This document shows positions 1-64,000 of a stretch of DNA of 64,000 nt, in pieces. Under the pieces are notes generated by a model. That model was not told where the DNA came from, did not search any database, and worked only from the letters and a program-made list of their open reading frames with translations. Every line of letters begins with the position of its first letter. Position 1 is the first letter of the stretch. The position numbers and the translations under genes are program-made. This DNA comes from Nocardioides gilvus (GTDB lineage Bacteria > Actinomycetota > Actinomycetes > Propionibacteriales > Nocardioidaceae), in NCBI RefSeq assembly GCF_003194605.1, contig NZ_QHKY01000004.1, positions 310,001-374,000 of the forward strand, read 5' to 3'.

Positions 1-481
1 CGGACGTCTTGCCCGCCTTGAAAGCGGTGACCGCTGCCGTGACCCCGAAGAGGGTCGCACCCACCGCGGCTGCGATCAGGAGCGGCCACGTGTCCCCCAT
101 CCAGAGGGCGCCGATGGCCGCAGCGAGCGGGAAGGCGACGAACGGCCAGCCGAGGACCAACTGTCCTTTGACGGCGCTGAGCAGTGCCCACGCCATGGCG
201 GCGAACCCGAAGGCGATGCACGGGAAGAGCAACTGCTCCAGCAAGGGGTACTCCCAGCATCCCGTGGCCACGAGGAGCTTCCAGGTCGCCTTGCCGAATC
301 CACCCACCCCGATGAGCAGTGCGCCCAACGCAGCGACCCCGAATGCCTTCGGAACACGCTCACGAACCATCAACGCCAGGACGACGAGTGCGCCGGTCGC
401 CAGGATGCAGGGGACGAAGTCCTCCACCGCCAGGGCCACCCCGTACTCGGTGCACACGTCGACGCCGCGAGTTGCGAGCAT
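1..481 (-). CDS. Integral membrane protein, unknown function (3' end beyond window)
   Basis: The reading frame starts at the ATG at 481, which overlaps the TGA of the upstream SDR gene (TGATG), and runs open to the left edge, so 160 residues are visible and the C terminus is missing. The visible part is almost entirely hydrophobic, with about five candidate membrane segments, starting with a stretch around residues 19-40 and continuing through Gly/Ala/Leu-rich helices. I recognise no family. The coupling to the upstream genes makes it the last visible member of the operon that carries the RCCR-like and Rieske genes, so it may move a substrate or product across the membrane or anchor the pathway there. 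That role is inferred from position only. Confidence 0.75.
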   Translation of the reverse strand, partial: MLATRGVDVCTEYGVALAVEDFVPCILATGALVVLALMVRERVPKAFGVAALGALLIGVGGFGKATWKLLVATGCWEYPLLEQLLFPCIAFGFAAMAWALLSAVKGQLVLGWPFVAFPLAAAIGALWMGDTWPLLIAAAVGATLFGVTAAVTAFKAGKTS

Positions 482-1284
482 CAGGTGTCCTGGAACAGAT
501 CGCGCTTGGTGAAGCCGGCCGTCAGGAACCGCTTCGCAGCCTTGGGCCCGGTCAACCACGCGACCCGCGCGCCGGACTTCGAGGCCTTGAGGACGCCGTC
601 GGCCAGGAAGGGTGTCACCGTCTCGACCTTGTCGCCGAGGATGTTGAAGATCTTCTTCGCCTTGGCGAACCCCTCGGGGTCGTTCCCGTAGTCACCCACC
701 AACAGGTCGGTCACCACGATGCCTGGCGAGAGGAAACCGATCTTGACGTCGGTGCCCTTGGTCTCCTTGACCAGCGCCTCGGTGAGGTAGTTGACCGCCC
801 GCTTCGACGCGCCGTACACGGCGATGCCGGGCTGGATCTGGCCGTTCGACCCTAGGCCCTCCATGTTCCAGATCCATCCGCCGCCGGGCTGTGACGTCAT
901 GCCTTGACCGGCGACTGCGCAACCGTTGACGACGCCGTTCACATTGATCGAGAAGACTTCGTCGAACTTCACCATGTCGGTCGCGAGCAGCGGCACCCGT
1001 TCGGTGGAGATGCCGGCATTGTTGACCCACACGTCCACACGGCCGAAGGTCGCCATGGCGTGGTCCCACAGTGCCTGGACCGAAGCGCGATCACTGACGT
1101 CGGTGGGCAGTCCAGTGGCCCGATCGCCGGCACGCAACTGGGTCAGGGCAGCCTCCACCGACGCTGCAGAACGACCACAGATGACGACGCGTGCGCCTCT
1201 GGCGAGGAACTCCCGGGCCAGGCCGAGACCGATCCCGCGGGTGCCTCCGGTGACGACGACGACCCGACCACGTGCGGCGCTCAT
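481..1284 (-). CDS. Short-chain dehydrogenase/reductase, NYC1/NOL (chlorophyll b reductase)-like
   Basis: This 267-residue classical SDR has the NAD(P) motif TGGTRGIG at 12-19, NNAG at 88-91 and the catalytic YGASK at 157-161. The segment before the Tyr reads NMEGLGSNG (140-148), where most SDRs have an N-x-S-S motif; after it comes SPGIVVTDLL from 186. From memory these match the NMDGAGSxG...YGxxK and SPGMVTTDLL segments of plant NYC1/NOL chlorophyll b reductases, so I place it nearest that group. NYC1/NOL reduce the C7 formyl group of chlorophyll b. The ATG at 1284 overlaps the previous stop (ATGA), and a longer start at 1317 would run into that gene. Substrate is unproven; the SDR assignment is certain, the subgroup likely. 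Confidence 0.85.
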   Translation of the reverse strand: MSAARGRVVVVTGGTRGIGLGLAREFLARGARVVICGRSAASVEAALTQLRAGDRATGLPTDVSDRASVQALWDHAMATFGRVDVWVNNAGISTERVPLLATDMVKFDEVFSINVNGVVNGCAVAGQGMTSQPGGGWIWNMEGLGSNGQIQPGIAVYGASKRAVNYLTEALVKETKGTDVKIGFLSPGIVVTDLLVGDYGNDPEGFAKAKKIFNILGDKVETVTPFLADGVLKASKSGARVAWLTGPKAAKRFLTAGFTKRDLFQDT

Positions 1285-2252
1285 CGTGCCTCCCACTGCA
1301 ACGAGCCGTGCACCCAATGAGTGGTCCGCTCGCCCGACATGAGTTGCCAGACGATGGCGAGCTCCCGGGTCTCGGGGTCGATGAGGACCTCGCGGCCGCG
1401 GATCTTCTCCACTCCCCGTCCGTCGGCGCCCATGAGGTGCTGGACGGTGAAGAGCGCACGGCCGTACGACGTGGCGTTGCCGAACACCTCGGGGCCCTCG
1501 AACATGGTGCGGGCGCCGTCCCGGTAGCGGTCAAAGCTGTACGACCGGTCCAGGTCACCGGTCCAGGTGATGGTGTGACGAGCGGAGCGCAGGGACGTCG
1601 GGTCGTGCTCGATCCTCACCCGGACCTCGCCGGTCGCGCTGGTCTGGTCGGCGTTGTCCACGAAGAGGGTCCCGGTCCAAACGCCCTTCTCCTTGGTGGG
1701 GAGCACCTGGGGCCGGGAGCCACGCTCCTGCTCGAGGGCGCGCCACTCGTCGACGAACTGCTGCGTCTCCGGGTTGGTCTCACGGTCGGTGGTCCGCTTG
1801 TAGATGCCGTTGAACACGGCGCAGACGGCCCAGCCGTCGTGCAGCACCGAGGAGTACACCTGGGTCTCGCCGTCGGCGAGCACCTGGTTCCACGTGCGAA
1901 GGTCGGCCTGCCAACCGGGTGAGTAGTAGTTGGCCTCGACGAAGAAGCCGTACGGCTGTCCGGTCCCGTAGAAGTCGGGTCCCGTGTAGACCCTGTTCTC
2001 GTCGGAGTCTACGACGCCGAAGTCGAACTGGGCCCCGAGCTCAAACCGGTTGCGCAGCGGACCGGAGCCCGAAAGCTTGGAGTCCATCCAGTAGCGGGAG
2101 CCCTCCGGGGTCACCTCGCTGGCACGAGCGATGTACTCGAACCCGACGTGGTTGCCCTGGGCGTCGAAGAGCGCAGGAATCCCGTGCCACTCCCCCTCGA
2201 TGCGCTTCTGCCACTCGGAGGTCTCGACCTCCGGGTCCCTCGTCGCGCTCAT
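1281..2252 (-). CDS. Two-part beta-rich (calycin-like) protein, unknown function
   Basis: A 323-residue soluble protein without signal peptide. It appears to have two similar halves, each opening with a W-x-G segment (EWHGIP near residue 20, GVWTGTL near 205) followed by alternating hydrophobic strands rich in aromatic residues and the phrase ITWTGDLD. Such a pattern suggests lipocalin/calycin-type barrels, although I cannot name a family. The short protein encoded at 23885-24352 has the same style of opening (GVWAGTY), so the region may hold more than one relative. Start at ATG 2252 forms an ATGA overlap with the upstream RCCR-like gene, showing tight coupling. A bilin- or chlorin-binding role would fit both fold and neighbours but is only an inference. 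Confidence 0.75.
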   Translation of the reverse strand: MSATRDPEVETSEWQKRIEGEWHGIPALFDAQGNHVGFEYIARASEVTPEGSRYWMDSKLSGSGPLRNRFELGAQFDFGVVDSDENRVYTGPDFYGTGQPYGFFVEANYYSPGWQADLRTWNQVLADGETQVYSSVLHDGWAVCAVFNGIYKRTTDRETNPETQQFVDEWRALEQERGSRPQVLPTKEKGVWTGTLFVDNADQTSATGEVRVRIEHDPTSLRSARHTITWTGDLDRSYSFDRYRDGARTMFEGPEVFGNATSYGRALFTVQHLMGADGRGVEKIRGREVLIDPETRELAIVWQLMSGERTTHWVHGSLQWEAR

Positions 2253-2989
2253 GCAGGCGTGTCGTTGGTGACGAGTTGCATGCGGATCGACTCGGCCACC
2301 GGTTCGGTGAGCAGGCGCGAGATCTGCGCCCACACCTTGTCGACCTCGGGGCTGAAGAGGAGACCACGGTTCTTGGCGTCGCGTGCAGCCAGGTCGGTGT
2401 CCGCCACGTCGGCGGTGACCTCGGCCGGCACGTCGCCCTCGACGAGGGAGAACCAGTGGTCGAGGTACGCCTTCACGGGCGCGTCGAGCTCGGCGAACGC
2501 CTCCTCGGTCGAGCGCGCTGCCAGCATCCAGGAGGACATGACCGTGAGCTGGCGCGGATCGAGCGCAGCCTTGGTGTAGCCGGGGTTGGCCTGGACGCTC
2601 TCGTAGGCCTCGGTCAGCGGGGTGTGGGCCCAGTCGTTGTAGACCATGTGGGTCCCGGCGTCGACGCGCTGGATCAGGTCGAGGTGGAAGGCCATGTGGC
2701 CACCGGCCTGGACGGAGTCCAGCGTGAAGTGCGGGACGACGCCGCCGTCGGGCATGAAGGCGAAGACCATGTGGCTGTCCATCTGGATCTGCGGCACCAC
2801 GATGCCCACGTAGACGACCTTGGCGATCTTGTCACCGCTGAAGATCCGCACGGAACCGACCGGGTCCGGACCCATCACGGAGCCGAGCACCTGGAACGGG
2901 CCGCCGTCGGCACCGGCGACCTCGGTCAGTCGACCGCGCTCGATGATCGCGTCGAGGGTGGAGATGCAAAGCTTCTCGGGCAGGCTCAC
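2249..2989 (-). CDS. RCCR / ferredoxin-dependent bilin reductase-like protein, paralogue 2
   Basis: 246 residues, cytoplasmic. It aligns by eye with the RCCR-like protein encoded at 5262-6077: the central strand VPHFTLD (85-91) corresponds to VPHFGMA there, and both have a helical C-terminal third that starts with a Tyr/Trp/His-rich segment. Ferredoxin-dependent bilin reductases and plant RCCR have a P-x-F-x-x-(D/E) strand with a catalytic acidic residue; here that residue is Asp91. The family passes electrons from ferredoxin to a bound open-chain tetrapyrrole without flavin or metal. No ferredoxin gene is visible in the window. Identity is less obvious than for the first paralogue; the shared operon strengthens it. 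It lies 40 bases after the Rieske gene. Confidence 0.65.
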   Translation of the reverse strand: MSLPEKLCISTLDAIIERGRLTEVAGADGGPFQVLGSVMGPDPVGSVRIFSGDKIAKVVYVGIVVPQIQMDSHMVFAFMPDGGVVPHFTLDSVQAGGHMAFHLDLIQRVDAGTHMVYNDWAHTPLTEAYESVQANPGYTKAALDPRQLTVMSSWMLAARSTEEAFAELDAPVKAYLDHWFSLVEGDVPAEVTADVADTDLAARDAKNRGLLFSPEVDKVWAQISRLLTEPVAESIRMQLVTNDTPA

Positions 2990-3029
2990 GTACGTACCTC
3001 TTCAGGGTGTGTTGGGTGGTTGGAAGGCG

Positions 3030-4250
3030 TCAGTTCTTGGTCGCGGCCTCGGCCACGGTCTCCGCGTCGATCGCCTCGCGCTCGGAGGTGGTCATCACCT
3101 GGTGGGCACGGCCGTCCAGGATCTGGCGGCTGCGCACCTCCTTGAAGTTCCAGGCGCTGGCCAGTTCGGGCACTCCCTTGCGTGCCGGCGACGGGATGAC
3201 CCGGGCCTCCACGCGGGCGGGACCCTCACCGACGATCGTGTTGCCCTCGACGCTCCAGCCCATGTCGATGAGCTCCTGGCGACGGCGACGGTAGAGCGTC
3301 GCGTTGTAGTCGCTCTTGACGTGCAGCTCTGCCGAGAGGTCGAAGGGCAGCAGCTCGGGGCGTACGGCGTCGACGATGGCCTGGTCCTCGTAGAGCACCT
3401 TGAAGACGCGACGACGGGCATCCGCGTCGGCCCAGGCGCCCTTAAAGAAGCCGCGCAGGGCGATGAACTTGACGAGCGTGGTGTCCTCGTCGATCGGGAT
3501 GTTGACGTCGTAGATCTTCAACGGTCCCATCGGCGTCTCGATCTCGAGCAGGATCATGTTCGGCAGCCACCACGTGTTGGACACCTTGACCGGCGGACGG
3601 TTGGCCAGGTCCTGCTTGTTGGGGTTGATGAAACCCCACATGCCCTTGGACTTCGGCGGGTGGAGCTCGACGGAGATCTTGCAGCTCCACTCGGTCTCCT
3701 CGACCGCGTAGTCGGGGACCTCCGGCTTCTCCGGGTTGCCGAAGACGCCGCCGTGGACGAAGGGGGTGTGGGCGACGTCGACACCGTTCTCGAGGATGCG
3801 CTCGTAGTTCGACTTCCAGAGGAAGGAGCCCCGCACCGCCCGGTAGTTGACGGTGTCGTTGACCAGCGACCAGTCAGGGATCGGAGGACGCTCCTCCTCG
3901 GGGAGGTCGCCCATGTAGACCCACACGAAGCCGTACTGCTCGAGCGTCGGGTAGGAGTCGACGCGAGCCTTGCGCGGAATGCCCTTGTCGGGGTGCGCGG
4001 GGATGCGGCTGACGGCACCGTCGGGTTCGTACTCCCAGCCGTGGTACGGGCACACGACGCAGTCGCCCTTGACCTCACCGTCGGAGAGAGCAGCACCGCG
4101 GTGGACGCACAGGTCGGACATCGCGACCACGGAGTTGTCACTGCCCTTGCGGTACAGCACCAACTGCTGCCCGAGCACCTTCACCTTCATGGGCTTGCCT
4201 GCGACGACATCGTCGGTGAACTCGACGGCGTACCAGAAGTTCTTGAACAT
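3030..4250 (-). CDS. Rieske non-haem iron oxygenase, alpha subunit (PAO/VanA-like)
   Basis: 406 residues. The N-terminal Rieske domain has CVHRG (Cys48, His50) and CPYHGW (Cys67, His70), the [2Fe-2S] ligands. The catalytic domain has the mononuclear iron motif N-G-V-D-V-A-H with a following His (Asp158, His161, His166). Members of this group are monooxygenases or demethylases fed by a ferredoxin or reductase; plant pheophorbide a oxygenase (PAO) opens the chlorin ring with the same chemistry. No transmembrane segment or C-terminal CxxC as in plant PAO is visible. The gene follows the hydrolase by 10 bases, with a strong AGGAGG ribosome site before ATG 4250. Placement between two RCCR-like genes is the argument for a tetrapyrrole substrate; an aromatic substrate cannot be excluded. 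Confidence 0.88.
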   Translation of the reverse strand: MFKNFWYAVEFTDDVVAGKPMKVKVLGQQLVLYRKGSDNSVVAMSDLCVHRGAALSDGEVKGDCVVCPYHGWEYEPDGAVSRIPAHPDKGIPRKARVDSYPTLEQYGFVWVYMGDLPEEERPPIPDWSLVNDTVNYRAVRGSFLWKSNYERILENGVDVAHTPFVHGGVFGNPEKPEVPDYAVEETEWSCKISVELHPPKSKGMWGFINPNKQDLANRPPVKVSNTWWLPNMILLEIETPMGPLKIYDVNIPIDEDTTLVKFIALRGFFKGAWADADARRRVFKVLYEDQAIVDAVRPELLPFDLSAELHVKSDYNATLYRRRRQELIDMGWSVEGNTIVGEGPARVEARVIPSPARKGVPELASAWNFKEVRSRQILDGRAHQVMTTSEREAIDAETVAEAATKN

Positions 4251-4260
4251 TGCTGTCCTC

Positions 4261-5256
4261 CTAGCGTCGCCGGAGCTCGGCGAAGTGAAGTGGGGGTGTG
4301 GAGAAATAGTGGTCCAGATCTGCCTGCGCCGCAGGGAGCTGGAGTACGTGCGTACCGAGAAAGGCAGTCAGCAGACCGATGAAGGTCTGCCTCAGCTCGT
4401 CCTGGTCCGCTGTGAGGGGTGTTTCGAGGAATCCGCGGGCGGAGGACTGGTCCTCCGGTGTGGAGACGAGCAGGTGGCCGGCCCCCGAGATCACCGCGAG
4501 CCATGCCTCCTTGCTGTGGGACAGGGCCTCGCTCCACGTACGCAGTACCGGATCGTGCGTCGTGTCGTCGCCGGACTGCCCGTAACGGACGGCGCTGGCC
4601 CGGACGACCCCGTCCTGCGCACCACTCACCAGCAGGACCGGCACCGTGGCCGGTGACTCCACGATGGTGTCGGGGGCAAAACCCAGCTGGGTCGAGGCCA
4701 TGAGGTGCGACCCGTAGGTGACGACCGCGCTCAACTCGGGGAACCAGTCGGAGCTGGCGGACTGCAGCGCCACCGTGCCGCCGGCGGAGTGGCCGAGCAG
4801 GACGACTCGGGTCAGGTCGAGCATCCCGGCGAGGGCTCCCGACCCGTTCAGCTGGTGGAGCCTGTCCAGCAGAGGCCGGAGGGCGGGCGTGGTCGGGGCC
4901 GATCCGTAGGCCTCAGGAGTGGCGACGCCGACGTCCACCCCCGGGGTGAGCCCGACCTGCCCGGGGAACAATTCACCCACCCAGTCATAGGTCACCGCCA
5001 CGAACCCGGACCGCACGAGTTCCACGGCCAACCAGGTGTATCCGGCGGAGGCGACGTTGACGCCCCCCAGCACCACGACGACCGGGTGGGGCGCACGGGT
5101 CCGGTCCACCTCGAGCATCCCGCTCATCCGTTGCGCGTCGGTGGACGCCGGCAGGGCTGGGTGTCGCACCGTGAGGTGGACCGTGTCGTGGGGCGCAGGC
5201 GCGCCGGGCACGCGTACCGCATCGCGGTACGCACGCACGACCACCTGGTTGTCCAT
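4261..5256 (-). CDS. Alpha/beta hydrolase, dienelactone/chlorophyllase-like
   Basis: 331 residues. The nucleophile elbow is intact, GHSAG at 155-159 with Ser157; Asp215 in the segment SGAQDG and His261 in SGAGHL complete a plausible triad. The core reads VVVVLGGVN, then a segment typical of dienelactone-hydrolase-type and chlorophyllase-type esterases (no separate lid domain obvious). In the context of an RCCR/Rieske operon it could remove phytol or the C13-2 methyl ester, as chlorophyllase, pheophytinase or MES16 do in plants; that is inference. ATG 5256 lies five bases after the stop of the RCCR-like gene. A longer frame upstream overlaps that gene and is less likely. Confidence 0.82.
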   Translation of the reverse strand: MDNQVVVRAYRDAVRVPGAPAPHDTVHLTVRHPALPASTDAQRMSGMLEVDRTRAPHPVVVVLGGVNVASAGYTWLAVELVRSGFVAVTYDWVGELFPGQVGLTPGVDVGVATPEAYGSAPTTPALRPLLDRLHQLNGSGALAGMLDLTRVVLLGHSAGGTVALQSASSDWFPELSAVVTYGSHLMASTQLGFAPDTIVESPATVPVLLVSGAQDGVVRASAVRYGQSGDDTTHDPVLRTWSEALSHSKEAWLAVISGAGHLLVSTPEDQSSARGFLETPLTADQDELRQTFIGLLTAFLGTHVLQLPAAQADLDHYFSTPPLHFAELRRR

Positions 5257-5261
5257 CGTGA

Positions 5262-6077
5262 TCAGGCCTCGTGGGGTCGGGGCAGCACGCGGTCGCCACC
5301 CCACAGTGCACTGACGAGTTGCGCGGTGCGCTCCTCGCCGAAGTAGCGCACGGCGACGACGTTGGCGGGGTCGAGCTCGGCGATGTTGCGACGCGTGTTG
5401 AGGTCGGCCTCGGCCAGCTCGGCACGCTTCTCGACCGGGACCTCCTCGGCCTCCTCGACCCACTGCAGCCAGCGGTCCATGTGATCGTTGGCGGTCTTGC
5501 GGACGAGGTCGAAGTACTCCTGCGACGGCTCGGCCATGATCGACCACGCCGTGGGCGAGTAGGTGGCGCGCACGAAGGCGTCACGCGAGACGAACTCGTC
5601 GATGCCCGGTGTGCCCTTGTGGAGCCGCTGCCACTCGTCGTTGAAGGGCTCGTAGTACTTCTGGTAGTACTCGCGGTCGGTCGAGATCACCTTGCGGGGC
5701 ACGGAGTCCATGAACATCCAGGCCTGCGGGAAGGCGCCGAGCGCCATGCCGAAGTGCGGGACGTCGATGTGGGGACCGAGCCAGATGGTGAGGTGGACGT
5801 TGACGAAGCCGAGCGTCTGGTTCTGCATGTGCGAGTGGATCAACCAGTCGACGTCCTTGCCCGAGTAGGCGCGGATCTGCCCGGTGGGGCCCCCGTCGAC
5901 TTCCGAGGCGAAGGCCTCGAGCTCTTCGGTGGAGGGATCGCGGAGCACGTCGAGACGGGCCATGGCCTTGTCCTTCAGCCCTTCGATGATGTCGAGCCAC
6001 TCCGCGAAGATCGCGGAGACATCGGTGACCGGTGCCTCGTCCAAGAAGTCCTGGACGAACTTCATCTGCTCACTCAT
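5262..6077 (-). CDS. Red chlorophyll catabolite reductase (RCCR)-like protein, paralogue 1
   Basis: 271 residues, no transit peptide or signal. Several blocks match my recollection of Arabidopsis RCCR in the same order: YYQKYYE (137-143), AFVRATYSPTAW (167-178, plant LFVRSAFSPTAS), TRRNIAELD (228-236) and FGEE (246-249). The central strand is VPHFGMA (106-112), so the acidic residue found there in plant RCCR and bilin reductases is Ala112 in this copy. RCCR uses reduced ferredoxin to reduce the C20/C1 double bond of red chlorophyll catabolite. This is the first gene of the operon; GAGGA lies six bases before ATG 6077, and an ATAYGAT element sits 45 bases upstream. Homology looks good; activity on chlorophyll catabolites is inference. 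Confidence 0.78.
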   Translation of the reverse strand: MSEQMKFVQDFLDEAPVTDVSAIFAEWLDIIEGLKDKAMARLDVLRDPSTEELEAFASEVDGGPTGQIRAYSGKDVDWLIHSHMQNQTLGFVNVHLTIWLGPHIDVPHFGMALGAFPQAWMFMDSVPRKVISTDREYYQKYYEPFNDEWQRLHKGTPGIDEFVSRDAFVRATYSPTAWSIMAEPSQEYFDLVRKTANDHMDRWLQWVEEAEEVPVEKRAELAEADLNTRRNIAELDPANVVAVRYFGEERTAQLVSALWGGDRVLPRPHEA

Positions 6078-6121
6078 GTGACGTCCTCGTAGGTGTCAAG
6101 GGATCGTAGACCCCGAACTAT

Positions 6122-6128
6122 ATATGAT
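6122..6128. promoter_or_regulatory. ATAYGAT element upstream of the RCCR-like operon
   Basis: ATATGAT lies within CTATATATGATAG (6118-6130), an AT-rich island in GC-rich DNA about 45 bases before the first gene of the RCCR/Rieske operon. The same 7-mer pattern recurs at four other starts in the left half. It may be a GntR operator, or part of a -10 region (TATGAT). Confidence 0.45.
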
Positions 6129-6188
6129 AGCGGTCACGTCGGGGGTATTGCACCCGCTGCGTACCGAAGTGGTGGGTCCGCCCGACGC

Positions 6189-7631
6189 TCAGGTGCCCGG
6201 GTAGGAAGCCGCGCCGGAGCCCGCACCGCCCTCGCGGAACGCCGCAGGAGCATGGATGACACAGGGCTGGACGTACTCCAACAGGCCCTCGTCCCCGTAC
6301 TCTCGGCCCCAGCCGGAGCGCTTCACGCCACCGAAGGGCGCGCGCAGCGCCATACCGGTGCGGTTGTGGGTGTTGATGAAGGTGAACCCGGCGTCGAGCC
6401 GTGCTGCCACGTCGAAGGCGCGTTCCTCATCGGGTGACCACACCGAGGCGCCCAGCCCCAGGTCGCCCGCGTTGGCGCGCCCCACCACCTCGTCGACGGT
6501 GTCGAAGGCCAGCACAGGAAGGATCGGGCCGAACTGCTCCTCGGCCACGATGCCGTCCGCGTCGTCGGCACCCAACACCAGTGACGGACGTACGAAGTAG
6601 CCACGCGTCAGCTCGGTGGTGTCGTCGAGGGTGCCGATGGGCAGCACCTCCGCGCCGCCGGCGCGGACCTGGTCAGCCAAGTGGTCGAGTCGCTGCCTGG
6701 AGGCTGCCGAGACGACCGGCCCCATGCTGTTGCCCGGATGGAGCGGGTCGCCCATCCGGAGGACCCGATCGGCGGCTGCGCGGATCTGCGCGACCACCTC
6801 GTCGAAGCGCGACCGGTGGACGTACAGACGCTTGATCGCCATGCAGACCTGGCCGCTGGTCGCGAACGCAGCCATCACCAGTCGCTCGGCATCGGCATCC
6901 GTCAGCACCACGTCGTCGAGCAGGATCGCGGCGTCGTTGCCGCCGAGCTCCAGGACACTGGGCGTCAGCGCCCTGCCGGCCATCGACGCGATCGCGCGGC
7001 CGGCCGCATCACCACCCGTGAAGGCAACCCGGGCCACCGCCGGGTGCTGGACGAGCGCCGAGGCCGTCTCCACATCACCCTGCACCACCTGGACCAGACC
7101 GGCAGGCAGAGAGTCCGCCACCTTGCCCAGGAAGGTCTGCACCCCGAAGGGCGCCAACGGGGACGGCTTCACCACGATCGCGTTGCCCGCCACGAGGGCG
7201 GGTGCGACCTTGAGCAGCGACAGGATGATCGGGGCATTCCACGGGGTCACTGCCCCTACCACTCCGAAGGGGCGGTGGCGCACGCTGAGGCGCCCACGGG
7301 CGTCGTCGCTGGTGGGCTGGGCCAGCAGCTCAGCGCCTCGATCGGCGTAGAAGCGCATCACCGCGACCGCGAATCCGGCCTCGCCGCGCGCATCGCCCAG
7401 CACCTTGCCGGTCTCCCGGGCCACCAGTTCAGCGATGTCGTCGAGGTACGGCTCCACAGCGGCCGCGGCGGTCCGTACGGCCGTGGTCCTCTCGGCCACC
7501 GAACGCGTGGCCCACAGTGCCTGGGCCTCGGCAGCGGCATTGACCTGCTGCCCCACCCGGTCAGGCGTGGTGGTCTCGATGACCCCGACGAGCTCGTCGA
7601 TGCGGGCGGGGTTCTCCCGTTCGATCCGCAT
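6189..7631 (-). CDS. Aldehyde dehydrogenase (NAD(P)+-dependent)
   Basis: 480 residues, full length for the ALDH superfamily. The catalytic Cys263 is in the segment SGQVCMA, the general base Glu228 in LELGGND, and the segment PWNAP at 130-134 with Lys155 marks the cofactor site. It oxidises an aldehyde to a carboxylate; the substrate is unknown. It lies 57 bases downstream of the next ALDH gene on the same strand, and its ribosome site is weak, so it may be translated less. Its stop is 111 bases from the start of the RCCR-like gene, where the next transcription unit begins. Confidence 0.9.
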   Translation of the reverse strand: MRIERENPARIDELVGVIETTTPDRVGQQVNAAAEAQALWATRSVAERTTAVRTAAAAVEPYLDDIAELVARETGKVLGDARGEAGFAVAVMRFYADRGAELLAQPTSDDARGRLSVRHRPFGVVGAVTPWNAPIILSLLKVAPALVAGNAIVVKPSPLAPFGVQTFLGKVADSLPAGLVQVVQGDVETASALVQHPAVARVAFTGGDAAGRAIASMAGRALTPSVLELGGNDAAILLDDVVLTDADAERLVMAAFATSGQVCMAIKRLYVHRSRFDEVVAQIRAAADRVLRMGDPLHPGNSMGPVVSAASRQRLDHLADQVRAGGAEVLPIGTLDDTTELTRGYFVRPSLVLGADDADGIVAEEQFGPILPVLAFDTVDEVVGRANAGDLGLGASVWSPDEERAFDVAARLDAGFTFINTHNRTGMALRAPFGGVKRSGWGREYGDEGLLEYVQPCVIHAPAAFREGGAGSGAASYPGT

Positions 7632-7688
7632 CAGGCGTCGGCCCGGGTCGTGAAGGGCAGGACGAGCAGTCCTGATGAGGCGCTCACC

Positions 7689-9191
7689 TCAGCGTCCGTG
7701 CAGGGCGAAACCGCCCTCGACGCCGACGACCCTGGCACCGGTGAAGATCCTGATGGTCTCGACGGTGCCCTCCTCCCCCATGCCGGACAGACCCCAGGCG
7801 GGCCGCGGCGTCATCAGGTGGAGGCTCATGATGGTCGAGCCGTTGACCTTGACCTCACCGGCGCGGACCCGGCGGGCCACTGCGAGGGCTGCTTCGGTGT
7901 CGGTGCCGACGACGTAACCCTCGAGGCCGAACGGCGTGCCGTTGGCCAGCTCGACGGCCTGCTCGACGTCGGAGTAGGTGTGCACCGTGGCCACCGGTCC
8001 GAACAGTTCGTGGATCGCTGCCTCGCTGGGCACGTCCCGGACCAGGGTGGGCGCCAGGAAGTTGCCCGGACCCGTCGGGAGCTCGGTCGTGCTGAAGGCA
8101 CGACCCCCTGCGGCGACCCGCTCCTCGATCCCTTCGTGGAGGGAGGCCAGATGTCCGGCGTGGACGATGGGCCCGAATTCCGTGGCGGCGTCCAGTGGGT
8201 CGCCCACCCGCAGGTCGGACAGTCGCGCACCGATCCTGGTGATCACCTCGTCGGCGATGTGCTCCGGGAGCACCAGGCGGCCCAGGGCTCGGCACCACTG
8301 GCCGTTGAGGGTGGTGAGGAGATCCGCGGCGCTGCGAGCTGCCACGTCGAGATCGGCGTCCGGCATGATCACGAGCGGGTTGTTGCCCCCCAGCTCGAGC
8401 TGCAGCGCGGTGAAGTTGGTGGCACATGCGGCGGCAATGGCCCGACCGGCCTGGAGGCCACCGGTGAAGGAAACCGCCCTGATGCGCGGGTCGTTCACGA
8501 GCGCGCCTCCGACCTTCGCGCCTCCCTGCAGGAGCTGGAAGGTGCCAGCGGGCGCACCCTGCTCAGTGAGGACGCGGTCGATGACCATGGCCAGCGCAGT
8601 GGTGCCCCACGGGGCGTACTCGCTGGGCTTGAGGATCGACGGGGCGCCTGCCGCCAGCGAGCTGGCGATCTTGTGCGCGGCCATCGGGGCCGGGGCGTTC
8701 CACGGGACCAGGCTCAGCGACGGGCCCAGCGGCAGTCGGTGGACCTCGACGTTGTTGCCGTGCTCGCCGACCGTGTTCTCCAGGAGCACGCCGTTGCGCA
8801 GCATGCCGGCAGCCAGGTGGAAGGCACCCGGCACGATCACGCCGACGATGGACGTCTGGGAGATCGGGACCCCCGTGGCAACCGACTCCAGGGCGGCCAG
8901 GTGGGGCACCTCGGCCTCCAGCGCTGCGCCGATGGCCTCGAGGATCTCGGCACGGCGCTCGACCGGGACACTGCTCCAGACTCCGGTGTGGTGCACCCGG
9001 TCCGCAGCAGCCAGGGCTGCTTCGACCGCTTCGTCGTCGCTGGCTGCGGCGGCGCCCAGGGCCTCGCCGGTGTACGGGTCGCAGAGGTCGACCTGGAGCG
9101 TGTCGGTCGGCATCGACCAGACCCCGTCGACGAGTTGCTCGACGGCAGGCCGCCGGAGGTCACCACGCGAGAAGGCGTCGGACATCCTCAC
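7689..9191 (-). CDS. Aldehyde dehydrogenase (NAD(P)+-dependent)
   Basis: 500 residues when read from GTG 9191, which overlaps the preceding stop (GTGA); ATG 9185 is the alternative. Glu266 lies in LELGGN and the nucleophile Cys300 in NGQWCRAL, a variant of the usual GQ-x-C motif with Trp before Cys. PWNAP is at 163-167 and Lys188 in the segment LKPSE. The protein resembles benzaldehyde/semialdehyde-type ALDHs only in general terms. Being coupled to the flavoprotein oxygenase gene, it would act on an aldehyde released by that oxygenation. Substrate unknown. Confidence 0.9.
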   Translation of the reverse strand: MRMSDAFSRGDLRRPAVEQLVDGVWSMPTDTLQVDLCDPYTGEALGAAAASDDEAVEAALAAADRVHHTGVWSSVPVERRAEILEAIGAALEAEVPHLAALESVATGVPISQTSIVGVIVPGAFHLAAGMLRNGVLLENTVGEHGNNVEVHRLPLGPSLSLVPWNAPAPMAAHKIASSLAAGAPSILKPSEYAPWGTTALAMVIDRVLTEQGAPAGTFQLLQGGAKVGGALVNDPRIRAVSFTGGLQAGRAIAAACATNFTALQLELGGNNPLVIMPDADLDVAARSAADLLTTLNGQWCRALGRLVLPEHIADEVITRIGARLSDLRVGDPLDAATEFGPIVHAGHLASLHEGIEERVAAGGRAFSTTELPTGPGNFLAPTLVRDVPSEAAIHELFGPVATVHTYSDVEQAVELANGTPFGLEGYVVGTDTEAALAVARRVRAGEVKVNGSTIMSLHLMTPRPAWGLSGMGEEGTVETIRIFTGARVVGVEGGFALHGR

Positions 9192-10483
9192 GCCCCCGGC
9201 TTCTTGAAGCTGTCAGTGGTGGTGAGACCGGCGTAGCCCTCGTCCTCGACGATCATCTTGGCGAGGTCGAGCTTGCCACGCTCGGCCGGGAACGCCTGGA
9301 CCAGACCCATGGCGGTGTCGCGGACGGCGCGCCCGATCTCGTTGCTCATCAGGGCACCGGAGGTGCCACACATCTTGAAGGCGATCATGGCGACCTCGTG
9401 CGCGTGCTCGGTGATGGCACCCTTCGCCAGCTTCCAGCTCTGCACGACCTCCTTCTTCGGCAGGATCGGCGGGTCGGAGGCCTCCAGGTCGATCTGGCGA
9501 CGCAACCACAGGTGGGCCTCGGCCAGGTGGGTCTCGGCTTCCCCGATCATCACCTGGTGCATCGGGGAAGAGGCGATCGGCTTGCCGGTGTCGGCGAACT
9601 TCGCGTTCATCACCCGGTTCAGGGCGAAGCCCCAGACGCCCTGGGCGATGCCGGCGTAGATCGACGCGATGGCGATCTGGTTGCCGACCCAGGAGCCGCG
9701 CGACATCGTGGTGGCCCTGGAGAAACCACCGGGGACGGCGAGCGCCAACTCGTCGGGCACGAACGCGTTCTCCATGACCAGACCGTTGTTGTCCGAGGCA
9801 CGCATCCCCAGACCGACCCACGGCGAGCGCGAGCGGGCGCCGACGGTGTCTCGGGGCACCAGGAAGAGGGTGAGGGCATCGAGCCCCTCGACGTCCTCAC
9901 GACGGGCCGTGACGAGGTAGTAGTCAGCCGAGCCGGAGAGGCAACCGAAGGACTTCTCACCGTTGAGGAACCACCCGCCGTCGGTCCGGGACGCGGTGGT
10001 GCGGATCAGCACGTTGGCGTTGGAGGCCTTCACCGCCTCGGAGGCGAAGTTGCCGATCGCCTTCTTCTCGGTGCCCATCAGGTGGAGCACCTTCTCGGCG
10101 AAGGCACGCACTTCGGGGGCCTCGTCGTCGCTGTAGAGGCCGGCGTCGAGCGCGGCGAGCGGCAGCATGCCTCGCGAGGACGAGGAACAGTGGAAGAAGA
10201 AGGCCAGGGCGGTCGAACCACACACCGTGCCGAGGGCGTACGTGGTGGCCGCGAGGTCACGCAGGCCACCGCCGAGGCCACCGAACTCCTCGGGCACAAC
10301 CAGACCCAGCAGACCAGCGTCGCCGAGCAGCTTGATGTGGCCTTCGGGAAGCGCCGCGTCGATGTCCGCCGACTCGGCTGCAGCGGCGATCGCCGGCAGC
10401 ACGGACTCGACCCGGCGAGCGCGCTCGCGCTCCGCCTCGGTCAGGTCGGGGAGGATGTTCTCGGCGGTGAGCTTTTCGGTCAT
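9188..10483 (-). CDS. Acyl-CoA-dehydrogenase-fold flavoprotein, probable two-component monooxygenase
   Basis: 431 residues with the acyl-CoA dehydrogenase fold: an N-terminal helical domain ending in the motif VVPEEFGGLGG, a central beta domain with GWFLNGEKSF, and a C-terminal helical domain. ACAD-fold enzymes fall into dehydrogenases and group D flavin monooxygenases (HsaA, HpaB and DszC types). Because the upstream coupled gene encodes a flavin reductase (ATGA overlap at 10480), the oxygenase role is preferred. It would use reduced flavin to hydroxylate or cleave a ring or heteroatom. A dehydrogenase role remains possible. AGGAG eight bases before ATG 10483 supports the start. Confidence 0.82.
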   Translation of the reverse strand: MTEKLTAENILPDLTEAERERARRVESVLPAIAAAAESADIDAALPEGHIKLLGDAGLLGLVVPEEFGGLGGGLRDLAATTYALGTVCGSTALAFFFHCSSSSRGMLPLAALDAGLYSDDEAPEVRAFAEKVLHLMGTEKKAIGNFASEAVKASNANVLIRTTASRTDGGWFLNGEKSFGCLSGSADYYLVTARREDVEGLDALTLFLVPRDTVGARSRSPWVGLGMRASDNNGLVMENAFVPDELALAVPGGFSRATTMSRGSWVGNQIAIASIYAGIAQGVWGFALNRVMNAKFADTGKPIASSPMHQVMIGEAETHLAEAHLWLRRQIDLEASDPPILPKKEVVQSWKLAKGAITEHAHEVAMIAFKMCGTSGALMSNEIGRAVRDTAMGLVQAFPAERGKLDLAKMIVEDEGYAGLTTTDSFKKPGA

Positions 10484-11754
10484 CCTGTTGCTCCTACGGT
10501 GTTTCGGGCGCCCAGCGCCGTGCGGTCGGTGTGGTGGATGGTGCCCAGTCGCACGGCGAGGGCACTGATGGCTTCGCCGTCGACTGCACAGGCGACGTCG
10601 AGGGTGCCGAGCAGGCGGATCAGGTCTTCGACGGCGACCGAATGGCTCAGCTGTCCCAGGGCGGTGTCGAAGTCACGCACTCCACTCTTGAGAGCGGTCA
10701 GGACCTTGACCAACGCCAGGCGGTCACCGCTGTCGAGCCGCATGCGCAGTGCGGTGGGGCGCGCCAGGGGCACTGCTTCCTGCAGCAGGTCGCGCACCTC
10801 CAGCGCGGTTGCCGCGCCTGCTGTGTCAGGGAGACAGATCTCCTTCACGCCAGCGGCGCTGAGCTGCTCGACGGACTCCAGCACGGCCTCGCGGAGTGCG
10901 GGGTCGAAAGCCATGGCCAGTGAGACCGACACTCGGTCGGCGATCCCGTCCAGACTGGACAGGGCCTGCTGGAGGCTGGCTGGCACGCCGGGATCAGCGG
11001 TCAGCTCGATCACGCCGGCCCCGCACTCCAGCGCCTTCTGGGCCTGGAGACGGTCGCCGACCAGCACGCTCGTCATGGTGCGGTCGCTGGGCCAGGGAAC
11101 GTCCGACAGCACGACGTCGTCCTCGGCGGCACAGGTCAGGTCGGCCACGCGCAGTCGCACTCCGGCGGCCGTGGTCACCGCGACGGCGTCGGTCAACTGC
11201 GGGGCGAGCCTCGAGTTGCGCAGCGCGTCGACGAGACCGGTGTCGCTGATCGTCGCCACGTCGGGCAGCACATCGGCGAACTGGCCCCAGCCTCGCGAAT
11301 GGAACAGAAGCGGAGCAGAACGTCGCGCGTTGTGCGCCGCCACGACCTCTCCGACGAAGATGGTGTGGTCGCCTCCGTCGTACTCGTGCACCACGCGACA
11401 GTCGACCCAACCGAGGGCGGAGTCGAGCAGCGACGCACCGGTCTCGGCGACGGTCCACGACTCGCCCTCGAACCGGTCCTCGACGCCCTTCACCATGCCG
11501 GCGAAACGACGCGCGACCTCCATGTTGTCCTTGGCGAGCACGTTGACCCCGAAGATCCCGGAGTCGGAGATGAGCTTGTGGGTGTAGAGCGTCTTCACCA
11601 GACAGACCGACACCAGGGGCGGGTCAAGACTCACGCTGGAGAACGAACTGGCCGTCATGCCCTTGCGCACGCCGTCGGCGTCGACCGTGGTCACGATCGT
11701 GACCCCACTGGGCCACTGCGCCATCACGTCCCGAAACGTAGCGGGATCCACCAT
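10480..11754 (-). CDS. Flavin reductase fused to an HMG-CoA-lyase-like barrel
   Basis: 424 residues in two domains. Residues 1 to about 165 form a flavin reductase domain (segments MAQWPSGVTIVTT, GMTASSFSSVSLDPPL, HTIFVGEV), the FMN/FAD reductase partner of two-component monooxygenases. Residues from about 180 to 410 look like an HMG-CoA-lyase/DRE-TIM barrel: VSVSLAMAF, AGVKEICLPDTAG and GVRDFDTALGQL appear in the usual order. The lyase domain lacks the N-terminal R-D-G metal/catalytic motif, the H-x-H pair and the Cys loop, so it is probably inactive or regulatory. AGGAGG lies seven bases before ATG 11754; a longer frame from 11814 lacks such a site. It drives an operon continuing to 6189. 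Confidence 0.85.
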   Translation of the reverse strand: MVDPATFRDVMAQWPSGVTIVTTVDADGVRKGMTASSFSSVSLDPPLVSVCLVKTLYTHKLISDSGIFGVNVLAKDNMEVARRFAGMVKGVEDRFEGESWTVAETGASLLDSALGWVDCRVVHEYDGGDHTIFVGEVVAAHNARRSAPLLFHSRGWGQFADVLPDVATISDTGLVDALRNSRLAPQLTDAVAVTTAAGVRLRVADLTCAAEDDVVLSDVPWPSDRTMTSVLVGDRLQAQKALECGAGVIELTADPGVPASLQQALSSLDGIADRVSVSLAMAFDPALREAVLESVEQLSAAGVKEICLPDTAGAATALEVRDLLQEAVPLARPTALRMRLDSGDRLALVKVLTALKSGVRDFDTALGQLSHSVAVEDLIRLLGTLDVACAVDGEAISALAVRLGTIHHTDRTALGARNTVGATG

Positions 11755-11782
11755 GGAGGCACCTCCTGTCTGGATCGAGAAT

Positions 11783-11789
11783 ATACGAT
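11783..11789. promoter_or_regulatory. ATAYGAT element, flavin reductase side
   Basis: ATACGAT inside ATATACGATATCTA, 28 bases before the flavin reductase start and in the shared intergenic region with the GntR gene. On the reverse strand it reads ATATCGTATAT, close to half of the palindrome ATCGTATACGAT typical of some GntR/FCD operators. Confidence 0.45.
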
Positions 11790-11849
11790 ATCTACTCCAG
11801 TTGCGACGCCGCATCGCCCAATGTTTCTGGAGAAGCGCCTGTCCCCGCT

Positions 11850-11856
11850 ATATGAT
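11850..11856. promoter_or_regulatory. ATAYGAT element, GntR side
   Basis: ATATGAT in CTATATGATCTAG (11848-11860), an imperfect palindrome about 70 bases before the GntR start. A second copy in this divergent region would suit autoregulation; a -10 hexamer TATGAT is the simpler alternative. Confidence 0.4.
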
Positions 11857-11924
11857 CTAGTGGATCGCGCTCGTCGCCGGGCCTGTGATCACCCCTCACC
11901 CGTTTTTCGAGAAGGCTGGAATCC

Positions 11925-12614
11925 ATGACCGCTCGCACGGACCCCCGAGTGCGTTCCATCAGCCACCGTTCCCTCGTGGACCGGGTGACCGACGAGCTGC
12001 ACCGCGCGATCCTCAACGGTGACATCGCGCCCGGATCGACCGTGTCGATCGTGGAACTCTGCAAGGAGTTCGACGTGAGCCACATCCCCGTGCGCGAGGC
12101 GCTGCGGCGACTCGAGAGTGAGGGCGTGGTGAGCCTGCGCCCCGGACGCTCCGCCGTCGTCGCGTCGTTGAGCGCCGAGGACCTGAGCAAGATCTACCAC
12201 CTGCGCAAGCTCATCGAGGGCGACCTGGTCGTCAAGGCCACTCCGCACCTGGACGCCGCGGCACTCGAGCGCGCCCAGGTGGCGATGCTCGAGTACGCCA
12301 CCATCGAGCGCGAGGCTTCCCGGCTCGCTGCCGCGCACCATGCCTTCCACGCGGCCTTCCTCGACGACGCCCTGGGCACCGCGGACCGTCGCATCCTCGA
12401 GATCCTCTGGACCTCCTCCGACCGCTACCTCCACCTGCTGCTCGGCGACCTGGACAAAGGACCCGAGAAGACCCAGGCCCGGATCGACGAGCACCAGGAG
12501 CTTCTCGACCTGGCCAAGGCTGGAAAGACCGAGCAACTGCGTGACGCCTGGGTGGCTCACCTGGACAGCTCGGAGCAGGCCCTGCTCGAGGCACTCGCAG
12601 CACGCGAGAGCTGA
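11925..12614 (+). CDS. GntR-family transcriptional regulator (FadR/FCD subfamily)
   Basis: 229 residues. The N-terminal winged helix (about 15-80) has the motif VSHIPVREALRRLESEGVV, diagnostic of GntR; the C-terminal helical FCD domain includes His-containing motifs (HHAFHAAF, DEHQELL) that in this family bind a metal and an organic-acid ligand. It is divergent from the flavin reductase operon. The ATAYGAT elements on both sides of this intergenic region, and at three other promoters in the left half, make it the likely regulator of the RCCR/Rieske operon and neighbours. A ligand such as a small carboxylate or pathway intermediate is expected. Regulon membership is inference from sequence motifs. 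Confidence 0.9.
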   Translation: MTARTDPRVRSISHRSLVDRVTDELHRAILNGDIAPGSTVSIVELCKEFDVSHIPVREALRRLESEGVVSLRPGRSAVVASLSAEDLSKIYHLRKLIEGDLVVKATPHLDAAALERAQVAMLEYATIEREASRLAAAHHAFHAAFLDDALGTADRRILEILWTSSDRYLHLLLGDLDKGPEKTQARIDEHQELLDLAKAGKTEQLRDAWVAHLDSSEQALLEALAARES

Positions 12615-12641
12615 ACCGCCACCACGTCGCATGCACTCCGA

Positions 12642-12669
12642 GGCGCCACCCGAGTTGACGGGTGGCGCC
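12642..12669. terminator. Bidirectional stem-loop terminator
   Basis: An 11-base perfect inverted repeat (GGCGCCACCCG / CGGGTGGCGCC) with a 6-base loop lies between the convergent GntR and tandem-nitrilase genes. No long T tract is seen. Confidence 0.75.
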
Positions 12670-12703
12670 CCGTTGCGCTGTGGAGGTCACTCAGAGTGGC
12701 CGG

Positions 12704-14368
12704 TCAGCGCCTGAGGAGCGAGTCCGTCAACTGCCACGGGCGACCGTCGACCAGGTCAGTTCCCTTGCTGACGAAGCGGTTGACCGCGCACTCGGGCCGC
12801 AGTACGGCCGTGGTGATCGGCCCCTCGGCGAGCACCGGGTCCGGGCGACTGATCACTCCGTCGAAGGGTCGCTCCCAACCCGATCCCCACAGGGTGAAGT
12901 TGTGCGAAAGCGGCACGAGCATCCCGCCCGGAAGTTCGCGTCCGGCGCGACCGGCCACAACCAGGTTGACCCTGTTCTCGGCGGCACGCTCCAGAAGCAT
13001 CGGGTCGAGGTCGTGCGCCGTCTCCACGGAGAAGGGGACGGCGACCACGTCGGCATCCCGGAAGGCCACCAGGCGGAAGGTCTCCGGGTAGAGGGCGTCG
13101 TCACCCACCACCACCGCCAGGCGACCCCACGGGGTCTCGAGCAGGGTGACCTCGTCACCGAGGCTCTTCACCCACTGCGCATGACGTGCACTGTGATGGA
13201 GTTGCACCTGGCGCAGCAGCACACCGCGCTGGCCGATGACCAGGCCGACGTGTCGGTCGCCGTCGACGACAGAGGTCACCACGAGCGAGTCGGACCCCGC
13301 GAGCAGACCCGTGATCGCCTCGACGCCGAGGCCAGCGGCGGGCTCGGTGGTCCCGTCTCCCCCCGCATGGGCAGCCAGCTCCGGGAGCACCACCAACTCA
13401 GGTCCTCCTGCCAGGGCCGCGGCCAGCAGTGCGGCGAGATCATCGCCCTCGGAGGGGGTCACAGCCACGGCGGTGATCGCCGGCGCTCCGGCCGGAGCCC
13501 GACGCCCGACCGGCGCAGCCCCGATCGAGCCGTACAGCTCGGGACGCCTGGAGGTGAAGATGTCGGTGCCGTCGGCGCGCCGCTTGTCCGTGGCCAGGGT
13601 GACGTCGATGTCAGCGACCACGACCGCCTCGCCTGTCTTCGGCCCCATGGCGACCACCGTGCCGTCCGGCGCCACGATCTGCGCCTCGCCGACACCGTGC
13701 AGGCGTTCGACCGGCACGCCGACCCGCGAGGCGACGGCCTCGATGCTGTGTGCCGGGACCAGCGGGCCCACCTTGTTGGCGGCCACGATCCACACCTTGT
13801 TCTCCACGGCACGCACCGGCACGTGCAGGGTGGCCTCGTCCAGGGCGAACGAGTTGATGCTGTTGAGCAGCACTGTCGCGCCGTCCAGGGCCAGCATGCG
13901 TGGGGTCTCGTTGATGACGCCGTCCATGCAGGAGTAGAGACCGAAGGTGGCGAGCTCGGTCTCCACCACCGGGACGCGCTCGACGGCAGGATCGAGGTGG
14001 TCGCGCTCGCTGCCCATCAGGACCTGCTTGTCACTGACCGACAGGATCTGGCCCTCAGGCGAGAACAGGACGTTGGATCCGCTCACGCGCCCGTCGGTGC
14101 GCTGCAGCGTCACGTTGACCATCAGATGGAGGGAGTGCCGGGCCGCCCGCTCGCCCAACGCGGCGAGGAACGGGCCGTCCAGCTTCAGCGCCTTCGTCCT
14201 GGCGTGCTCACGATCGGAGTACCACGAGACGTGGTTGCTGAACTCCGGCAGCACCACCACCTCGGCGCCCTGGGCGGCCGCCTCGTCGGTCATCCGCAGG
14301 CACGTGGCCAGGTTGGCCTCGACGTCCTCGGTCACGGCGAACTGCAGGGCAGCAACGCGAAGCGTCAC
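12704..14368 (-). CDS. Tandem nitrilase-superfamily protein, second domain lacks the catalytic Cys
   Basis: 554 residues, about twice a normal nitrilase/amidase, with two C-N hydrolase domains (about 1-290 and 295-554). Domain 1 has the triad Glu42 (VVLPEF), Lys114 (SVSDKQ) and Cys147 (LYSCMDG). Domain 2 retains Glu330 (VVLPEL), but the segment that should carry Cys reads VGDDALYPE (421-429), so the nucleophile is missing. Domain 1 should hydrolyse an amide or nitrile; domain 2 is likely structural. GTG 14368 is chosen because GAGGAGG precedes it closely; the frame extends further upstream without a ribosome site. It is divergent from the MFS gene and shares an ATAYGAT element with it. A half-amide from an imide ring would be a fitting substrate (inference). 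Confidence 0.85.
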   Translation of the reverse strand: MTLRVAALQFAVTEDVEANLATCLRMTDEAAAQGAEVVVLPEFSNHVSWYSDREHARTKALKLDGPFLAALGERAARHSLHLMVNVTLQRTDGRVSGSNVLFSPEGQILSVSDKQVLMGSERDHLDPAVERVPVVETELATFGLYSCMDGVINETPRMLALDGATVLLNSINSFALDEATLHVPVRAVENKVWIVAANKVGPLVPAHSIEAVASRVGVPVERLHGVGEAQIVAPDGTVVAMGPKTGEAVVVADIDVTLATDKRRADGTDIFTSRRPELYGSIGAAPVGRRAPAGAPAITAVAVTPSEGDDLAALLAAALAGGPELVVLPELAAHAGGDGTTEPAAGLGVEAITGLLAGSDSLVVTSVVDGDRHVGLVIGQRGVLLRQVQLHHSARHAQWVKSLGDEVTLLETPWGRLAVVVGDDALYPETFRLVAFRDADVVAVPFSVETAHDLDPMLLERAAENRVNLVVAGRAGRELPGGMLVPLSHNFTLWGSGWERPFDGVISRPDPVLAEGPITTAVLRPECAVNRFVSKGTDLVDGRPWQLTDSLLRR

Positions 14369-14388
14369 GGTTCCTCCTCTATATCCTG

Positions 14389-14395
14389 ATACGAT
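14389..14395. promoter_or_regulatory. ATAYGAT element between nitrilase and MFS genes
   Basis: ATACGAT in CTATATCCTGATACGAT (14380-14395, reverse strand ATCGTATCAGGATATAG). This is nearly the same 16-18 base block as upstream of the CoA-transferase/HMGL pair, the best-conserved pair in the set. Confidence 0.5.
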
Positions 14396-14451
14396 TTCGC
14401 AATCTTGCCATAGCCCCGCCCTCCATTCTCCTGACGCCGGAAAGAGGAACC

Positions 14452-15888
14452 ATGTCGCACGACGTGTCCCCGCCCGAGCTCGAAGGCGACACCGCCTTCT
14501 CCGCAGCACCCATGACGCTCGTGGCCTTCCCCAAGAAGCCGGCTGTCACGATCGACCCGAACAAGGAAGCACCCTTCGGCTGGTGGCCCGCCGTCGTGAT
14601 CGCCCTGGTGGCCTTCATCGACCGCGTGGAGGTCAACCTGATCGCCGGGGCCCTCCCCCAGATCCAGGACCACTTCGGCTTCAGTGACACCTGGGCGGGG
14701 GCGATCCCCACGGCGGCCTCCGTGGCTGGAGCACTCCTCGTGCTGCCGGCGGGTCGCCTGGCCGATCGGGCACCTCGCGTCGTCACGATCGCGGTCGTGG
14801 TGCTCATCTGGTCGCTCTGCTCGGTGGCCAGCGGCCTGGCGACGGGCTTCATGATGTTCTTCCTGGTCCGGATCATCATCGGTGGTGCCGGTCAGCTGTA
14901 CAACCCGCCCGCCTCCTCCCTGCTCGCCGACTACTACCCGGCCCGCAGCCGCGCCAAGGCGTACGGTTTCGAACGTGCCGGCTACTACATGGGTCTGCCG
15001 GCCGGCGTCATCCTCGGCGGCGCGATCGCCGAGGCCTTCGACTGGCGCACGGTCTTCTTCGTGGCCGCGGTGCCGGGTCTCCTCGTGGCCGCCATCGTGC
15101 TCACGGTCAAGGACCCGATCCGCGGTCTGGGCGACCGTCTCGAGCACGCCCGCACCGGCAACATGGCGGCTGCCAACAGGGAGACGGTGACCGACACCCG
15201 GAGCATCTGGTCCCAGACGTCTGATCTGCTCAGCATCCCCACCCTGCGCGGAGTCACCGTCGCACTCGCGATGCTCTCCCTCGGTGTCGCCGGGCTCTTC
15301 TACTGGGTCCCCACCTTCTTGCACCGCGTCGAAGGCGTCAGTGAAGCAACGGGCGCCACGCTCTCCGGAGCTGTCGGCGGCACCGGCATCGTCATCGGCA
15401 TCGTGCTCGGCTCCAAGTTCGGCGACAAGTACCACGGCATCCGCAAGGGATGGCGGATCAACGTCTCCGCCGCCTTCCTGCTCGTCGGCGCGATCGGTCT
15501 GACCGGCACCGTCCTCCTGCCCGGCGTGGAGATGCGCAGCGCCATGATCGCCCTGGCCTGCGTCGGCTTCGCCGCCGCCATCCCCAACATGACTGCAGCC
15601 AACGCTGACGTGCTCCCGGCGAATGGTCGAGGCATGGGTTTCGCCGTGCTGACCTTTCTCGTGACGCTGGGCGGCTCTGCCGGCCCGCTGCTCATCGGCT
15701 TCGTCTCCACGCAGATCGGCTCCATCTTCGAGCTCAACCAGGCCGACTCACTGCAGTACGCGATGTTGGTGCTGTTGCCACCGCTCTTCATCTGCATCGG
15801 CGTCGCACTGCGGATTCGCAACACCTACGACGACGACGCCGCGCGAGCCATGGCCTCGGGTGGCCGCGAAGAGCCCCTCGTCCACTGA
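14452..15888 (+). CDS. Major facilitator superfamily transporter
   Basis: 478 residues with about twelve hydrophobic segments after a 40-residue cytoplasmic N terminus. The loop between segments 2 and 3 reads GRLADRAPR, the MFS signature region (G-x-x-x-D-R). The protein belongs to the anion/aromatic-acid or sugar-phosphate-like carriers in appearance (EVNLIAGALPQIQDHFG in segment 1), but the substrate cannot be read. AGAGGA precedes ATG 14452 by four bases. It is transcribed away from the tandem nitrilase and probably under the same regulator, so it may import the substrate or export a product of the left-half pathway. Confidence 0.9.
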   Translation: MSHDVSPPELEGDTAFSAAPMTLVAFPKKPAVTIDPNKEAPFGWWPAVVIALVAFIDRVEVNLIAGALPQIQDHFGFSDTWAGAIPTAASVAGALLVLPAGRLADRAPRVVTIAVVVLIWSLCSVASGLATGFMMFFLVRIIIGGAGQLYNPPASSLLADYYPARSRAKAYGFERAGYYMGLPAGVILGGAIAEAFDWRTVFFVAAVPGLLVAAIVLTVKDPIRGLGDRLEHARTGNMAAANRETVTDTRSIWSQTSDLLSIPTLRGVTVALAMLSLGVAGLFYWVPTFLHRVEGVSEATGATLSGAVGGTGIVIGIVLGSKFGDKYHGIRKGWRINVSAAFLLVGAIGLTGTVLLPGVEMRSAMIALACVGFAAAIPNMTAANADVLPANGRGMGFAVLTFLVTLGGSAGPLLIGFVSTQIGSIFELNQADSLQYAMLVLLPPLFICIGVALRIRNTYDDDAARAMASGGREEPLVH

Positions 15889-15908
15889 CGTCGGGGACCA
15901 CGTACGCC

Positions 15909-15945
15909 AGGGGCGTCGACGGACATGGGGTCCGTCGACGCCCCT
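15909..15945. terminator. Bidirectional stem-loop terminator
   Basis: A 16-base inverted repeat (AGGGGCGTCGACGGAC / GTCCGTCGACGCCCCT) with a 5-base loop lies between the convergent MFS and cupin-like genes. Confidence 0.8.
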
Positions 15946-15978
15946 GCTGCATTGCCTGACCGCACGAGGGTGCAGGGG

Positions 15979-16557
15979 TCAGAGCAGGATGCGTACGACC
16001 GCCGCGCCGGCAACGTCGGGGACCCGCTGACCGGCGGGCACGAAGGCGTACTGCTGGGCCTGGACCCAGACGACCTCGGCGTCGGCGAAGAAGGTCGCAC
16101 CACGGACCTCGTCGCGCCACTCGAGAAGCCCGGCGAAACCCGGACGAGGTCCGCGCACGAGGCCCTCCCCCAGATCGTGCAGGCTCTTTTCCCCCGTCAC
16201 GAGTTCCTCGCCGTCCATCCAGCCACCTCCGGCACCGGTGAAGAAGACCACCGCTCGTGTCCCGTCCGTTGTCGAGGTGGCGGCACGAAGGGCGCGGGGC
16301 TCGATCACGAGCAGCTGACCGGGACTGGCGGTGACTCCGCTGATCGACAGGGAGCCACTCAACGGGAGCATCTCCTCGGCCGCGGGCTGGGTGCCGACGG
16401 CATCGCGGCGCCATCCGTCGGGGAAGTCCACCAGCACACTTCGTACGCCACGATCAGCGTCCTGGTGCAACATCGACATCCTGGCAGGCAGCTCGGCACC
16501 CGCGATGGAGGCCTCGAACCAGGTCAGGTCATCGGAGGTCAGGTCGACGACGATCAT
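15979..16557 (-). CDS. Cupin-like protein, paralogue of the protein at 30061-30639
   Basis: 192 residues, beta-rich, no signal peptide. Shared with the equally long protein at 30061-30639 are LTWF, RMSML, RSVLVDFPD-WRR, QPA-EEM, LSG, GQLL and GGGW. The spacing suggests a single cupin-type barrel of the ChrR/anti-sigma or DUF4437 kind, but the usual H-x-H metal motif is not seen, so a metal site is doubtful. ATG 16557 forms an ATGA overlap with the upstream isochorismatase gene; a longer frame would intrude into it. Function unknown: perhaps binding or isomerisation of a pathway intermediate. Confidence 0.75.
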   Translation of the reverse strand: MIVVDLTSDDLTWFEASIAGAELPARMSMLHQDADRGVRSVLVDFPDGWRRDAVGTQPAAEEMLPLSGSLSISGVTASPGQLLVIEPRALRAATSTTDGTRAVVFFTGAGGGWMDGEELVTGEKSLHDLGEGLVRGPRPGFAGLLEWRDEVRGATFFADAEVVWVQAQQYAFVPAGQRVPDVAGAAVVRILL

Positions 16558-17207
16558 GGGTTCTCCTGGTTGGGCGCGTGCGCAGCGAAGCGCGACAGGG
16601 TCTCCGCTTCGGTGATCACGTCCGCGTACTTCGCGTTGAGGTCGAAGAGGTTCTGTTCGTGGGTGGCAGCCTCGCGATCGCCACACGCCTGCGCCACGAC
16701 CTGCGGACGGAAGCCGTGCTGCAGGGCGTCCAGGGCAGTGGCCCGTACGCACCCAGAGGTCGAGAACCCGAAGACGTACGGAGTGTCGACGCCGAGGGCG
16801 TTGAGCGTGGAGGCCAGCGAAGTCCCGAAGAATCCGGAGGCGTACTGCTTGTGCACCACCGACTCGCCGCGCAGCGGAACAGGTCCGGCCTCGGGGTGCT
16901 CACCCAGGGGGTTGCCCACCTCGAAGACCTCCAGGCTGGGGACCTTCTTCGCGAAGAAGCCTGCGTCGGCGAGACCGGGTTGGAGCACCACGCGGGTGAA
17001 GAGCACCGGGACGCCCGCCGCACGGGCAGCGTCGACCACGCGGACAGCGCTGGCCCGAGCCGACTCGAAGCGACCCGAGGAGTCGGAGAGCGGTGAGCCC
17101 GGGTCGAGGTACGCCCGGCAGACGTCGACGACCACCACAGCCGGAGAGACCCCGGGGCCGAGGTGCCCCTGGAATCCGGCGCCGGCGCTGTCCGCGACCC
17201 GGTCCAT
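16554..17207 (-). CDS. Isochorismatase-family cysteine hydrolase (carbamoylsarcosine amidase-like)
   Basis: 217 residues. Catalytic Asp28 (VVVDVC), Lys120 (VVHKQYASGFFGT) and Cys153 (FSTSGCVRATALDA) are all in place. The sequence SGFFGT and S-T-S-G-C resemble N-carbamoylsarcosine amidase, maleamate amidohydrolase and nicotinamidase more than true isochorismatase. Expected reaction: hydrolysis of a C-N bond of a small amide, such as a half-amide from a cyclic imide (inference). It starts one base after the CoA-transferase stop, in an operon of CoA-transferase, hydrolase and cupin. Confidence 0.88.
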   Translation of the reverse strand: MDRVADSAGAGFQGHLGPGVSPAVVVVDVCRAYLDPGSPLSDSSGRFESARASAVRVVDAARAAGVPVLFTRVVLQPGLADAGFFAKKVPSLEVFEVGNPLGEHPEAGPVPLRGESVVHKQYASGFFGTSLASTLNALGVDTPYVFGFSTSGCVRATALDALQHGFRPQVVAQACGDREAATHEQNLFDLNAKYADVITEAETLSRFAAHAPNQENP

Positions 17208-17208
17208 G

Positions 17209-18417
17209 TCAGATCACGCCGCGTGCGTTGAGCTCTGCCCGCTCTGCGGGGGTGAGGCCGAGGAGGTCGCCGTACACGTCATCGTTGTGCTGGCCCATCT
17301 CCGGACCCGTCCAACGGATCGAGCCAGGAGTCGCCGAGAGCTTGGGGACGACGTTCTGCATGCGCAGCTGACCGAAGTTTGCGTCGGGCACCTGGACGAT
17401 CGACTCGCGGGCCTGGAAGTGCGGATCCTCGAGCATGTCAGCCGCCTTGTAGATACGCCCGGCCGGGATACCGCCGGTGTCCATCAGCTCGAGGAGCTCG
17501 TCGGCAGTGACCGTCCTGGTCCACTCGGAGATCAGGTCGTCGAGCTCGCTCTGGGCCTGTCCGCGGCCGACGTGCGTCGAGTACTGGTGCCCGGGCTCGG
17601 ACCACTCCGGCCTGCCCATGATCGCGAAGAGGCGCGAGGACACCGAGTCCTGGTTGGCCGCGATCAGGATCAGCTGGTCGTCCTTGGTCGGGTAGACGTT
17701 GGAAGGAGCCACGTTGGGCAGGATGGCGCCGGTGCGCTCACGCTGGTAGCCGGCGACGTCCCACTCGGTGACCACCGACTCCATCATCGCGAGCACGGAC
17801 TCGTAGATCGACGCGTCCACGACCTGGCCCTCGCCGGTCACGTGGCGGCGCTGCAACGCCGAGAGGGCGCCCACGGTCGCGTGCATGGCGGCGAGGGAGT
17901 CGCCGATCGAGATGCCGGCGCGCGAGGGCTGTCGGTCGGGGTCACCGAGGATGTAGCGCAGACCGCCCATCGCCTCACCGATCGAGCCGTAACCTGCACG
18001 GTTGGAGTAGGGACCCGTCTGCCCGTACCCGGTCACCCGCACCAGGATGATCCCGGGGTTGACCTCCTTCAGGCGCTCGTAGGAGAGGTTCCACTTCTCG
18101 AAGGTGCCGGCGCGGAAGTTCTCGACGACGATGTCGGCCTCCGCGACGAGCTTGAGGAAGAGCTCCTGCCCCTCCTCCTCACGTAGATTGAGGGTGACGG
18201 CGCGCTTGTTGCGACCCACCACGGGCCACCACAACGACTTGCCGTCCGTACGACCCCACTGCCTCATCGGGTCCCCCATGCCGGGGGCCTCCACCTTGAT
18301 CACGTCGGCGCCCTGGTCGGCCATCAGGGTGGCGGCGAACGGGCCGGCCAACAGCTGGCCGGCCTCCAGCACACGAACTCCGGCCAACGGCCCTGTCACA
18401 GGAGTGGAAGTCGTCAT
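17209..18417 (-). CDS. CaiB/BaiF family (class III) CoA-transferase
   Basis: 402 residues. The N-terminal segment GVRVLEAGQLLAGPFAATLMAD and the segment VVENFRAGTFEKW are family signatures; the catalytic Asp is in SIGDSLAAMHA. It transfers CoA between an acyl-CoA and a free organic acid by way of an aspartyl-CoA anhydride. Members act on carnitine, oxalate, mesaconate, citramalate and others. AGGA eight bases before ATG 18417 supports this start over TTG 18423. It is divergent from the HMG-CoA-lyase homologue, sharing an ATAYGAT element. The combination of CoA-transferase and lyase suggests activation then cleavage of a dicarboxylic or hydroxy acid. Confidence 0.9.
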   Translation of the reverse strand: MTTSTPVTGPLAGVRVLEAGQLLAGPFAATLMADQGADVIKVEAPGMGDPMRQWGRTDGKSLWWPVVGRNKRAVTLNLREEEGQELFLKLVAEADIVVENFRAGTFEKWNLSYERLKEVNPGIILVRVTGYGQTGPYSNRAGYGSIGEAMGGLRYILGDPDRQPSRAGISIGDSLAAMHATVGALSALQRRHVTGEGQVVDASIYESVLAMMESVVTEWDVAGYQRERTGAILPNVAPSNVYPTKDDQLILIAANQDSVSSRLFAIMGRPEWSEPGHQYSTHVGRGQAQSELDDLISEWTRTVTADELLELMDTGGIPAGRIYKAADMLEDPHFQARESIVQVPDANFGQLRMQNVVPKLSATPGSIRWTGPEMGQHNDDVYGDLLGLTPAERAELNARGVI

Positions 18418-18435
18418 GGGCAAATCCTATATCCG

Positions 18436-18442
18436 ATACGAT
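18436..18442. promoter_or_regulatory. ATAYGAT element between CoA-transferase and lyase genes
   Basis: ATACGAT in CTATATCCGATACGATTG (18427-18444; reverse strand ATCGTATCGGATATAG). This matches the element at 14380-14395 over nearly its whole length, with one base deleted, so it is more than a chance -10 hexamer. Confidence 0.5.
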
Positions 18443-18480
18443 TGCAGTGCACACGCTGACTCGAGACTGGGACGGAAACG

Positions 18481-19389
18481 ATGACCGCTGTTGAGATCGT
18501 AGAGGTCGGCCCTCGCGACGGGCTCCAGAACGAGAAGCGCGTGCTGCCCACCGAGGTCAAGGCCGAGCTGGTGCGGCGTAGTCTCGACGCCGGACTGAGG
18601 CGCATCGAGGTCACCGCGTTCGCGCGACCCGACCGGGTGCCACAGATGGCCGATGCCGAAGCCCTGCTCGCCGAGGTGGCGGACGATCCGCGCCTCACCT
18701 CCATCGGACTCGTCCTCAACCGCAAGGGTCTGGACCGCGCCGTCGCCGCGGGCTGCGACGAGATCACCGCCGTCGTGGTCGCCTCCGACGGTCTCGCGCT
18801 GCGCAACCAGGGTGTCGACACGGCCGCCCAGATCGAGGCCTGGAAGGCCATCGCCGCCGACGCTCGTCAGGCCGGAGTGAAGGCCACCGTCATCATCGCT
18901 GCCGCCTTCGGCTGCCCCTTCGACGGCGAGGTCAGCACGGCCCGCGTGCTGGAGGTCGTCCGCGGCGTCCTCGACGGCGGACCGGACGAACTGGCCATCG
19001 CCGACACGATCGGGGTCGGCGTGCCCCGACAGGTGCGCGAGATCGTGGGTGGCATCCGGGAGATCAACTCCCAGGTCCCGCTGCGGGCCCACTTCCACAA
19101 CACCCGCAACAACGGCTACGCCAACGCGTTGACGGCCGTCGAGTCCGGAGTCACCGTCCTCGACGCCTCCACCGGTGGCATCGGTGGGTGTCCTTTCGCG
19201 CCGGGCGCCACCGGCAACATCGGCACCGAGGACCTCCTCTACCTGCTCGACAGGTCGGAAGTGGCCACCACGACCAGGATCGACCCGGACCTGGTCGCCG
19301 AGACCGGCCTCTGGATCGCCGATCAGCTGGGACTCCCCCAGGCCCCCGCGCAGCTGGGTCGGGCCGGCTGGTTCCCCTCTCCCGCCTGA
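18481..19389 (+). CDS. HMG-CoA lyase-family enzyme
   Basis: 302 residues, the normal length of the family. The catalytic motif GPRDGLQNE is near residue 12, the metal ligands H-F-H-N appear in the segment RAHFHNTRNN, and the Cys-containing loop in GGIGGCPFAPGATGN. All active-site elements are present, unlike in the lyase-like domain fused to the flavin reductase. It should cleave a 3-hydroxy-3-methyl-acyl-CoA (or a citramalyl-type relative) into acetyl-CoA or similar plus a keto acid. It is divergent from the CoA-transferase, and the pair probably finishes a branched dicarboxylate released by the pathway. Confidence 0.9.
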   Translation: MTAVEIVEVGPRDGLQNEKRVLPTEVKAELVRRSLDAGLRRIEVTAFARPDRVPQMADAEALLAEVADDPRLTSIGLVLNRKGLDRAVAAGCDEITAVVVASDGLALRNQGVDTAAQIEAWKAIAADARQAGVKATVIIAAAFGCPFDGEVSTARVLEVVRGVLDGGPDELAIADTIGVGVPRQVREIVGGIREINSQVPLRAHFHNTRNNGYANALTAVESGVTVLDASTGGIGGCPFAPGATGNIGTEDLLYLLDRSEVATTTRIDPDLVAETGLWIADQLGLPQAPAQLGRAGWFPSPA

Positions 19390-19435
19390 TCGGAGGGCCG
19401 GAGCAGATTTCTTGCCCGAATCGCCCCCGAACGAC

Positions 19436-19463
19436 TTGACGAGACACTTTGTACCGTTATTCT
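19436..19463 (+). promoter_or_regulatory. Predicted promoter of the double-cupin gene
   Basis: TTGACG (19436-19441), a 16-base spacer and TATTCT (19458-19463) form a reasonable sigma-70-type promoter 50 bases upstream of the double-cupin start. Confidence 0.5.
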
Positions 19464-19513
19464 TCTCTCATCGCACACGGCGCCCCCACACGCCCCAAGT
19501 CATCGGAGAACAC

Positions 19514-20821
19514 ATGCGTCCCCATGTTGAGTTGATCCAGGAAGACGACTACGTCTGGCACGGAGCCGAGCTCCCCAACGGTGAAGGGCGCGCCAGCGAG
19601 CGTCGCCTCTCCGTCGACGAGGAGGACGGCTCCTCGTCCCTGCGCGTCGACTTCCACACCGAGTGGGGCCGCAGCGCCGGCATCCACCACGCGAACACCG
19701 AGTACTACGTGCTCGAGGGTGAGATCGACTACGGCGGTCGCAAGATCGGCAAGGGTGGCTACCTCTACGCACCCAAGGGTGTCCCGGTCGACTACCTCAA
19801 GGTCGCTGAAGGCAGCAAGCTGCTGCACTACCGCGAGTACGGCGATGCCGGCTTCGACGCCGTCGACTCGCTCTCCGGCGCCCAGCGCTGGGCCGACGCC
19901 CGCGAGGACGCCATCGTCATCGACTCCGAGGCCATGAAGTGGGATGCCGTCCCCAACCCCGGCCCGATGCCCGGCCTCTTCATCAAGTACCTCCACGTCG
20001 ACCCCGAGACGGGCTTCTACACCCGTCTGGTCCACGCCCAGGAGGGCTGGAGCGACCACCGTCTCGCCCACCACCCCTGCTACGAGGAGGCGTACACGAC
20101 CCAGGGCCACATGGAGTACAACTTCGGCACCCTGGACCTCGGTACGTACTTCTTCCGCCCGGCGCGCGTGAAGCACGGCCACTTCACCACCATGGAAGGC
20201 GGCGCCACCTGGCTGCTGCGCTCCGACGGTGAGCTGAAGAACTGGTACACCCAGAACGAATGGGTCCGCTGGGGCGGCGACGGCGTCAACTACAGCCCCG
20301 ACGGCGTCATCGAGGAGCCGCACACGCCGGTCCGCCACGCACACTCGACGCACGACATGGCCGAGCCGTGGCGCACCGAGGAGGACATGCGTCAGATGAA
20401 CGCTGCATGGCAGTTCCAGATCGACCAGGGCCAGAACAACACCCCGGTCAAGCACCAGGGCACCGGTCACGACCCGTCGATCATCGCCATGATGAAGGCC
20501 ATGGACGCTGCCAACCTGCAGGGTGGGCACGGCGACGACCACGGTCACTCGCACGACCACGACCACGACCACGAGCACGGTGACGAGCACGGTCACGACC
20601 ACTCGCACGACGAGAAGTCGGAGCAGCGCGAGCTCATCAACCTCGACTGGGGCTGGGCCGGCAAGGACACCGAGCACCCGGAGGACCGTACCCACGCGGA
20701 CGCCCACAACTGGGGACGCAAGGTGGCCTGGAAGGACGGCGACCCCGTCCCCGCGCCCATCCTCTCCTCCCTGCCCGTCCGCAGCCGCTCGCGCGGCCGC
20801 TGGGACGGCGACGGAATGTGA
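19514..20821 (+). CDS. Double-cupin protein with His/Asp-rich metal-binding insert
   Basis: 435 residues. The first half has a cupin segment with the H-H-A-N-T-E-Y-Y-V-L-E-G-E motif near residue 60, and the second has an equivalent module near 180-240 (LAHHPCYEEAYTTQGHMEYNF). Both modules carry the His/Glu pattern expected for a metal site. Between about residues 338 and 360 the chain is a run of His, Asp, Glu and Gly, after which a C-terminal tail follows (NLDWGWAGK). Such a His-rich insert suggests sequestration or delivery of a divalent metal. GGAGA four bases before ATG 19514 fixes the start; longer frames run through the HMG-CoA-lyase gene. Possibly a metal-dependent dioxygenase or isomerase; function unproven. 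Confidence 0.8.
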   Translation: MRPHVELIQEDDYVWHGAELPNGEGRASERRLSVDEEDGSSSLRVDFHTEWGRSAGIHHANTEYYVLEGEIDYGGRKIGKGGYLYAPKGVPVDYLKVAEGSKLLHYREYGDAGFDAVDSLSGAQRWADAREDAIVIDSEAMKWDAVPNPGPMPGLFIKYLHVDPETGFYTRLVHAQEGWSDHRLAHHPCYEEAYTTQGHMEYNFGTLDLGTYFFRPARVKHGHFTTMEGGATWLLRSDGELKNWYTQNEWVRWGGDGVNYSPDGVIEEPHTPVRHAHSTHDMAEPWRTEEDMRQMNAAWQFQIDQGQNNTPVKHQGTGHDPSIIAMMKAMDAANLQGGHGDDHGHSHDHDHDHEHGDEHGHDHSHDEKSEQRELINLDWGWAGKDTEHPEDRTHADAHNWGRKVAWKDGDPVPAPILSSLPVRSRSRGRWDGDGM

Positions 20822-20835
20822 CCGGAAGGAACTGA

Positions 20836-21615
20836 GTGTTCTCCCCCCTGCTCTCCGGTGCAGCGTCGTCGGCGGTCGAGGTCTCCTCGGCCGCCGCGGC
20901 GACGTCGACCCACGGTCTCAGCATGTTCACCGTGGCGATCGTCCTGCACATCGTCCTTTTCGTGTATTGGCTCGGTGGAGACCTCGGTGTCTTCTACTCG
21001 AGCCGCTTCGTCATGAAGAAGGAGCTGTCTCCCGAGACCCGCGCCATCTCGGCCAAGATCATGATGGGTTGCGACCTGGCACCACGGTTCTCGCTCATCC
21101 TCTTCGGCGCCAGCGGTGTCACCCTGATGTACTACGGACCGCTGGGTGACAAGTTCTTCCTCAACGGCTGGGGGCTCGCCGCTGTCTGGGTCGGCACCCT
21201 GGTCTGGGTCTACCTGTCCCTGCAGGAGGCCCGTACGTCGGGCCAACCGTCGCACCACTTCTTCCACCGCGGCGACCTCGTCGTACGTTGGCTGGCGGCG
21301 GCAGCGATGATGGGCTTCGGTCTGTTCGCGCTCGTCGTGAACGAGCCCTTCGGCGTGGACACCAACCCGAAGTGGCTGGGTGCCAAGGTGCTCGCCTACG
21401 GCGCAGCCATCTTCTGCGGTCTAATGATCCGCCGGGCACTCGTGCCCTTCGGGCCGGCGTTCGGCGCGCTGCTGGCCACGGGTTCCACCCCCGAGGTCGA
21501 GGACGGCATCAACGGCTCGATCAAGCGTTCGGAGCCCTGGGTCTACGCCATCTGGGCCCTGGTCCTCGTGGCCGCGATCCTCGGTGTGATCAAGCCGGGT
21601 CAGACGGCCTTCTGA
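20836..21615 (+). CDS. Multi-spanning membrane protein, CopD-like in appearance
   Basis: 259 residues with about six hydrophobic segments. The second segment contains HIVLFVYWLGGD and the third region GCDLAPRFSLILFG; His in the first and Trp/Tyr near the lipid faces are reminiscent of CopD or DUF2269-type membrane proteins with haem- or copper-linked roles. The GTG start at 20836 has GGAAGGA 6-8 bases upstream and lies 14 bases after the double cupin, so the two genes form one operon. I do not recognise the family with certainty. It might partner with the metal-rich cupin. Confidence 0.65.
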   Translation: MFSPLLSGAASSAVEVSSAAAATSTHGLSMFTVAIVLHIVLFVYWLGGDLGVFYSSRFVMKKELSPETRAISAKIMMGCDLAPRFSLILFGASGVTLMYYGPLGDKFFLNGWGLAAVWVGTLVWVYLSLQEARTSGQPSHHFFHRGDLVVRWLAAAAMMGFGLFALVVNEPFGVDTNPKWLGAKVLAYGAAIFCGLMIRRALVPFGPAFGALLATGSTPEVEDGINGSIKRSEPWVYAIWALVLVAAILGVIKPGQTAF

Positions 21616-21629
21616 CGCGCAGCACCACC

Positions 21630-21667
21630 GAGAAGGGCGCCCCGGCCGAGGCCGGGGCGCCCTTCTC
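21630..21667. terminator. Strong bidirectional stem-loop terminator
   Basis: An 18-base perfect inverted repeat from GAGAAGGGCG to its complement in CGCCCTTCTC, with a 2-base loop, lies between the convergent membrane-protein and ALDH genes. Confidence 0.85.
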
Positions 21668-21693
21668 GTCTGTCACGCCTGCGATCCAACCGT

Positions 21694-23058
21694 CTAGCGG
21701 TACCACCAGGGCTGCATCGTGGGCTCCACCCGCGTCAGCAGGACTCGCTGACGTCGGAAGCGGCGCAGCGACGCCGGGCCCATCCGGCTGGGCCCCATGC
21801 CCGACTCCTTGAACGCCTGCTTCTCGCCCTCGGGGACGAGCCCGGTCAGCAACACGTCGTTGATGCTGATCCCACCAGCCTCCAGACGACGGGCGACGGC
21901 CGTGGCCACCTCACGCGGACCGAAGACCGCGCCGGAGAGGCCGTACCGGGTCGCGTTCGCCAGCGTGACTGCCTCGTCCATGTCGGCCACCGCCATCACC
22001 GGCAGCACCGGGCCGAAGGTCTCCTCGGTCATCACCGCCATCGAGTGGTCGACTCCGGTGAGCACTGTCGGGCGCAGGTACGGACGACCGCCGTGGGTCT
22101 CCACCTGGCCGCCGCAGCGTACGACTGCGCCTGCTGCCACCGCGGCGTCGATCTGGGCCTGGACGGCGACGGCCTGCCGAGGGTCGATGAAGGGGCCGAT
22201 CTGGCCCCCGTCCTCGACCATCTCCAGGCCGATGGTCTCGGCCTTGGCCACCAGCGCCCTCACCAACTCCTCCGCGACGGTGTCCTGGGCGTAGACACGC
22301 TCGATCGACATGCAGGACTGACCGGTGTTGGCCGTGCCACCCCACACCAGCGCAGCCGCCACCATCTCGAGGTCCGCACCATCAGCCACCACGGCGGCGT
22401 CCTTGCCCCCGAGCTCGAGGAAGGCCGGGATGAAGGACTCCGCGGCTGCGGCGGCGACGCGTCGACCGGTGGCCACGCTCCCGGTGAAGCAGACCACGTC
22501 CACCGACTTCACGATGGCCTCCCCGACCTCAGGGCCACCCTCGACGAAGACGAGCACCTCGGCCAGCTCCGGAACGGCCGCCACCGTCTCGCGCAGCGGC
22601 TTCACGAACTCGGGGCACACCTCGGTCGGCTTCACGATGACCGGACAACCCATCAGCAGTGCCGGTACGGCGTCGATGAGCGCCAACTGGAGCGGGAAGT
22701 TCCACGGGGAGATGACTCCCACGACGCCCACCGGCACGGAGGCCTCGGTGAGGGTGACACCCGGGTTGGAGCTGCTCCGCTCCCCCTCGCCCGCGAAGAT
22801 CTCCGGCGCCCAGGCGCCCTGCCGGGCGACCGACGCCAGCACGGCGTCGATCTCCATGTCGGAGAGCTCGACGCGGCCGGTGTCGCGACTCAGGGAGTCA
22901 CGCAGTTCGCTCCTGCGCGCACGCACGACCTCGGCCCAGCGCTCCAGGACGCAGCGCCGGGCCTCGACGCCGAGGGCGTCCCAGGCTGGTGCAGCCCGTC
23001 GCAGGTGCGCCACCTGCTGCGCGACTTCCGGAACGGACTCGTGGGTGACTTCACTCAT
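21694..23058 (-). CDS. Aldehyde dehydrogenase
   Basis: 454 residues. Catalytic Cys in NTGQSCMSIERVY and Glu in LELGGKD; the cofactor segment is SPWNFPLQ. The N terminus is shorter than in the other two ALDHs of the window, and the sequence looks like the PutA/succinate-semialdehyde-type branch (SGMGPSRMG near the C terminus). It is the last gene of the operon headed by the ABC importer at 28153; 67 bases separate it from the SDR gene. Substrate unknown. Confidence 0.9.
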   Translation of the reverse strand: MSEVTHESVPEVAQQVAHLRRAAPAWDALGVEARRCVLERWAEVVRARRSELRDSLSRDTGRVELSDMEIDAVLASVARQGAWAPEIFAGEGERSSSNPGVTLTEASVPVGVVGVISPWNFPLQLALIDAVPALLMGCPVIVKPTEVCPEFVKPLRETVAAVPELAEVLVFVEGGPEVGEAIVKSVDVVCFTGSVATGRRVAAAAAESFIPAFLELGGKDAAVVADGADLEMVAAALVWGGTANTGQSCMSIERVYAQDTVAEELVRALVAKAETIGLEMVEDGGQIGPFIDPRQAVAVQAQIDAAVAAGAVVRCGGQVETHGGRPYLRPTVLTGVDHSMAVMTEETFGPVLPVMAVADMDEAVTLANATRYGLSGAVFGPREVATAVARRLEAGGISINDVLLTGLVPEGEKQAFKESGMGPSRMGPASLRRFRRQRVLLTRVEPTMQPWWYR

Positions 23059-23125
23059 CTTCTCTGTCTCTCCTGTGGTCGGTGCGGCCGCGCGTGACGC
23101 AGTGCGTCATCGTCGCGTCGCAGGG

Positions 23126-23881
23126 TCAAGACTGTCTTGTGTTCTCGGTCTGGTCTGGGGCTGGGTCGAGCTGGGTCAGGTCGACCCTGCTGAGCACGGC
23201 ATCACCGGGCATCGCCAGGACCGCCTGGATCGCACGGGCCACGTCGGCAGCGGGCAACCTTCGTACGCCACTACGTCCGGAGAGCTCACTCTCGACGGCC
23301 GCGGCCACGACGATGTCGCTCACCTTGATCCCCTCCGCACCGACCTCGCGGCGCAGCGCGTCGGAGAGACCCATCAGGCCGAACTTCGACGCGGAATAGG
23401 CAGCCCCGGGGGCATAGCCGCTCAGCCCGGCTCCGGAGTTCACGTTCAGCACGTGTCCGCGCACACCGCAGACCCGATCCTGGGCCCGGAAGGCAGCGAC
23501 TGCGCTCTGCGCCATGTGGAATGCACCGGTGAGGTTGGTCTGGATCGTCGTGTGCCAGTCGTCGACCGAGAGCTGGCTCGCTGTCCCGCGTCGGAAGACC
23601 CCGGCGTTGTTCACGAGTACGTCGAGCCGCCCGCTCTCCGCCACCACGCGGGCGACGACCTCGCGACCCGTGTCGGGGTCGGTGACGTCGAGGAGGTGCA
23701 CGGTGGCCACCCCGCCGGCTTCGGTGATGAGGCCAGCGACACGGACCAGGGGGTCGGCCCTGCGTCCGGTCAGGTGCACGTGGTGCCCGTCGGCCGACAG
23801 GCGTACGGCAGTGGCTGCGCCGAGGCCGGAACCGGCCCCGGTGATCAGCACACTGCGCCCGGCGGGCCGCGTGTCACGCAC
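23126..23881 (-). CDS. Short-chain dehydrogenase/reductase
   Basis: 251 residues. TGAGSGLG near residue 14, NNAG near 91 and the catalytic Ser...YSASK are all present. It is clearly a paralogue of the SDR at 35196-35888: both have GHV..LNSGAG or NSGAG, Y-(S/A)-ASK, and a conserved V-E-S-E(L/M) after the catalytic Lys, followed by a C-terminal R-V-D-(L/I)-(T/S)-QL. The GTG start lies three bases after the previous stop. It probably oxidises an alcohol or reduces a ketone of an intermediate before the ALDH acts. Confidence 0.9.
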   Translation of the reverse strand: MRDTRPAGRSVLITGAGSGLGAATAVRLSADGHHVHLTGRRADPLVRVAGLITEAGGVATVHLLDVTDPDTGREVVARVVAESGRLDVLVNNAGVFRRGTASQLSVDDWHTTIQTNLTGAFHMAQSAVAAFRAQDRVCGVRGHVLNVNSGAGLSGYAPGAAYSASKFGLMGLSDALRREVGAEGIKVSDIVVAAAVESELSGRSGVRRLPAADVARAIQAVLAMPGDAVLSRVDLTQLDPAPDQTENTRQS

Positions 23882-23884
23882 GAC

Positions 23885-24352
23885 TCAGACCGGGTTCTCG
23901 ACCGGGTCCCAGCGCACGGCCTCGGCTCCGGGCACGCGCCGCTCCTCGATGATGGTGAGCTTGCTCAGCTCGCCGTCGGTGAAGTGCTGCCAGACCCGGG
24001 TGCGGTAGTCACCGTCCGGGCGGGTCACCTCGATGATCCGCTCGTTCGGGCGTTCCTGCCACCCGAACGAGAAGATCACCGCCTCGTCGCCCACACGACT
24101 GGTGCGGCCCCACATGTTGCCGTTGTGAAAAGTGACCTCGTCACCTTCCACGGTGGCGTGGTAGTAGTGCTCGTACGGCTCCTGGCCGGGACGGAGGTAG
24201 GTGACGCGTTCGGTCCAGGTGGTGCCCTCCATCCGCCCCTCCTGACGGCTGTCGAACTTCTCGATCAGCGCGCCCGAGGGCTCGAGCACGGTGTAGGTGC
24301 CTGCCCAGACTCCGGCCACCTTCTCGCGCAGGATGTCGTTGATGGTCGTCAT
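23885..24352 (-). CDS. Small beta-rich (calycin-like) protein, unknown function
   Basis: 155 residues. It begins with a GVWAGTYTVLEPSG motif, followed by a set of strands of equal spacing with many Tyr, Trp and His residues (EHYYHATVEG, NGNMWGRTS). Predicted to be a single lipocalin-like barrel of the DUF3598/nitrobindin or CpcS kind. The W-x-G opening matches the two-part protein at 1281-2252. Such folds often bind tetrapyrroles, but no ligand residues can be proved here. It sits in an operon with the nitrilase-like and SDR genes, with ATG at 24352. Confidence 0.65.
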   Translation of the reverse strand: MTTINDILREKVAGVWAGTYTVLEPSGALIEKFDSRQEGRMEGTTWTERVTYLRPGQEPYEHYYHATVEGDEVTFHNGNMWGRTSRVGDEAVIFSFGWQERPNERIIEVTRPDGDYRTRVWQHFTDGELSKLTIIEERRVPGAEAVRWDPVENPV

Positions 24353-24399
24353 TGGTGTGTCCCTTCAAGTCGTCGCCGGGAGAACCCGGGGGTCGATGC

Positions 24400-25428
24400 T
24401 CAGATGACGCCGCGGTCAGCCAGGTCGGCGATGACCCGCTCCTGGACGGCGCGGAAGTCACCTCGCTCGGGAATGTCCGCGACCTGGTTGGCCGGATGCA
24501 TCCGGGTGCCTGCGTAGGTCGGCGCATAGAGCTCGAACCGCTGGCGGGCCAGCATGTTCTCCATGGCGACCCGGCGCCGGAAGGTGCGGAGCCCGCCGAG
24601 ATCGATCTCGGCGTTCGCGGCCATCGAGGCGCCCTGCGCCGCCTCGGCGAGCACGAGGCCGCGGTGGTCCACGATCTTGCTCGACCCGTCCCCGGACATC
24701 GCGGGAAGCCCGGAGCCATAGAGCCCAGCCGTGTTGGCGGAGATCACGTACGCGCTGTTCTCCTGGGCGCGTGCCAACTTCGCCACGTTCTTGGGGCTCA
24801 TCAGTGCCGAGGCCACCTCCGAGGAGTTGTGCACGAACACCTCAGCCCCCCGCACCGCGAAGCAGCGCGCGATCTCGGGGTACAGGATCTCCTCCGAGGC
24901 GATCGGCGCGAGTTTGCCGATCTCCGTGTCGGCCACCGGGAAGAGCGACTCCGGTCCGTAGATCTCCAGGTAGCGGTCGAGCACGTCGTGCGGCGTCACC
25001 GCCCACATGGAGTTGAGGCGGCGGTAACGCAGGACCACGGCGCCGCTCGGATCGAAGATCACGCACGCCTGGAAGTAGATCCCGGGGAAGTGCTCGTCGA
25101 CCTCGTAGTTGTTGACCGAGAGGAAGACGTCCAGGTCTCTGGCCATCTCGCCCATGCGGGCGTACTCCACGCCGTCAGGAGCGAGGCCGGCCCGTTCGCC
25201 CCAGAGCGGGATCGACTCCCCCGCAGGTGGACCGGTGAGCACGAACTCAGGAAGGACGAGGAGCCTGGTGTCACGTCCTGCCGTGGCCAGGGACGCCGTC
25301 GCCTCGCGGTGGATGCGGTCGATCCCGGCGAGGATGTGCGAGCGTGCTGTCGCGGTGTCCGCACACCCGTTGACGGCGTGACAGGCCGTCTGCAGCGCGA
25401 GGGCTCGGTATCGAAGACTCTGGGTCAC
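24400..25428 (-). CDS. Nitrilase-superfamily protein with Cys to Ser change
   Basis: 342 residues with one C-N hydrolase fold. Glu in LLVLPEFVLTG is kept, but the segment normally carrying Cys (x-C-x-x-x-x-PE) reads ASEEILYPE, so the nucleophile is Ser; the Lys region reads RYRRLN. The active site is therefore unusual, perhaps inactive, or uses Ser. The C-terminal part has the segment MENMLARQRFELY typical of the family. GTG at 25428 overlaps the binding-protein stop (GTGA). It is the gene next to an ABC importer, so it may process or sense the imported amide. Confidence 0.75.
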   Translation of the reverse strand: MTQSLRYRALALQTACHAVNGCADTATARSHILAGIDRIHREATASLATAGRDTRLLVLPEFVLTGPPAGESIPLWGERAGLAPDGVEYARMGEMARDLDVFLSVNNYEVDEHFPGIYFQACVIFDPSGAVVLRYRRLNSMWAVTPHDVLDRYLEIYGPESLFPVADTEIGKLAPIASEEILYPEIARCFAVRGAEVFVHNSSEVASALMSPKNVAKLARAQENSAYVISANTAGLYGSGLPAMSGDGSSKIVDHRGLVLAEAAQGASMAANAEIDLGGLRTFRRRVAMENMLARQRFELYAPTYAGTRMHPANQVADIPERGDFRAVQERVIADLADRGVI

Positions 25429-26471
25429 AGCAGCGCCTTGGCCTCGGCGAGCAGCTCGGGCAGGACGACCTCGGACAGGTCAACTTCCTTCTTGATCAAC
25501 TTGGCCTTGAAGAGTGCGGACTGCATGGTCGCCCAGTTGTCGGTGTCCATGGTCATCAACTTGTCCTCGCCCGCAGCCAGGTAGAGCGGACGGACCAGGT
25601 CGAGCTGCTGCTGGGCACCTTCGGGGGTGATCTCGCGGTTGTACTTGCGGATCCACTCGATGGTCTGTTTGTCGTTGCTCTCGTCGCAGGCGTACTCAAG
25701 ACCCTGGTAGAAGGCCGCCAACATCTTCACGACCGTCTCGCGGTTCTTGTCGAACTCGTCGCGAGTCGTGATGTAGCAGTCGGCCGGAGTCGGCATCACG
25801 TCGTCGAAGTTCCAGGTGTGCACCTTGCTGCCAGCCGCGTTCAGGGCGTCGCGCTCAGCGGCACTGCCGATCCACGCAGCCACGTCACCCTTCTCGGCGA
25901 ACTGGTAGGCCGCAGTGCCGAGGCCCGTGACCTGACGCTTGATCGACTTCGGGTCGATGCCCTCCTGCACAGCCATCAGGTCGACCATCTGGTCGGTGGT
26001 GCCACCGGCGGAGACGATGCCCACGGTCTTGCCCGCGAGGTCGCCCATGCTCTTGACCGGCTGCTCCGCCATCGACTGCATCTCGAAGGACGAGCGCTGG
26101 ACCGGCATCCCGAAGGCCACGAAGGGCGCGTCCTCGTTGGCCACGGTGATCAGAGCGCTGATGGCCTGGAACCGGCTGTACTGCGTGCTCAGGGAGAGCA
26201 GACCGGACATCGCCTGCGGCGTGCCCGTCGATGAGATGACCTGACCGTCGATCCCGAGGTCAGCGAAGAAGCCGGCCTCCTTGGCGATCATCTCCGGGCA
26301 GTTCCCGACGTTGTAGCCGAAGGCAGTCTGGTAGACCCGTGCGGTCCCCCCGGTCCCGCTCGAGGTGGAGTCGTCGGCACAGCCGGCCAGGAAGGACGTC
26401 GCGGGGATGGCGACCCCGATACCGGCAGCAAGGGTGAGGACACGTCGACGGGAGAATCCGGGGTGGTTCAT
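25425..26471 (-). CDS. ABC transporter substrate-binding lipoprotein, NitT/TauT (SsuA)-like
   Basis: 348 residues. The N terminus has a twin-arginine motif (SRRRVLTLAAG), a hydrophobic core and a lipobox with a Cys near residue 31 (FLAGCADD), so it is a Tat-exported lipoprotein. The rest is an NMT1/THI5-like binding fold (VYQTAFGYNVGNCPEMIAKE, GKTVGIVSAGGTTDQMV). This family carries sulfonates, nitrate, taurine, thiamine precursors and aromatic acids. The gene follows the permease after 69 bases and is coupled to the nitrilase-like gene. Confidence 0.88.
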   Translation of the reverse strand: MNHPGFSRRRVLTLAAGIGVAIPATSFLAGCADDSTSSGTGGTARVYQTAFGYNVGNCPEMIAKEAGFFADLGIDGQVISSTGTPQAMSGLLSLSTQYSRFQAISALITVANEDAPFVAFGMPVQRSSFEMQSMAEQPVKSMGDLAGKTVGIVSAGGTTDQMVDLMAVQEGIDPKSIKRQVTGLGTAAYQFAEKGDVAAWIGSAAERDALNAAGSKVHTWNFDDVMPTPADCYITTRDEFDKNRETVVKMLAAFYQGLEYACDESNDKQTIEWIRKYNREITPEGAQQQLDLVRPLYLAAGEDKLMTMDTDNWATMQSALFKAKLIKKEVDLSEVVLPELLAEAKALL

Positions 26472-26540
26472 CGCAACTCCTGGGAAGTTCGAGGCACGGG
26501 GCCTCGGTGATGTGGGTGGAACGGAAGGTGGTTCAGCGGC

Positions 26541-27353
26541 TCATTGCGGGGGGCGCGAGTTCACCCGTACTGACTCGTGCCACGGGATGAGGAGACGTTT
26601 GAGCGAGGTCACGGCCAGGTAGAGCACGAGACCGAAGAGCGCCATCAGCACGATGGCCCCGAAGAGAAGATCGATCTGGAGATTGCTCTGCAGGTTGAGG
26701 GCGTAGCGGCCCAGCCCCTTGTCGCCCCCCAGGTACTCACCGACGATGGCACCGATCGTGGCCAGGACGACCGCCTGTTCGAGGCCGGCCAGGATGTAGG
26801 CCATCGTGTGCGGCAGCTCCACCCGCAGGAAGCGGAAGGCGCGCCCGGCACCGATCGAGGTGGCCATGTCGTTGTGCCCCTGGGGCAACGACTGGATGCC
26901 GAACGCGGTGTTCACCATCAGGGGGAAGAAGCAGACCAGGGCCGCGAGCGCGACCTTCGAGGACTCACCGAACCCGAACCAGAGCACGAAGAGAGGCGCC
27001 AGCGCCACCTTGGGAGTGACCTGGATCAGGACCAGGAACGGCTTCAGCACGAGGTTGAGCACTCGGGACTTGCCGATCGCGAAGCCGGATCCGACACCGA
27101 TCACGACCCCGATCGCGAGACCCATGACGGTCTCGATGAAGGTCGTCCAGACGTGCTCGCGCCAGATGAACGGATCGGTGACCTGCGTCGTGAGCGCGGC
27201 CCAGACGTCAGCCGGAGCCGGCAGGATGAAGTGCGAGACGCCCGTGACCTCGATGTAGAGCTGCCACAGACCGACCAGGGCAACCGCCACGAGCGGGGTG
27301 GTGATCAGCGCGAGGTACTTGTCCAGGAAACCGCGCGCAGTCGTGCGGCTCAT
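26541..27353 (-). CDS. ABC transporter permease, NitT/TauT (SsuC)-like
   Basis: 270 residues with about six membrane segments. The EAA-type loop reads as a variant GAGRAFRFLRVELPHTMAYI, the coupling helix that contacts the ATPase. ATG 27353 overlaps the ATPase stop (27350-27352, ATGA). It would form the membrane channel of the importer together with the neighbouring binding protein and ATPase. Confidence 0.9.
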   Translation of the reverse strand: MSRTTARGFLDKYLALITTPLVAVALVGLWQLYIEVTGVSHFILPAPADVWAALTTQVTDPFIWREHVWTTFIETVMGLAIGVVIGVGSGFAIGKSRVLNLVLKPFLVLIQVTPKVALAPLFVLWFGFGESSKVALAALVCFFPLMVNTAFGIQSLPQGHNDMATSIGAGRAFRFLRVELPHTMAYILAGLEQAVVLATIGAIVGEYLGGDKGLGRYALNLQSNLQIDLLFGAIVLMALFGLVLYLAVTSLKRLLIPWHESVRVNSRPPQ

Positions 27354-28153
27354 GCGAGCACCCCGTCCAGTGCGGGAGCGGCGAGGTCGTTCAGCGCCTC
27401 ACGCAGGAGCCCCGTGTAGCGGGCGAACTCCGGTGTCGCCATCACGTCGACGCCGCGCGGGCGAGCCAGGTCAATCATCGTGTCAGCGACCACGCGACCG
27501 GGCGCCGCCTGCATGACCACCACCCGGTCGGCGAGGAACACCGCCTCCTGGATGGAGTGGGTCACGAAGACGACGGTCTTCTGCTTCTCCAGCCAGATCC
27601 GCTGCAGCTCGAGGTTGAGGTTGTCCCGCGTCTGGGCATCAAGGGCTCCGAACGGTTCGTCCATCAGGAGCACGTCGGGGTCATAGGAGAGCGCGCGGGC
27701 GATCGCCACGCGCTGGCGCATCCCGCCGGACAACTCGTGGGGCAGTTTGCCAGCCGCTGGGGTCAGACCGACGAGGTCGAGCATCCTGCGTCCCGTCTCA
27801 CTCCTGGAAGCCTTGGACACCCTGCGGGCCTCGAGCGGCAGCTGGACGTTCTGCTGCGCCGTACGCCACGGCAGGAGGTTGTGGTCCTGGAAGACGAAGC
27901 CGACGTCGGCCAGGGCATCACGGCGGGCTGCTGCGCCGCTGGTGACCGCCTTGCCCGCGATCGAGACATCGCCGGCAGTGGCGGTCTCGAGACCTCCGAC
28001 GATCCTGAGCAACGTGGTCTTGCCGCATCCCGAGGCTCCGAGCAGCGCGACGAACTGACCTTCAGGGATCTCGAGATTGATCTGGCCGAGGACGGGATCA
28101 GTCCCCTGGGGACCGAAACGTTTCGACACGTCGGTGATCGAGATGGCTGTCAC
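27350..28153 (-). CDS. ABC transporter ATPase, NitT/TauT (SsuB)-like
   Basis: 267 residues. Walker A GASGCGKTT near residue 41, Q-loop FQDHNLLPW, signature LSGGMRQRV, Walker B VLLMDEPFGALD and H-loop VTHS are all present. It energises the importer and heads an operon continuing through permease, binding protein, nitrilase-like, beta-rich protein, SDR and ALDH to 21694. The cargo is therefore likely an amide- or alcohol-bearing small molecule. Confidence 0.93.
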   Translation of the reverse strand: MTAISITDVSKRFGPQGTDPVLGQINLEIPEGQFVALLGASGCGKTTLLRIVGGLETATAGDVSIAGKAVTSGAAARRDALADVGFVFQDHNLLPWRTAQQNVQLPLEARRVSKASRSETGRRMLDLVGLTPAAGKLPHELSGGMRQRVAIARALSYDPDVLLMDEPFGALDAQTRDNLNLELQRIWLEKQKTVVFVTHSIQEAVFLADRVVVMQAAPGRVVADTMIDLARPRGVDVMATPEFARYTGLLREALNDLAAPALDGVLA

Positions 28154-28290
28154 GGGCGAGCCTTTCTGGGACGGAGCGAACCCCGATGGAGGGGTCGCCG
28201 GTGCGCGCTGGGAGAGGCGGGCGAGGTCCCACAGACGCGGTGTGGGGGCTGGCGGGTGGTGTGGTTCCGAGTGGTCCGTCGATGACCCTC

Positions 28291-28307
28291 GTCACCCGAC
28301 GGGTGAC
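28291..28307. promoter_or_regulatory. Perfect inverted repeat in the importer/regulator intergenic region
   Basis: GTCACCCG-A-CGGGTGAC, eight bases each side of one, lies between the divergent ABC operon and the DgoR-like regulator gene. Size and place suit an operator for that regulator. Confidence 0.45.
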
Positions 28308-28364
28308 CTCCACCACACGGCTATGATTGGCATCTGAGGGACGCAATGGGAAGGCATCCACCAA

Positions 28365-29150
28365 TTGTCAGACTTTATACAGCGTGGAGCCTCCGACAAC
28401 GCCGGTGGTCTTCCCCTGACGCAACGCCCACTGCCTCCCGACCCGCATCACGTCGCCAGCATGCACGGCGTCGTCGTCGAGTCCCTGGGCAGTGGCATCG
28501 CGCTGGGCCAGATCACCGGAACCCTGGACCTGGACGAGATCGCGGCACACTTCCAGGTCTCGCGCTCACTGATTCGCGAAGCCCTGCGGACCCTGGCGGC
28601 GAAGGGCATGGTGGTGGCCCGGCAGAAGACGGGGACCAAGGTGACCGCACAGGGCGAGTGGGCAGCCCTTGATGAGCACGTCATCCGTTGGCGGGCGGCC
28701 GGACCAGAGCGCTTCGCGCAGCTGCACGACTCGCTCGAGGTCCGCGAACGGCTGGAGCCCCTGGCCGCCCGCCGCATGGCCGAGTCCGGGCCCGGGTCAG
28801 CCCTGGAAGCGCTCCGTCGAGCCGCTGGCGAGATCGAGACCGCGAATGCCACCCAGGACACCCTCTTGATGCTGCGCGCCGACACGGCGTTCCACCGGGC
28901 CCTCTACCTCGGCTCCGGCAACGACTTCCTGGCGGAGATGGCCGGCACCGTCCATGCGTGTCTGAGGGTGCCCGACTTCCAACGGTTCCACCGCTTCTCG
29001 CCCAGCACCGCAGTGCGTCACCACGCCCTGGCGCGGGCGATCGCCGACGGGGACGCCGAGGCTGCAGAAAGCATGTGCGCCGAGGTGATGGCCCAGACCC
29101 GTGCGCTCTTCACCGAGGCCCACCACGCGCTGCGCAGCCAGGGTCCCTGA
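28365..29150 (+). CDS. GntR/FadR-family transcriptional regulator (DgoR/LldR-like FCD)
   Basis: 261 residues from a TTG at 28365; the true start may be later, with ATG 28461 the last possible and likely too short for the first helix. The wHTH contains VSRSLIREALRTLAAKG and the wing QKTGTKV, then a segment WAALDEHVIRW as seen in the DgoR type of FadR regulators. The C-terminal FCD domain has metal/ligand His (DTAFHRALY, VRHHALARAI). It is divergent from the ABC importer operon and probably represses it, with an intergenic palindrome at 28291-28307. Effector unknown; family members answer to sugar acids or lactate. Confidence 0.82.
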   Translation: MSDFIQRGASDNAGGLPLTQRPLPPDPHHVASMHGVVVESLGSGIALGQITGTLDLDEIAAHFQVSRSLIREALRTLAAKGMVVARQKTGTKVTAQGEWAALDEHVIRWRAAGPERFAQLHDSLEVRERLEPLAARRMAESGPGSALEALRRAAGEIETANATQDTLLMLRADTAFHRALYLGSGNDFLAEMAGTVHACLRVPDFQRFHRFSPSTAVRHHALARAIADGDAEAAESMCAEVMAQTRALFTEAHHALRSQGP

Positions 29151-29177
29151 CCCGACGCAGCAGCATGGGGTACGGGA

Positions 29178-29990
29178 TCAGAGGCCGTGCCACCCGAAGC
29201 GGCGCGAGAGCTCCCGGCTGGCCGAGAGAAGTTCGGTCCTGCAGTGCTCCACGTTCTCGAGCAGTCGCTCGCGCGGACCGCAGACACTGACGACCGCGAC
29301 CGGGAAACCGTCGTGGCTCAGCACCGGAGCGGCCACTGCCGCCGCCCCTCCCTTGCGCTCTCCGTCGGAGACCGCCCAACCCTGCTCGCGCACCTCGGCC
29401 AGGACGCGCCTGAGCTCGACCTGGTCGGTCAGGGTGTTGTCCGTCATCCGCGTCAGGGGCGACTCCTGCAGGTAGGCGTCGACCGCGGAGCTGTCCATGT
29501 GGGCCAGGAACACCCGGCCAGACGCACCGGCGTGCAGTGGATAGGGCTCTCCCATGGTGACCGAGAGAATCACCTCGCGATCCGGCGTCACCTGGTCGAC
29601 GTAGATGCGCTCCTGCCCGCCGAGAAGCACCGACAACGTCGTCGTCTCCCCGGTGCGCTCCGAGAGACGCTCCATGGCCGGACGTCCCATTCGACGCACG
29701 TCGATCCGGTCCAGATAGGCCAGGCCCAGACGCAGCGTGCCCACGCCGAGTGCGTAGCGACGGGTGCGGGGATCGAGGTCCACGAGACCCTTGAGGCGCA
29801 GCGTGGCCAGGACGCGATGCACCGCGGCCTTGGACATCTCCAGGTCCTCGGCCAGCTCGGTGATCCCGAAGTCCGGTCCTCGCGACGCAGCCATGTGGAG
29901 CAGCATGTCTGCAGCCCGTTCGACGGTGGCGATCGTCGTCGCCGACGCCTTGGTGGCTTCTCCGTTGTGACTGTCCTGAGTGATCGACAT
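29178..29990 (-). CDS. IclR-family transcriptional regulator 1
   Basis: 270 residues. The N-terminal HTH_IclR (about 25-80) reads ITELAEDLEMSKAAVHRVL, followed by the effector-binding domain with PYPLHAGASGRVFLA and VSVCGP. It is a close relative of the second IclR protein (41151-41945), sharing PDRE, PYPLHAG-SGR and VAAPVL segments. ATG 29990 is preceded by GGGAG; the upstream frame is not preceded by a ribosome site. Family regulators bind short palindromes such as TGGAAATnATTTCCA; a similar box (GGAAYNNNGTTYCA) recurs in the right half. It ends 27 bases from the convergent GntR gene. Confidence 0.88.
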   Translation of the reverse strand: MSITQDSHNGEATKASATTIATVERAADMLLHMAASRGPDFGITELAEDLEMSKAAVHRVLATLRLKGLVDLDPRTRRYALGVGTLRLGLAYLDRIDVRRMGRPAMERLSERTGETTTLSVLLGGQERIYVDQVTPDREVILSVTMGEPYPLHAGASGRVFLAHMDSSAVDAYLQESPLTRMTDNTLTDQVELRRVLAEVREQGWAVSDGERKGGAAAVAAPVLSHDGFPVAVVSVCGPRERLLENVEHCRTELLSASRELSRRFGWHGL

Positions 29991-30060
29991 GAGCACTCCC
30001 TCCCTACTTCTGATGAACGTCTGTGCGTCCGGTTTCCGCCAGCGTGACGGTCCGCAGGGC

Positions 30061-30639
30061 TCAGCCCCAGAGCTTGACGACGGCGCGACCTGCCACCTCG
30101 GGGGCTGCGGTCCCGGCCGGAAGGTGTGTCCACCGTAGGGCCTCGACCCAGAGCAGGTCCGCGTCATGGTCGAAGACGCGCCCGGCAATCTCCTCGTGCA
30201 CCTCGATGGATCCGTTCAGTCCCTCGCGTGGTTCACGCACCACCCCGGGCTCCAGGTCGACGACCTGCATGTCGAACGGCGGGTCGTGCGGGCCTTCCTG
30301 CCACCCCCCACCCTCGCCCGAGAACCACACGAGAACCCGCGTCGTGGGCTCGTTCCAGGTGTCTGCGCGCGTCGCGTGCGGCACGCCGACCAGGAGTTGA
30401 CCGACCCCGGCACGCAGGCCGTTGATGTGCATGGCACCGCTCAGCGCGACCATCTCTTCCTGGGCCGGCTGGTGACCAGTCGTTTCGCGGCGCCAGTCAT
30501 CCGGGAAGTCGACGAGCACCGAGCGCAGCCCACGTTCCTCGTCCTTCCACAGCATGCTCATCCGGGTCGCCCGGGAGGACCCGGCGGGCAGCAGGTCGAA
30601 CCAGGTCAGATCTGCGGTCTCGATGTCGACCAGCGTCAT
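30061..30639 (-). CDS. Cupin-like protein, paralogue of the protein at 15979-16557
   Basis: 192 residues, the same length as its paralogue, with LTWFDL, MSMLW, RSVLVDFPDDWRR, QPAQEEM, LSG and GGGW in the same order. A single cupin-type barrel is likely. As in the paralogue, no clear H-x-H metal motif is seen. It is divergent from the CoA ligase gene, with an IclR-type box between them at 30707, and lies 70 bases upstream of the IclR gene on the same strand. Function unknown. Confidence 0.75.
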   Translation of the reverse strand: MTLVDIETADLTWFDLLPAGSSRATRMSMLWKDEERGLRSVLVDFPDDWRRETTGHQPAQEEMVALSGAMHINGLRAGVGQLLVGVPHATRADTWNEPTTRVLVWFSGEGGGWQEGPHDPPFDMQVVDLEPGVVREPREGLNGSIEVHEEIAGRVFDHDADLLWVEALRWTHLPAGTAAPEVAGRAVVKLWG

Positions 30640-30706
30640 GGAACCATTCCTCTCGCGTGTGCGGACGGCGCGGGCACTTCGTGGGCCGCCAGCATTTACA
30701 CTAGAC

Positions 30707-30720
30707 GGAACGCTGTTTCA
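30707..30720. promoter_or_regulatory. IclR-type box upstream of the acyl-CoA ligase
   Basis: GGAACGCTGTTTCA lies just downstream of a possible -10, TACACT (30697-30702), and 105 bases before the ligase start. The match to GGAATGCTGTTTCA upstream of the CoA-transferase at 54930 is 13 of 14 bases. Confidence 0.6.
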
Positions 30721-30824
30721 TTGCGATGCCTTCCGTAAGACGATATCTGGACCCGAGTCGCCGCGACGGAGGTGAAGGACCTGCAGAACCTTCTCTCCCG
30801 GCGGCCCCCACTCCAAGGAGAATT

Positions 30825-32372
30825 ATGGCGCTCAAGCCCGGCGGTTCCCCCCTCTCCATCGCCCAGGGGGTGCGTGAGTTCGCGCGCAGTTCCCCCGGTC
30901 AGGTCGCTGTGATCGACGGGGACCGCACCCAGACGTACGCCCAGCTCGAAGAGCGCTCCAACCGGCTGGCGCACCACCTGCTGGGCAGTGGGCTCGAACG
31001 CGGGGAAAAGGTTGCCGTACTCCTGGGCAACCGCTTGGAGTTCCCGGAGGTCGCCACGGGCATCGCCAAGGCGGGCCTCGTGATGGTCCCGCTCAACCCC
31101 CGCCTCACGGGATCGGAGGCCGAATACATCCTCGAGCACAGCGGGACCCACTTCCTCGTCATCGACGGCGCACTGGCGCCGGTGGTCTCCGACGCCGTCC
31201 GGGCGCATGACCTACCTGTTCTCACGCTGGATGCGGAGAGCATGGGAGCCGACGCCCTGGGCGCCGACTACGAGTCCGCTCTGGCAGCGGCGCCGGCCAC
31301 GGACCCCGGGATCGTCGTCGACGAGTCCGAGCCGTTCTGCATCACGTACACCTCCGGCACCACCGGTAAGCCCAAGGGCGTGCTGATCTCGCACCGGAGT
31401 CGGGTCCTCACCATCTACATGTCGGCCCTCGAGTACGGGCTCGGCACCGGACGCGTCTCGGCAGCGGTAGCGCCGATGTACCACGGAGCGGGCTTCGCCT
31501 TCGGCTTCGCCCCGGTCTTCACCGGGGGCACGGTGACCATGCTCAACAAGTGGAGTCCGGCAGACTTCCTGGAGCTCGTCGAACGCGACCACGTCCAGTC
31601 CGCCTTCCTGATCCCCACCCATGCGCAGGGTCTGCGGGCGCTCGGCCCCGACGTCGTCTCCTCCCGGGACCTGTCCAGCCTCGACACCCTCTACTTCAAC
31701 GCAGCCGCCCTGCCCTGGCCCTTGAAGCAGTGGGTCATGGAGACCTTCCCTGACGTCGGCGTCCACGAGCTGTACGGCTCCACCGAGTCCGGGATCATCA
31801 CCAACCTGCGTCCCGTCGACATGCGCCGCAAGCCGGGTTCAGTGGGCCACCCCTGGTACATGACCGAGGTCAAGGTCGTCGACGAGGCAGGAGTCGCGGT
31901 GCCTGCGGGCTCGCCCGGCGAACTCTTCAGTCGCTCCCCCTACCTGATGAACGGCTACCTTGACGACCCCGAGGCCACGGCCGCCTGCACCACCGAGGAC
32001 GGTTTCGTGACCTGTGGCGACATCGTGGTGGTCGACGAGGAGGGGTACATCTCGGTCGTCGACCGCAAGAAGGACCTGATCATCTCGGGTGGCACCAACG
32101 TCTACCCGCGTGAGATCGAGGAGGCACTGGCCTCCCACCCGCACGTGGTCGAGTCCGCCGTGGTGGGTGAGGCCGACGAGACCTGGGGTGAGACGGTCGT
32201 CGCCCATGTGGTCCTGAAGAACGGCAGCACCCTCGACGCCGACGCCCTGGAGTCCCACTGCCGCGAGACCTTGGCGGGGTACAAGATCCCGAGGCGTTGG
32301 TACGCCACCCCTGCGCTCCCCCGCAACGCCGGAGGCAAGGTCGTCAAGCGCGACCTCAAGCCTCCGCTCTGA
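30825..32372 (+). CDS. Acyl-CoA ligase (ANL superfamily, AMP-forming)
   Basis: 515 residues. The AMP-binding motif is YTSGTTGKPKG, followed by the adenylation motif YGSTESG and the segment DRKKDLIISGGTNVYPREIEE. The C-terminal Lys region (GGKVVKRDLK) is present. It makes an acyl-AMP, then a thioester with CoA. AAGGAG six bases before ATG 30825 marks the start; a longer frame from 30726 lacks a site. It begins a plus-strand unit regulated probably by the IclR protein through the 30707 box. Substrate: an aromatic, fatty or branched acid; not decidable from sequence. Confidence 0.92.
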   Translation: MALKPGGSPLSIAQGVREFARSSPGQVAVIDGDRTQTYAQLEERSNRLAHHLLGSGLERGEKVAVLLGNRLEFPEVATGIAKAGLVMVPLNPRLTGSEAEYILEHSGTHFLVIDGALAPVVSDAVRAHDLPVLTLDAESMGADALGADYESALAAAPATDPGIVVDESEPFCITYTSGTTGKPKGVLISHRSRVLTIYMSALEYGLGTGRVSAAVAPMYHGAGFAFGFAPVFTGGTVTMLNKWSPADFLELVERDHVQSAFLIPTHAQGLRALGPDVVSSRDLSSLDTLYFNAAALPWPLKQWVMETFPDVGVHELYGSTESGIITNLRPVDMRRKPGSVGHPWYMTEVKVVDEAGVAVPAGSPGELFSRSPYLMNGYLDDPEATAACTTEDGFVTCGDIVVVDEEGYISVVDRKKDLIISGGTNVYPREIEEALASHPHVVESAVVGEADETWGETVVAHVVLKNGSTLDADALESHCRETLAGYKIPRRWYATPALPRNAGGKVVKRDLKPPL

Positions 32373-32382
32373 CATCACGCCC

Positions 32383-32424
32383 GACTGCGACCCCGGACCG
32401 CCACAGCGGTCCGGGGTCGCAGTC
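32383..32424. terminator. Bidirectional stem-loop terminator
   Basis: An 18-base inverted repeat (arms 32383-32400 and 32407-32424) with a 6-base loop, between the convergent ligase and fused hydrolase genes. Confidence 0.85.
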
Positions 32425-32433
32425 CTTGCATGC

Positions 32434-34107
32434 CTACCGGACCGGGCTGGTCATCTCGCGCACGGCCCACGCCGCGTCGCGTCCGGCATCGGGCTCGAGC
32501 GCGACGAAACTGACCAGTCCTGACGAGAGCGCCTCGCTGCCCTCGCGCAACATGTCCTGGGGCGTCGCGCAGACCACGACGGGCACCTCGCACGCCGCGA
32601 GCCGATCCGGGGCCCGGAAACGGAAGGCCGCCGAGTACGACTGCTTGTAGGAGGGTCCACTCTTGATGAACTCCATCACCAACCGGTGCAGCTCAGCCGT
32701 GTCGGAGGGCGCCGTCGGTCGGTGGGTCTCGATGTCGCCCCCGTACCAGGGCCAGTAGAGCTGGGCGTCGCGCACCGTGTGCCACGCGCGCACCAGGTGC
32801 TCGCCACCACGACTCGGAGTCATGTCGATGAAGTAGTTCTCCAGCAGGTCCGCCACGAATTCGTCCGAGAAGGCCGGCAGTCCGTCCGCAACCAAGCCCC
32901 GGACCAGGTCTGGACGCTGGCAGGAGAGCTCCAGGGCGAGACAGGCACCGGTGTGACTGCCGTACGCCGGGATCCCCGCCAGGCCGAGCTCGTCGAGCAC
33001 CGCCGCGAGCGCGCGAGCGAAGTCGGCGATCTCGGGCTGGTCCAGGCCGGAGGGGGCCGAGTATCCGTTGCCCAGCGTGTCCGGGGAGATCACCAAGTGG
33101 TCGCCTGCCAGGTCGAGGATCAGTCCCTCGAAACTGTCGGCCGAGCCGGGAGAACCGTGCACCACCAGCAGCGGCGGGTGTTCCGGCGACCCGTCCAGAC
33201 GTACGTGCACCTCACCGAAGTCGGTGCGGACGTAGCGCCGACTGGTTCCGCCACGGTGGACAGGCCGCGGCGCCACACCGGCATCCGGGAGACCGGTCGT
33301 GTCGTCGAAGGCCTGCGCGATACGGGCGACGTGCTCGTCGTTTCCCACGCTGTGCACCGTCAGGGTCGGCGCCTCGACGGCCAACCGGTCCAGGTGTTCG
33401 TGCAGCGGGTCGGCGTGCTTGGCGACCAGCACTGCTGGGACGGCCAACCGACCGAGGGCCGCGCGGGCGTCGTACCGGAAGGCGGCCCGGTAGGACAGGC
33501 CCCAGTCAGGTCGAGCGCGCAGGAGGTCGAACGTGAGCTGGTGGATCACGTCCACTGACGGCAGGTCCTCGGGGAGCCGTCGATCGGCCTCCTGCCGGTA
33601 CCACGGCCAGAAGGTCCACATGTTGCGCACCATGTGCCAGGTCTTCAGCATGTGCCCGCCGTACCAGTCGGGCTCCACCGGCGGGGTGTAGCGCTCGAGC
33701 TGCTCCTCCAGCTCCGGACCCGTGTAGAGGCCCAACCCGTCCATCACCAGTTGCGCCACCCTGTCGGGGGCGATCACCGCTGTCTCGAGCGCGATCTTCG
33801 AGCCGGTGTGGGTGCCGGCCACGATGAATCGATCGATCCCCAGCGCGTCCGCGAAGTCGAGCACCCGCTGCGCGTACTCGGGGATCGATCGCTCGCGACC
33901 CGTCTCTCCGGGCAACGGGTCGGACTGTCCGTAACCGGGCGTGTCCATGGCCAGGACGGTGAATCGCCCGGCGAGGGCGTCGATCCACTCCACCATGGTG
34001 GCCGACGACATCGGGGAGGAGTGGAGCAGAATGACCGGCGCTCCGGAGCCCGCCCTCAGATAGTGCACCTGCCCGTCGGCGAGGTCGGCGTAGTGACGTT
34101 CGATCAC
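32434..34107 (-). CDS. Two fused alpha/beta hydrolase domains with GxHTG elbows
   Basis: 557 residues, about twice a normal hydrolase. Domain 1 (about 1-275) and domain 2 (about 285-557) have the same order of segments. Each nucleophile elbow, normally G-x-S-x-G, reads G-T-H-T-G (segment VAGTHTGSKIALE) or G-S-H-T-G (segment YGSHTGACLALE), so His replaces the catalytic Ser. Domain 1 keeps an Asp (KHADPLHEH) and a late His (GNDEHV); domain 2 lacks a clear late His. Ordinary esterase chemistry is therefore unlikely. The same change is present in the hydrolase at 52117-52926. A C-C or lyase-type function, or binding, should be considered. Start at ATG 34107; divergent from the VOC/SDR pair. Confidence 0.82.
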   Translation of the reverse strand: MIERHYADLADGQVHYLRAGSGAPVILLHSSPMSSATMVEWIDALAGRFTVLAMDTPGYGQSDPLPGETGRERSIPEYAQRVLDFADALGIDRFIVAGTHTGSKIALETAVIAPDRVAQLVMDGLGLYTGPELEEQLERYTPPVEPDWYGGHMLKTWHMVRNMWTFWPWYRQEADRRLPEDLPSVDVIHQLTFDLLRARPDWGLSYRAAFRYDARAALGRLAVPAVLVAKHADPLHEHLDRLAVEAPTLTVHSVGNDEHVARIAQAFDDTTGLPDAGVAPRPVHRGGTSRRYVRTDFGEVHVRLDGSPEHPPLLVVHGSPGSADSFEGLILDLAGDHLVISPDTLGNGYSAPSGLDQPEIADFARALAAVLDELGLAGIPAYGSHTGACLALELSCQRPDLVRGLVADGLPAFSDEFVADLLENYFIDMTPSRGGEHLVRAWHTVRDAQLYWPWYGGDIETHRPTAPSDTAELHRLVMEFIKSGPSYKQSYSAAFRFRAPDRLAACEVPVVVCATPQDMLREGSEALSSGLVSFVALEPDAGRDAAWAVREMTSPVR

Positions 34108-34201
34108 TCTGGTGACTCCTGGTCGTGAGGCAATGGTTCCACCCCATCATGTCGCATTGTCCCGCACAACGGAACACCCCACCGCTCTGCGGAATTGTCC
34201 G

Positions 34202-34230
34202 TTGACACGGCCGAGCCTCGCGCGCAGGAT
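34202..34230 (+). promoter_or_regulatory. Predicted promoter of the VOC/SDR operon
   Basis: TTGACA (34202-34207), 17 bases, then CAGGAT (34225-34230). The IclR-type palindrome at 34231 abuts the -10, so a bound regulator would occlude the transcription start. Confidence 0.5.
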
Positions 34231-34246
34231 TGGAAACATTGTTCCA
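34231..34246. promoter_or_regulatory. IclR-type palindrome upstream of VOC/SDR and hydrolase genes
   Basis: TGGAAACATTGTTCCA has perfect TGGAA/TTCCA arms and resembles the Escherichia coli IclR box. On the reverse strand it reads GGAACAATGTTTCC, matching the window consensus GGAAYNNNGTTYC. Confidence 0.65.
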
Positions 34247-34266
34247 ATCAACGGAATGGAGAACCC

Positions 34267-35199
34267 GTGATCAGCGAGATCAAGGTGAGCACTGTCGGAG
34301 TGACAGACCTTGCAGCAGCCGTCGCCTTCTATTGCGACACCTTCGACTACGTGGTTCACGGCGAGGGTCCGATCCGCCCGGAGGAGACCGTGCAGCTCTG
34401 GGGTGGTTCGCCTGACCAGAGGGGTCGCCAGGCCGTGCTGGGTCCCGACGGCACCTCGTCGGGTCTCCTGCGACTCGTCGCGTACGAGGCCGCGACCCCG
34501 ATCTACTGGGGTGACTACTCCTCCCTGGAGGACTACGGCCACTACGCCCTCAACATCCGCGTCCCGGAGCTCACCTCCACGCTCTCGACCCTCGCGGCCA
34601 GCGGCGGACGGACCAGGTCCGGACCGACCCACTGGACGGTGACCGACGACCTCTCGGCCTGGGACTCACTCAACTACGGTCCGGACGGGGTCCTGCTGGA
34701 CGTCTTCCAGCTCGAGACGAAGCCCAGCCACCCCTTGCACGCGTACGACGGCCGGGCGACCGGTCTGCAGACCGTCTGCATCCACTCCAGTGACGCCCGC
34801 CGATCGGCTCGGTTCTACGCCGCCCTGGGCCTCCGCCCGATGTACGACAAGTTGCTGGAGTCGATGGAGGGCTTCTTCCACCTCCCCGACGGCACTGGTC
34901 TGCACAACATCAACATGATGAACCCCGAGGCGTCGGGCCTGGGTCGCCTGGAGATCGCCCAGTACGTCGGATTCCCGGGTCGCTCGCAGCGCGACCGAGC
35001 GGTCGCAGGCGCCGCCGGGGTGTTGAGCGCGTCCTTCGAGACCGACGACCTCGACGCCACCACCTTGTTGCTGCGTGCCATCGGGACCGAGCCGAGTGGC
35101 GAGGAGATCATCGTCGACCAACCGGCCTTCGGACGCGTCCGGGTCAGCGGCTGGTTCGGGCCGGATGACGAACGCCTCGAATTCTTCGAGCGCCTGTGA
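34267..35199 (+). CDS. Two-module VOC (glyoxalase/extradiol dioxygenase fold) protein
   Basis: 310 residues from the GTG at 34267, with GGAGA five bases before it. Two VOC modules are visible: about 1-145 (opening KVSTVGVTDLAAAVAFY) and about 155-310 (opening LQTVCIHSSDARRSARFY). The first-strand His normally used as metal ligand is absent in module 1. In module 2 a His follows at the strand end (CIHSSD), and a late Glu is near ERLEFFE. It could be a ring-cleaving dioxygenase with altered ligands, or a binding or isomerase protein. It is coupled to the SDR gene (GTGA overlap). Confidence 0.8.
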   Translation: MISEIKVSTVGVTDLAAAVAFYCDTFDYVVHGEGPIRPEETVQLWGGSPDQRGRQAVLGPDGTSSGLLRLVAYEAATPIYWGDYSSLEDYGHYALNIRVPELTSTLSTLAASGGRTRSGPTHWTVTDDLSAWDSLNYGPDGVLLDVFQLETKPSHPLHAYDGRATGLQTVCIHSSDARRSARFYAALGLRPMYDKLLESMEGFFHLPDGTGLHNINMMNPEASGLGRLEIAQYVGFPGRSQRDRAVAGAAGVLSASFETDDLDATTLLLRAIGTEPSGEEIIVDQPAFGRVRVSGWFGPDDERLEFFERL

Positions 35200-35888
35200 A
35201 GCGCCACGCACTCGTGACCGGCGCGGGCACCGGGATCGGTCGCGCGATCGCGATCGCGCTGGCCGAGCGCGGCCTGACCGTCCATGCCGTCGGGCGCCGA
35301 CAGCCCCCACTGGAGGGGCTGCGCCAGAGCGCGGCAGACCTGCCGGGTGAGGTCGTGGTGCACGTGGCGGATGCCGGAGTCCCGGGCAACCTGGAGGACC
35401 TGCTCTCCGGGGTCGAAGGACGACTCGAGGTGGCTGTCGCCTCGGCCGGCTTCTTCGAGCGAGGCGCCGTCGCGGAGTTGTCCCCCGCGTCCTGGGACGC
35501 CCAGGTGCACGGCAACCTGACCACCGCGTTCCACACACTCAAGGCTGTGACGACTCGCATGCAGTCGCAGGAGAAGATCGACGGGTGCGCAGGGCACGTC
35601 TTCACGCTCAACTCCGGCGCGGGGGTGCAGGGATTCCCCACCGGATCGGCGTACGCAGCCTCGAAGCACGGCCTGCGTGGTCTCGTCGAGAGCCTGCGTC
35701 AGGAGCTCACGGGCACGGGCGTCAAGCTCACCGACCTCGTCGTCTCCGCCACCGTGGAGAGCGAGATGAGCGCCGGTCGCGACGTACCGATGATCAGCCC
35801 CGACGCCGTGGCCCACACCGTGACCGCATGCCTGGACCTCGGGGGCATCGCGACCTGGGACCGCGTGGACATCTCCCAACTGCGCTGA
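35196..35888 (+). CDS. Short-chain dehydrogenase/reductase, paralogue of the SDR at 23126-23881
   Basis: 230 residues. The cofactor motif TGAGTGIG is near residue 8; ASAG replaces the common NNAG; the catalytic Tyr is in SAYAASK; NSGAG precedes it. It shares V-E-S-E-M and the C-terminal R-V-D-I-S-Q-L with the left-half SDR. The GTG start overlaps the VOC stop. It probably oxidises or reduces an alcohol/ketone of the right-half pathway. Confidence 0.9.
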   Translation: MKRHALVTGAGTGIGRAIAIALAERGLTVHAVGRRQPPLEGLRQSAADLPGEVVVHVADAGVPGNLEDLLSGVEGRLEVAVASAGFFERGAVAELSPASWDAQVHGNLTTAFHTLKAVTTRMQSQEKIDGCAGHVFTLNSGAGVQGFPTGSAYAASKHGLRGLVESLRQELTGTGVKLTDLVVSATVESEMSAGRDVPMISPDAVAHTVTACLDLGGIATWDRVDISQLR

Positions 35889-35904
35889 CCATCCGTCGCG
35901 ACAA

Positions 35905-35946
35905 CGCACGAGCCCTCCGCCACCACCATGGCGGAGGGCTCGTGCG
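35905..35946. terminator. Bidirectional stem-loop terminator
   Basis: A 17-base perfect inverted repeat (CGCACGAGCCCTCCGCC and its complement) with an 8-base loop, directly before the stop of the convergent ABC ATPase gene. Confidence 0.85.
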
Positions 35947-36987
35947 TCAGACCGGGGTGATCGGGAGCTGGGTGGCGCCCACCAAAGGGCTCGGGGCGAC
36001 CAGGTGGCACGCCACCTGCTGTCCAGCCGCCTTGGTTTCCAACCTCGGGTAGTCGGTGAAGCACTTGGCCTCGGCCAGGGGGCACCGCGGGGAGTAGAAG
36101 CAGCCCGTGGGCCGGGTGATCGCGTTGGGCACCTCGCCCAACGGCGCCGACTCCTTCTTCCTGAGTCGCGGGTCCGGCTTCGGAGCAGCCGCGAAGAGTG
36201 CCTTGGTGTACGGGTGCTGCGGCGCGGACTCCAGCTGCTGCTTGCTACCGATCTCGACGATGCGGCCCAGGTACATCACGGCGATCTGGTCGGCGATGTA
36301 GGAGACCACGGCGAGGTCGTGACTGATGAACATCATCGTGAGCCCGAGCTCGGACTTGAGGTCCGTCAGGAGGTTCATCACCTGGGCCCGCACCGACACG
36401 TCGAGTGAGGCGGTGGGCTCGTCCGCCACCAGGAACTCGGGGTTGGTCGCCAGTGCCCGGGCGATGCCCACCCGCTGCAACTGCCCTCCGGAGACCTCGT
36501 GGGGGTAGCGGTGCAGGAAGTCACGGTTCAGACCGACCAGCTCGAGCAGCTCGACCGAACGCTGACGCCGCGAGGACGCGTCCCCGACGCCGTGGACCCG
36601 CAGCGGTTCGGCGATGATGTCGACGAGTCGGTTGCGCTTGTTGACCGAGGAGTACGGGTTCTGGAACACCATCTGCATGTGCTGGCGTTCGCGACGCAAC
36701 TCCTCCCGACTGAGACTCGTGATGTCACGGCCGCGGAAGGAGACCGAGCCCCCGGTCGGCTCCTCCAGACGGAGGATCGAGCGACCCATGGTCGACTTCC
36801 CCGAACCGCTCTCGCCGATGATGGCCAGGGTCTGGCGCGGGGCGATGTCGACGCTCACACCGTCGAGGGCGTGCACGATCTGCTGCTGCCCCCGCAACTT
36901 CGTGAGGAGTCCACCTCCCACCGGGAAGTGGGTGTGCAGGTCCTTGACGCTCAGCAGCGGGGCGGGCGTGGGCACGTTCTCGGTCAT
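35947..36987 (-). CDS. Oligopeptide-type ABC transporter ATPase (OppF/DppF-like)
   Basis: 346 residues. Walker A GESGSGKST, signature VSGGQLQRVGIAR, Walker B FLVADEPTASLD and H-loop ISHDLAVV are complete. The C terminus has the OppF-type Cys cluster (GCFYSPRCPLAEAKCF, later VACHL) that may bind an iron-sulfur cluster. ATG 36987 overlaps the stop of the upstream ATPase gene. It is the last of four ABC genes. Confidence 0.92.
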   Translation of the reverse strand: MTENVPTPAPLLSVKDLHTHFPVGGGLLTKLRGQQQIVHALDGVSVDIAPRQTLAIIGESGSGKSTMGRSILRLEEPTGGSVSFRGRDITSLSREELRRERQHMQMVFQNPYSSVNKRNRLVDIIAEPLRVHGVGDASSRRQRSVELLELVGLNRDFLHRYPHEVSGGQLQRVGIARALATNPEFLVADEPTASLDVSVRAQVMNLLTDLKSELGLTMMFISHDLAVVSYIADQIAVMYLGRIVEIGSKQQLESAPQHPYTKALFAAAPKPDPRLRKKESAPLGEVPNAITRPTGCFYSPRCPLAEAKCFTDYPRLETKAAGQQVACHLVAPSPLVGATQLPITPV

Positions 36988-38027
36988 GAGTTCTTCCCTT
37001 CTCCACCGGCGATCGCCGGGTCGGGCACGCGGTGACACGCGGCGAGTCCCCCGGTCGCGGTGACCGGGTAGAGCGGCGGTGGGGTGGTGTCGCAGATCGA
37101 CCCGAGCTTGGAGTCACAGCGGTCGGCGAACCAGCAGCCCTGGATCTCGGTGGCCAGTCCGGGCACCGCTCCGCGCATGGCATAGAGACGCTCCCCGTCG
37201 TGCGGGAAGCCGGGGATGGCTTGGAGCAACTGCTGGGTGTACGGGTGCTGGGGGCTCTCGAAGAGGTTGAAGACGTCGGCCACCTCGACCACCTGGCCGG
37301 CGTACATGACGACGACCTTGTCGCACATCTCGGCGACCACGGAGAGGTCGTGGGTCACCAGGACCATGGACAGGTTGCGCTCGACCCGCAGGGTGCGCAG
37401 GAGTTCGAGCACCTGCGCCTCGATCGTCACGTCGAGGCTGGTGGTGGGCTCGTCGGCCAGCAGGACCTTGAGTTCCTTCGAGGCACACGCCACCGCGATC
37501 ATGATCCGCTGCAGCTGCCCCTGACTGAACTGGAAGGGGTAGGAGTTCAGCTTGCCCCGGCCATCGATGCCGACGCCCTTGAGCAGACGCAGGATCTCCT
37601 CGTCGTACTCCTTGCGTTCGAGGTCCGGGCGGTGCAGTGAGAGCACACGTCGGAACTGGCTGCCGATGGTCCACGAGGGGTTGAACGAGTTGATCGGGTC
37701 CTGGAAGATCATCGCCATCTCGCCGCCGCGGACCTTGCGCATCTCCTCCTCGGAGAGCGAGCGCAGGTCGCGACCGGTGAGGATGATCTCCTCGGCCTCC
37801 ACCTGGGCCGGCGGTCGCAGCATGCCGAGGATGGACTTGAGGGCCGTGGACTTGCCCGACCCGCTCTCCCCCACGAGCCCGACGATCTCGCCCGGCTTCA
37901 CCGACAGGGAGAAGCGCTTCACGGCCGGGACCGGGAGTCCGCGGAACTGGTACGTGGTGCGCAGGTCGGTGACCCGCAGGACCTCGTCGGTCTCCACCGC
38001 CGTGGCGGCTGTGCTGGGGTTCGTCAC
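36984..38027 (-). CDS. Oligopeptide-type ABC transporter ATPase (OppD/DppD-like)
   Basis: 347 residues from GTG 38027, which overlaps the permease stop. Walker A GESGSGKST, Q-loop FQDPINSFNP, signature FSQGQLQRI (Gln replaces a Gly of LSGGQ), Walker B VLLADEPTTSLD, H-loop VTHDLSVV and a C-terminal Cys set (GCWFADRCDSK, SICDTT). Pairs with the OppF-like ATPase as a heterodimer on the two permeases. Confidence 0.92.
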   Translation of the reverse strand: MTNPSTAATAVETDEVLRVTDLRTTYQFRGLPVPAVKRFSLSVKPGEIVGLVGESGSGKSTALKSILGMLRPPAQVEAEEIILTGRDLRSLSEEEMRKVRGGEMAMIFQDPINSFNPSWTIGSQFRRVLSLHRPDLERKEYDEEILRLLKGVGIDGRGKLNSYPFQFSQGQLQRIMIAVACASKELKVLLADEPTTSLDVTIEAQVLELLRTLRVERNLSMVLVTHDLSVVAEMCDKVVVMYAGQVVEVADVFNLFESPQHPYTQQLLQAIPGFPHDGERLYAMRGAVPGLATEIQGCWFADRCDSKLGSICDTTPPPLYPVTATGGLAACHRVPDPAIAGGEGKNS

Positions 38028-39034
38028 TTCTGCTCTCCCTTCGCGGAGGCGCCGGACTTCTTCGACTTCTTCGTGGTGCTCTTGGCCCGAGGATCGAGCT
38101 CGTCGCGCAGTTGGTCTCCCAGAAGGTTGAAGAACAACACGAAGAGCGCGATGGCGATGGACGGGAAGACCACCAGCCACCAGGCGCCGAGAGTCACGTA
38201 CTGACGTGCGTCGGCCAGGAGCGTGCCCCAGCTCGCACCGGGCGGCTGCACGCCCAGCCCGAGGAAGGAGACCGCAGCCTCCACCGAGACCGCCATGGCG
38301 AGGGCGAACGCAGCCTGGACGACCAGGGGTGCCGAGATGTTGGGGAGGAGGTTGCGGAACAGGATGTCCTTGCCTCGGCCGCCGAAGGACCGTACGGCGG
38401 TGACGTAGTCCTCACGCATCTCGGCCAGGACGGAGGCTCGTGCGATACGCGCGAACACCGGGACCAGGACGATGCCGATCGCGATGGCGACCAGGACCTC
38501 GGGGGTGATGGAGACGGGTCCGAGGGAGAGCTGACGCTGAGCCAGGATGCCGGTGATGACCGGGACGAGGACCAGCAGCGGGAAGGAGAGGATCACGTCC
38601 ATGAGGCGCATGATCACCGAGTCCCGCAACTTGCCCGACTTCATGCCGGCCAGCATGCCCAGCAACGACCCCACGACGAGGGCGAAGAGGACGGCCAGGA
38701 ACCCGACGAGGATGGAGACGCGCGACCCGTGCAGGAACCGTGAGAACACGTCCCGGCCGACCGAGTCGGTGCCCATCCAGTTCTGAGCGCTGGGTCCAGT
38801 CAGGGGCTCGTCGCCCAGGGCGGCGGGGTCGAAGGGCGCGAAGAAGGGACCCACGAGGGCCAGCAGGAGGAAGAAGCCCACTCCGGCCAGGCTGATCGCG
38901 GAGAGCTTGCGGCTCGTGAGACGGCGCAGCAGGCCAACCTCGTCCGCCCGGTGGGCCGAGTTGTCAGCGGGGTTGTCGGCGGGGTTGTCGGCGGGGATGC
39001 CGTCCTTGGTCTCGGTGATGGCCACGGGGCTCAC
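38024..39034 (-). CDS. Oligopeptide-type ABC transporter permease (OppC/DppC-like)
   Basis: 336 residues: a cytoplasmic N terminus with a three-fold N-P-A-D-N repeat (NPADNPADNPADN-like, 20-28), a first membrane helix near 45-65, then five more. The family region MGTDSVGRDVFSR and the EAA-type loop RSFGGRGKDILFRNLLPN are present. GTG 39034 overlaps the upstream permease stop. Confidence 0.92.
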   Translation of the reverse strand: MSPVAITETKDGIPADNPADNPADNSAHRADEVGLLRRLTSRKLSAISLAGVGFFLLLALVGPFFAPFDPAALGDEPLTGPSAQNWMGTDSVGRDVFSRFLHGSRVSILVGFLAVLFALVVGSLLGMLAGMKSGKLRDSVIMRLMDVILSFPLLVLVPVITGILAQRQLSLGPVSITPEVLVAIAIGIVLVPVFARIARASVLAEMREDYVTAVRSFGGRGKDILFRNLLPNISAPLVVQAAFALAMAVSVEAAVSFLGLGVQPPGASWGTLLADARQYVTLGAWWLVVFPSIAIALFVLFFNLLGDQLRDELDPRAKSTTKKSKKSGASAKGEQK

Positions 39035-39996
39035 TCCTTGCCGCTCGCGTAGCCGATCCGGATACGGGGGTTGATGACCCCGTACAACAGGTCGACCACG
39101 ATGTTGACGAAGACGAACACGGCGGCGATGAACATCATCACGCCGATGGTGATCGGGTAGTCACGGATGGTGAAGGACTCGACCAGGAGTCGTCCCAGCC
39201 CGGGGATTCCGAAGACCGTCTCGACGACGACCGATCCTCCAAGGAGGAAGCCGGTCTGCACGCCCAGCACGGTGATCACCGGGAGGAGAGCGTTGCGCAG
39301 GGTGTCCTTCCAGATGATGACTCGCTCACGGACACCCATCGCACGGGCGGCCGAGACGTACTCCTGTCCCATGACCTCCAGCATGCTCGAGCGGGTGAGT
39401 CGCGCCACGAGTCCGATCTGGGGGGCTGCGAGCGCAAAGGCCGGGAGCAGGGTCGAGCGCAACGACTCGACCATGTTCTCCCCGAAGGGTGTGTATCCCT
39501 GGTAGGGCATGTAGCCCGGGAACCACCAGCCGAAGATGAGCACCAGGAAGAGCGCCACCACGAAGTTCGGCACCGAGATGCCGGCCAGCGATCCCACCCG
39601 GATCACCTGGTCGACGAAGGTGTTGGCCCGGAGCGCCGAGATGACGCCCAGCGGGACACCGACGGCAATGATCATGAACAGCGCCATCACCGCGAGCTGG
39701 AGGGTGATCGGCAGCCGGTCCGCGATGGTCTGCGTCACCGGGGACTTGTCGGAGTACGACGTCCCGAGGTCGCCGCGGACCAGGTCACCGAGCCAGGTGA
39801 AGTACTGCATCCACATCGGGTCGTCGAGCCGCATGTCCGCTCGGGCCTTGGCCAGAGCCTCGGGCGGCGCCTCGAGCCCGACCGACAGCAGTGCCGGGTC
39901 GCCGGGTGCCAGCCTGAGCAGGGTGAACGCCACGATCGAGATCAGCAGCAGTACGGGCACTGCCGAGACAAGTCTGGAAACCGTCATCCTCAGCAT
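39031..39996 (-). CDS. Oligopeptide-type ABC transporter permease (OppB/DppB-like)
   Basis: 321 residues, six predicted membrane helices. The motif LAPGDPALLSVG after the first helix and the EAA loop RAMGVRERVIIWKDTLRNAL are typical. GGAGG seven bases before ATG 39996 supports the start. It lies 102 bases after the VOC gene at 40099, so the four ABC genes are probably transcribed with it. No binding-protein gene is in this operon; two are found at 43261 and 53023. Confidence 0.92.
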   Translation of the reverse strand: MLRMTVSRLVSAVPVLLLISIVAFTLLRLAPGDPALLSVGLEAPPEALAKARADMRLDDPMWMQYFTWLGDLVRGDLGTSYSDKSPVTQTIADRLPITLQLAVMALFMIIAVGVPLGVISALRANTFVDQVIRVGSLAGISVPNFVVALFLVLIFGWWFPGYMPYQGYTPFGENMVESLRSTLLPAFALAAPQIGLVARLTRSSMLEVMGQEYVSAARAMGVRERVIIWKDTLRNALLPVITVLGVQTGFLLGGSVVVETVFGIPGLGRLLVESFTIRDYPITIGVMMFIAAVFVFVNIVVDLLYGVINPRIRIGYASGKE

Positions 39997-40098
39997 GGGG
40001 CCCTCCTATCGCGTTCCGTCCACGACTGGGGTCGCGGAGATGTCTGCAGGTCATGGGGCCCGGGGCGGGTCCCACGGAGCATTGGGCCGGTGAGCTGT

Positions 40099-41043
40099 TC
40101 AGTTGCCATGGGATCCGAGGACCACGTGGGGGACCTGGTGCGGTGTGCCCAGGAGGACTGCCTGGTTGCGACCGAGAAGGTCCAGGGTGACCGGGGGGCC
40201 GGCTGCATCCCCCGCACGCTTCAACAGGCTACTCATCTCGTCGGTGACGAGGAGGGCTCCCAGGAGTCCGCGCCGCGGGGCGCGCGCGCGGCCCAGGAGC
40301 GTGCCCTCGGACGCTTCGGTCAGCCCGTAGTCGATGAGCCCGAAGTACGGCTCGCGTGTCGAGGGCCCCACGTTGCGCGAACGCAGGACCAATTCCTCCA
40401 CCCCCACCATGGCCGCGAAGCTCGGGTCGTCGATCGCGTACTCGAACACGACCTCCCACCCGAGGACGTCGCGGTAGAAGTCGACGGCGGGCTGGGCATC
40501 GGTGAGCGGGGCGGAGATGCTCTGCACCTCGCTCACCCACCCGTCGGTGCGTTGCGCGAAGTCGGCGAAGAAGTCGGCCGGGCCACCGAGGAACGCGGTG
40601 ACCACGTTGTCCGGCCCCCAGAGGTGGGCTTCGCGAAAAGTGCCTTCGGGCAGTTCGTAGGACGCCTCGGACTCGATGACGCGGTAGCCCAGATCCTTGG
40701 CCCGGGCGATGGCTCCCTCGTAGTCGGGCGCGTAGAAGTCGATCACCTTGAGCGCATCACGCGAGACGCGGGTCTCCCAGCTGCGTACGGTCTCGGTCGA
40801 CGCCGGTGAGAAGGCGACGAGCACCACACCGGCCTCCACGCCCGGTGTGCCCAGGACTCGCACCTCTGCGCCGTCCACCTCGGTCTCATGATCGATGCCG
40901 AACACCGTGCGGGCCTGGGTCGCGTCGAGGTGCAGCGTCTCGACCAACTCCATGTCGAAGACCTCGGTGAAGACCTTCTCCTGCGCGGCCAGATCTGCTG
41001 TGGACACGATGGGGCCATAGATTCGCGTCGTCGTTGGGGGCAC
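40099..41043 (-). CDS. Two-module VOC (glyoxalase/extradiol dioxygenase fold) protein
   Basis: 314 residues. Module 1 opens IYGPIVSTADLAAQEKVF, module 2 opens VQSISAPLTDAQPAVDFYRDVLGWEV. Neither opening strand shows the His expected as metal ligand in an extradiol dioxygenase. The second module contains YFGLIDYGL, a weakly conserved strand. GTG 41043 has AGGAGTG upstream. Probably the first gene of the operon that continues into the ABC transporter, behind an IclR-type box at 41116. Confidence 0.78.
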   Translation of the reverse strand: MPPTTTRIYGPIVSTADLAAQEKVFTEVFDMELVETLHLDATQARTVFGIDHETEVDGAEVRVLGTPGVEAGVVLVAFSPASTETVRSWETRVSRDALKVIDFYAPDYEGAIARAKDLGYRVIESEASYELPEGTFREAHLWGPDNVVTAFLGGPADFFADFAQRTDGWVSEVQSISAPLTDAQPAVDFYRDVLGWEVVFEYAIDDPSFAAMVGVEELVLRSRNVGPSTREPYFGLIDYGLTEASEGTLLGRARAPRRGLLGALLVTDEMSSLLKRAGDAAGPPVTLDLLGRNQAVLLGTPHQVPHVVLGSHGN

Positions 41044-41115
41044 TCGACACTCCTGGGATGCTGGTTGAGCCGGGCGGTGGGTGATCCCGACTGCAGGACC
41101 CTAGTTTCACTCACA

Positions 41116-41129
41116 GGAACACCGTTCCA
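41116..41129. promoter_or_regulatory. IclR-type box upstream of the VOC/ABC operon
   Basis: GGAACACCGTTCCA, near-perfect palindrome, lies 73 bases before the VOC start and 22 bases downstream of the stop of the IclR gene at 41151-41945. Confidence 0.6.
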
Positions 41130-41150
41130 CAAGCATCCCGGACAAAAATG

Positions 41151-41945
41151 TCAGACGTTCCAGCCGAAACGGGCGGAAAGAGTGGCCGCCGCGCCCAGCA
41201 GATGGGCTGTGTGCTGCTCCACGGAGCTTGCGAATCGCAGCGCCGGGCCGCAGACACTCACCGCAGCCACCGCCTCTCCTCGATGGTCGAGCACCGGGGC
41301 CGCGACGGACGCGGAGCCCGGCATGTGCTGACCGCCGGAGCGCGTCCATCCCTGGGAGCGCGTGACCTCAATGAGGCCGCGGAGCTCCGAGAGCTCCTCG
41401 CTGGCACGCTCCCCCACGACCGTCGACTCCCAGCGCGCCAGATAGGCCCGCTGCTCGCGTTCGGGGAGGAAGGCCAGCAGGGCCCGCCCGGACCCTCCGG
41501 CGTGGAGTGGGTAGGGCTCGGCCTCCGTCACGGTCATGCGCACCTCCCGGTCCGGCAGGACCTGGGCGGCGTAGATGCGCTGCCAACGCCCCACCCGCAC
41601 CGAGAGCGTGGCAGTCTCGCCGGTGACCGAGGAGAGCTTCTCCAGCACCGGACGTGCCAGCACCGTGACGTCGGCACGCGACAGGTAGACGGTGCTGAGA
41701 CGAAGCACCGCCCAACCCAGGGCATAGCGCTGCGTGCGTGGATCCTGCTGCACCAGGCCCCGGGCGGCCAGAGCGGTGAGGATGCGGTGCACCGACCCCT
41801 TGGGCATGCCCAGGGCCTGGGACAACTCACTGACACCCCGGTCACCGTGTCCGTGCCCCAACTCCTGGAGGACATCGAGGGCACGCTCCAGCGTCGCGAC
41901 CGGTGCCGGGCCGCCGACTGCGGGCCGGTGCATCATGGCGGGCAC
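41151..41945 (-). CDS. IclR-family transcriptional regulator 2
   Basis: 264 residues from GTG 41945 (GAGG upstream); ATG 41936 or 41933 are alternatives. HTH segment VSELSQALGMPKGSVHRIL, linker and effector domain with PYPLHAGGSGRALLAFL and SVCGP. Closely related to the first IclR protein. It lies in the gene set controlled by the IclR-type boxes, and one box is found on its downstream side in front of the VOC/ABC operon. The box consensus could be bound by either regulator. Confidence 0.9.
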   Translation of the reverse strand: MPAMMHRPAVGGPAPVATLERALDVLQELGHGHGDRGVSELSQALGMPKGSVHRILTALAARGLVQQDPRTQRYALGWAVLRLSTVYLSRADVTVLARPVLEKLSSVTGETATLSVRVGRWQRIYAAQVLPDREVRMTVTEAEPYPLHAGGSGRALLAFLPEREQRAYLARWESTVVGERASEELSELRGLIEVTRSQGWTRSGGQHMPGSASVAAPVLDHRGEAVAAVSVCGPALRFASSVEQHTAHLLGAAATLSARFGWNV

Positions 41946-41976
41946 TGTCGTGACCTCGCTCGGTGTCGTCGGTTTC

Positions 41977-42426
41977 TCAGGCCTCGGGGCGCTCGACCAA
42001 CCAGTCCCCGGTCCCGTACGGGTCCGCCAGGGGCTGGGAGCCGTGCTCGTGCACGATGCGCCACACGCGGTCGTCGAGCCGTCGCACGACCCAGGTCATG
42101 CGCATCGGCAGCGGTCGCGACTCGCCCGCGCCTTCGAACTCGTACTCGATGCAGCCACAGACGACGGCCAGGTCTCCCGACTCGAAGACGTCGGGGCCGT
42201 CGGTCCAGCGCCACTCGATGAGCCGGATGGGCGCCTCGAAGTAGTCGCGCCATCCCTGGGCGATCTTGGCGCCGTCACGGTTGGTCCAGCGCGGACCCTC
42301 CACGAAGACGTACGTCTCCGGCGACGGGTCGAAGCAGTCGAGCACGCCCTCCAGGCTGCGGTCGCGCAGCGAGTCCAGCATGAGTGCTGCGGTCTGGAGC
42401 GGGGTGCGGTCGGGGTTGGCGATCAT
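41977..42426 (-). CDS. SnoaL/NTF2-like protein
   Basis: 149 residues with a SnoaL-type cone fold: an N-terminal helix (MLDSLRDRSLEGVLDCF), then strands including TYVFVEGPRWTNRDG and a Trp/Tyr-rich C-terminal half (WVVRRLDDRVWRIVHEHGS). Such proteins bind hydrophobic ligands and act as cyclases, dehydratases or isomerases. ATG 42426 has GGAG six bases upstream. It lies 31 bases before the IclR gene, in the same direction. Confidence 0.8.
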   Translation of the reverse strand: MIANPDRTPLQTAALMLDSLRDRSLEGVLDCFDPSPETYVFVEGPRWTNRDGAKIAQGWRDYFEAPIRLIEWRWTDGPDVFESGDLAVVCGCIEYEFEGAGESRPLPMRMTWVVRRLDDRVWRIVHEHGSQPLADPYGTGDWLVERPEA

Positions 42427-42470
42427 GGTTCTCCTCGGTGAGTGGTCGGGCGACGGGTGAGGCGGTCTGG

Positions 42471-43175
42471 TCAAGGGGTCTGGCCGCTGGTCGGTGGATG
42501 GTCGGGGTGGGACAGTTCGACCAGCTCGTACGTCGTTCCGTAGTGACCCCAGACGGAGCGGACGAGGGTGAGGTCCTGCGGCAGGACCCACACGTCTTCG
42601 GCGCCCAGGCCATCGGGGGTGAAGCGGAAGTGCAGCGTGTCGAAGGCGCCGGCCGGGGTGGTGATCTGCTCCGGTCCGAGACACTCGGCGACCATGGCCG
42701 TGCTGGCCAGCATCGGTGCGGAAGCGCCGTTCGGCAGAGGTGAGGAGATCAGGATCCCCTCGACGCGACGCGGCCCGGACTCCCCCGGCTCGAGGAGAGC
42801 CGCCTGCCAGCCGTCACCGGCCACCTGATGGGCGCCGAACATGGGCGCGCGGCCCGACGAAGGCAGGCGCTGCGTCAGCTGCCCCAGGAGCGGGCTGTCG
42901 ATCTCTGCAGTGGCACCTCGGTCGTCGAAGCGGAACCACGCCGTGCCCACCCAGAGGTCGGCCACGCTCACTCGGACGTAGCTCTCCGCGGGACGCCAGT
43001 CCGGGCCCACGGTGAGGGTGACGTCGCGCAGGATCTCCGAGTCGTCGATCTCCGCCACGCTCCGCATGGTCCGACTGCCGTCAGGGGCGATGGTGACGTG
43101 GAACCATTCGCGTCCGCGCTCGTGGCCCTCAGGTCCCAGGTAGGCGAGTCGTCCTCGCACGCTCGAGTGGTTCAC
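42471..43175 (-). CDS. DUF3108-like beta-rich protein, unknown function
   Basis: 234 residues, no signal peptide. The segment ITTPAGAFDTLHF resembles the TxxGxFDT-x-H/R motif of DUF3108-type proteins, followed by VWVLPQDLTLVRSVW. A second relative is encoded at 44940-45665, with EVPAGAFDVDHF at the same place. Both seem to have an LolA-like or calycin-like sheet fold. Role unknown; conserved with catabolic genes. Confidence 0.68.
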   Translation of the reverse strand: MNHSSVRGRLAYLGPEGHERGREWFHVTIAPDGSRTMRSVAEIDDSEILRDVTLTVGPDWRPAESYVRVSVADLWVGTAWFRFDDRGATAEIDSPLLGQLTQRLPSSGRAPMFGAHQVAGDGWQAALLEPGESGPRRVEGILISSPLPNGASAPMLASTAMVAECLGPEQITTPAGAFDTLHFRFTPDGLGAEDVWVLPQDLTLVRSVWGHYGTTYELVELSHPDHPPTSGQTP

Positions 43176-43208
43176 GGTCCGCTCCGTCCTTTGGTTCGGC
43201 TGAAACTC

Positions 43209-43227
43209 CGGCCCCGCAGCGGGGCCG
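43209..43227. terminator. Stem-loop between binding-protein gene and the DUF3108-like gene
   Basis: CGGCCCCGC-A-GCGGGGCCG, a perfect 9-base inverted repeat. It lies after the binding-protein stop on the minus strand, so it may terminate or attenuate transcription into 43175. Confidence 0.55.
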
Positions 43228-43260
43228 CGGGACCGGAGTGTCTGGGGGTGACGCGGCAGA

Positions 43261-44838
43261 TCAGTCGGAGAGCCAGGCCTGGTCGAGGTCCCGCAGGCTG
43301 AACAGGGACGACGGCGTGTGTCCCTGGAGCCGCGACGAGTAGCCCTCGACGTAGGGGGCGCGTACCGTCGGGATCAGCGGCACGGTCTCCAACTCGCGCT
43401 CCTGGACAGCGGCCCAGGCAGCGTCCGGGTCCTTGCTCTCACCGATGGCCTTGACGAGGAGCTCGTCCAGCTTCTCGTCGCTGAAGCCGGTGAAGTTGCC
43501 GCCGGACTCCGAGTGGAGCGCGGAGTAGACGTACGTCGGGGTGAACCCGGAGGTCAGCCCCACCTCGATGTTGAGCATCATCAGGTCGAAGTCTCCGGCG
43601 AAGAGCTTGGGCAGGTAGGCAGCCGACTCCTCGGGCGACAGGCTCGCCTCGAGCCCGAGGGCACGCAGGTTCTGCTGGATGATCGTGCCCATCGCGATGG
43701 GCATCGGCTCGTTGCGCACGATGAGGTTGATCTTGGTTCCGGCCTTCACGCCGGACTTGGCGAGCGCTGCCTTGGCCTCGTCCAGGTCGGGGTCGTCGCC
43801 GTAGGTGGTCCCCAGGTCTTCGTTCCAGTGAGGCGTGCCCTGCGACATGACCGTGGAGGCAGACTCAGCCCGGTCCTTGAAGACGTTGTCGATGATCTGG
43901 CTGCGGTCGATGGCCCAGGCAACCGCCTTGCGGAAGTCGGCGTTGGCGGTCGGGCGACCTTCCTGCATCGACGGGAAGAGCAGCGGAAGAAGTGCCGACT
44001 TGTCGGTGACCTCCACGTTCGCGCCACGCTTCTCCAGGGCATCGACCTGGTTGAAGGGCACCATCGGCATGATGTCGGCGTTGCCGCTGGAGAGGTTGGC
44101 CATGCGGGACGCGTCTTCGGGCACGGTGCGCATCACGACGCCGTCGAGCAGCGGTCGGTCCTCGACCCAGTAGTCGTCGTTGCGCTCCAGCTCGACCTCG
44201 ACGCCCTGGTCCCAGGAGACGAACTTGAACGGGCCGGTGCCGTTCATCTCTCGGGCGTAGGTGTCGACGGGCTTGTACTCGGTGTCCGCAGAGATGATCG
44301 GGACCTGGGAGATGATGCCCTGCAGCACCGCGTGGGGTCGCGAGAGCGTGACTTCGACGGTGGTGTCGTCGGTCACCGAAACCTTCGTGATGGGCGAGAG
44401 CCCGGCGTACCAGATCGAGCCGTTCTCGGGGTTGATCACCTGCTCGATGGTGAAGGCGACGTCCTCGGCGGTGAGGGGGGAGCCGTCGTGGAAGTTGACG
44501 CCTTCGCGAATCGGGAAGGTGACGGTGAGCCCGTCCTCGCTGACCTCGGGGTCCTCGGTGGCCAACTCCGGGTCCAGTCCGCCCTCCTCCGTCCAGCGGT
44601 AGAGGGTGTTGTAGACCAACCCCACCAGGTTGTACGTGCCGAGCACGTTGTACTTGAGCGGGTCCAGGCTGGTCGGGTTGGCGACCCAGTCAATGGTCGC
44701 GACGCCCCCGGCGCGCGGCTCGCCTGCGTCACCCTCCTTGTCGGCGGAGCCCTGGCCGCAGGCGGCCAGCGCCATGGAGGCGACGGCCATTACAGCGGCA
44801 AGTCGGACGGGACGAGATCGAAGACGCTCGGGGCGCAT
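43261..44838 (-). CDS. Extracellular solute-binding lipoprotein, family 5 (peptide/opine type), copy 1
   Basis: 525 residues. A Sec lipoprotein signal with lipobox LAAC near residue 27 precedes the mature chain; the family segment FPIREGVNFHDGSPLTAEDVAF is in place near residue 110. It would deliver a ligand to the Opp-type ABC core encoded at 35947-39996. The promoter region (44868-44920) has a TTGACG/TAAGGT promoter with two IclR-type boxes. The second binding protein at 53023 shares the same layout. Confidence 0.93.
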   Translation of the reverse strand: MRPERLRSRPVRLAAVMAVASMALAACGQGSADKEGDAGEPRAGGVATIDWVANPTSLDPLKYNVLGTYNLVGLVYNTLYRWTEEGGLDPELATEDPEVSEDGLTVTFPIREGVNFHDGSPLTAEDVAFTIEQVINPENGSIWYAGLSPITKVSVTDDTTVEVTLSRPHAVLQGIISQVPIISADTEYKPVDTYAREMNGTGPFKFVSWDQGVEVELERNDDYWVEDRPLLDGVVMRTVPEDASRMANLSSGNADIMPMVPFNQVDALEKRGANVEVTDKSALLPLLFPSMQEGRPTANADFRKAVAWAIDRSQIIDNVFKDRAESASTVMSQGTPHWNEDLGTTYGDDPDLDEAKAALAKSGVKAGTKINLIVRNEPMPIAMGTIIQQNLRALGLEASLSPEESAAYLPKLFAGDFDLMMLNIEVGLTSGFTPTYVYSALHSESGGNFTGFSDEKLDELLVKAIGESKDPDAAWAAVQERELETVPLIPTVRAPYVEGYSSRLQGHTPSSLFSLRDLDQAWLSD

Positions 44839-44867
44839 AGTTCTCCTTGGGGGGAGGTCCCACTACG

Positions 44868-44881
44868 TGGAACGGGATTCC
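44868..44881. promoter_or_regulatory. IclR-type box 1 at the binding-protein promoter
   Basis: TGGAACGGGATTCC; read on the minus strand GGAATCCCGTTCCA, downstream of the -10 of the binding-protein promoter. Confidence 0.6.
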
Positions 44882-44887
44882 TGTAGG

Positions 44888-44901
44888 TGAAACCTTATTC
44901 C
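44888..44901. promoter_or_regulatory. IclR-type box 2 overlapping the -10 element
   Basis: TGAAACCTTATTCC; minus strand GGAATAAGGTTTCA. It overlaps the -10 element TAAGGT (44897-44892). Confidence 0.6.
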
Positions 44902-44920
44902 GCTCTGTGATCCGCGTCAA
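44892..44920 (-). promoter_or_regulatory. Predicted promoter of the binding-protein gene
   Basis: On the minus strand TTGACG (44920-44915), a 17-base spacer and TAAGGT (44897-44892). The -10 sits inside an IclR-type box. Confidence 0.55.
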
Positions 44921-44939
44921 TAGATTTTGGTGACCTGCC

Positions 44940-45665
44940 TCACGTGGTTGCGCCGCCGGCAGTCACGGCCGGCCACATCGGTTCCTCGCTCAACTCAGTC
45001 AGGACGTAGGTGGTGGCCAGGCGGTCGGAGCGCAGCTTCACCAGCGTCGCCCAGTGGTCAGCACTCACCCAGAGATGCTCCTCCACACCGGGGCGTGCGC
45101 TCACCACGAAATGGTCAACGTCGAAGGCCCCCGCCGGCACCTCGATCGTCTCCTTCCCCTCCCAGCGCAGGCGCAGGCCGCCGTGGCGCTCGGTCAACGG
45201 ACCCGTGGACCCGTCCGGCAGGAGCGAGGTGGTGTAGCCGCGCAGCACCTCCCGCCACCCCTGCTCCCCCGGCGGGTGGTGCGGGGTGATCCACGAGTCC
45301 GCCGCCACCGCGTGCGGGACGAAGTAGTCCAGGGGCCCGTCGACCGGCACCCGCTGCGTCACCTCACCCATGCCCGCGACCCGCGTGCTGGCGATCACGG
45401 CGTCGGGCTCCACGAGGAATCTGCCCTCCCCCAGGAACTCACCAGCCCGACGCTGGCTGACGTACGAACGCAGTGGCCGCAGCGAGCCGTCCACCGTGTG
45501 CACCACCCAGCGTTCGACCCGGGTGTCGTACATCCGGCAGTGGGCCTGCAGCGTCATGGTGCCGTCGGGCGCTCGGCTGACGGTGAACGTTTCCCGGCCC
45601 CGGAGCCCGACGTCTCCGCGGTACTCCACGACGCCGCGTCTGAGCTGTTCTGTCTGAGCCTGCAT
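44940..45665 (-). CDS. DUF3108-like beta-rich protein, unknown function
   Basis: 241 residues from ATG 45665, which has GGAAGGAA six bases before it. The segment EVPAGAFDVDHF and C-terminal strand TYVLTEL match those of the protein at 42471-43175 (TTPAGAFDTLHF, TYELVEL), so the two are paralogues. Beta-rich, no signal. It follows the flavoprotein gene at 45714 by 48 bases on the same strand. Confidence 0.68.
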   Translation of the reverse strand: MQAQTEQLRRGVVEYRGDVGLRGRETFTVSRAPDGTMTLQAHCRMYDTRVERWVVHTVDGSLRPLRSYVSQRRAGEFLGEGRFLVEPDAVIASTRVAGMGEVTQRVPVDGPLDYFVPHAVAADSWITPHHPPGEQGWREVLRGYTTSLLPDGSTGPLTERHGGLRLRWEGKETIEVPAGAFDVDHFVVSARPGVEEHLWVSADHWATLVKLRSDRLATTYVLTELSEEPMWPAVTAGGATT

Positions 45666-45713
45666 GTGTGTTCCTTCCAGACGCAGCGGCAACACGATGT
45701 GGTGTTCCTTGCC

Positions 45714-47153
45714 TCAGGCCGTGGCCAGCCGGGTGCCGAGGAGCCGACCGAAGGTCAGGGCCGGCGTGGTCAGCATCCCGGAGCAGAACGAGTTGCCACA
45801 CGTGGCACCCGCTCCGATCACCTCGCCGATGGCGTACAGACCGGGGATGACCTCACCGGCTTCGTCGCGCACCTGGAACTCGGCGTCGATGTCGAGACCC
45901 TGGAAGGTCACCAGCGTGATCGCGTGGTTGCGCACCGCGTAGAAGGGTCCCTGCGCGATGGGGGCCGGGAGGTACGTACGCCCGAACTCGGGGTCCTCGC
46001 CGGCTGCCACGTAGGAGTTGTACGTCTCCACGGTGGACACCAGGCCGGCGGGGTCGATCCCGGCCTTGCGGGCGAGCTCGTCCAGCGAGGAGGCGGAGTG
46101 GACTCCGACCCGGGTGTCGGCGACTGCCCGGACCGCATCTGGCTCGAGCCCCACGATCATCTCGTTCATGGTGCCGGTCGAGAGCGCCAGGGCGGCGTCG
46201 TCGAAGATCGTCCAGAACGTCTGGTCCGGGATCCCGACCAGCGCCCGCTCCTTCTCGTCGATCGACTCCTCGTCCTCGCGGACCCACCGCTTGCCGTCCA
46301 TGTCGACGTAGATCTCACGGGGAGGACGTTCACTGGTGAGACGCTGCCGGTCGTTCCAGTTGGCGCGCCCGGGGCTCTGCGGGTCGGGCAGGCCACCGAA
46401 GGTGGGCAGGTAGGTGCCCGCTCCCTGGAGACGCGCACCCACCGCCATGCCGAGGTGCAGGCCGTCACCCGTCGAGGTCCGTGCCGCCGCGGAGACCAGC
46501 GGGGCGCCCTCGAGCTCCTGGAAGAGCTCGGCGTCGGCGCCGTAACCGCCCGTCGCCAGCACCACGGCGCGCGCCGTCACCTCGACCTCGTCCCCACCGC
46601 GCAGCACTGACACACCGGTGGCGACGCCCTCGGAGTCCTGCAGGATCTCGGTGACCGGGGAGGCGGTCCACACGGTCAGGTCGTGCTCCGCCACGGTGCG
46701 GTCGAGCTCGGCCTGGAAGACCTCGAGGATCGAGACCCCCTCGTCCTTGCCGTAATAGGTGCGGGCGATCTCGTAGGGCTCGTGGCCGTAGACGATGCGC
46801 GGCGTCTCCGGGGCGAACGGGAAGTCACGGTCCTGGAGCCACTCGATGGTCGCCGCAGCGTTCTGGGCCACCACGGTCACGAGGTCCTCGCGCGCGGTGC
46901 CCTGGGTGATCCGCTGGATGTCGGCCAGGTGCAGCTCGGCGGAGTCCTCGATGCCGCGCTCGGCCTGGCGACGGGTTCCGGCCGCGGCCATGTGCCCACC
47001 GGTCACGTGCAGCGTGCCGCCGATCTTGGGGTCCTTGTCGAGCAGGAGCACCTTGGCTCCGCCCTGGGCGGCATGGATCGCACACGGAAGTCCGGCGGTG
47101 CCGGCTCCCACCACGACGACGTCGAAGTCATGTTCTCTGCTGATGTCACTCAC
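45714..47153 (-). CDS. FAD-dependent oxidoreductase, fumarate reductase/ketosteroid dehydrogenase-like
   Basis: 479 residues. The N-terminal dinucleotide motif is GAGTAGLPCA with the Glu/Asp-type end LLLDKD; the segment VVLATGGYGAD and C-terminal LYAIGEVIG complete the FAD domain. Family members reduce or introduce a double bond next to a carbonyl (fumarate reductase, 3-ketosteroid dehydrogenase, urocanate reductase). It is a paralogue of the protein at 48228-49679 (both have GIEDS, RRQA, TYWG/TYYG segments). GTG 47153 is the only reasonable start, though its ribosome site is close. The order VOC-FAD-VOC-FAD from 50551 leads to it. Confidence 0.88.
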   Translation of the reverse strand: MSDISREHDFDVVVVGAGTAGLPCAIHAAQGGAKVLLLDKDPKIGGTLHVTGGHMAAAGTRRQAERGIEDSAELHLADIQRITQGTAREDLVTVVAQNAAATIEWLQDRDFPFAPETPRIVYGHEPYEIARTYYGKDEGVSILEVFQAELDRTVAEHDLTVWTASPVTEILQDSEGVATGVSVLRGGDEVEVTARAVVLATGGYGADAELFQELEGAPLVSAAARTSTGDGLHLGMAVGARLQGAGTYLPTFGGLPDPQSPGRANWNDRQRLTSERPPREIYVDMDGKRWVREDEESIDEKERALVGIPDQTFWTIFDDAALALSTGTMNEMIVGLEPDAVRAVADTRVGVHSASSLDELARKAGIDPAGLVSTVETYNSYVAAGEDPEFGRTYLPAPIAQGPFYAVRNHAITLVTFQGLDIDAEFQVRDEAGEVIPGLYAIGEVIGAGATCGNSFCSGMLTTPALTFGRLLGTRLATA

Positions 47154-47163
47154 TCCTCACAAG

Positions 47164-47180
47164 ACCGGTCCGGGACCGGT
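47164..47180. repeat. Perfect 17-base palindrome between VOC and flavoprotein genes
   Basis: ACCGGTCC-G-GGACCGGT lies in the 115-base gap between the VOC stop and the flavoprotein start. It may be an intra-operon terminator or a protein site. Confidence 0.5.
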
Positions 47181-47268
47181 GGTCTGACGGGGTCGGCGGT
47201 GCCGACGGGGAGAACCACGGGCACGTAGGCACTGCCGGGTTCGGGCCGAGAATTCCTGGAGCGCCCGA

Positions 47269-48231
47269 TCAGTGCGGGACCTCGACGAACGTTACGGGGA
47301 GACCGTTGGGCGTATTGACGAACGCTGCCGGTGCGCCGGCGAAGAGGCCGCCGGGGCCAGCCGCCACAGAGTTCAGCACCTCGCCGCCCAGGTCAGAGAC
47401 CCGGGAGAGGGTCGTGTCGAGGTCGGTCACCTCGAAGAGCCAGCCCGTGTGGCCGGGGTGGCGGGCCGTACGTTGTTGCGCGCGGTGGTCCTGGCCCAGG
47501 GTCTGGTCGTCCAGACGGGTGATCTCCAGGCGTGCCGTGGTCGCCCCGGCAAGGAACGAGAGCCGCATGACCGAGCCTTCCGGCAACTGAGCCATCTCGT
47601 CGAGCCCGGGGTGGGTGAAGCTCACGTCGTACCAGGACTGCAGACCCAGTCCTTCGGGACCCCAGAAGCGCACCTCGGCCTCGAAATCGGGCACGTGGCA
47701 CACCACCGACGTCAGCTCGGTGTAGTGGCGATCGGGGTCGACGTCCCAGGCGGCCGTGCCTCTGGCTGCGGCCGGCTCGACGAAGACGATGTCGACGCCG
47801 TCGGGAGCGAGCAGGAACATCTGGGTCACCGAGACCAGCGTGTCGTTCAGCGGCACCGCCCACGTCGCCGGCGGCGTGCGGAACTCCTGCCCGGCTGCGC
47901 TGAGCTCCCGGTGGCTCACCTCGATGTCGCGGGTGTACATGTTGATGGCGACCAGGCCGGTGTCGGCCTGCATCGGGTGCGCCGGAGCAGCCTGCTGGGG
48001 CACCCCCAGCAGGATCAGCCGCCCGTGATCGGCCCCTGCGGCACGTAGCTCCACGAAGGGGGTCTCCCCCACTCCCTCTCCCCACAGCCCTGCGGCCTCG
48101 GCGGCCGAGAACGTGCCGGAGCTGTGCACCTCCCAACCCAGCTGTCCGACGTAGAGCCCGAGATGGGCGTCGACGTCCTGGACGCCGAGGAAAGCGGCGT
48201 TAACGCCGCCTACGAGAGTGGGGTTCTTCAC
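47269..48231 (-). CDS. Two-module VOC protein
   Basis: 320 residues from GTG 48231, preceded by GGAGGA and overlapping the flavoprotein stop (GTGA). Module 1 opens VNAAFLGVQDVDAHLGLY, module 2 opens LTSVVCHVPDFEAEVRFW. A strand HTGWLFEV and the late VTFVEV suggest only partial metal-ligand sets. Function unknown; sandwiched between two flavoprotein genes. Confidence 0.8.
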   Translation of the reverse strand: MKNPTLVGGVNAAFLGVQDVDAHLGLYVGQLGWEVHSSGTFSAAEAAGLWGEGVGETPFVELRAAGADHGRLILLGVPQQAAPAHPMQADTGLVAINMYTRDIEVSHRELSAAGQEFRTPPATWAVPLNDTLVSVTQMFLLAPDGVDIVFVEPAAARGTAAWDVDPDRHYTELTSVVCHVPDFEAEVRFWGPEGLGLQSWYDVSFTHPGLDEMAQLPEGSVMRLSFLAGATTARLEITRLDDQTLGQDHRAQQRTARHPGHTGWLFEVTDLDTTLSRVSDLGGEVLNSVAAGPGGLFAGAPAAFVNTPNGLPVTFVEVPH

Positions 48232-49679
48232 TGGTCCTCCAGAGAGCTGGCGAGGGTGCGTCCGAGGTGACGCCCCAGGGTCATGGCCGGGGTGATGCTC
48301 ATGCCGCCGACGTAGTTGTCGCCGGCGAAGACGTTGTTGCCGAGGATCTCGCCCACCGCGTACAGGCCGTCGATCGGCGACCCGGCGACGTCGAGCACCC
48401 GCAGTCCGGTGTCGACCCGCAACCCGTCGCGCGACAGGATCGAGGCGGCCGTAGTGGTGATGGCGTACCACTCCCCCTCCCCCAGTCGGGTCGGGAAGGT
48501 GGTCCGCCCGAAGGGGTCCGGTTGCTCACCCGCGCCGACGGCGTTGTATTGATCGACCGATGCGCGGAGGGAGGCGGCGGGCACCTGGAGGCTCGTGGCC
48601 AACTCCTCCAGCGTGTCGGCCCGTGTGATCCAGGGGCTGTCCGCGCATGCTTCGGCGAACCGCTCCGGGGTCCATTCGTCGGCTGGGTTGCGGATCAGGC
48701 TCACCTGCGCCGCCGCCAGCACACCGTCGTCGAAGACGACGTGCATCAGGTTGCCCGGCTGCCGGATCAGGGCGCGCTCGCGCTGCTCCGGCGAGGTGGT
48801 GTCCTCGGCCACGAACCGGTCACCCTCGCGGTTCACCCAGATCTCGTGGGGCGTCCGGTAGGCCGGGGCCATCTCGACGAAGGCGACCCGGTAGTCGACC
48901 GCGTGCTGGGGCCGTTCGGGGTCGGGGATCATGCCCATGACAGGCAGGAAGATGCCGTCGGCCGAGACGTCGGCGCCGAGCTCGCGCGCCGCGATCAGCC
49001 CGTCGCCCGTCGCGTGGTCAAGGCAGCCGACGAGGACATCGGCACAGTGCTCGGGGAGGAACTCGTTGCGCAGCGCGAGGTTCGCGTCGTAACCACCGGT
49101 CGCCAGGACCACCGCGTCACCCAGCAGCTCAACCCTGGTCCCGGCGTGCTCGACGCTCACGCCGACCACGACGTCGTCGTCGGTGAGCAGGCTGGTCATG
49201 GCGGTCTCGAGGTGCAGCGTGATGCGACCGGCGGCGATGTGCTCGATCAGCAGGGGCTCCAGCGCCTTGATCACGGAGCGGCCGTGCTCGACGCCCCAGT
49301 AGGTGCGCGGGACGTCGTAGACCTCGTGACCATGGATCAGGCCGGGGCAGTCGGGGTGGAAGTCGAAACCCAGGTCGTCGAGCCAGTCGACCGTCTCGCC
49401 CTGCGCCATCACCGACAACCGTGCCAGCTCGGGATGCACGCGGTCGTGGGAGATCCGGCGCACCTCGGCCAGGTGCTTCTCGGGGGAGTCCTCGATGCCG
49501 TGTGCCGCCTGGCGGCGACTGCCCGCCCCGGAGAACTCGCCGTTGGCGATGTGCAGCATCCCGCCGATCTCCGACAGCTTCTCCACGAGGTGCACCCGGG
49601 CACCGTGGTCCGCAGCGGCGATCGCGGCACACAGGCCGGCTCCCCCCGTGCCGACCACCACCATGGTCGAGACGCTCAC
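48228..49679 (-). CDS. FAD-dependent oxidoreductase, fumarate reductase/ketosteroid dehydrogenase-like
   Basis: 483 residues. FAD motif GTGGAGLCAA, VVLATGGYDAN and LYAVGEILGNN. Clearly paralogous to the protein at 45714-47153, with aligned GIEDSPEKHLAE, GHEVYDVPRTYWG and VGGMSITPAMTLGR. GTG 49679 overlaps the VOC stop. The alternating gene order suggests that each VOC partner works with its adjacent flavoprotein. Expected reaction: dehydrogenation or reduction of a C=C next to a carbonyl. Confidence 0.88.
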   Translation of the reverse strand: MSVSTMVVVGTGGAGLCAAIAAADHGARVHLVEKLSEIGGMLHIANGEFSGAGSRRQAAHGIEDSPEKHLAEVRRISHDRVHPELARLSVMAQGETVDWLDDLGFDFHPDCPGLIHGHEVYDVPRTYWGVEHGRSVIKALEPLLIEHIAAGRITLHLETAMTSLLTDDDVVVGVSVEHAGTRVELLGDAVVLATGGYDANLALRNEFLPEHCADVLVGCLDHATGDGLIAARELGADVSADGIFLPVMGMIPDPERPQHAVDYRVAFVEMAPAYRTPHEIWVNREGDRFVAEDTTSPEQRERALIRQPGNLMHVVFDDGVLAAAQVSLIRNPADEWTPERFAEACADSPWITRADTLEELATSLQVPAASLRASVDQYNAVGAGEQPDPFGRTTFPTRLGEGEWYAITTTAASILSRDGLRVDTGLRVLDVAGSPIDGLYAVGEILGNNVFAGDNYVGGMSITPAMTLGRHLGRTLASSLEDQ

Positions 49680-50551
49680 CGGTCGGACTCCACCAGGTCG
49701 AGCACCACACCGACAGGACCGCGTACGCCCCCGTCGACGAGGGCTTCTCCGCCTGCGGCCAGCAGCGCGGCCCGGGTGGTTGCAACGTCCGTGCAGGCGA
49801 AGACCAGCCGCTGGATGCCGAGCGGGGAGCCGCTCAGGTCCCGGGTGGGCGCGCCGCTGAAGGACATGATCTCGAAGCGGGCGGGGAGGTGTTCGCTGCC
49901 CCCCAGGAAGGCGAGCCGCAGGGTGGCGCCGACCGGCATGCCGGTGAGCTCCTCGAAGTCGGCGCCGGCCATCTCACCGTCGAAGACGGTCTCGAGCCCT
50001 CCGGCCGTGAAGAAGGCGAGCGCTGCGTCGTGGTCCTCCACGACGAGCACGGCGGTGTGGAGCTCGGAGTGGAGACGCTCCGCATTTCCCGCGTACGCAG
50101 CACTGGGGCGGTGCGCACCCGTGACGGCCCGCGGGACGGTGAACCAGACGTCGTCCGGACCTCCTGCCACGATCTCCGAGAGCGAGGCAGCTCCGTAGGG
50201 ATAGGTGACCGGGCGTCGCGGTCGACCGCCGGCTGCCGCCACCGCGTCGTAGGTGTCCTCGAGGTCGCGGCTGTAGATCCCGAGGAGACGAGCCCCGAGG
50301 TCCCAGACCTCGGCGCGCTCAGCGGCAGCGTCCTGAGGGTCAGTGCCCTCAGCAGCAGGGCCCCCAGCAGCAGGGCCCCCAGCAGCAGGGACCAACCGCA
50401 ATCGTCCGGACGGGGCGCCGCCCGCCGCGAGCAGCACGCCCCGTGCGGAGCGCTCCACCACGTCGAAGCCGAAGGCGTCTGCGTAGAAGCGAGTCGTTGC
50501 CGCAACGTCGCGGCAGGCCACGACGACCTCGCGGATGCAGATCAAGGACAT
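49676..50551 (-). CDS. Two-module VOC protein with an in-frame 15-base repeat
   Basis: 291 residues from ATG 50551. Module 1 opens IREVVVACRDVAATTRFY and module 2 opens LHTAVLVVEDHDAALAFF. No canonical first-strand His is visible. Residues about 55-68 (PAAGGPAAGGPAAEG) are encoded by a tandem 15-base repeat at 50351-50390, likely a linker insertion. It heads the VOC-FAD-VOC-FAD operon; IclR-type boxes lie upstream at 50617. Confidence 0.8.
   Translation of the reverse strand: MSLICIREVVVACRDVAATTRFYADAFGFDVVERSARGVLLAAGGAPSGRLRLVPAAGGPAAGGPAAEGTDPQDAAAERAEVWDLGARLLGIYSRDLEDTYDAVAAAGGRPRRPVTYPYGAASLSEIVAGGPDDVWFTVPRAVTGAHRPSAAYAGNAERLHSELHTAVLVVEDHDAALAFFTAGGLETVFDGEMAGADFEELTGMPVGATLRLAFLGGSEHLPARFEIMSFSGAPTRDLSGSPLGIQRLVFACTDVATTRAALLAAGGEALVDGGVRGPVGVVLDLVESDR
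50351..50390. repeat. Tandem 15-base repeat inside the VOC gene
   Basis: The unit AGCAGCAGGGCCCCC occurs twice plus a 10-base partial copy (50351-50365, 50366-50380, 50381-50390). It is in frame and encodes a Pro-Ala-Ala-Gly-Gly run. Confidence 0.85.
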
Positions 50552-50616
50552 GAGGACTCCTCCGGTAGGGCGGCATGCGAGGCAACGCAGATGACGGAGA
50601 ACAGTGTTTCATGTAG

Positions 50617-50631
50617 TGGAACACAGTTTCA
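50617..50631. promoter_or_regulatory. IclR-type box upstream of the VOC-FAD operon
   Basis: TGGAACACAGTTTCA, 66 bases before the VOC start; a weaker second copy AGAACAGTGTTTCA lies at 50598-50611. The boxes also lie about 80 bases upstream of the divergent MFS gene. Confidence 0.6.
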
Positions 50632-50713
50632 AGAGTATTCGGCACAATCTGCATCAGGAAGTGATCAGAAGCTCTTCACCTTGAATCCCGCGTAGCGTAA
50701 CGTCGTTCCAGAA

Positions 50714-52126
50714 ATGAAACGAGTCCGAATCACCCCGAGCGCCTCCACTTCGGTCTCCCCACTGGCAGCGGCCCTCATCTGCGCGCTGGGCATGGGCTGC
50801 GTCATGTACGAGCAGACCTCCCTGGTGGTGAGCGCCCCGGTCATCATCGCTGAGTTCGGTGCCGGACTCAGCGGACTGCAGTGGCTCACCGCGCTCTTTC
50901 CCCTCGTGGCCGCCAGCGCCATGCCGCTCAGTGGGCTCCTCGGGCAACGGATCGGCTCCCGGGCCACGGTGCAGTGGGGCCTGGTCGTGATCGTCGCCGG
51001 CGCGGCCCTCGCTGCGCTCGCCCCCAGCCTGGCGGTCCTGCTGGGCGCCCGAGTCATCCAAGGGGTGGGGGCCGCCCTCGTACTGCCCAACTCCGCCACC
51101 CTGTTGGGAGCCAACGTCCACGACCCGGTGCAGCGCACCAGGGCGATCGGCATCTGGATGACGGCTGGGACCAGCACCCTGCTCTTCGGTCCGCTCCTCG
51201 GCGGAACGCTGGCCGAGCACGTGGGCTGGCGGGCCACCTTCGTGGTGTGGATCCCGGTCGCGATCCTGGCGCTCATCCTCCTCCGACGCCTGGACTCCAA
51301 CCCACGCGCCACGGCCGGGCGCGTCGACCTTCTCGGTCTCCTCCTGGCCTGCACGACGTTGGCGCTGGTGGCGTGGAGCCTGATCGCCAGCGGACGCCAC
51401 GGTGCTGAGTGGCGGTGGATCTGTGCGGCCGCCGTGGCAGCCGTCCTCCTCGGTACGGCCTTCGTGTGGGTGGAGCGCCGCGTGCGCCACCCGCTCCTGG
51501 ACTTCGCCGTCTTCCGGCCGCGACGCCTGCGGATGCTGCTTCTGGCCTGCTTCACCTACAACGCCGCCATCAACGGCACCGCCATCCTCATCTCGGTGCA
51601 CTTCCAGGACCAACGCGGCCTTTCCGCCACGACCGTCGGACTGATGTTCATGGTGGCCAACCTGGGCATGCCGCTGGCCGGACTCCTGGTGCCACTGCTG
51701 CGCCGCCACCGCGACAACGTCGAACTGATGGTGGTGGGGCTGTGGGCGCTCGCGCTCGCCTACCTGTGGCTCGGAACCGGTGCCGGGTGGCACCCGGTGC
51801 TGCTCGGCGTCCCGCTGGCCCTGATCGGCCTGGGTGCCGGAGTCCTCTACTTCGTCGACACCAACACCGTGCTGGACCAGGTCAGCGGCCCGGAGACGGC
51901 CAGCACCATGGCCGCGCTCGCACTGATGCGCCAGATCGGCAGCGTGATGGGCATCGCTGCTCTGGCATCACTCGGCCAGTGGACGACGACGCTCGGGTTG
52001 AGCGCCCATCCGGCACCGCCAGCTCTCCTGATCGCCGGATCGGCCCTCGCGATCATCGCGGTGATCGGAACGCGCTGGGTCCTGCGTCGCGACCCGGGTC
52101 CCGAGGTCGGACCCACTCAGCCCTGA
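50714..52126 (+). CDS. MFS drug/acid transporter, DHA2-like
   Basis: 470 residues with about fourteen hydrophobic segments, typical of the DHA2 branch. The A motif reads GLLGQRIGSRAT after segment 2, and PNSATLLGANV in segment 4-5 resembles motif C. The ATG at 50714 has no clear ribosome site. Divergent from the VOC operon. It likely exports a product or toxic intermediate, or imports an acid. Its 3' end overlaps the convergent hydrolase gene by 10 bases. Confidence 0.88.
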   Translation: MKRVRITPSASTSVSPLAAALICALGMGCVMYEQTSLVVSAPVIIAEFGAGLSGLQWLTALFPLVAASAMPLSGLLGQRIGSRATVQWGLVVIVAGAALAALAPSLAVLLGARVIQGVGAALVLPNSATLLGANVHDPVQRTRAIGIWMTAGTSTLLFGPLLGGTLAEHVGWRATFVVWIPVAILALILLRRLDSNPRATAGRVDLLGLLLACTTLALVAWSLIASGRHGAEWRWICAAAVAAVLLGTAFVWVERRVRHPLLDFAVFRPRRLRMLLLACFTYNAAINGTAILISVHFQDQRGLSATTVGLMFMVANLGMPLAGLLVPLLRRHRDNVELMVVGLWALALAYLWLGTGAGWHPVLLGVPLALIGLGAGVLYFVDTNTVLDQVSGPETASTMAALALMRQIGSVMGIAALASLGQWTTTLGLSAHPAPPALLIAGSALAIIAVIGTRWVLRRDPGPEVGPTQP

Positions 52127-52926
52127 AGTGAATGCTCCCGGAGCAGGGCAGCCACCTCGCTCGCGCGGGTGATCATCATCTGGTGACCCCACTCAGGCAG
52201 CCGCAGGAACCGTCCTCGACGTAGCAACGACTCCGCCCTGAGGGTGGGGACCTCGAGGTCGTCGGCCGGACACAGCAGGAGCACCGGCTGCGTGACCCTC
52301 GGCAGCATCTCCGCGTGCCGGTAGTCGAACGCCGCGAGGTAGCCCCAGTGCGCACCCGCGCCGCCACGCTGCTGCTCGCCGAACTCGCGCTGTGCCAACG
52401 CGAGGGGCGTGCCCGGAGGCAGCCAGCGCACCAACTCGCTGAACTGCTCCACCAGGTGGGAGCCGTCAGGCCGTGGCGCCCGCGGGACGGCCAGCGCCTG
52501 GCGCTGCGCGAGCAACTCCTCCTCGGTGTAGACCGGCGCAGAGACCAGCGTGACCGCCCGGACCCTCTCCGGATGGCGCAGCGCCAGCTCGACTGCGATC
52601 TTGCTGCCCGTGTGATAGCCGAGGACGTCGAACTCCTCGACACCGTGGTGATCCACGACGGCCTCGATCGACTCTGCCAAGGTGGCAATGTCCACCGGCG
52701 CCAGCGGAGGGTCGGAAGCACCGAAGCCCGGCGTGTCGGGTGCCATCACGAACCGGTCGGCGCCCAGCTCGAGCAGCAGCTCGGTGTACATCCGTCCGGA
52801 CCCGGGCGAGAGGTGAAGGCAGACCAGCGGCCGCTCCCCCACCCCCGGCCGACCAGCGGTCAGGACGTGTACCTGTCCGTGCGGTCCCTCCACGTACCCC
52901 TTCGTCACGTTCACTGCCTCGTCCAT
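52117..52926 (-). CDS. Alpha/beta hydrolase with GxHTG elbow
   Basis: 269 residues, single domain. The elbow reads LGYHTGSKIAVE, with His in place of the catalytic Ser, as in both domains of the protein at 32434-34107 (GTHTGSKIALE). A likely acid (CPADDLEV) and a late His (WGHQMM) are kept. So three domains in the window share the unusual elbow, which argues for a real family function rather than chance decay. Start at ATG 52926. It lies on the same strand as the binding-protein gene at 53023, separated by 96 bases that hold a hairpin. Confidence 0.82.
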   Translation of the reverse strand: MDEAVNVTKGYVEGPHGQVHVLTAGRPGVGERPLVCLHLSPGSGRMYTELLLELGADRFVMAPDTPGFGASDPPLAPVDIATLAESIEAVVDHHGVEEFDVLGYHTGSKIAVELALRHPERVRAVTLVSAPVYTEEELLAQRQALAVPRAPRPDGSHLVEQFSELVRWLPPGTPLALAQREFGEQQRGGAGAHWGYLAAFDYRHAEMLPRVTQPVLLLCPADDLEVPTLRAESLLRRGRFLRLPEWGHQMMITRASEVAALLREHSLQG

Positions 52927-52950
52927 CCGACTTCCCTTCTCGCAGAACGC

Positions 52951-52986
52951 ACCGGGGGCGGTGCCGTTGTCGGCCCCGCCCCCGGT
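52951..52986. terminator. Stem-loop downstream of the binding-protein gene
   Basis: ACCGGGGGCGG and its complement CCGCCCCCGGT, 11-base arms, 14-base loop. It lies between the binding-protein stop (53023) and the hydrolase start (52926) on the minus strand. Confidence 0.6.
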
Positions 52987-53022
52987 TCTTCACAGGCCCT
53001 TCATCGGGGCCGTGTCACACCC

Positions 53023-54606
53023 TCACTTCACGTCGCGCAGGGTGTTCAACCAGAGCAGGGCGGACGGGGTGTAGCTCTCGCCCAACTCCTTCGACCATCC
53101 CTGGGCCGTCTGCGAGACGACGAACTGGATGTTGCCCTGCGTCTCGAGGTCACGCTCCTGGACGGCCTTCCACGCCGCAGCCTGCTCTTCCTCGCCGGCC
53201 GCCGTCATGGCGGTGCCGAGCAACTGGTCCATCTCGTCGTCCTTGAACTGGGCGAAGTTGTTCGCCGCGCTCGAGTTGAGACCGCCGTTGACATAGTCCG
53301 GCGAGAAGCCGGTCGAGGTCGACGCAGCGGCGTCGAACATGATCAGGTCGTACTCACCCGAGACCAGCGCGCCGTAGAAGCCCGCGATGTCCTGGGACTC
53401 CACGGTGGCGTCGATGCCCAGTTCCTTCAGGTTGGCCTGGAAGATCGTGGCAGCGTTGGTGACCTGCGGGTCCTTGACCGCGATGATGTTGAACTTGCGG
53501 TCCAGCTCCACGCCGGAGGAGGCCAGCAGCTCCTTGGCCTTGTCGAGGTCGGGGTCGGCGCCGAAGGCATTGCCGAGCTCCTCGTCGTGGAAGAGCGTCC
53601 CGTAGGTGAGGTACGTACTGTTCGGCCGTCCTGCACCGCCGTAGACCTGGTCCACGATCCGCTGGCGGTCGATGGCGTGGGCCAGGGCGAGACGGAAGTC
53701 GGTGTTCGACGTCGGACGGTCGGCCTTCATCGACGGGTAGGCGAAGAGTCGCGAGACGTCTTCCTCCACCACCGTGGCGTTGGCTCCCCGATCGGTCACC
53801 AGGTCCACCTGGTCGGCGGGAAGGTCCGGCACGATGTGCGTCTCACCGTTGGCCAGGCGCGCGATGCGCGAGGCGTCCTCCGGGACGAGCTTCAGGGTGA
53901 TCGTCTCGAACGGGTACGCCTCGCCGTAGTAGTCCTCGTTGCGCTCCAGCGCGATCGAATCGCCGCGCTTGAGCGAGGTCAGCTTGTAGGGCCCTGACCC
54001 GTTCTCGGTCGTCGCGTAGGTCTTGTTCGTGGCGTACTCGTCCTCGTCGGAGAGGATCGGCAGCATGGCCAACTTCCCGTCGAGGTAGGCGTACGGCTCA
54101 CTCAGGGTCAGCTCCACCGTCAGGTCGTCCAGCGCCTTGGCCTCCTCGACGTAGGTCAGACCTGAGAGCCACACCGCGCCGTTCTCGGGGTCCTGGGCGA
54201 GGTCGATGGTGTTGACCACGTCATTCGCGTCGAGCACGGTGCCGTCGTGGAAGGTGACGCCTTCGCGCACCTTGACGGTGTAGGTCAGACGGTCCTCGCT
54301 CACCTCGGGCATCTCGGCCGCAAGGTCAGGCTCCAGGGAGCCGTCCTCGTTCCACTGCAGGAGGCTGGAGTAGGTGAGGCGGTAGATGCGCTGGGCCTCG
54401 GGGACGTTGCGGTAGAACGGGTCGAGCGAGTCCGGCTCGGCCGTGACGTCGACCACCAGGTCGGTGACCGAGTTCTCCGCGCTGCCCGACCCGCCGCCGT
54501 CGTTCCCGCCGCCTCCACAGGCGGCCAACATGCTCAGACAAGCGACGGCGGCCGTGGCCACTCCCGCCCGCCGAAAACCATTCTGGCTACGCAGGGTGAA
54601 CTTCAT
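53023..54606 (-). CDS. Extracellular solute-binding lipoprotein, family 5, copy 2
   Basis: 527 residues. Signal with lipobox LAAC near residue 30, then a Gly-rich linker (GGGGNDGGGSG), and the family segment VREGVTFHDGTVLDANDVV. The gene is the second partner for the single Opp-like permease/ATPase set. The two binding proteins share VPEDASR, RGAN and AVQERDLET-like blocks and are paralogues. The upstream region contains a weak IclR-type box at 54701. Confidence 0.93.
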   Translation of the reverse strand: MKFTLRSQNGFRRAGVATAAVACLSMLAACGGGGNDGGGSGSAENSVTDLVVDVTAEPDSLDPFYRNVPEAQRIYRLTYSSLLQWNEDGSLEPDLAAEMPEVSEDRLTYTVKVREGVTFHDGTVLDANDVVNTIDLAQDPENGAVWLSGLTYVEEAKALDDLTVELTLSEPYAYLDGKLAMLPILSDEDEYATNKTYATTENGSGPYKLTSLKRGDSIALERNEDYYGEAYPFETITLKLVPEDASRIARLANGETHIVPDLPADQVDLVTDRGANATVVEEDVSRLFAYPSMKADRPTSNTDFRLALAHAIDRQRIVDQVYGGAGRPNSTYLTYGTLFHDEELGNAFGADPDLDKAKELLASSGVELDRKFNIIAVKDPQVTNAATIFQANLKELGIDATVESQDIAGFYGALVSGEYDLIMFDAAASTSTGFSPDYVNGGLNSSAANNFAQFKDDEMDQLLGTAMTAAGEEEQAAAWKAVQERDLETQGNIQFVVSQTAQGWSKELGESYTPSALLWLNTLRDVK

Positions 54607-54929
54607 GCGAGCTCCAATTCAGATGACCTCGGCGAGCTGAAACGTCTTCGGAAGCGACGATCTGTTCCACGAGGCGAAACGATGTACCGACAAGCGGTAT
54701 TCAAACTCCGTTCCGGCCCGCGGTCAAGGAAATCTGGCCGTTCCGCCGTGGGCCAACCCCGCGCCAGACTCAGAATCCGGACTGATTGCCACAATGTGAG
54801 GGCCTCGTTCCCACTTTCCGCGCAAGAATGCCGTCCTGGATGGCCCACTTGACGGACTGGTCCTCGCCGTCGTCGTATAGTTGCACCAAATCGGAATGCT
54901 GTTTCATCAACCGGAACGGGGAACTCTCG
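54607..54929. other. 323-base intergenic region between binding-protein and CoA-transferase genes
   Basis: No coding region can be supported here. It is a divergent control region. Going right it holds a weak IclR-type box (TCAAACTCCGTTCC, 54701-54714, minus strand GGAACGGAGTTTGA) for the binding-protein side, a -10-like TATAGT (54876-54881), and a good IclR-type box (54893-54906) for the CoA-transferase side. A frame open from 54786 into the CoA-transferase gene lacks a ribosome site. Confidence 0.7.
54893..54906. promoter_or_regulatory. IclR-type box upstream of the CoA-transferase operon
   Basis: GGAATGCTGTTTCA, 24 bases before the CoA-transferase start and 11 bases after a possible -10 TATAGT (54876-54881). 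Nearly identical to the box at 30707. Confidence 0.65.
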
Positions 54930-56126
54930 GTGTCAACTGGTCCTCTCTCAGGCGTCAAGGTCATCGACGCCTCCACCATTCTCGCCGGGCCGCTCGCCTG
55001 CCAGATCCTCGGCGACTACGGCGCAGAGGTCATCAAGATCGAGCACCCGACCAAGCCCGACGGCATGCGCGGACACGGGCCGGCTGTCGACGGGACCCCG
55101 ATCTGGTGGAAGGAGGTCGCTCGCAACAAGCAGACGATCGGCCTCAGTCTCTCCGCCCCCGACGGCGCTGCTCTCTTCCTGGACCTCGCCGCCACCGCCG
55201 ACGTGGTCGTGGAGAACTTCCGGCCCGGCACCCTCGAGCGTTGGGGCGTGGGACCGGAGCAGTTGCACGCGGTCAACCCCGGCCTGGTCATCGTGCGGAT
55301 CACCGGCTTCGGCCAGACCGGGCCGTACGCCTCACGCGCCGGTTTCGGCACGCTCGCGGAGTCGATGAGCGGCTTCGCGCACCTCACCGGACAGCCCGAC
55401 GGGCCGCCCACCCTGCCCGCCTTCGGCCTGGCCGACTCGATCTGCGGCATCGCCGCGTCGTCGGCCGTCTCCATGGCCCTGCTGGCTCGCGAGAAGAACG
55501 GTGGCCGGGGCCAGGTCATCGACATGGACCTGCTCTCCCCGATCATGACTGCGGTGGGCCCCGGCCCCACCGTCTACCAGCAGACCGGCGTCGTCGGGAT
55601 GCGGCACGGCAACCGCTCGACCAACAACGCTCCGCGCAACACGTACCAGACCTCCGACGGTCACTGGGTCGCGATCTCCACCAGCGCCCAGGCGATCGCG
55701 GAGCGCGTCATGGTCCTCGTCGGCCACCCCGAGGTGATCGAGGAGCCGTGGTTCGCGGCCGGCAACACCCGGGCCGAGCACACCGACCTCCTCGACGGCA
55801 TGGTCGGCAGTTGGATCGGCGCCCGGACCCGCGACGAGGTCGTCACGGCCTTCACCGACGCCGGCGCCGCGATCGCACCGATCTACTCCGCCAAGGAGAT
55901 CGTCGAGGACGAGCACGTCCGCGAGACCCAGATGCTCACCGAGGTCGACGACGTCGACTTCGGTCCCCTGCTCCAGCACAACGTGATGTGGCGGATGTCC
56001 GAGACCCCCGGGTCGATCCGCTTCACCGGACGCAAGCACGGCGAGGACACCGACGAGGTGCTCACCGGCCTAGGTGTCGACGAGACCCGACTGGCCGACC
56101 TGCGCGAGCGCAACGTCATCCGCTGA
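54930..56126 (+). CDS. CaiB/BaiF family (class III) CoA-transferase
   Basis: 398 residues from GTG 54930. The N-terminal segment GVKVIDASTILAGPLACQIL, VVENFRPGTLERWGV and the catalytic Asp in FGLADSICGIAA identify the family. It begins a five-gene plus-strand operon with a cyclase, PrpD, an imidase-like amidohydrolase and a reductase, spaced by at most 43 bases or overlapping. As in the left half, CoA transfer to a dicarboxylic acid is a plausible job. A longer in-frame start at 54786 would put the IclR box inside the gene. Confidence 0.9.
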   Translation: MSTGPLSGVKVIDASTILAGPLACQILGDYGAEVIKIEHPTKPDGMRGHGPAVDGTPIWWKEVARNKQTIGLSLSAPDGAALFLDLAATADVVVENFRPGTLERWGVGPEQLHAVNPGLVIVRITGFGQTGPYASRAGFGTLAESMSGFAHLTGQPDGPPTLPAFGLADSICGIAASSAVSMALLAREKNGGRGQVIDMDLLSPIMTAVGPGPTVYQQTGVVGMRHGNRSTNNAPRNTYQTSDGHWVAISTSAQAIAERVMVLVGHPEVIEEPWFAAGNTRAEHTDLLDGMVGSWIGARTRDEVVTAFTDAGAAIAPIYSAKEIVEDEHVRETQMLTEVDDVDFGPLLQHNVMWRMSETPGSIRFTGRKHGEDTDEVLTGLGVDETRLADLRERNVIR

Positions 56127-56169
56127 CGCCCCACCCCACCAGACTCTGCACAGACGAGAACGAGGACCG

Positions 56170-57000
56170 ATGACCAACACCACCACCACCCAGCTCCTGG
56201 CTGCGGTCGCCCAGGGCACCGAGATCTTCGACCTGGGTCGCACCCTCACCGTGGGTATGCCCCAGTCCCCCAACCACCCGGCGTACTGGCACGCGATGCC
56301 GCGACGCCACGGTGACATGACGCGGGGCGACGGCGGCTCGGCCGCCAACGACATGATCTCGATGGGCACCCACGTCGGCACCCACGTCGATGCACTGGCC
56401 CACGTCTCCCAGGACGGCAAGCTCTACGGCGACGTGGACGCGTACGAGGCCCAGGTCGGCGGCAAGTTCCTCGAGCACGGCGCCCACACGATCGAGCCGA
56501 TGGTCCGTCGCGGCGTCCTGCTCGACGTGCCCGGGACCCTCGGCGTCGAGCGCCTCGAGCCCGGCCAGGAGATCACGGTCGACGACCTCAAGGCCACGCT
56601 CGCCAAGCAGGGCACCGAGATCCGTGAGGGTGACGTGGTCCTGGTCCGCTCCGGCTGGGGCCAGCACTTCGACAACGGCGACGGCGACCTCTTCCGCGGC
56701 CTCTCCACGGGAGTGCCCGGCGTCTCCGACAGCGGCGCGACCTTCCTCGCCGACTTCGGCATCCACGCCACCGGCGCCGACACCATCGCCTACGAGCAGC
56801 TCAAGCCCGGCGCGGGTCACGGCCTCCTGCCGGCCCACCGGGTGTTGCTCGTCGAGCGCGGCATCTACATCATCGAGGCCATGGATCTCGAGGCCCTGGC
56901 CAAGGCCGGCACCCACGAGTTCCTCTTCGTGATGAGTCCGCTGAAGTTCTTCGGCGCCACCGGCTCCCCGGTCCGTCCCCTCGCGGTGGTCGGCGCCTGA
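56170..57000 (+). CDS. Cyclase-family metal hydrolase (kynurenine formamidase-like)
   Basis: 276 residues. The metal motif HxGTHxDxxxH is present as MGTHVGTHVDALAHV near residue 60. These proteins are Zn/Mn-dependent hydrolases of amide, formamide or lactone bonds, including kynurenine formamidase and isatin hydrolase. GAGGA before ATG 56170 supports the start. In this operon it could open a lactam, lactone or imide-type ring or hydrolyse its product. Followed by the PrpD gene after one base. Confidence 0.9.
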   Translation: MTNTTTTQLLAAVAQGTEIFDLGRTLTVGMPQSPNHPAYWHAMPRRHGDMTRGDGGSAANDMISMGTHVGTHVDALAHVSQDGKLYGDVDAYEAQVGGKFLEHGAHTIEPMVRRGVLLDVPGTLGVERLEPGQEITVDDLKATLAKQGTEIREGDVVLVRSGWGQHFDNGDGDLFRGLSTGVPGVSDSGATFLADFGIHATGADTIAYEQLKPGAGHGLLPAHRVLLVERGIYIIEAMDLEALAKAGTHEFLFVMSPLKFFGATGSPVRPLAVVGA

Positions 57001-57001
57001 G

Positions 57002-58504
57002 ATGACAGCCTCGGTCCCTGAGTACTCCCCCGCACCCGACGCGCGTCCCGAGGGCAACCCGACGTACGCCGCCGACGGTGGCCCCACGTTGGCCCAGCAG
57101 ATCGGCGCGTTCGCCCACCACTGCGCGGTCCACGGCATCCCCGCCGAGGTCACGGCCTCTGTCGGCCAGCGCACGCTGGACATTCTCGGTCTCTGCGTCG
57201 CTGCCCACCGCCTCCCCACCAGCGCCGCAGCCATCGCGCACGTGCTGGACCAGGGCGGACACGCCCAGGCCACGATCGTCGGGGAGTCCACCCGGGTGAA
57301 CGCTGCCCAGGCGGCCTTCGCCAACGGTGTCCTGGCCCACTCGCTCGACTACGACGACACCCACCTCCCGTCGGTGCTGCACCCCAGCGCCTCGGTCGTC
57401 CCCGCAGCACTCGCCGCCGCGGAGCACGCCGGCGCTTCCGGTGAGCTGACCAGCCGTGCGATCGCGGTCGGCATCGAGGTCGCGGTCCGACTGGGCATGG
57501 CCGGCTACGACGCCGAGCTCGGCAACTCCGTCTTCTTCGAGCACGGCCAGCACGCCACCTCGATCACCGGCGCGATGGGCTCGTCGGTCGCGGCCGGGAT
57601 GATCTACGGCCTGGACGCCGACGGCATCGCTGACGTCCTCGGCCTGACCGCCTCGATGGCGGCCGGCGTGATCGAGGCCAACCGCACAGGCGGCACGGTC
57701 AAGCGCCTGCACTGCGGCGTCGCCGCCCAGGCCGGAGTCACCGCCGCCCAGTTGGTGCGGCGCGGATTCACCGGGCCGCCGACCGTGCTGGAAGGACGTT
57801 TCGGCTTCTTCCAGGGCTGGCTGCACGGGCAGTACTTCCCCACCGCGATCACCGACGGTCTGGGCACCGAGTGGTCAGTGCCGGGCATCTTCTTCAAGCC
57901 CTACCCGGCCAACCACTTCACCCACACCACCGTGGACGCCGGCCGGGCCTTCCGTGAGCGCGGGATCACTCCCGACCAGGTCGCCAGCGTCGTGGTCGGT
58001 GTCGCCGGTTCCACGGTGCGCACCATCGGTGAGCCGATCGAGGTCAAGCGCACCCCCGAGACCGGCTACCAGGCCCAGTTCTCCGGGCCGTACGCCTTCG
58101 CTGCCGGGCTGCTCGGCGGCGGCGGCCTCGGCACCGGGTTGGACGACTACTCCGATGCCCTGGCCCAGGACCCGGTGCGCCGGGACCTGATGGCCAAGGT
58201 CGACGTGGTCTCCGACGACAAGTGCAACGAGATCTTCCCGTTCCAGTTCCCGGCGGTGGTCACGTTGACCACCACCTCCGGCGAGGTCATCGTGGAGGAG
58301 GTGCTGGCCAACCGCGGTGGGCCGGCCCGTCCTCTCTCGGACGAGGAGCTGGCGACCAAGTTCCGCGACAACGTCGCCGGCCGTCTCTCCCCGGAGACCG
58401 CCACCACCGTGAGCACCGACGTGCTCGACCTGCGCAGCGCACCTGACCTGACGGCCGTCCTGAAGCCGTTGTCGACCTTCACCCCTCAAGGAGAGTTCCA
58501 GTGA
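57002..58504 (+). CDS. MmgE/PrpD family protein
   Basis: 500 residues. The N-terminal region has SLDYDDTHLPSVLHPSA, and the later HCGVAAQAGVTAAQL segment is typical. The family includes 2-methylcitrate dehydratase, cis-aconitate decarboxylase and iminodisuccinate epimerase. The methylcitrate-cycle partners PrpB and PrpC are not found nearby, so another dicarboxylic or cyclic substrate is likely. ATG 57002 immediately follows the cyclase stop; its end overlaps the next start (GTGA at 58501). Confidence 0.92.
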   Translation: MTASVPEYSPAPDARPEGNPTYAADGGPTLAQQIGAFAHHCAVHGIPAEVTASVGQRTLDILGLCVAAHRLPTSAAAIAHVLDQGGHAQATIVGESTRVNAAQAAFANGVLAHSLDYDDTHLPSVLHPSASVVPAALAAAEHAGASGELTSRAIAVGIEVAVRLGMAGYDAELGNSVFFEHGQHATSITGAMGSSVAAGMIYGLDADGIADVLGLTASMAAGVIEANRTGGTVKRLHCGVAAQAGVTAAQLVRRGFTGPPTVLEGRFGFFQGWLHGQYFPTAITDGLGTEWSVPGIFFKPYPANHFTHTTVDAGRAFRERGITPDQVASVVVGVAGSTVRTIGEPIEVKRTPETGYQAQFSGPYAFAAGLLGGGGLGTGLDDYSDALAQDPVRRDLMAKVDVVSDDKCNEIFPFQFPAVVTLTTTSGEVIVEEVLANRGGPARPLSDEELATKFRDNVAGRLSPETATTVSTDVLDLRSAPDLTAVLKPLSTFTPQGEFQ

Positions 58505-59967
58505 CCGAGTACGACGTCCTCCTCACCAACGTCAAGGCCGTCCTGCCCGGCCACGACGAGCCGCAGTCCGTCGACATCGCCGTCAAGGACGGCAAGTTCG
58601 CCCGGATCGAGGCCGGCATCCCTGCTGACTCCGCCGACACAGTCGTCGACGGCGGCGGCAAGGTGGCCTTCCCGGGCGTCGTCGACGCCCATCAGCACTG
58701 GGGGATCTACAACCCGCTGCCGATCGATGTCGCGAGCGAGTCGCGCGCTTCGGCGCAGGGTGGTGTGACCACCTCGCTGTCCTACATGCGCTCGGGCCAG
58801 TACTACCTGAACAAGTCGGGCGACTACGCCGACTTCTTCCCCGAGGTGCTGGCGCAGACCGACGGCAACGCCGCGATCGACTACACCTACCACCTGGCTC
58901 CGATGAGCAAGTCGCAGATCGCCGAGATCCCGGCCCTGGTCAAGGACCACGGCGTGACCTCGTTCAAGATCTTCATGTTCTACGGTTCCTACGGTCTGCA
59001 CGGTCGCAGCTCGGACCAGTCCTCCTTCCTGATGACCCCCGAGGGCGAGCGGTACGACTACGCGCACTTCGAGTTCGTCATGCGCGGCGTGCAGAAGGCC
59101 CGCGAGGAGAACCCGGAGATCGCCGACCAGATCTCGCTCTCCCTGCACTGCGAGACCGCCGAGATCATGGCGGCGTACACGAAGATGGTCGAGGAGGACG
59201 GCACCCTGACCGGCTTGCCCGCCTACTCCGCCTCCCGCCCGCCGCACTCGGAGGGCCTGGCGGTCACCATCGCCTCCTACCTGGCGCACGAGACCAACCT
59301 GCCGACCATCAACCTGCTGCACCTCACCTCGCGCAAGGCGATGGAGGCGGCACTGACGATGGCGGCCGCGTTCCCGCACATCGACTTCCGCCGCGAAGTC
59401 ACCGTCGGTCACCTGCTCGTCGACTGCGACACCGCGCACGGCGTCGGCGGCAAGGTGAACCCGCCGCTGCGTCCCCGCGAGGACGTCGAGGCCCTGTGGG
59501 ACTACCTGCTCGACGGCAAGATCGACTGGGTCGTCTCCGACCACGCGTGCTGCAAGGAGGAGCTGAAGTTCGGTGAGCCGAAGGACGACGTCTTCCTGGC
59601 CAAGTCCGGCTTCGGTGGTGCCGAGTACATGCTCGCCGGCATGGTCAGCGAGGGGCGCAAGCGTGGTCTGGCCTTCGGCCGGATCGCCGAGCTCACCGCG
59701 CAGAACCCCGCCGAGCGCTACGGCCTGGGCCGGACGAAGGGTTCGATCGCCGTGGGCAAGGACGCCGACATCGCGCTGGTCGACATCGACCACGACTGGA
59801 CGGTGCGCGCCGAGGAGTCCGTCTCCACCCAGGAGTACACCCCCTTCGAGGGCGCCGAGCTGACCGCCAAGGTCACCGACACCTTCCTGCGCGGCACCCA
59901 GATCGTCACCAACGGTGTCGTGACGGACGAGAAGCACGGCAAGTACCTGTCGCGTCCGACCGCCTGA
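58501..59967 (+). CDS. Hydantoinase/dihydropyrimidinase-family amidohydrolase
   Basis: 488 residues. Metal motif D-A-H-x-H (VVDAHQHWG) near residue 60, candidate carboxylated Lys in TSFKIFMFY, later His in LHCETAE and LLHLTS, and Asp in VSDHACC. Such enzymes hydrolyse cyclic amides: hydantoin, dihydropyrimidines, allantoin, or cyclic imides (imidase). In this operon with a cyclase and CoA-transferase, an imide such as a maleimide is a candidate. GTG 58501 overlaps the PrpD stop. Confidence 0.9.
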   Translation: MTEYDVLLTNVKAVLPGHDEPQSVDIAVKDGKFARIEAGIPADSADTVVDGGGKVAFPGVVDAHQHWGIYNPLPIDVASESRASAQGGVTTSLSYMRSGQYYLNKSGDYADFFPEVLAQTDGNAAIDYTYHLAPMSKSQIAEIPALVKDHGVTSFKIFMFYGSYGLHGRSSDQSSFLMTPEGERYDYAHFEFVMRGVQKAREENPEIADQISLSLHCETAEIMAAYTKMVEEDGTLTGLPAYSASRPPHSEGLAVTIASYLAHETNLPTINLLHLTSRKAMEAALTMAAAFPHIDFRREVTVGHLLVDCDTAHGVGGKVNPPLRPREDVEALWDYLLDGKIDWVVSDHACCKEELKFGEPKDDVFLAKSGFGGAEYMLAGMVSEGRKRGLAFGRIAELTAQNPAERYGLGRTKGSIAVGKDADIALVDIDHDWTVRAEESVSTQEYTPFEGAELTAKVTDTFLRGTQIVTNGVVTDEKHGKYLSRPTA

Positions 59968-59990
59968 CCCGCCCCGTCCCAGGAGTCCAC

Positions 59991-61007
59991 ATGCAGAGCA
60001 CCCGCACCGTCCAGGCTGTCGTCCTCGCCTCCGTCCCCGAGGGGGTCCCGGTCGCCACGGACTTCACCACCACCGAGCAGGCACTGCCCGAGGTGGGTCC
60101 CGGACAGGTGCGGGTGGCCGTACGTGACCTCTCGCTCGACCCCTACATCCGGTCCACGCTAGGCGGCAGCCACCTCGGTGACGCGCCGGTGAAGCCCGGG
60201 GGCGTGGTCGGTGGGCGAGCGGTCGGCGAGGTCGTCGAGAGCCGGTCCGACAGCCTGGCCGTGGGCGACCTGGTGGTGGCCGAGACCGGCTGGGTCAGTG
60301 AGGCCGTGGTGGAGGCGAGTGCTGCCACGAAGGTCGACCTCCCCAGCGGCGTCCCTGCCTCTGCGGCCCTCGGCGTGCTGGGCATGCCCGGACTGACTGC
60401 GTACGCCGCCCTGGAGCGCCACGTCATGCCGGCGGCCGGGGAGACCGTCGTGGTCTCCTCGGCCACCGGTGGCGTCGGGGCTCTCGCCGGACAGCTGCTG
60501 GCCGCCGCGGGCGCTCGCCCCGTCGCGATCGTCGGGAGCCGGGAGAAGGCGGCGCTCGCCACCCAGAAGCTTGGCTACGCCGCTGCCGTCGTGCGTGGCT
60601 CCGACACCTTCGCCGACGACCTGCGAGCTGCCTGCCCCGACAAGGTCAACGGTTACCTGCACATGGGCGACCAGGCCACCCTCGACGTCGTGATGGAGCA
60701 GCTGGCCGTCGGCGCCCGGGTCTCCCTCATCGGTGTCATGGACCAGAGCAACGGAGCTCCCGCCACCCGCGTGCGCGCCGGGGCCGTGATGGCCGCCCGG
60801 GCCACCCTGATGGGCATGGTCATCTACGACCACTTCGACCTCGCCGCCGAGCACGTCGCGAAGGTCGGCGCGCTGGTGGCGGCCGGCGAGATCGCGGCGT
60901 TCGAGGACCGCACCGTGGGCCTGGACCAGGCCGGCGCCGCCTTCGCCCGGATGATGTCGGGCGCCAACGTCGGCAAGGCCGTGGTGGAGGTTTCGCGCCG
61001 CGTGTGA
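59991..61007 (+). CDS. NADPH-dependent alkenal/enone reductase (MDR family, CurA/LTB4DH-like)
   Basis: 338 residues. The cofactor segment reads SATGGVGALAGQLLAAAG; the motif LGMPGLTAYAAL is typical for the leukotriene B4 dehydrogenase/CurA branch. It reduces an alpha,beta-unsaturated carbonyl with NADPH. No Zn-binding Cys is apparent, as usual in that branch. It is the last gene of the operon, 23 bases after the amidohydrolase. Confidence 0.9.
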   Translation: MQSTRTVQAVVLASVPEGVPVATDFTTTEQALPEVGPGQVRVAVRDLSLDPYIRSTLGGSHLGDAPVKPGGVVGGRAVGEVVESRSDSLAVGDLVVAETGWVSEAVVEASAATKVDLPSGVPASAALGVLGMPGLTAYAALERHVMPAAGETVVVSSATGGVGALAGQLLAAAGARPVAIVGSREKAALATQKLGYAAAVVRGSDTFADDLRAACPDKVNGYLHMGDQATLDVVMEQLAVGARVSLIGVMDQSNGAPATRVRAGAVMAARATLMGMVIYDHFDLAAEHVAKVGALVAAGEIAAFEDRTVGLDQAGAAFARMMSGANVGKAVVEVSRRV

Positions 61008-61086
61008 GCACCGATGGGCGACGCCTGCAAGACTTCGACCTGAAGACGTCGTCGTCCCGCAAGAGTTGGCAGGAGTTGGTGTTCTC

Positions 61087-62511
61087 GTGCATGCAGTGGT
61101 GGTGGGCAGTGGGCCCAACGGTCTGGCGGCCGCGATCAGGCTCGCCCAGGAAGGGCTCGAGGTCACGGTCGTCGAGGCGTCCGAGCACCCCGGTGGCGGG
61201 GCCCGTACGTCCGAGCTTACCCTCCCCGGCGTGCTGCACGACGACTGCTCGGCCTTCCATCCCACAGGGGTGCTCTCGCGCTTCCTGAACTCGCTCGACC
61301 TCGGCGCCCACGGGCTCGAGTGGTTGTGGCCCGAGGTCGACCTGGCCCATCCCCTCGACGACGGACGCGCGGGCGTGATCTCGCGTGACATGGCTCGGAC
61401 GGTCAGTTCGCTGGGCGACGACGGCGACTCCTGGGCGCGACTCTTCACGCCTCTGACACGGCACTTCGACAAGCTCCTGGACGAGATCTTCCAGCCGATC
61501 CTCCACATCCCGGATCACCCGTTCGCCCTGGCCCGTTTCGGGTTGGGCGCCGTCCTGCCCGCCACGATGATGACCCGCCGGTGGGACGACGAGCCCGCAC
61601 GCGCGCTCTTCATGGGGGTCGCCGCCCACGCCTTCGGGCGCCTCGACACGCCGCTCAGCTCGTCCGTCGGGCTGATGCTCGGGACAGCGGGCCACGTCGC
61701 CGGATGGCCGGTGGCCAAGGGAGGCTCCGGAGCGATCACGACCGCGATGGTCAGCGTGCTGGAGTCACTCGGCGGCCGGGTGGTCACCGGGACGACGGTG
61801 ACCAGCCTGGACCAGGTGCGCGAGCTCGTGGGTGAGCGTCCCGAGGTGATCATGCTCGACACCGCCCCCGACGCGGCCGTACGCATCGTCGGGGACGCGA
61901 TGCCCGCCCGGATCTCGCGCTCGCTGCGCCGTTTCACCTACGGCCCGGGCGTCTTCAAGGTCGACTACGCGATCGAGGGTGACGTCGACTGGCTCAACGA
62001 CGAGTGCCGTCGCGCCGGCACGCTGCACCTCGGGGGCACGGCGCCCGAGATCGCCGCCGCGGAGGCCGAGACCGTCCGCGGCAGGATGCCGGAGCGCCCG
62101 TACGTGCTCGTCGGTCAGCAGTACCTGGCGGACCCGAGCCGCTCAGCGGGATCCGTCAACCCGATCTGGGCCTACGCCCACGTCCCGCACGGGTGGACCG
62201 GGGACGCAGGCGAGGCCGTGACGGCGCAGATCGAGCGGTTCGCGCCCGGCTTCCGCGACCGGATCCTGGCGACCCACTCCCGCTCGGCGCCGGAGATGCA
62301 GACGTACAACGCCAACTACGTCGGTGGTGACGTGAGCGCCGGGGCGAACACCGCGAAGCAGATCGTGCTGCGGCCCCGCCTGACCACCGACCCGTACTCG
62401 TTGGGAGTCGACGGGGTCTACCTCTGCTCGTCCTCGACGCCGCCGGGCGGCGGGGTCCACGGCATGTGTGGCGTCAACGCTGCTGAGCGGGCGTTGTCGC
62501 AACTCGCCTGA
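61087..62511 (+). CDS. FAD-dependent phytoene desaturase/CrtI-type amine oxidase family protein
   Basis: 474 residues from GTG 61087, with AGGAG 11 bases upstream; an earlier TTG at 61066 is less likely. N-terminal GSGPNGLAAAIRLA, VVEASEHPGGGARTSE. The C terminus has the FAD closing motif VYLCSSSTPPGGGVHGM. CrtI-type enzymes desaturate or isomerise long conjugated chains; bacterial relatives also handle other substrates. It may form its own unit, 79 bases after the reductase. Its end overlaps the convergent monooxygenase by 38 bases. Confidence 0.88.
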   Translation: MHAVVVGSGPNGLAAAIRLAQEGLEVTVVEASEHPGGGARTSELTLPGVLHDDCSAFHPTGVLSRFLNSLDLGAHGLEWLWPEVDLAHPLDDGRAGVISRDMARTVSSLGDDGDSWARLFTPLTRHFDKLLDEIFQPILHIPDHPFALARFGLGAVLPATMMTRRWDDEPARALFMGVAAHAFGRLDTPLSSSVGLMLGTAGHVAGWPVAKGGSGAITTAMVSVLESLGGRVVTGTTVTSLDQVRELVGERPEVIMLDTAPDAAVRIVGDAMPARISRSLRRFTYGPGVFKVDYAIEGDVDWLNDECRRAGTLHLGGTAPEIAAAEAETVRGRMPERPYVLVGQQYLADPSRSAGSVNPIWAYAHVPHGWTGDAGEAVTAQIERFAPGFRDRILATHSRSAPEMQTYNANYVGGDVSAGANTAKQIVLRPRLTTDPYSLGVDGVYLCSSSTPPGGGVHGMCGVNAAERALSQLA

Positions 62512-63979
62512 GGGCGGGGCCGTCGAAGTGCAGGTGCTCGTCGACCAGCGCCCCGGTGCGCAGGGTGCGGCGGTCCGCGATGTAGTCCATCGACATCAGC
62601 CAGGGCGCCTCGGTGCCCTGGAGCGGCAACGTGTCGATCGCCCGCTGCACGTATCCGGCGGCGAAGTCGAGGAGCGGCCGGGTCTCCATGCCCTCCTCCG
62701 CGACCGGCACGACGACGTCGTACCCGTGGGCGTCCATGTGGCTCAGCAGGCGGCAGAAGTACTCGCAGAGCAACCCGACCTTAAGCGTCCATGAGTTGTT
62801 GGTGTAGCCGATGGCGAAGGCGAAGTTGGGCAGACCGCTCAACATCACCCCGCGGTAGGCCACGGCCCGGCGCTGGTCGAACGGCTCACCGTCGAGGCTC
62901 AGCTCAATGCCGCCGAAGGTCTGGATCCGCAACCCGGTGGCGGTGACGACGACGTCCGCCTCGAGGTGTTCACCACTCTCGAGCTGGATGCCGGTCTCGG
63001 TGAAGCTGGCGATGCGGTCAGTGACCACCTCGGCGTCGCCGCGACTGATGGCGGCGAAGAAGTCGCCGTCGGGGGCAAGGCAGAGACGCTGGTCCCACGG
63101 CTCGTACGGCGGGTTGAAGTGCACGTCGACCGGATAGCCGTCCGGCAGCAGGCGGCGGTTGACCGCACCGATCACCTTGCGACCCTGGTGCGGGAAGCGG
63201 CGCAGGAACCGCCAGAACATCCGGAACTTGTGCACGTTGAGTGTGCGGCTCATGGCATAACCGCGCTCGGGACCGAAGATCTTCTGCAACCGGTTGGCCA
63301 CGGCGTCCACGCTCGGCAGCGCCATCACGTACGTCGGGGTGCGCTGCAGCATCGTGACGTGCGCGGCCGTCTCGGTCAGCGACGGGATGAGTGTCACCGC
63401 GGTTGCCCCGCTGCCGATCACCACGACCCGCTTGCCGCGGGTGTCCAGGTCGTCGGGCCAGTGCTGCGGGTGCACGATCTCGCCGCGGAACCGCTCACGT
63501 CCCTCGAAGTGGGGGGTGTAGCCCTCGTCGTAGCGGTAGTAGCCGCCGGCGTTGAAGAGCCAGGTCGCGCTCAGGTGGTGCGTCTGTCCCGTCTCGGGGT
63601 GCACGACCTCCACCGTCCACCGCGCGTCCCGCGACGACCAGTCGGCACTCACGACCCGGTGGTGGAAACGGATCAGCGGGGCGAGGTCGTTCTCCTCAAC
63701 CGTCTCCTGGAGGTAGTTCAGGATCCGCGGCCCGGTGGCGATCGCCTCACGGTCACGCCACGGCTTGAACTCGTATCCGAAGGTCTGCAGGTCGGAGTCG
63801 GAGCGCACTCCCGGGTAGCGGAAGAGGTCCCAGGTGCCACCCACGGCACCGCGCGCCTCGAGGACGGCGATCGTCCGCGCGGGGTGCTCGGTGCGCAGGT
63901 AGCGTGCCGCAGCGATTCCGGAGAGCCCGGCCCCAAGGATGAGCACGTCCAGGTGTTCGGTGGGGGCTGCGTCCGGCAT
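62474..63979 (-). CDS. FAD monooxygenase, Baeyer-Villiger (EthA-like) type
   Basis: 501 residues. GAGLSG near residue 16, BVMO fingerprint F-x-G-x-x-x-H-x-x-x-W as FRGEIVHPQHWPD, and the NADPH Rossmann motif GSGATAV. Type I BVMOs oxidise a ketone to an ester with O2 and NADPH; EthA-like ones also act on sulfides. The first gene on the minus strand from the right edge; no later neighbour is visible. GAGG precedes ATG 63979. Substrate unknown. Confidence 0.9.
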   Translation of the reverse strand: MPDAAPTEHLDVLILGAGLSGIAAARYLRTEHPARTIAVLEARGAVGGTWDLFRYPGVRSDSDLQTFGYEFKPWRDREAIATGPRILNYLQETVEENDLAPLIRFHHRVVSADWSSRDARWTVEVVHPETGQTHHLSATWLFNAGGYYRYDEGYTPHFEGRERFRGEIVHPQHWPDDLDTRGKRVVVIGSGATAVTLIPSLTETAAHVTMLQRTPTYVMALPSVDAVANRLQKIFGPERGYAMSRTLNVHKFRMFWRFLRRFPHQGRKVIGAVNRRLLPDGYPVDVHFNPPYEPWDQRLCLAPDGDFFAAISRGDAEVVTDRIASFTETGIQLESGEHLEADVVVTATGLRIQTFGGIELSLDGEPFDQRRAVAYRGVMLSGLPNFAFAIGYTNNSWTLKVGLLCEYFCRLLSHMDAHGYDVVVPVAEEGMETRPLLDFAAGYVQRAIDTLPLQGTEAPWLMSMDYIADRRTLRTGALVDEHLHFDGPALRRVATTPAQQR

Positions 63980-64000
63980 CAGTTGACCTCTTCCGTCTCG

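Follow-up and report, generated by a model that had tools for sequence, protein, structure and literature searches.

Plants break down chlorophyll with enzymes that include NYC1/NOL chlorophyll b reductases and RCC reductase (RCCR), and the locus described here raises the question of what a NYC1/NOL-like short-chain dehydrogenase (SDR) does when it is encoded beside an RCCR homologue in the actinomycete Nocardioides gilvus. The SDR gene lies near the start of the window, the whole stretch of 64,000 nucleotides that was analysed. The original prediction, made from the letters of the DNA, read this gene as an SDR with a chlorophyll b reductase signature in an RCCR operon. Its open reading frame proved exact, on the minus strand, which the prediction had not stated; the plus strand of 481–1284 contains stops. 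The features of the locus are collected in Table 1.

Table 1. Genes of the SDR locus and related genes in the same genome; positions are those of the window unless prefixed L004.
Feature	Position	Strand	Remarks
Small membrane-type protein	1..484	-	Named by eye; runs off window start
SDR, NOL/NYC1-like short-chain dehydrogenase (P0001)	481..1284	-	267 aa, ATG start
U1, predicted double lipocalin-like barrel (BFA1/DUF3598-like fold)	1281..2252	-	323 aa
U2, second protein with predicted RCCR/bilin-reductase fold	2249..2989	-	246 aa
Rieske oxygenase	3030..4250	-	406 aa; Rieske and C-terminal VanA_C, without PaO domain (Pfam)
Alpha/beta hydrolase	4261..5265	-	GHSAGG; start uncertain
RCC reductase homologue	5262..6077	-	271 aa; PF06405 3.2e-13, 49.9 bits (cut-off 24.9)
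Aldehyde dehydrogenase 1	6189..7631	-	PF00171
Aldehyde dehydrogenase 2	7689..9191	-	PF00171
Acyl-CoA-dehydrogenase-like/flavin monooxygenase-like protein	9188..10483	-	Pfam Acyl-CoA_dh domains
Flavin reductase with C-terminal HMGL-like part	10480..11754	-	PF01613 1.2e-44
GntR-type regulator, divergent	11925..12614	+	Named by eye; start uncertain
Double carbon-nitrogen hydrolase (nitrilase superfamily)	12704..14509	-	PF00795, two stretches
AMDase-like gene	L004:18040-18792		Next past the membrane-type gene
NOL-like paralogue of the SDR	L004:2400-3203	+	39% identity
Second RCCR homologue	L004:6114-6941	+	About 3 kb past the paralogue

The encoded protein scores 149.6 bits against the Pfam family adh_short (PF00106), as a classical SDR. 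It carries the cofactor motif TGGTRGIG, an NNAG motif and the conserved active-site residues Tyr157 and Lys161 (Y157GASK161); a TGxxxGxG cofactor motif and YxxxK are named for ZjNOL in the accessible text of PMC9181577. Both predicted segments, NMEGLGSNG ahead of YGASK and SPGIVVTDLL after it, are present in the translation. The usual site of the catalytic serine, assumed to lie three residues past the conserved Asn, falls on Gly143, which is flanked by Glu142 and Ser146. The sequence GRS after strand beta-2 presumably marks a protein that uses NADP(H). The third position of the signature is Glu, compared with Asp in the plant NOL and NYC1 sequences used here, which are provisional, and a NOL-type C-terminal block aligns with those sequences.

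The pattern N-x-[E/D/L]-G-x-G-S together with Y-x-x-x-K, which was composed only after the family had been inspected, occurs in 26 of the 30 rows of a NOL-like clade and in none of 42 other SDR rows. Likeness to NOL continues across the C-terminal third of the protein, and many other SDR matches end near residue 195. In near full-length alignments, the SDR is 37% identical to NOL and 35% identical to NYC1, both plant sequences being provisional versions rather than database records, so that single letters may be wrong; viral contigs searched for a plant-like NOL to replace them yielded none. BLAST comparison with the provisional NOL gave 144 bits (36% over 257 residues), against 125 bits for the best non-family SDR. 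The corresponding score with the provisional NYC1 was 132 bits (33%), against 137 and 135 bits for the non-family SDRs of loci L009 and L059. Because non-family SDRs outscore the window SDR with NYC1, pairwise scores are indecisive and the placement is left to the tree.

Within the N. gilvus genome, profile A1, whose rows include both proteins, gave 436 bits for a paralogue and 423.5 bits for the window SDR, followed by 132.8 bits for the next match (8 of 36 candidates scored). With the window SDR as the only query, the paralogue (200 bits) came ahead of the next SDR (95 bits). The reading of the protein as an ordinary SDR was rejected as sufficient on this A1 gap and on the split of the family in the tree.

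The SDR tree comprised 72 rows: the window SDR, its paralogue, two plant rows, 44 of 80 relative loci and 24 of the 29 loci L006–L034, from which L007 and L008 (truncated), L021 and L025 (near copies of L020) and L032 (doubtful C-terminus) were left out. Thirty rows form one clade with support of 100/99, made up of NOL, NYC1, a Heimdallarchaeota protein (L060) and 27 bacterial rows that include the window SDR; the other 42 SDRs fall outside. Within this clade, L060 groups with the plant rows in one branch (100/97), whose sister branch (98/91) consists of the bacterial rows, with the window SDR among them. The position of L060, on which the provisional plant sequences do not depend, speaks for their soundness. 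Membership of the window SDR in the plant branch itself was rejected, on a p-AU of 0.0125 against nesting and on the support for the sister branch. The predicted better match to NYC1/NOL than to ordinary SDRs is thus borne out by the motif and by the grouping with the plant proteins, but not by the NYC1 pairwise scores, and the protein stands beside the plant branch rather than inside it. With provisional plant rows, the tree shows the SDR to be homologous to NYC1/NOL as part of a bacterial sister branch. Judged by sequence, the protein counts as a sister of chlorophyll b reductase on the bacterial side, and not as a proven chlorophyll b reductase.

By tree path, the rows closest to the window SDR are those of Paractinoplanes durhamensis (L036; 59% identity over 248 columns), Nocardia pseudobrasiliensis (L041), an Ardenticatenales bin (L039), Pseudohalioglobus sediminis (L035) and an Acidimicrobiaceae bin (L037). 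The window SDR belongs to a sub-clade of ten rows (97/82), which was delimited after the tree and the RCCR matches were known. The wider bacterial branch includes Firmicutes, several of them from animal guts, a Chlorobiaceae bin, a Bacteroidales bin and a cyanobacterium. Fourteen family loci with NOL-like SDRs (L044–L056 and L058) come mostly from Firmicutes-type bins, several from animal guts, and whole-genome search found an RCCR-like match in none of these genomes. The Heimdallarchaeota relative (L060:2677-3549, plus strand) is the top non-plant scorer with both NOL and NYC1; its gene comes right after genes recognised by eye as larE-, larC- and larB-like (nickel pincer cofactor).

The SDR gene is the sixth of a run on the minus strand that reads RCCR homologue, hydrolase, Rieske oxygenase, U2, U1 and SDR. 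Its start overlaps the stop of U1 (ATGA), and its stop overlaps the start of the next gene (TGATG). Downstream follow the membrane-type gene and then the AMDase-like gene. Upstream of the RCCR homologue, on the same strand, are two aldehyde dehydrogenases, an acyl-CoA-dehydrogenase-like protein and a flavin reductase. The acyl-CoA-dehydrogenase-like protein has NCBIfam matches, HsaA among them, that all fall far under their cut-offs. The HMGL-like part of the flavin reductase gene matches PF00682 at 1.2e-5, also under the cut-off (25.3 of 29 bits), and the joining of the two parts in 10480–11754 (minus strand) looks like an unusual fusion.

The RCCR homologue shares with plant RCCR the family PF06405 and a profile match over approximately 230 residues: profile A4 reached solved plant RCCR at 1.9e-21 and the best bilin reductase at 3.6e-9. 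The column of plant Asp291 is also kept, as D236, which is invariant in six rows. In contrast with plant RCCR, the column of plant Glu154 holds Ala112 in the window protein, and a second RCCR-fold protein, U2, occurs in the same run; the roles and numbering of the two plant residues are as presumed here. U2 has no match in Pfam. Its AF2 model (pLDDT 89) placed RCCR (2zxk/3agb) at the top of a Foldseek search with TMq of 0.70–0.75, followed by PebA and PcyA, and profile A4 picks up U2 at 7e-8. U2 is predicted to have the RCCR fold, closest to RCCR among solved structures.

U1 is also without a Pfam match. A Foldseek search with its AF2 model (pLDDT 80) gave 5yvf at 2.4e-8 and 2o62 at 2.5e-7 with TM of about 0.5, and the folds nearest to the predicted structure are BFA1 and a Nostoc DUF3598 protein; U1 orthologues lie at 43–51%. 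Profiles of U1 and U2 gave no useful match against the sequences of solved structures. Elsewhere in the window, at 23885–24352 (minus strand), a protein with a single DUF3598_N domain (7.4e-8) is a possible small relative of U1. For the Rieske oxygenase, whose alignment was built without genomes G252 and G294, the best NCBIfam model was 4-methylsterol monooxygenase, far under its cut-off (92.7 of 600 bits). The hydrolase weakly resembles PET hydrolases and cutinases, and Chlorophyllase was the best Pfam model for its Nocardia orthologue, one of four orthologues scanned, at 24.5 bits and below the cut-off of 26.

The run recurs in other genomes. At four loci fetched by way of the SDR (L035, L036, L037 and L041), U1, U2, the Rieske oxygenase and RCCR are all encoded no more than 10 kb from the SDR gene. 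The gene order of L036 and L041 is that of the window, the L036 genes for RCCR, hydrolase and Rieske oxygenase being placed from BLAST matches since the automatic gene caller chose wrong-strand frames. The hydrolase and SDR genes of L037 are separate from RCCR-Rieske-U2-U1, and the cluster genes of L035 are spread over both strands. In L036 and L041 the gene after the SDR is AMDase-like, except that a membrane-type gene separates the two in L036, as in N. gilvus; the AMDase-like gene is matched in three of six cluster loci. The double carbon-nitrogen hydrolase is matched in all six (L037 partially, at the locus edge) and in none of 14 control loci. The flanks of L039, L040, L044, L055 and L058 were too short for gene context to be judged.

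Two further clusters, G252 and G294, were found from RCCR and have RCCR, Rieske, U2 and U1 in a row. Neither genome contains a NOL-like SDR at E 1e-40, and because of these two RCCR clusters without it, the SDR is regarded as accessory and not essential to the core. The G252 cluster adjoins CoA transferase, cyclase and MmgE/PrpD genes, as are also found in the window at 54930–58504 (plus strand; 54–63% identity). Comparison of these sequences shows the run with RCCR homologues to be real and recurrent. The predicted RCCR operon accordingly holds up in its neighbours, with an RCC reductase homologue beside the SDR, a probable RCCR fold in U2 and genes that recur in four named genomes.

Association between the SDR and RCCR extends beyond gene neighbourhood. 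Whole-genome search found RCCR-like genes in seven of 25 genomes with a NOL-family locus. Six matches are strong (L035, L036, L037, L038, L040 and L041) and one, in the Oscillatoria genome of L057, is weak (1e-7); the other 18 genomes gave no RCCR-like match. For L038 and L040, the RCCR-like genes are on contigs other than that of the SDR. Background searches of the phylum of N. gilvus found RCCR in 3 of 396 genomes, one of them N. gilvus itself (leaving 2/395, the two being G252 and G294), and of the phylum of L035 in 1 of 349, which is the L035 genome itself (leaving 0/348). The difference between 6/25 NOL-family genomes and 2/743 background genomes gives a Fisher p of 1.7e-8, to be read with the differing sensitivity of the queries (SDR genomes searched with A4, background genomes with PF06405), incomplete bins and non-independent genomes. 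The rows of A4 include the own RCCRs of four of the six positive genomes, whereas L038 and L040 are not in A4 and still match.

Within the family, RCCR occurs in six of the nine other rows of the window sub-clade and in none of 16 elsewhere (Fisher p 4.7e-4). No RCCR was found in L039, the third nearest row by tree path, or in L042; both are draft bins in which absence is not certain. With these two genomes lacking a match and L057 having a weak one, the link between sub-clade and RCCR is strong but not strict. A NOL-like signature alone does not imply chlorophyll, because 18 of the 25 genomes have no RCCR-like match and one has only a weak one. Scattered RCCR homologues, 40–44% identical to the L004 copy, also occur in contigs C40 and C23 of G399 (L125 and L126) and in G401; the stretches fetched around them had no match to the Rieske oxygenase, U1 or U2. 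The NOL-family profile has two matches in G399 and three in G401. The SDR of L038, from the gammaproteobacterial bin that holds the G399 RCCR homologues, is the top bacterial scorer with the provisional NOL.

The N. gilvus genome holds a second set of these genes. The paralogue lies 17 kb before the window SDR and is followed by the second RCCR homologue, so that one chromosomal region encodes two NOL-like SDRs along with three proteins of the RCCR family or fold. Genes recognised by eye as those of a LIV-type ABC transporter lie near the paralogue and the second RCCR homologue. The island seems to begin upstream of the paralogue, because the genes of L003 look by eye like core housekeeping genes.

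Partners known from the plant pathway were sought in the same genome. The HCAR-type family (FrhB_FdhB_C) had no matches, with a control that was positive in 3 of 14 genomes. The PaO family (PF08417) was absent, with a control positive in 3 of 14 and over the cut-off in one. Staygreen was not found, in a search that had no working positive control. Absence of the HCAR-type family disfavours a plant-like conversion of chlorophyll b to a, but no HCAR-type enzyme would be needed if the formyl group were reduced in a single step ahead of ring opening.

The window run and the plant PAO/phyllobilin pathway have the same classes of enzyme, with an esterase-type hydrolase, a Rieske oxygenase, RCCR and NOL all represented. 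They differ in that the Rieske oxygenase lacks the PaO domain, the HCAR type is absent and Staygreen was not found. Likewise, the SDR resembles plant NYC1/NOL in its SDR motifs, in NxxGxGS before the active-site Tyr, in the C-terminal block and in belonging to one supported clade, but it sits on a bacterial sister branch, has Glu for Asp, has no N-terminal extension, is encoded in a bacterial operon and has no HCAR-family partner. As described in the accessible text of PMC10151467, the pre-PcyA clusters of heterotrophs also place enzymes of the bilin-reductase superfamily in conserved clusters of non-photosynthetic bacteria. Heme oxygenase, V4R, globin and Fe-S proteins are typical of those clusters, whereas the window has a Rieske oxygenase, a double lipocalin, a NOL-like SDR, a hydrolase and an RCCR-like reductase. 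RCCRs and related sequences serve as the outgroup in that study.

Co-occurrence of both plant chlorophyll-breakdown families, twice, in company with a Rieske enzyme and a hydrolase of the esterase type makes chlorin or bilin catabolism the simplest reading. The run may well be an operon for breaking down tetrapyrroles of the chlorin type, or linear ones derived from chlorins, with the SDR taking part, and a tetrapyrrole is a likely substrate of the operon, a view taken with moderate confidence. Within that catabolism, the most likely task of the SDR is to reduce a formyl or keto substituent on a chlorin or on a bilin derived from one. Sequence comparison shows the homology, the run of genes, its presence in several genomes and the genomic link between sub-clade and RCCR; from these we infer co-transcription, substrate, direction and order of the steps. 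In the proposed order, the hydrolase would trim an ester, and the SDR, probably NADPH-dependent, would reduce a formyl or keto substituent at the periphery. The Rieske oxygenase would then open or oxidise the ring, the two RCCR-fold proteins would reduce the opened chain, and the aldehyde dehydrogenases, monooxygenase, nitrilase and AMDase-like enzymes would process the fragments. More tentatively, the window may lie in a bacterial chlorophyll-catabolism island. In such an island, relatives of NOL and RCCR, a Rieske ring opener and a chlorophyllase-like hydrolase would dismantle chlorins, and carbon-nitrogen hydrolases, AMDase-like enzymes, CoA transferases and lyases would mineralise the pyrrole or maleimide fragments.

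Degradation of a compound other than a tetrapyrrole, such as a terpenoid, a steroid-like molecule or an N-heterocycle, is rather unlikely but has several features of the locus on its side. The RCCR-fold proteins would then be repurposed, and the SDR would be an ordinary carbonyl reductase or alcohol dehydrogenase. The island is rich in generic catabolic genes (aldehyde dehydrogenases, CoA transferase, HMGL-like, nitrilase and amidohydrolase) and contains ABC transporters, one permease being identified by Pfam and the others by eye. The Rieske oxygenase has VanA_C and not PaO, with a sterol monooxygenase as its best, far sub-threshold model, and plant RCCR Glu154 is replaced. Against these points stand the two NOL-like SDRs of the region and its three proteins of the RCCR family or fold, whose families are tetrapyrrole-linked in plants, and the genomic association of NOL-like SDRs with RCCR-like genes.

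A special case of the tetrapyrrole reading is that the SDR shares the actual activity of NOL, reduction of the 7-formyl group of chlorophyll(ide) b or pheophorbide b. Consistent with this activity are the match to the provisional NOL (36% identical across 257 residues) and the common NxxGxGS and C-terminal blocks. It is nevertheless improbable: the SDR is sister to the plant branch and not inside it, it has Glu for the Asp of the provisional plant sequences, the HCAR-type enzyme for the next step is absent, and RCCR-Rieske clusters exist without the SDR. An equally doubtful role is late and oxidative, with the SDR acting as an alcohol dehydrogenase on a side chain carried by a pyrrole or maleimide fragment after its release and feeding the two aldehyde dehydrogenases. 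These are encoded upstream on the same strand, and the AMDase-like gene follows the SDR; yet ALDH1-like genes occur in only three of the four SDR-linked loci, in one of them at only 30% identity and with no match in L037, and the GRS sequence presumably points to NADP(H). The preferred function remains reduction of a formyl or keto substituent on a chlorin or on the bilin derived from it.

Published descriptions of the plant NYC1/NOL family include PMC3541173 and PMC9181577, as far as their accessible text goes. In the accessible part of PMC2716323, Nostoc and Anabaena are reported to have RCCR-like genes, and PaO-like bacterial Rieske proteins to be without the PaO motif. A bacterial Mg-dechelatase homologue has also been studied, in a report whose accessible text regards it as unknown whether such homologues are physiologically relevant (PMC8531759). 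Among the matches listed in the literature search, which covered titles and abstract openings and subscription literature thinly, none described a bacterial NOL-RCCR-Rieske cluster.

Plant chlorophyll breakdown is well mapped, whereas a bacterial gene set for dismantling the pigment was not found in the literature searched. The gene set described here hints at a bacterial route that dismantles chlorophyll-type pigments. With a Rieske oxygenase beside homologues for two steps of the plant pathway, the run makes bacterial chlorophyll breakdown testable in Paractinoplanes durhamensis and Pseudohalioglobus sediminis. The question of where NYC1/NOL came from is touched as well: in the tree, their closest relative outside plants is archaeal, and RCCR-linked genes are among their bacterial relatives. 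If the chlorophyll-catabolism island is real, kin of the plant reductases would reside in the catabolic operons of heterotrophs, and not in phototrophs alone.
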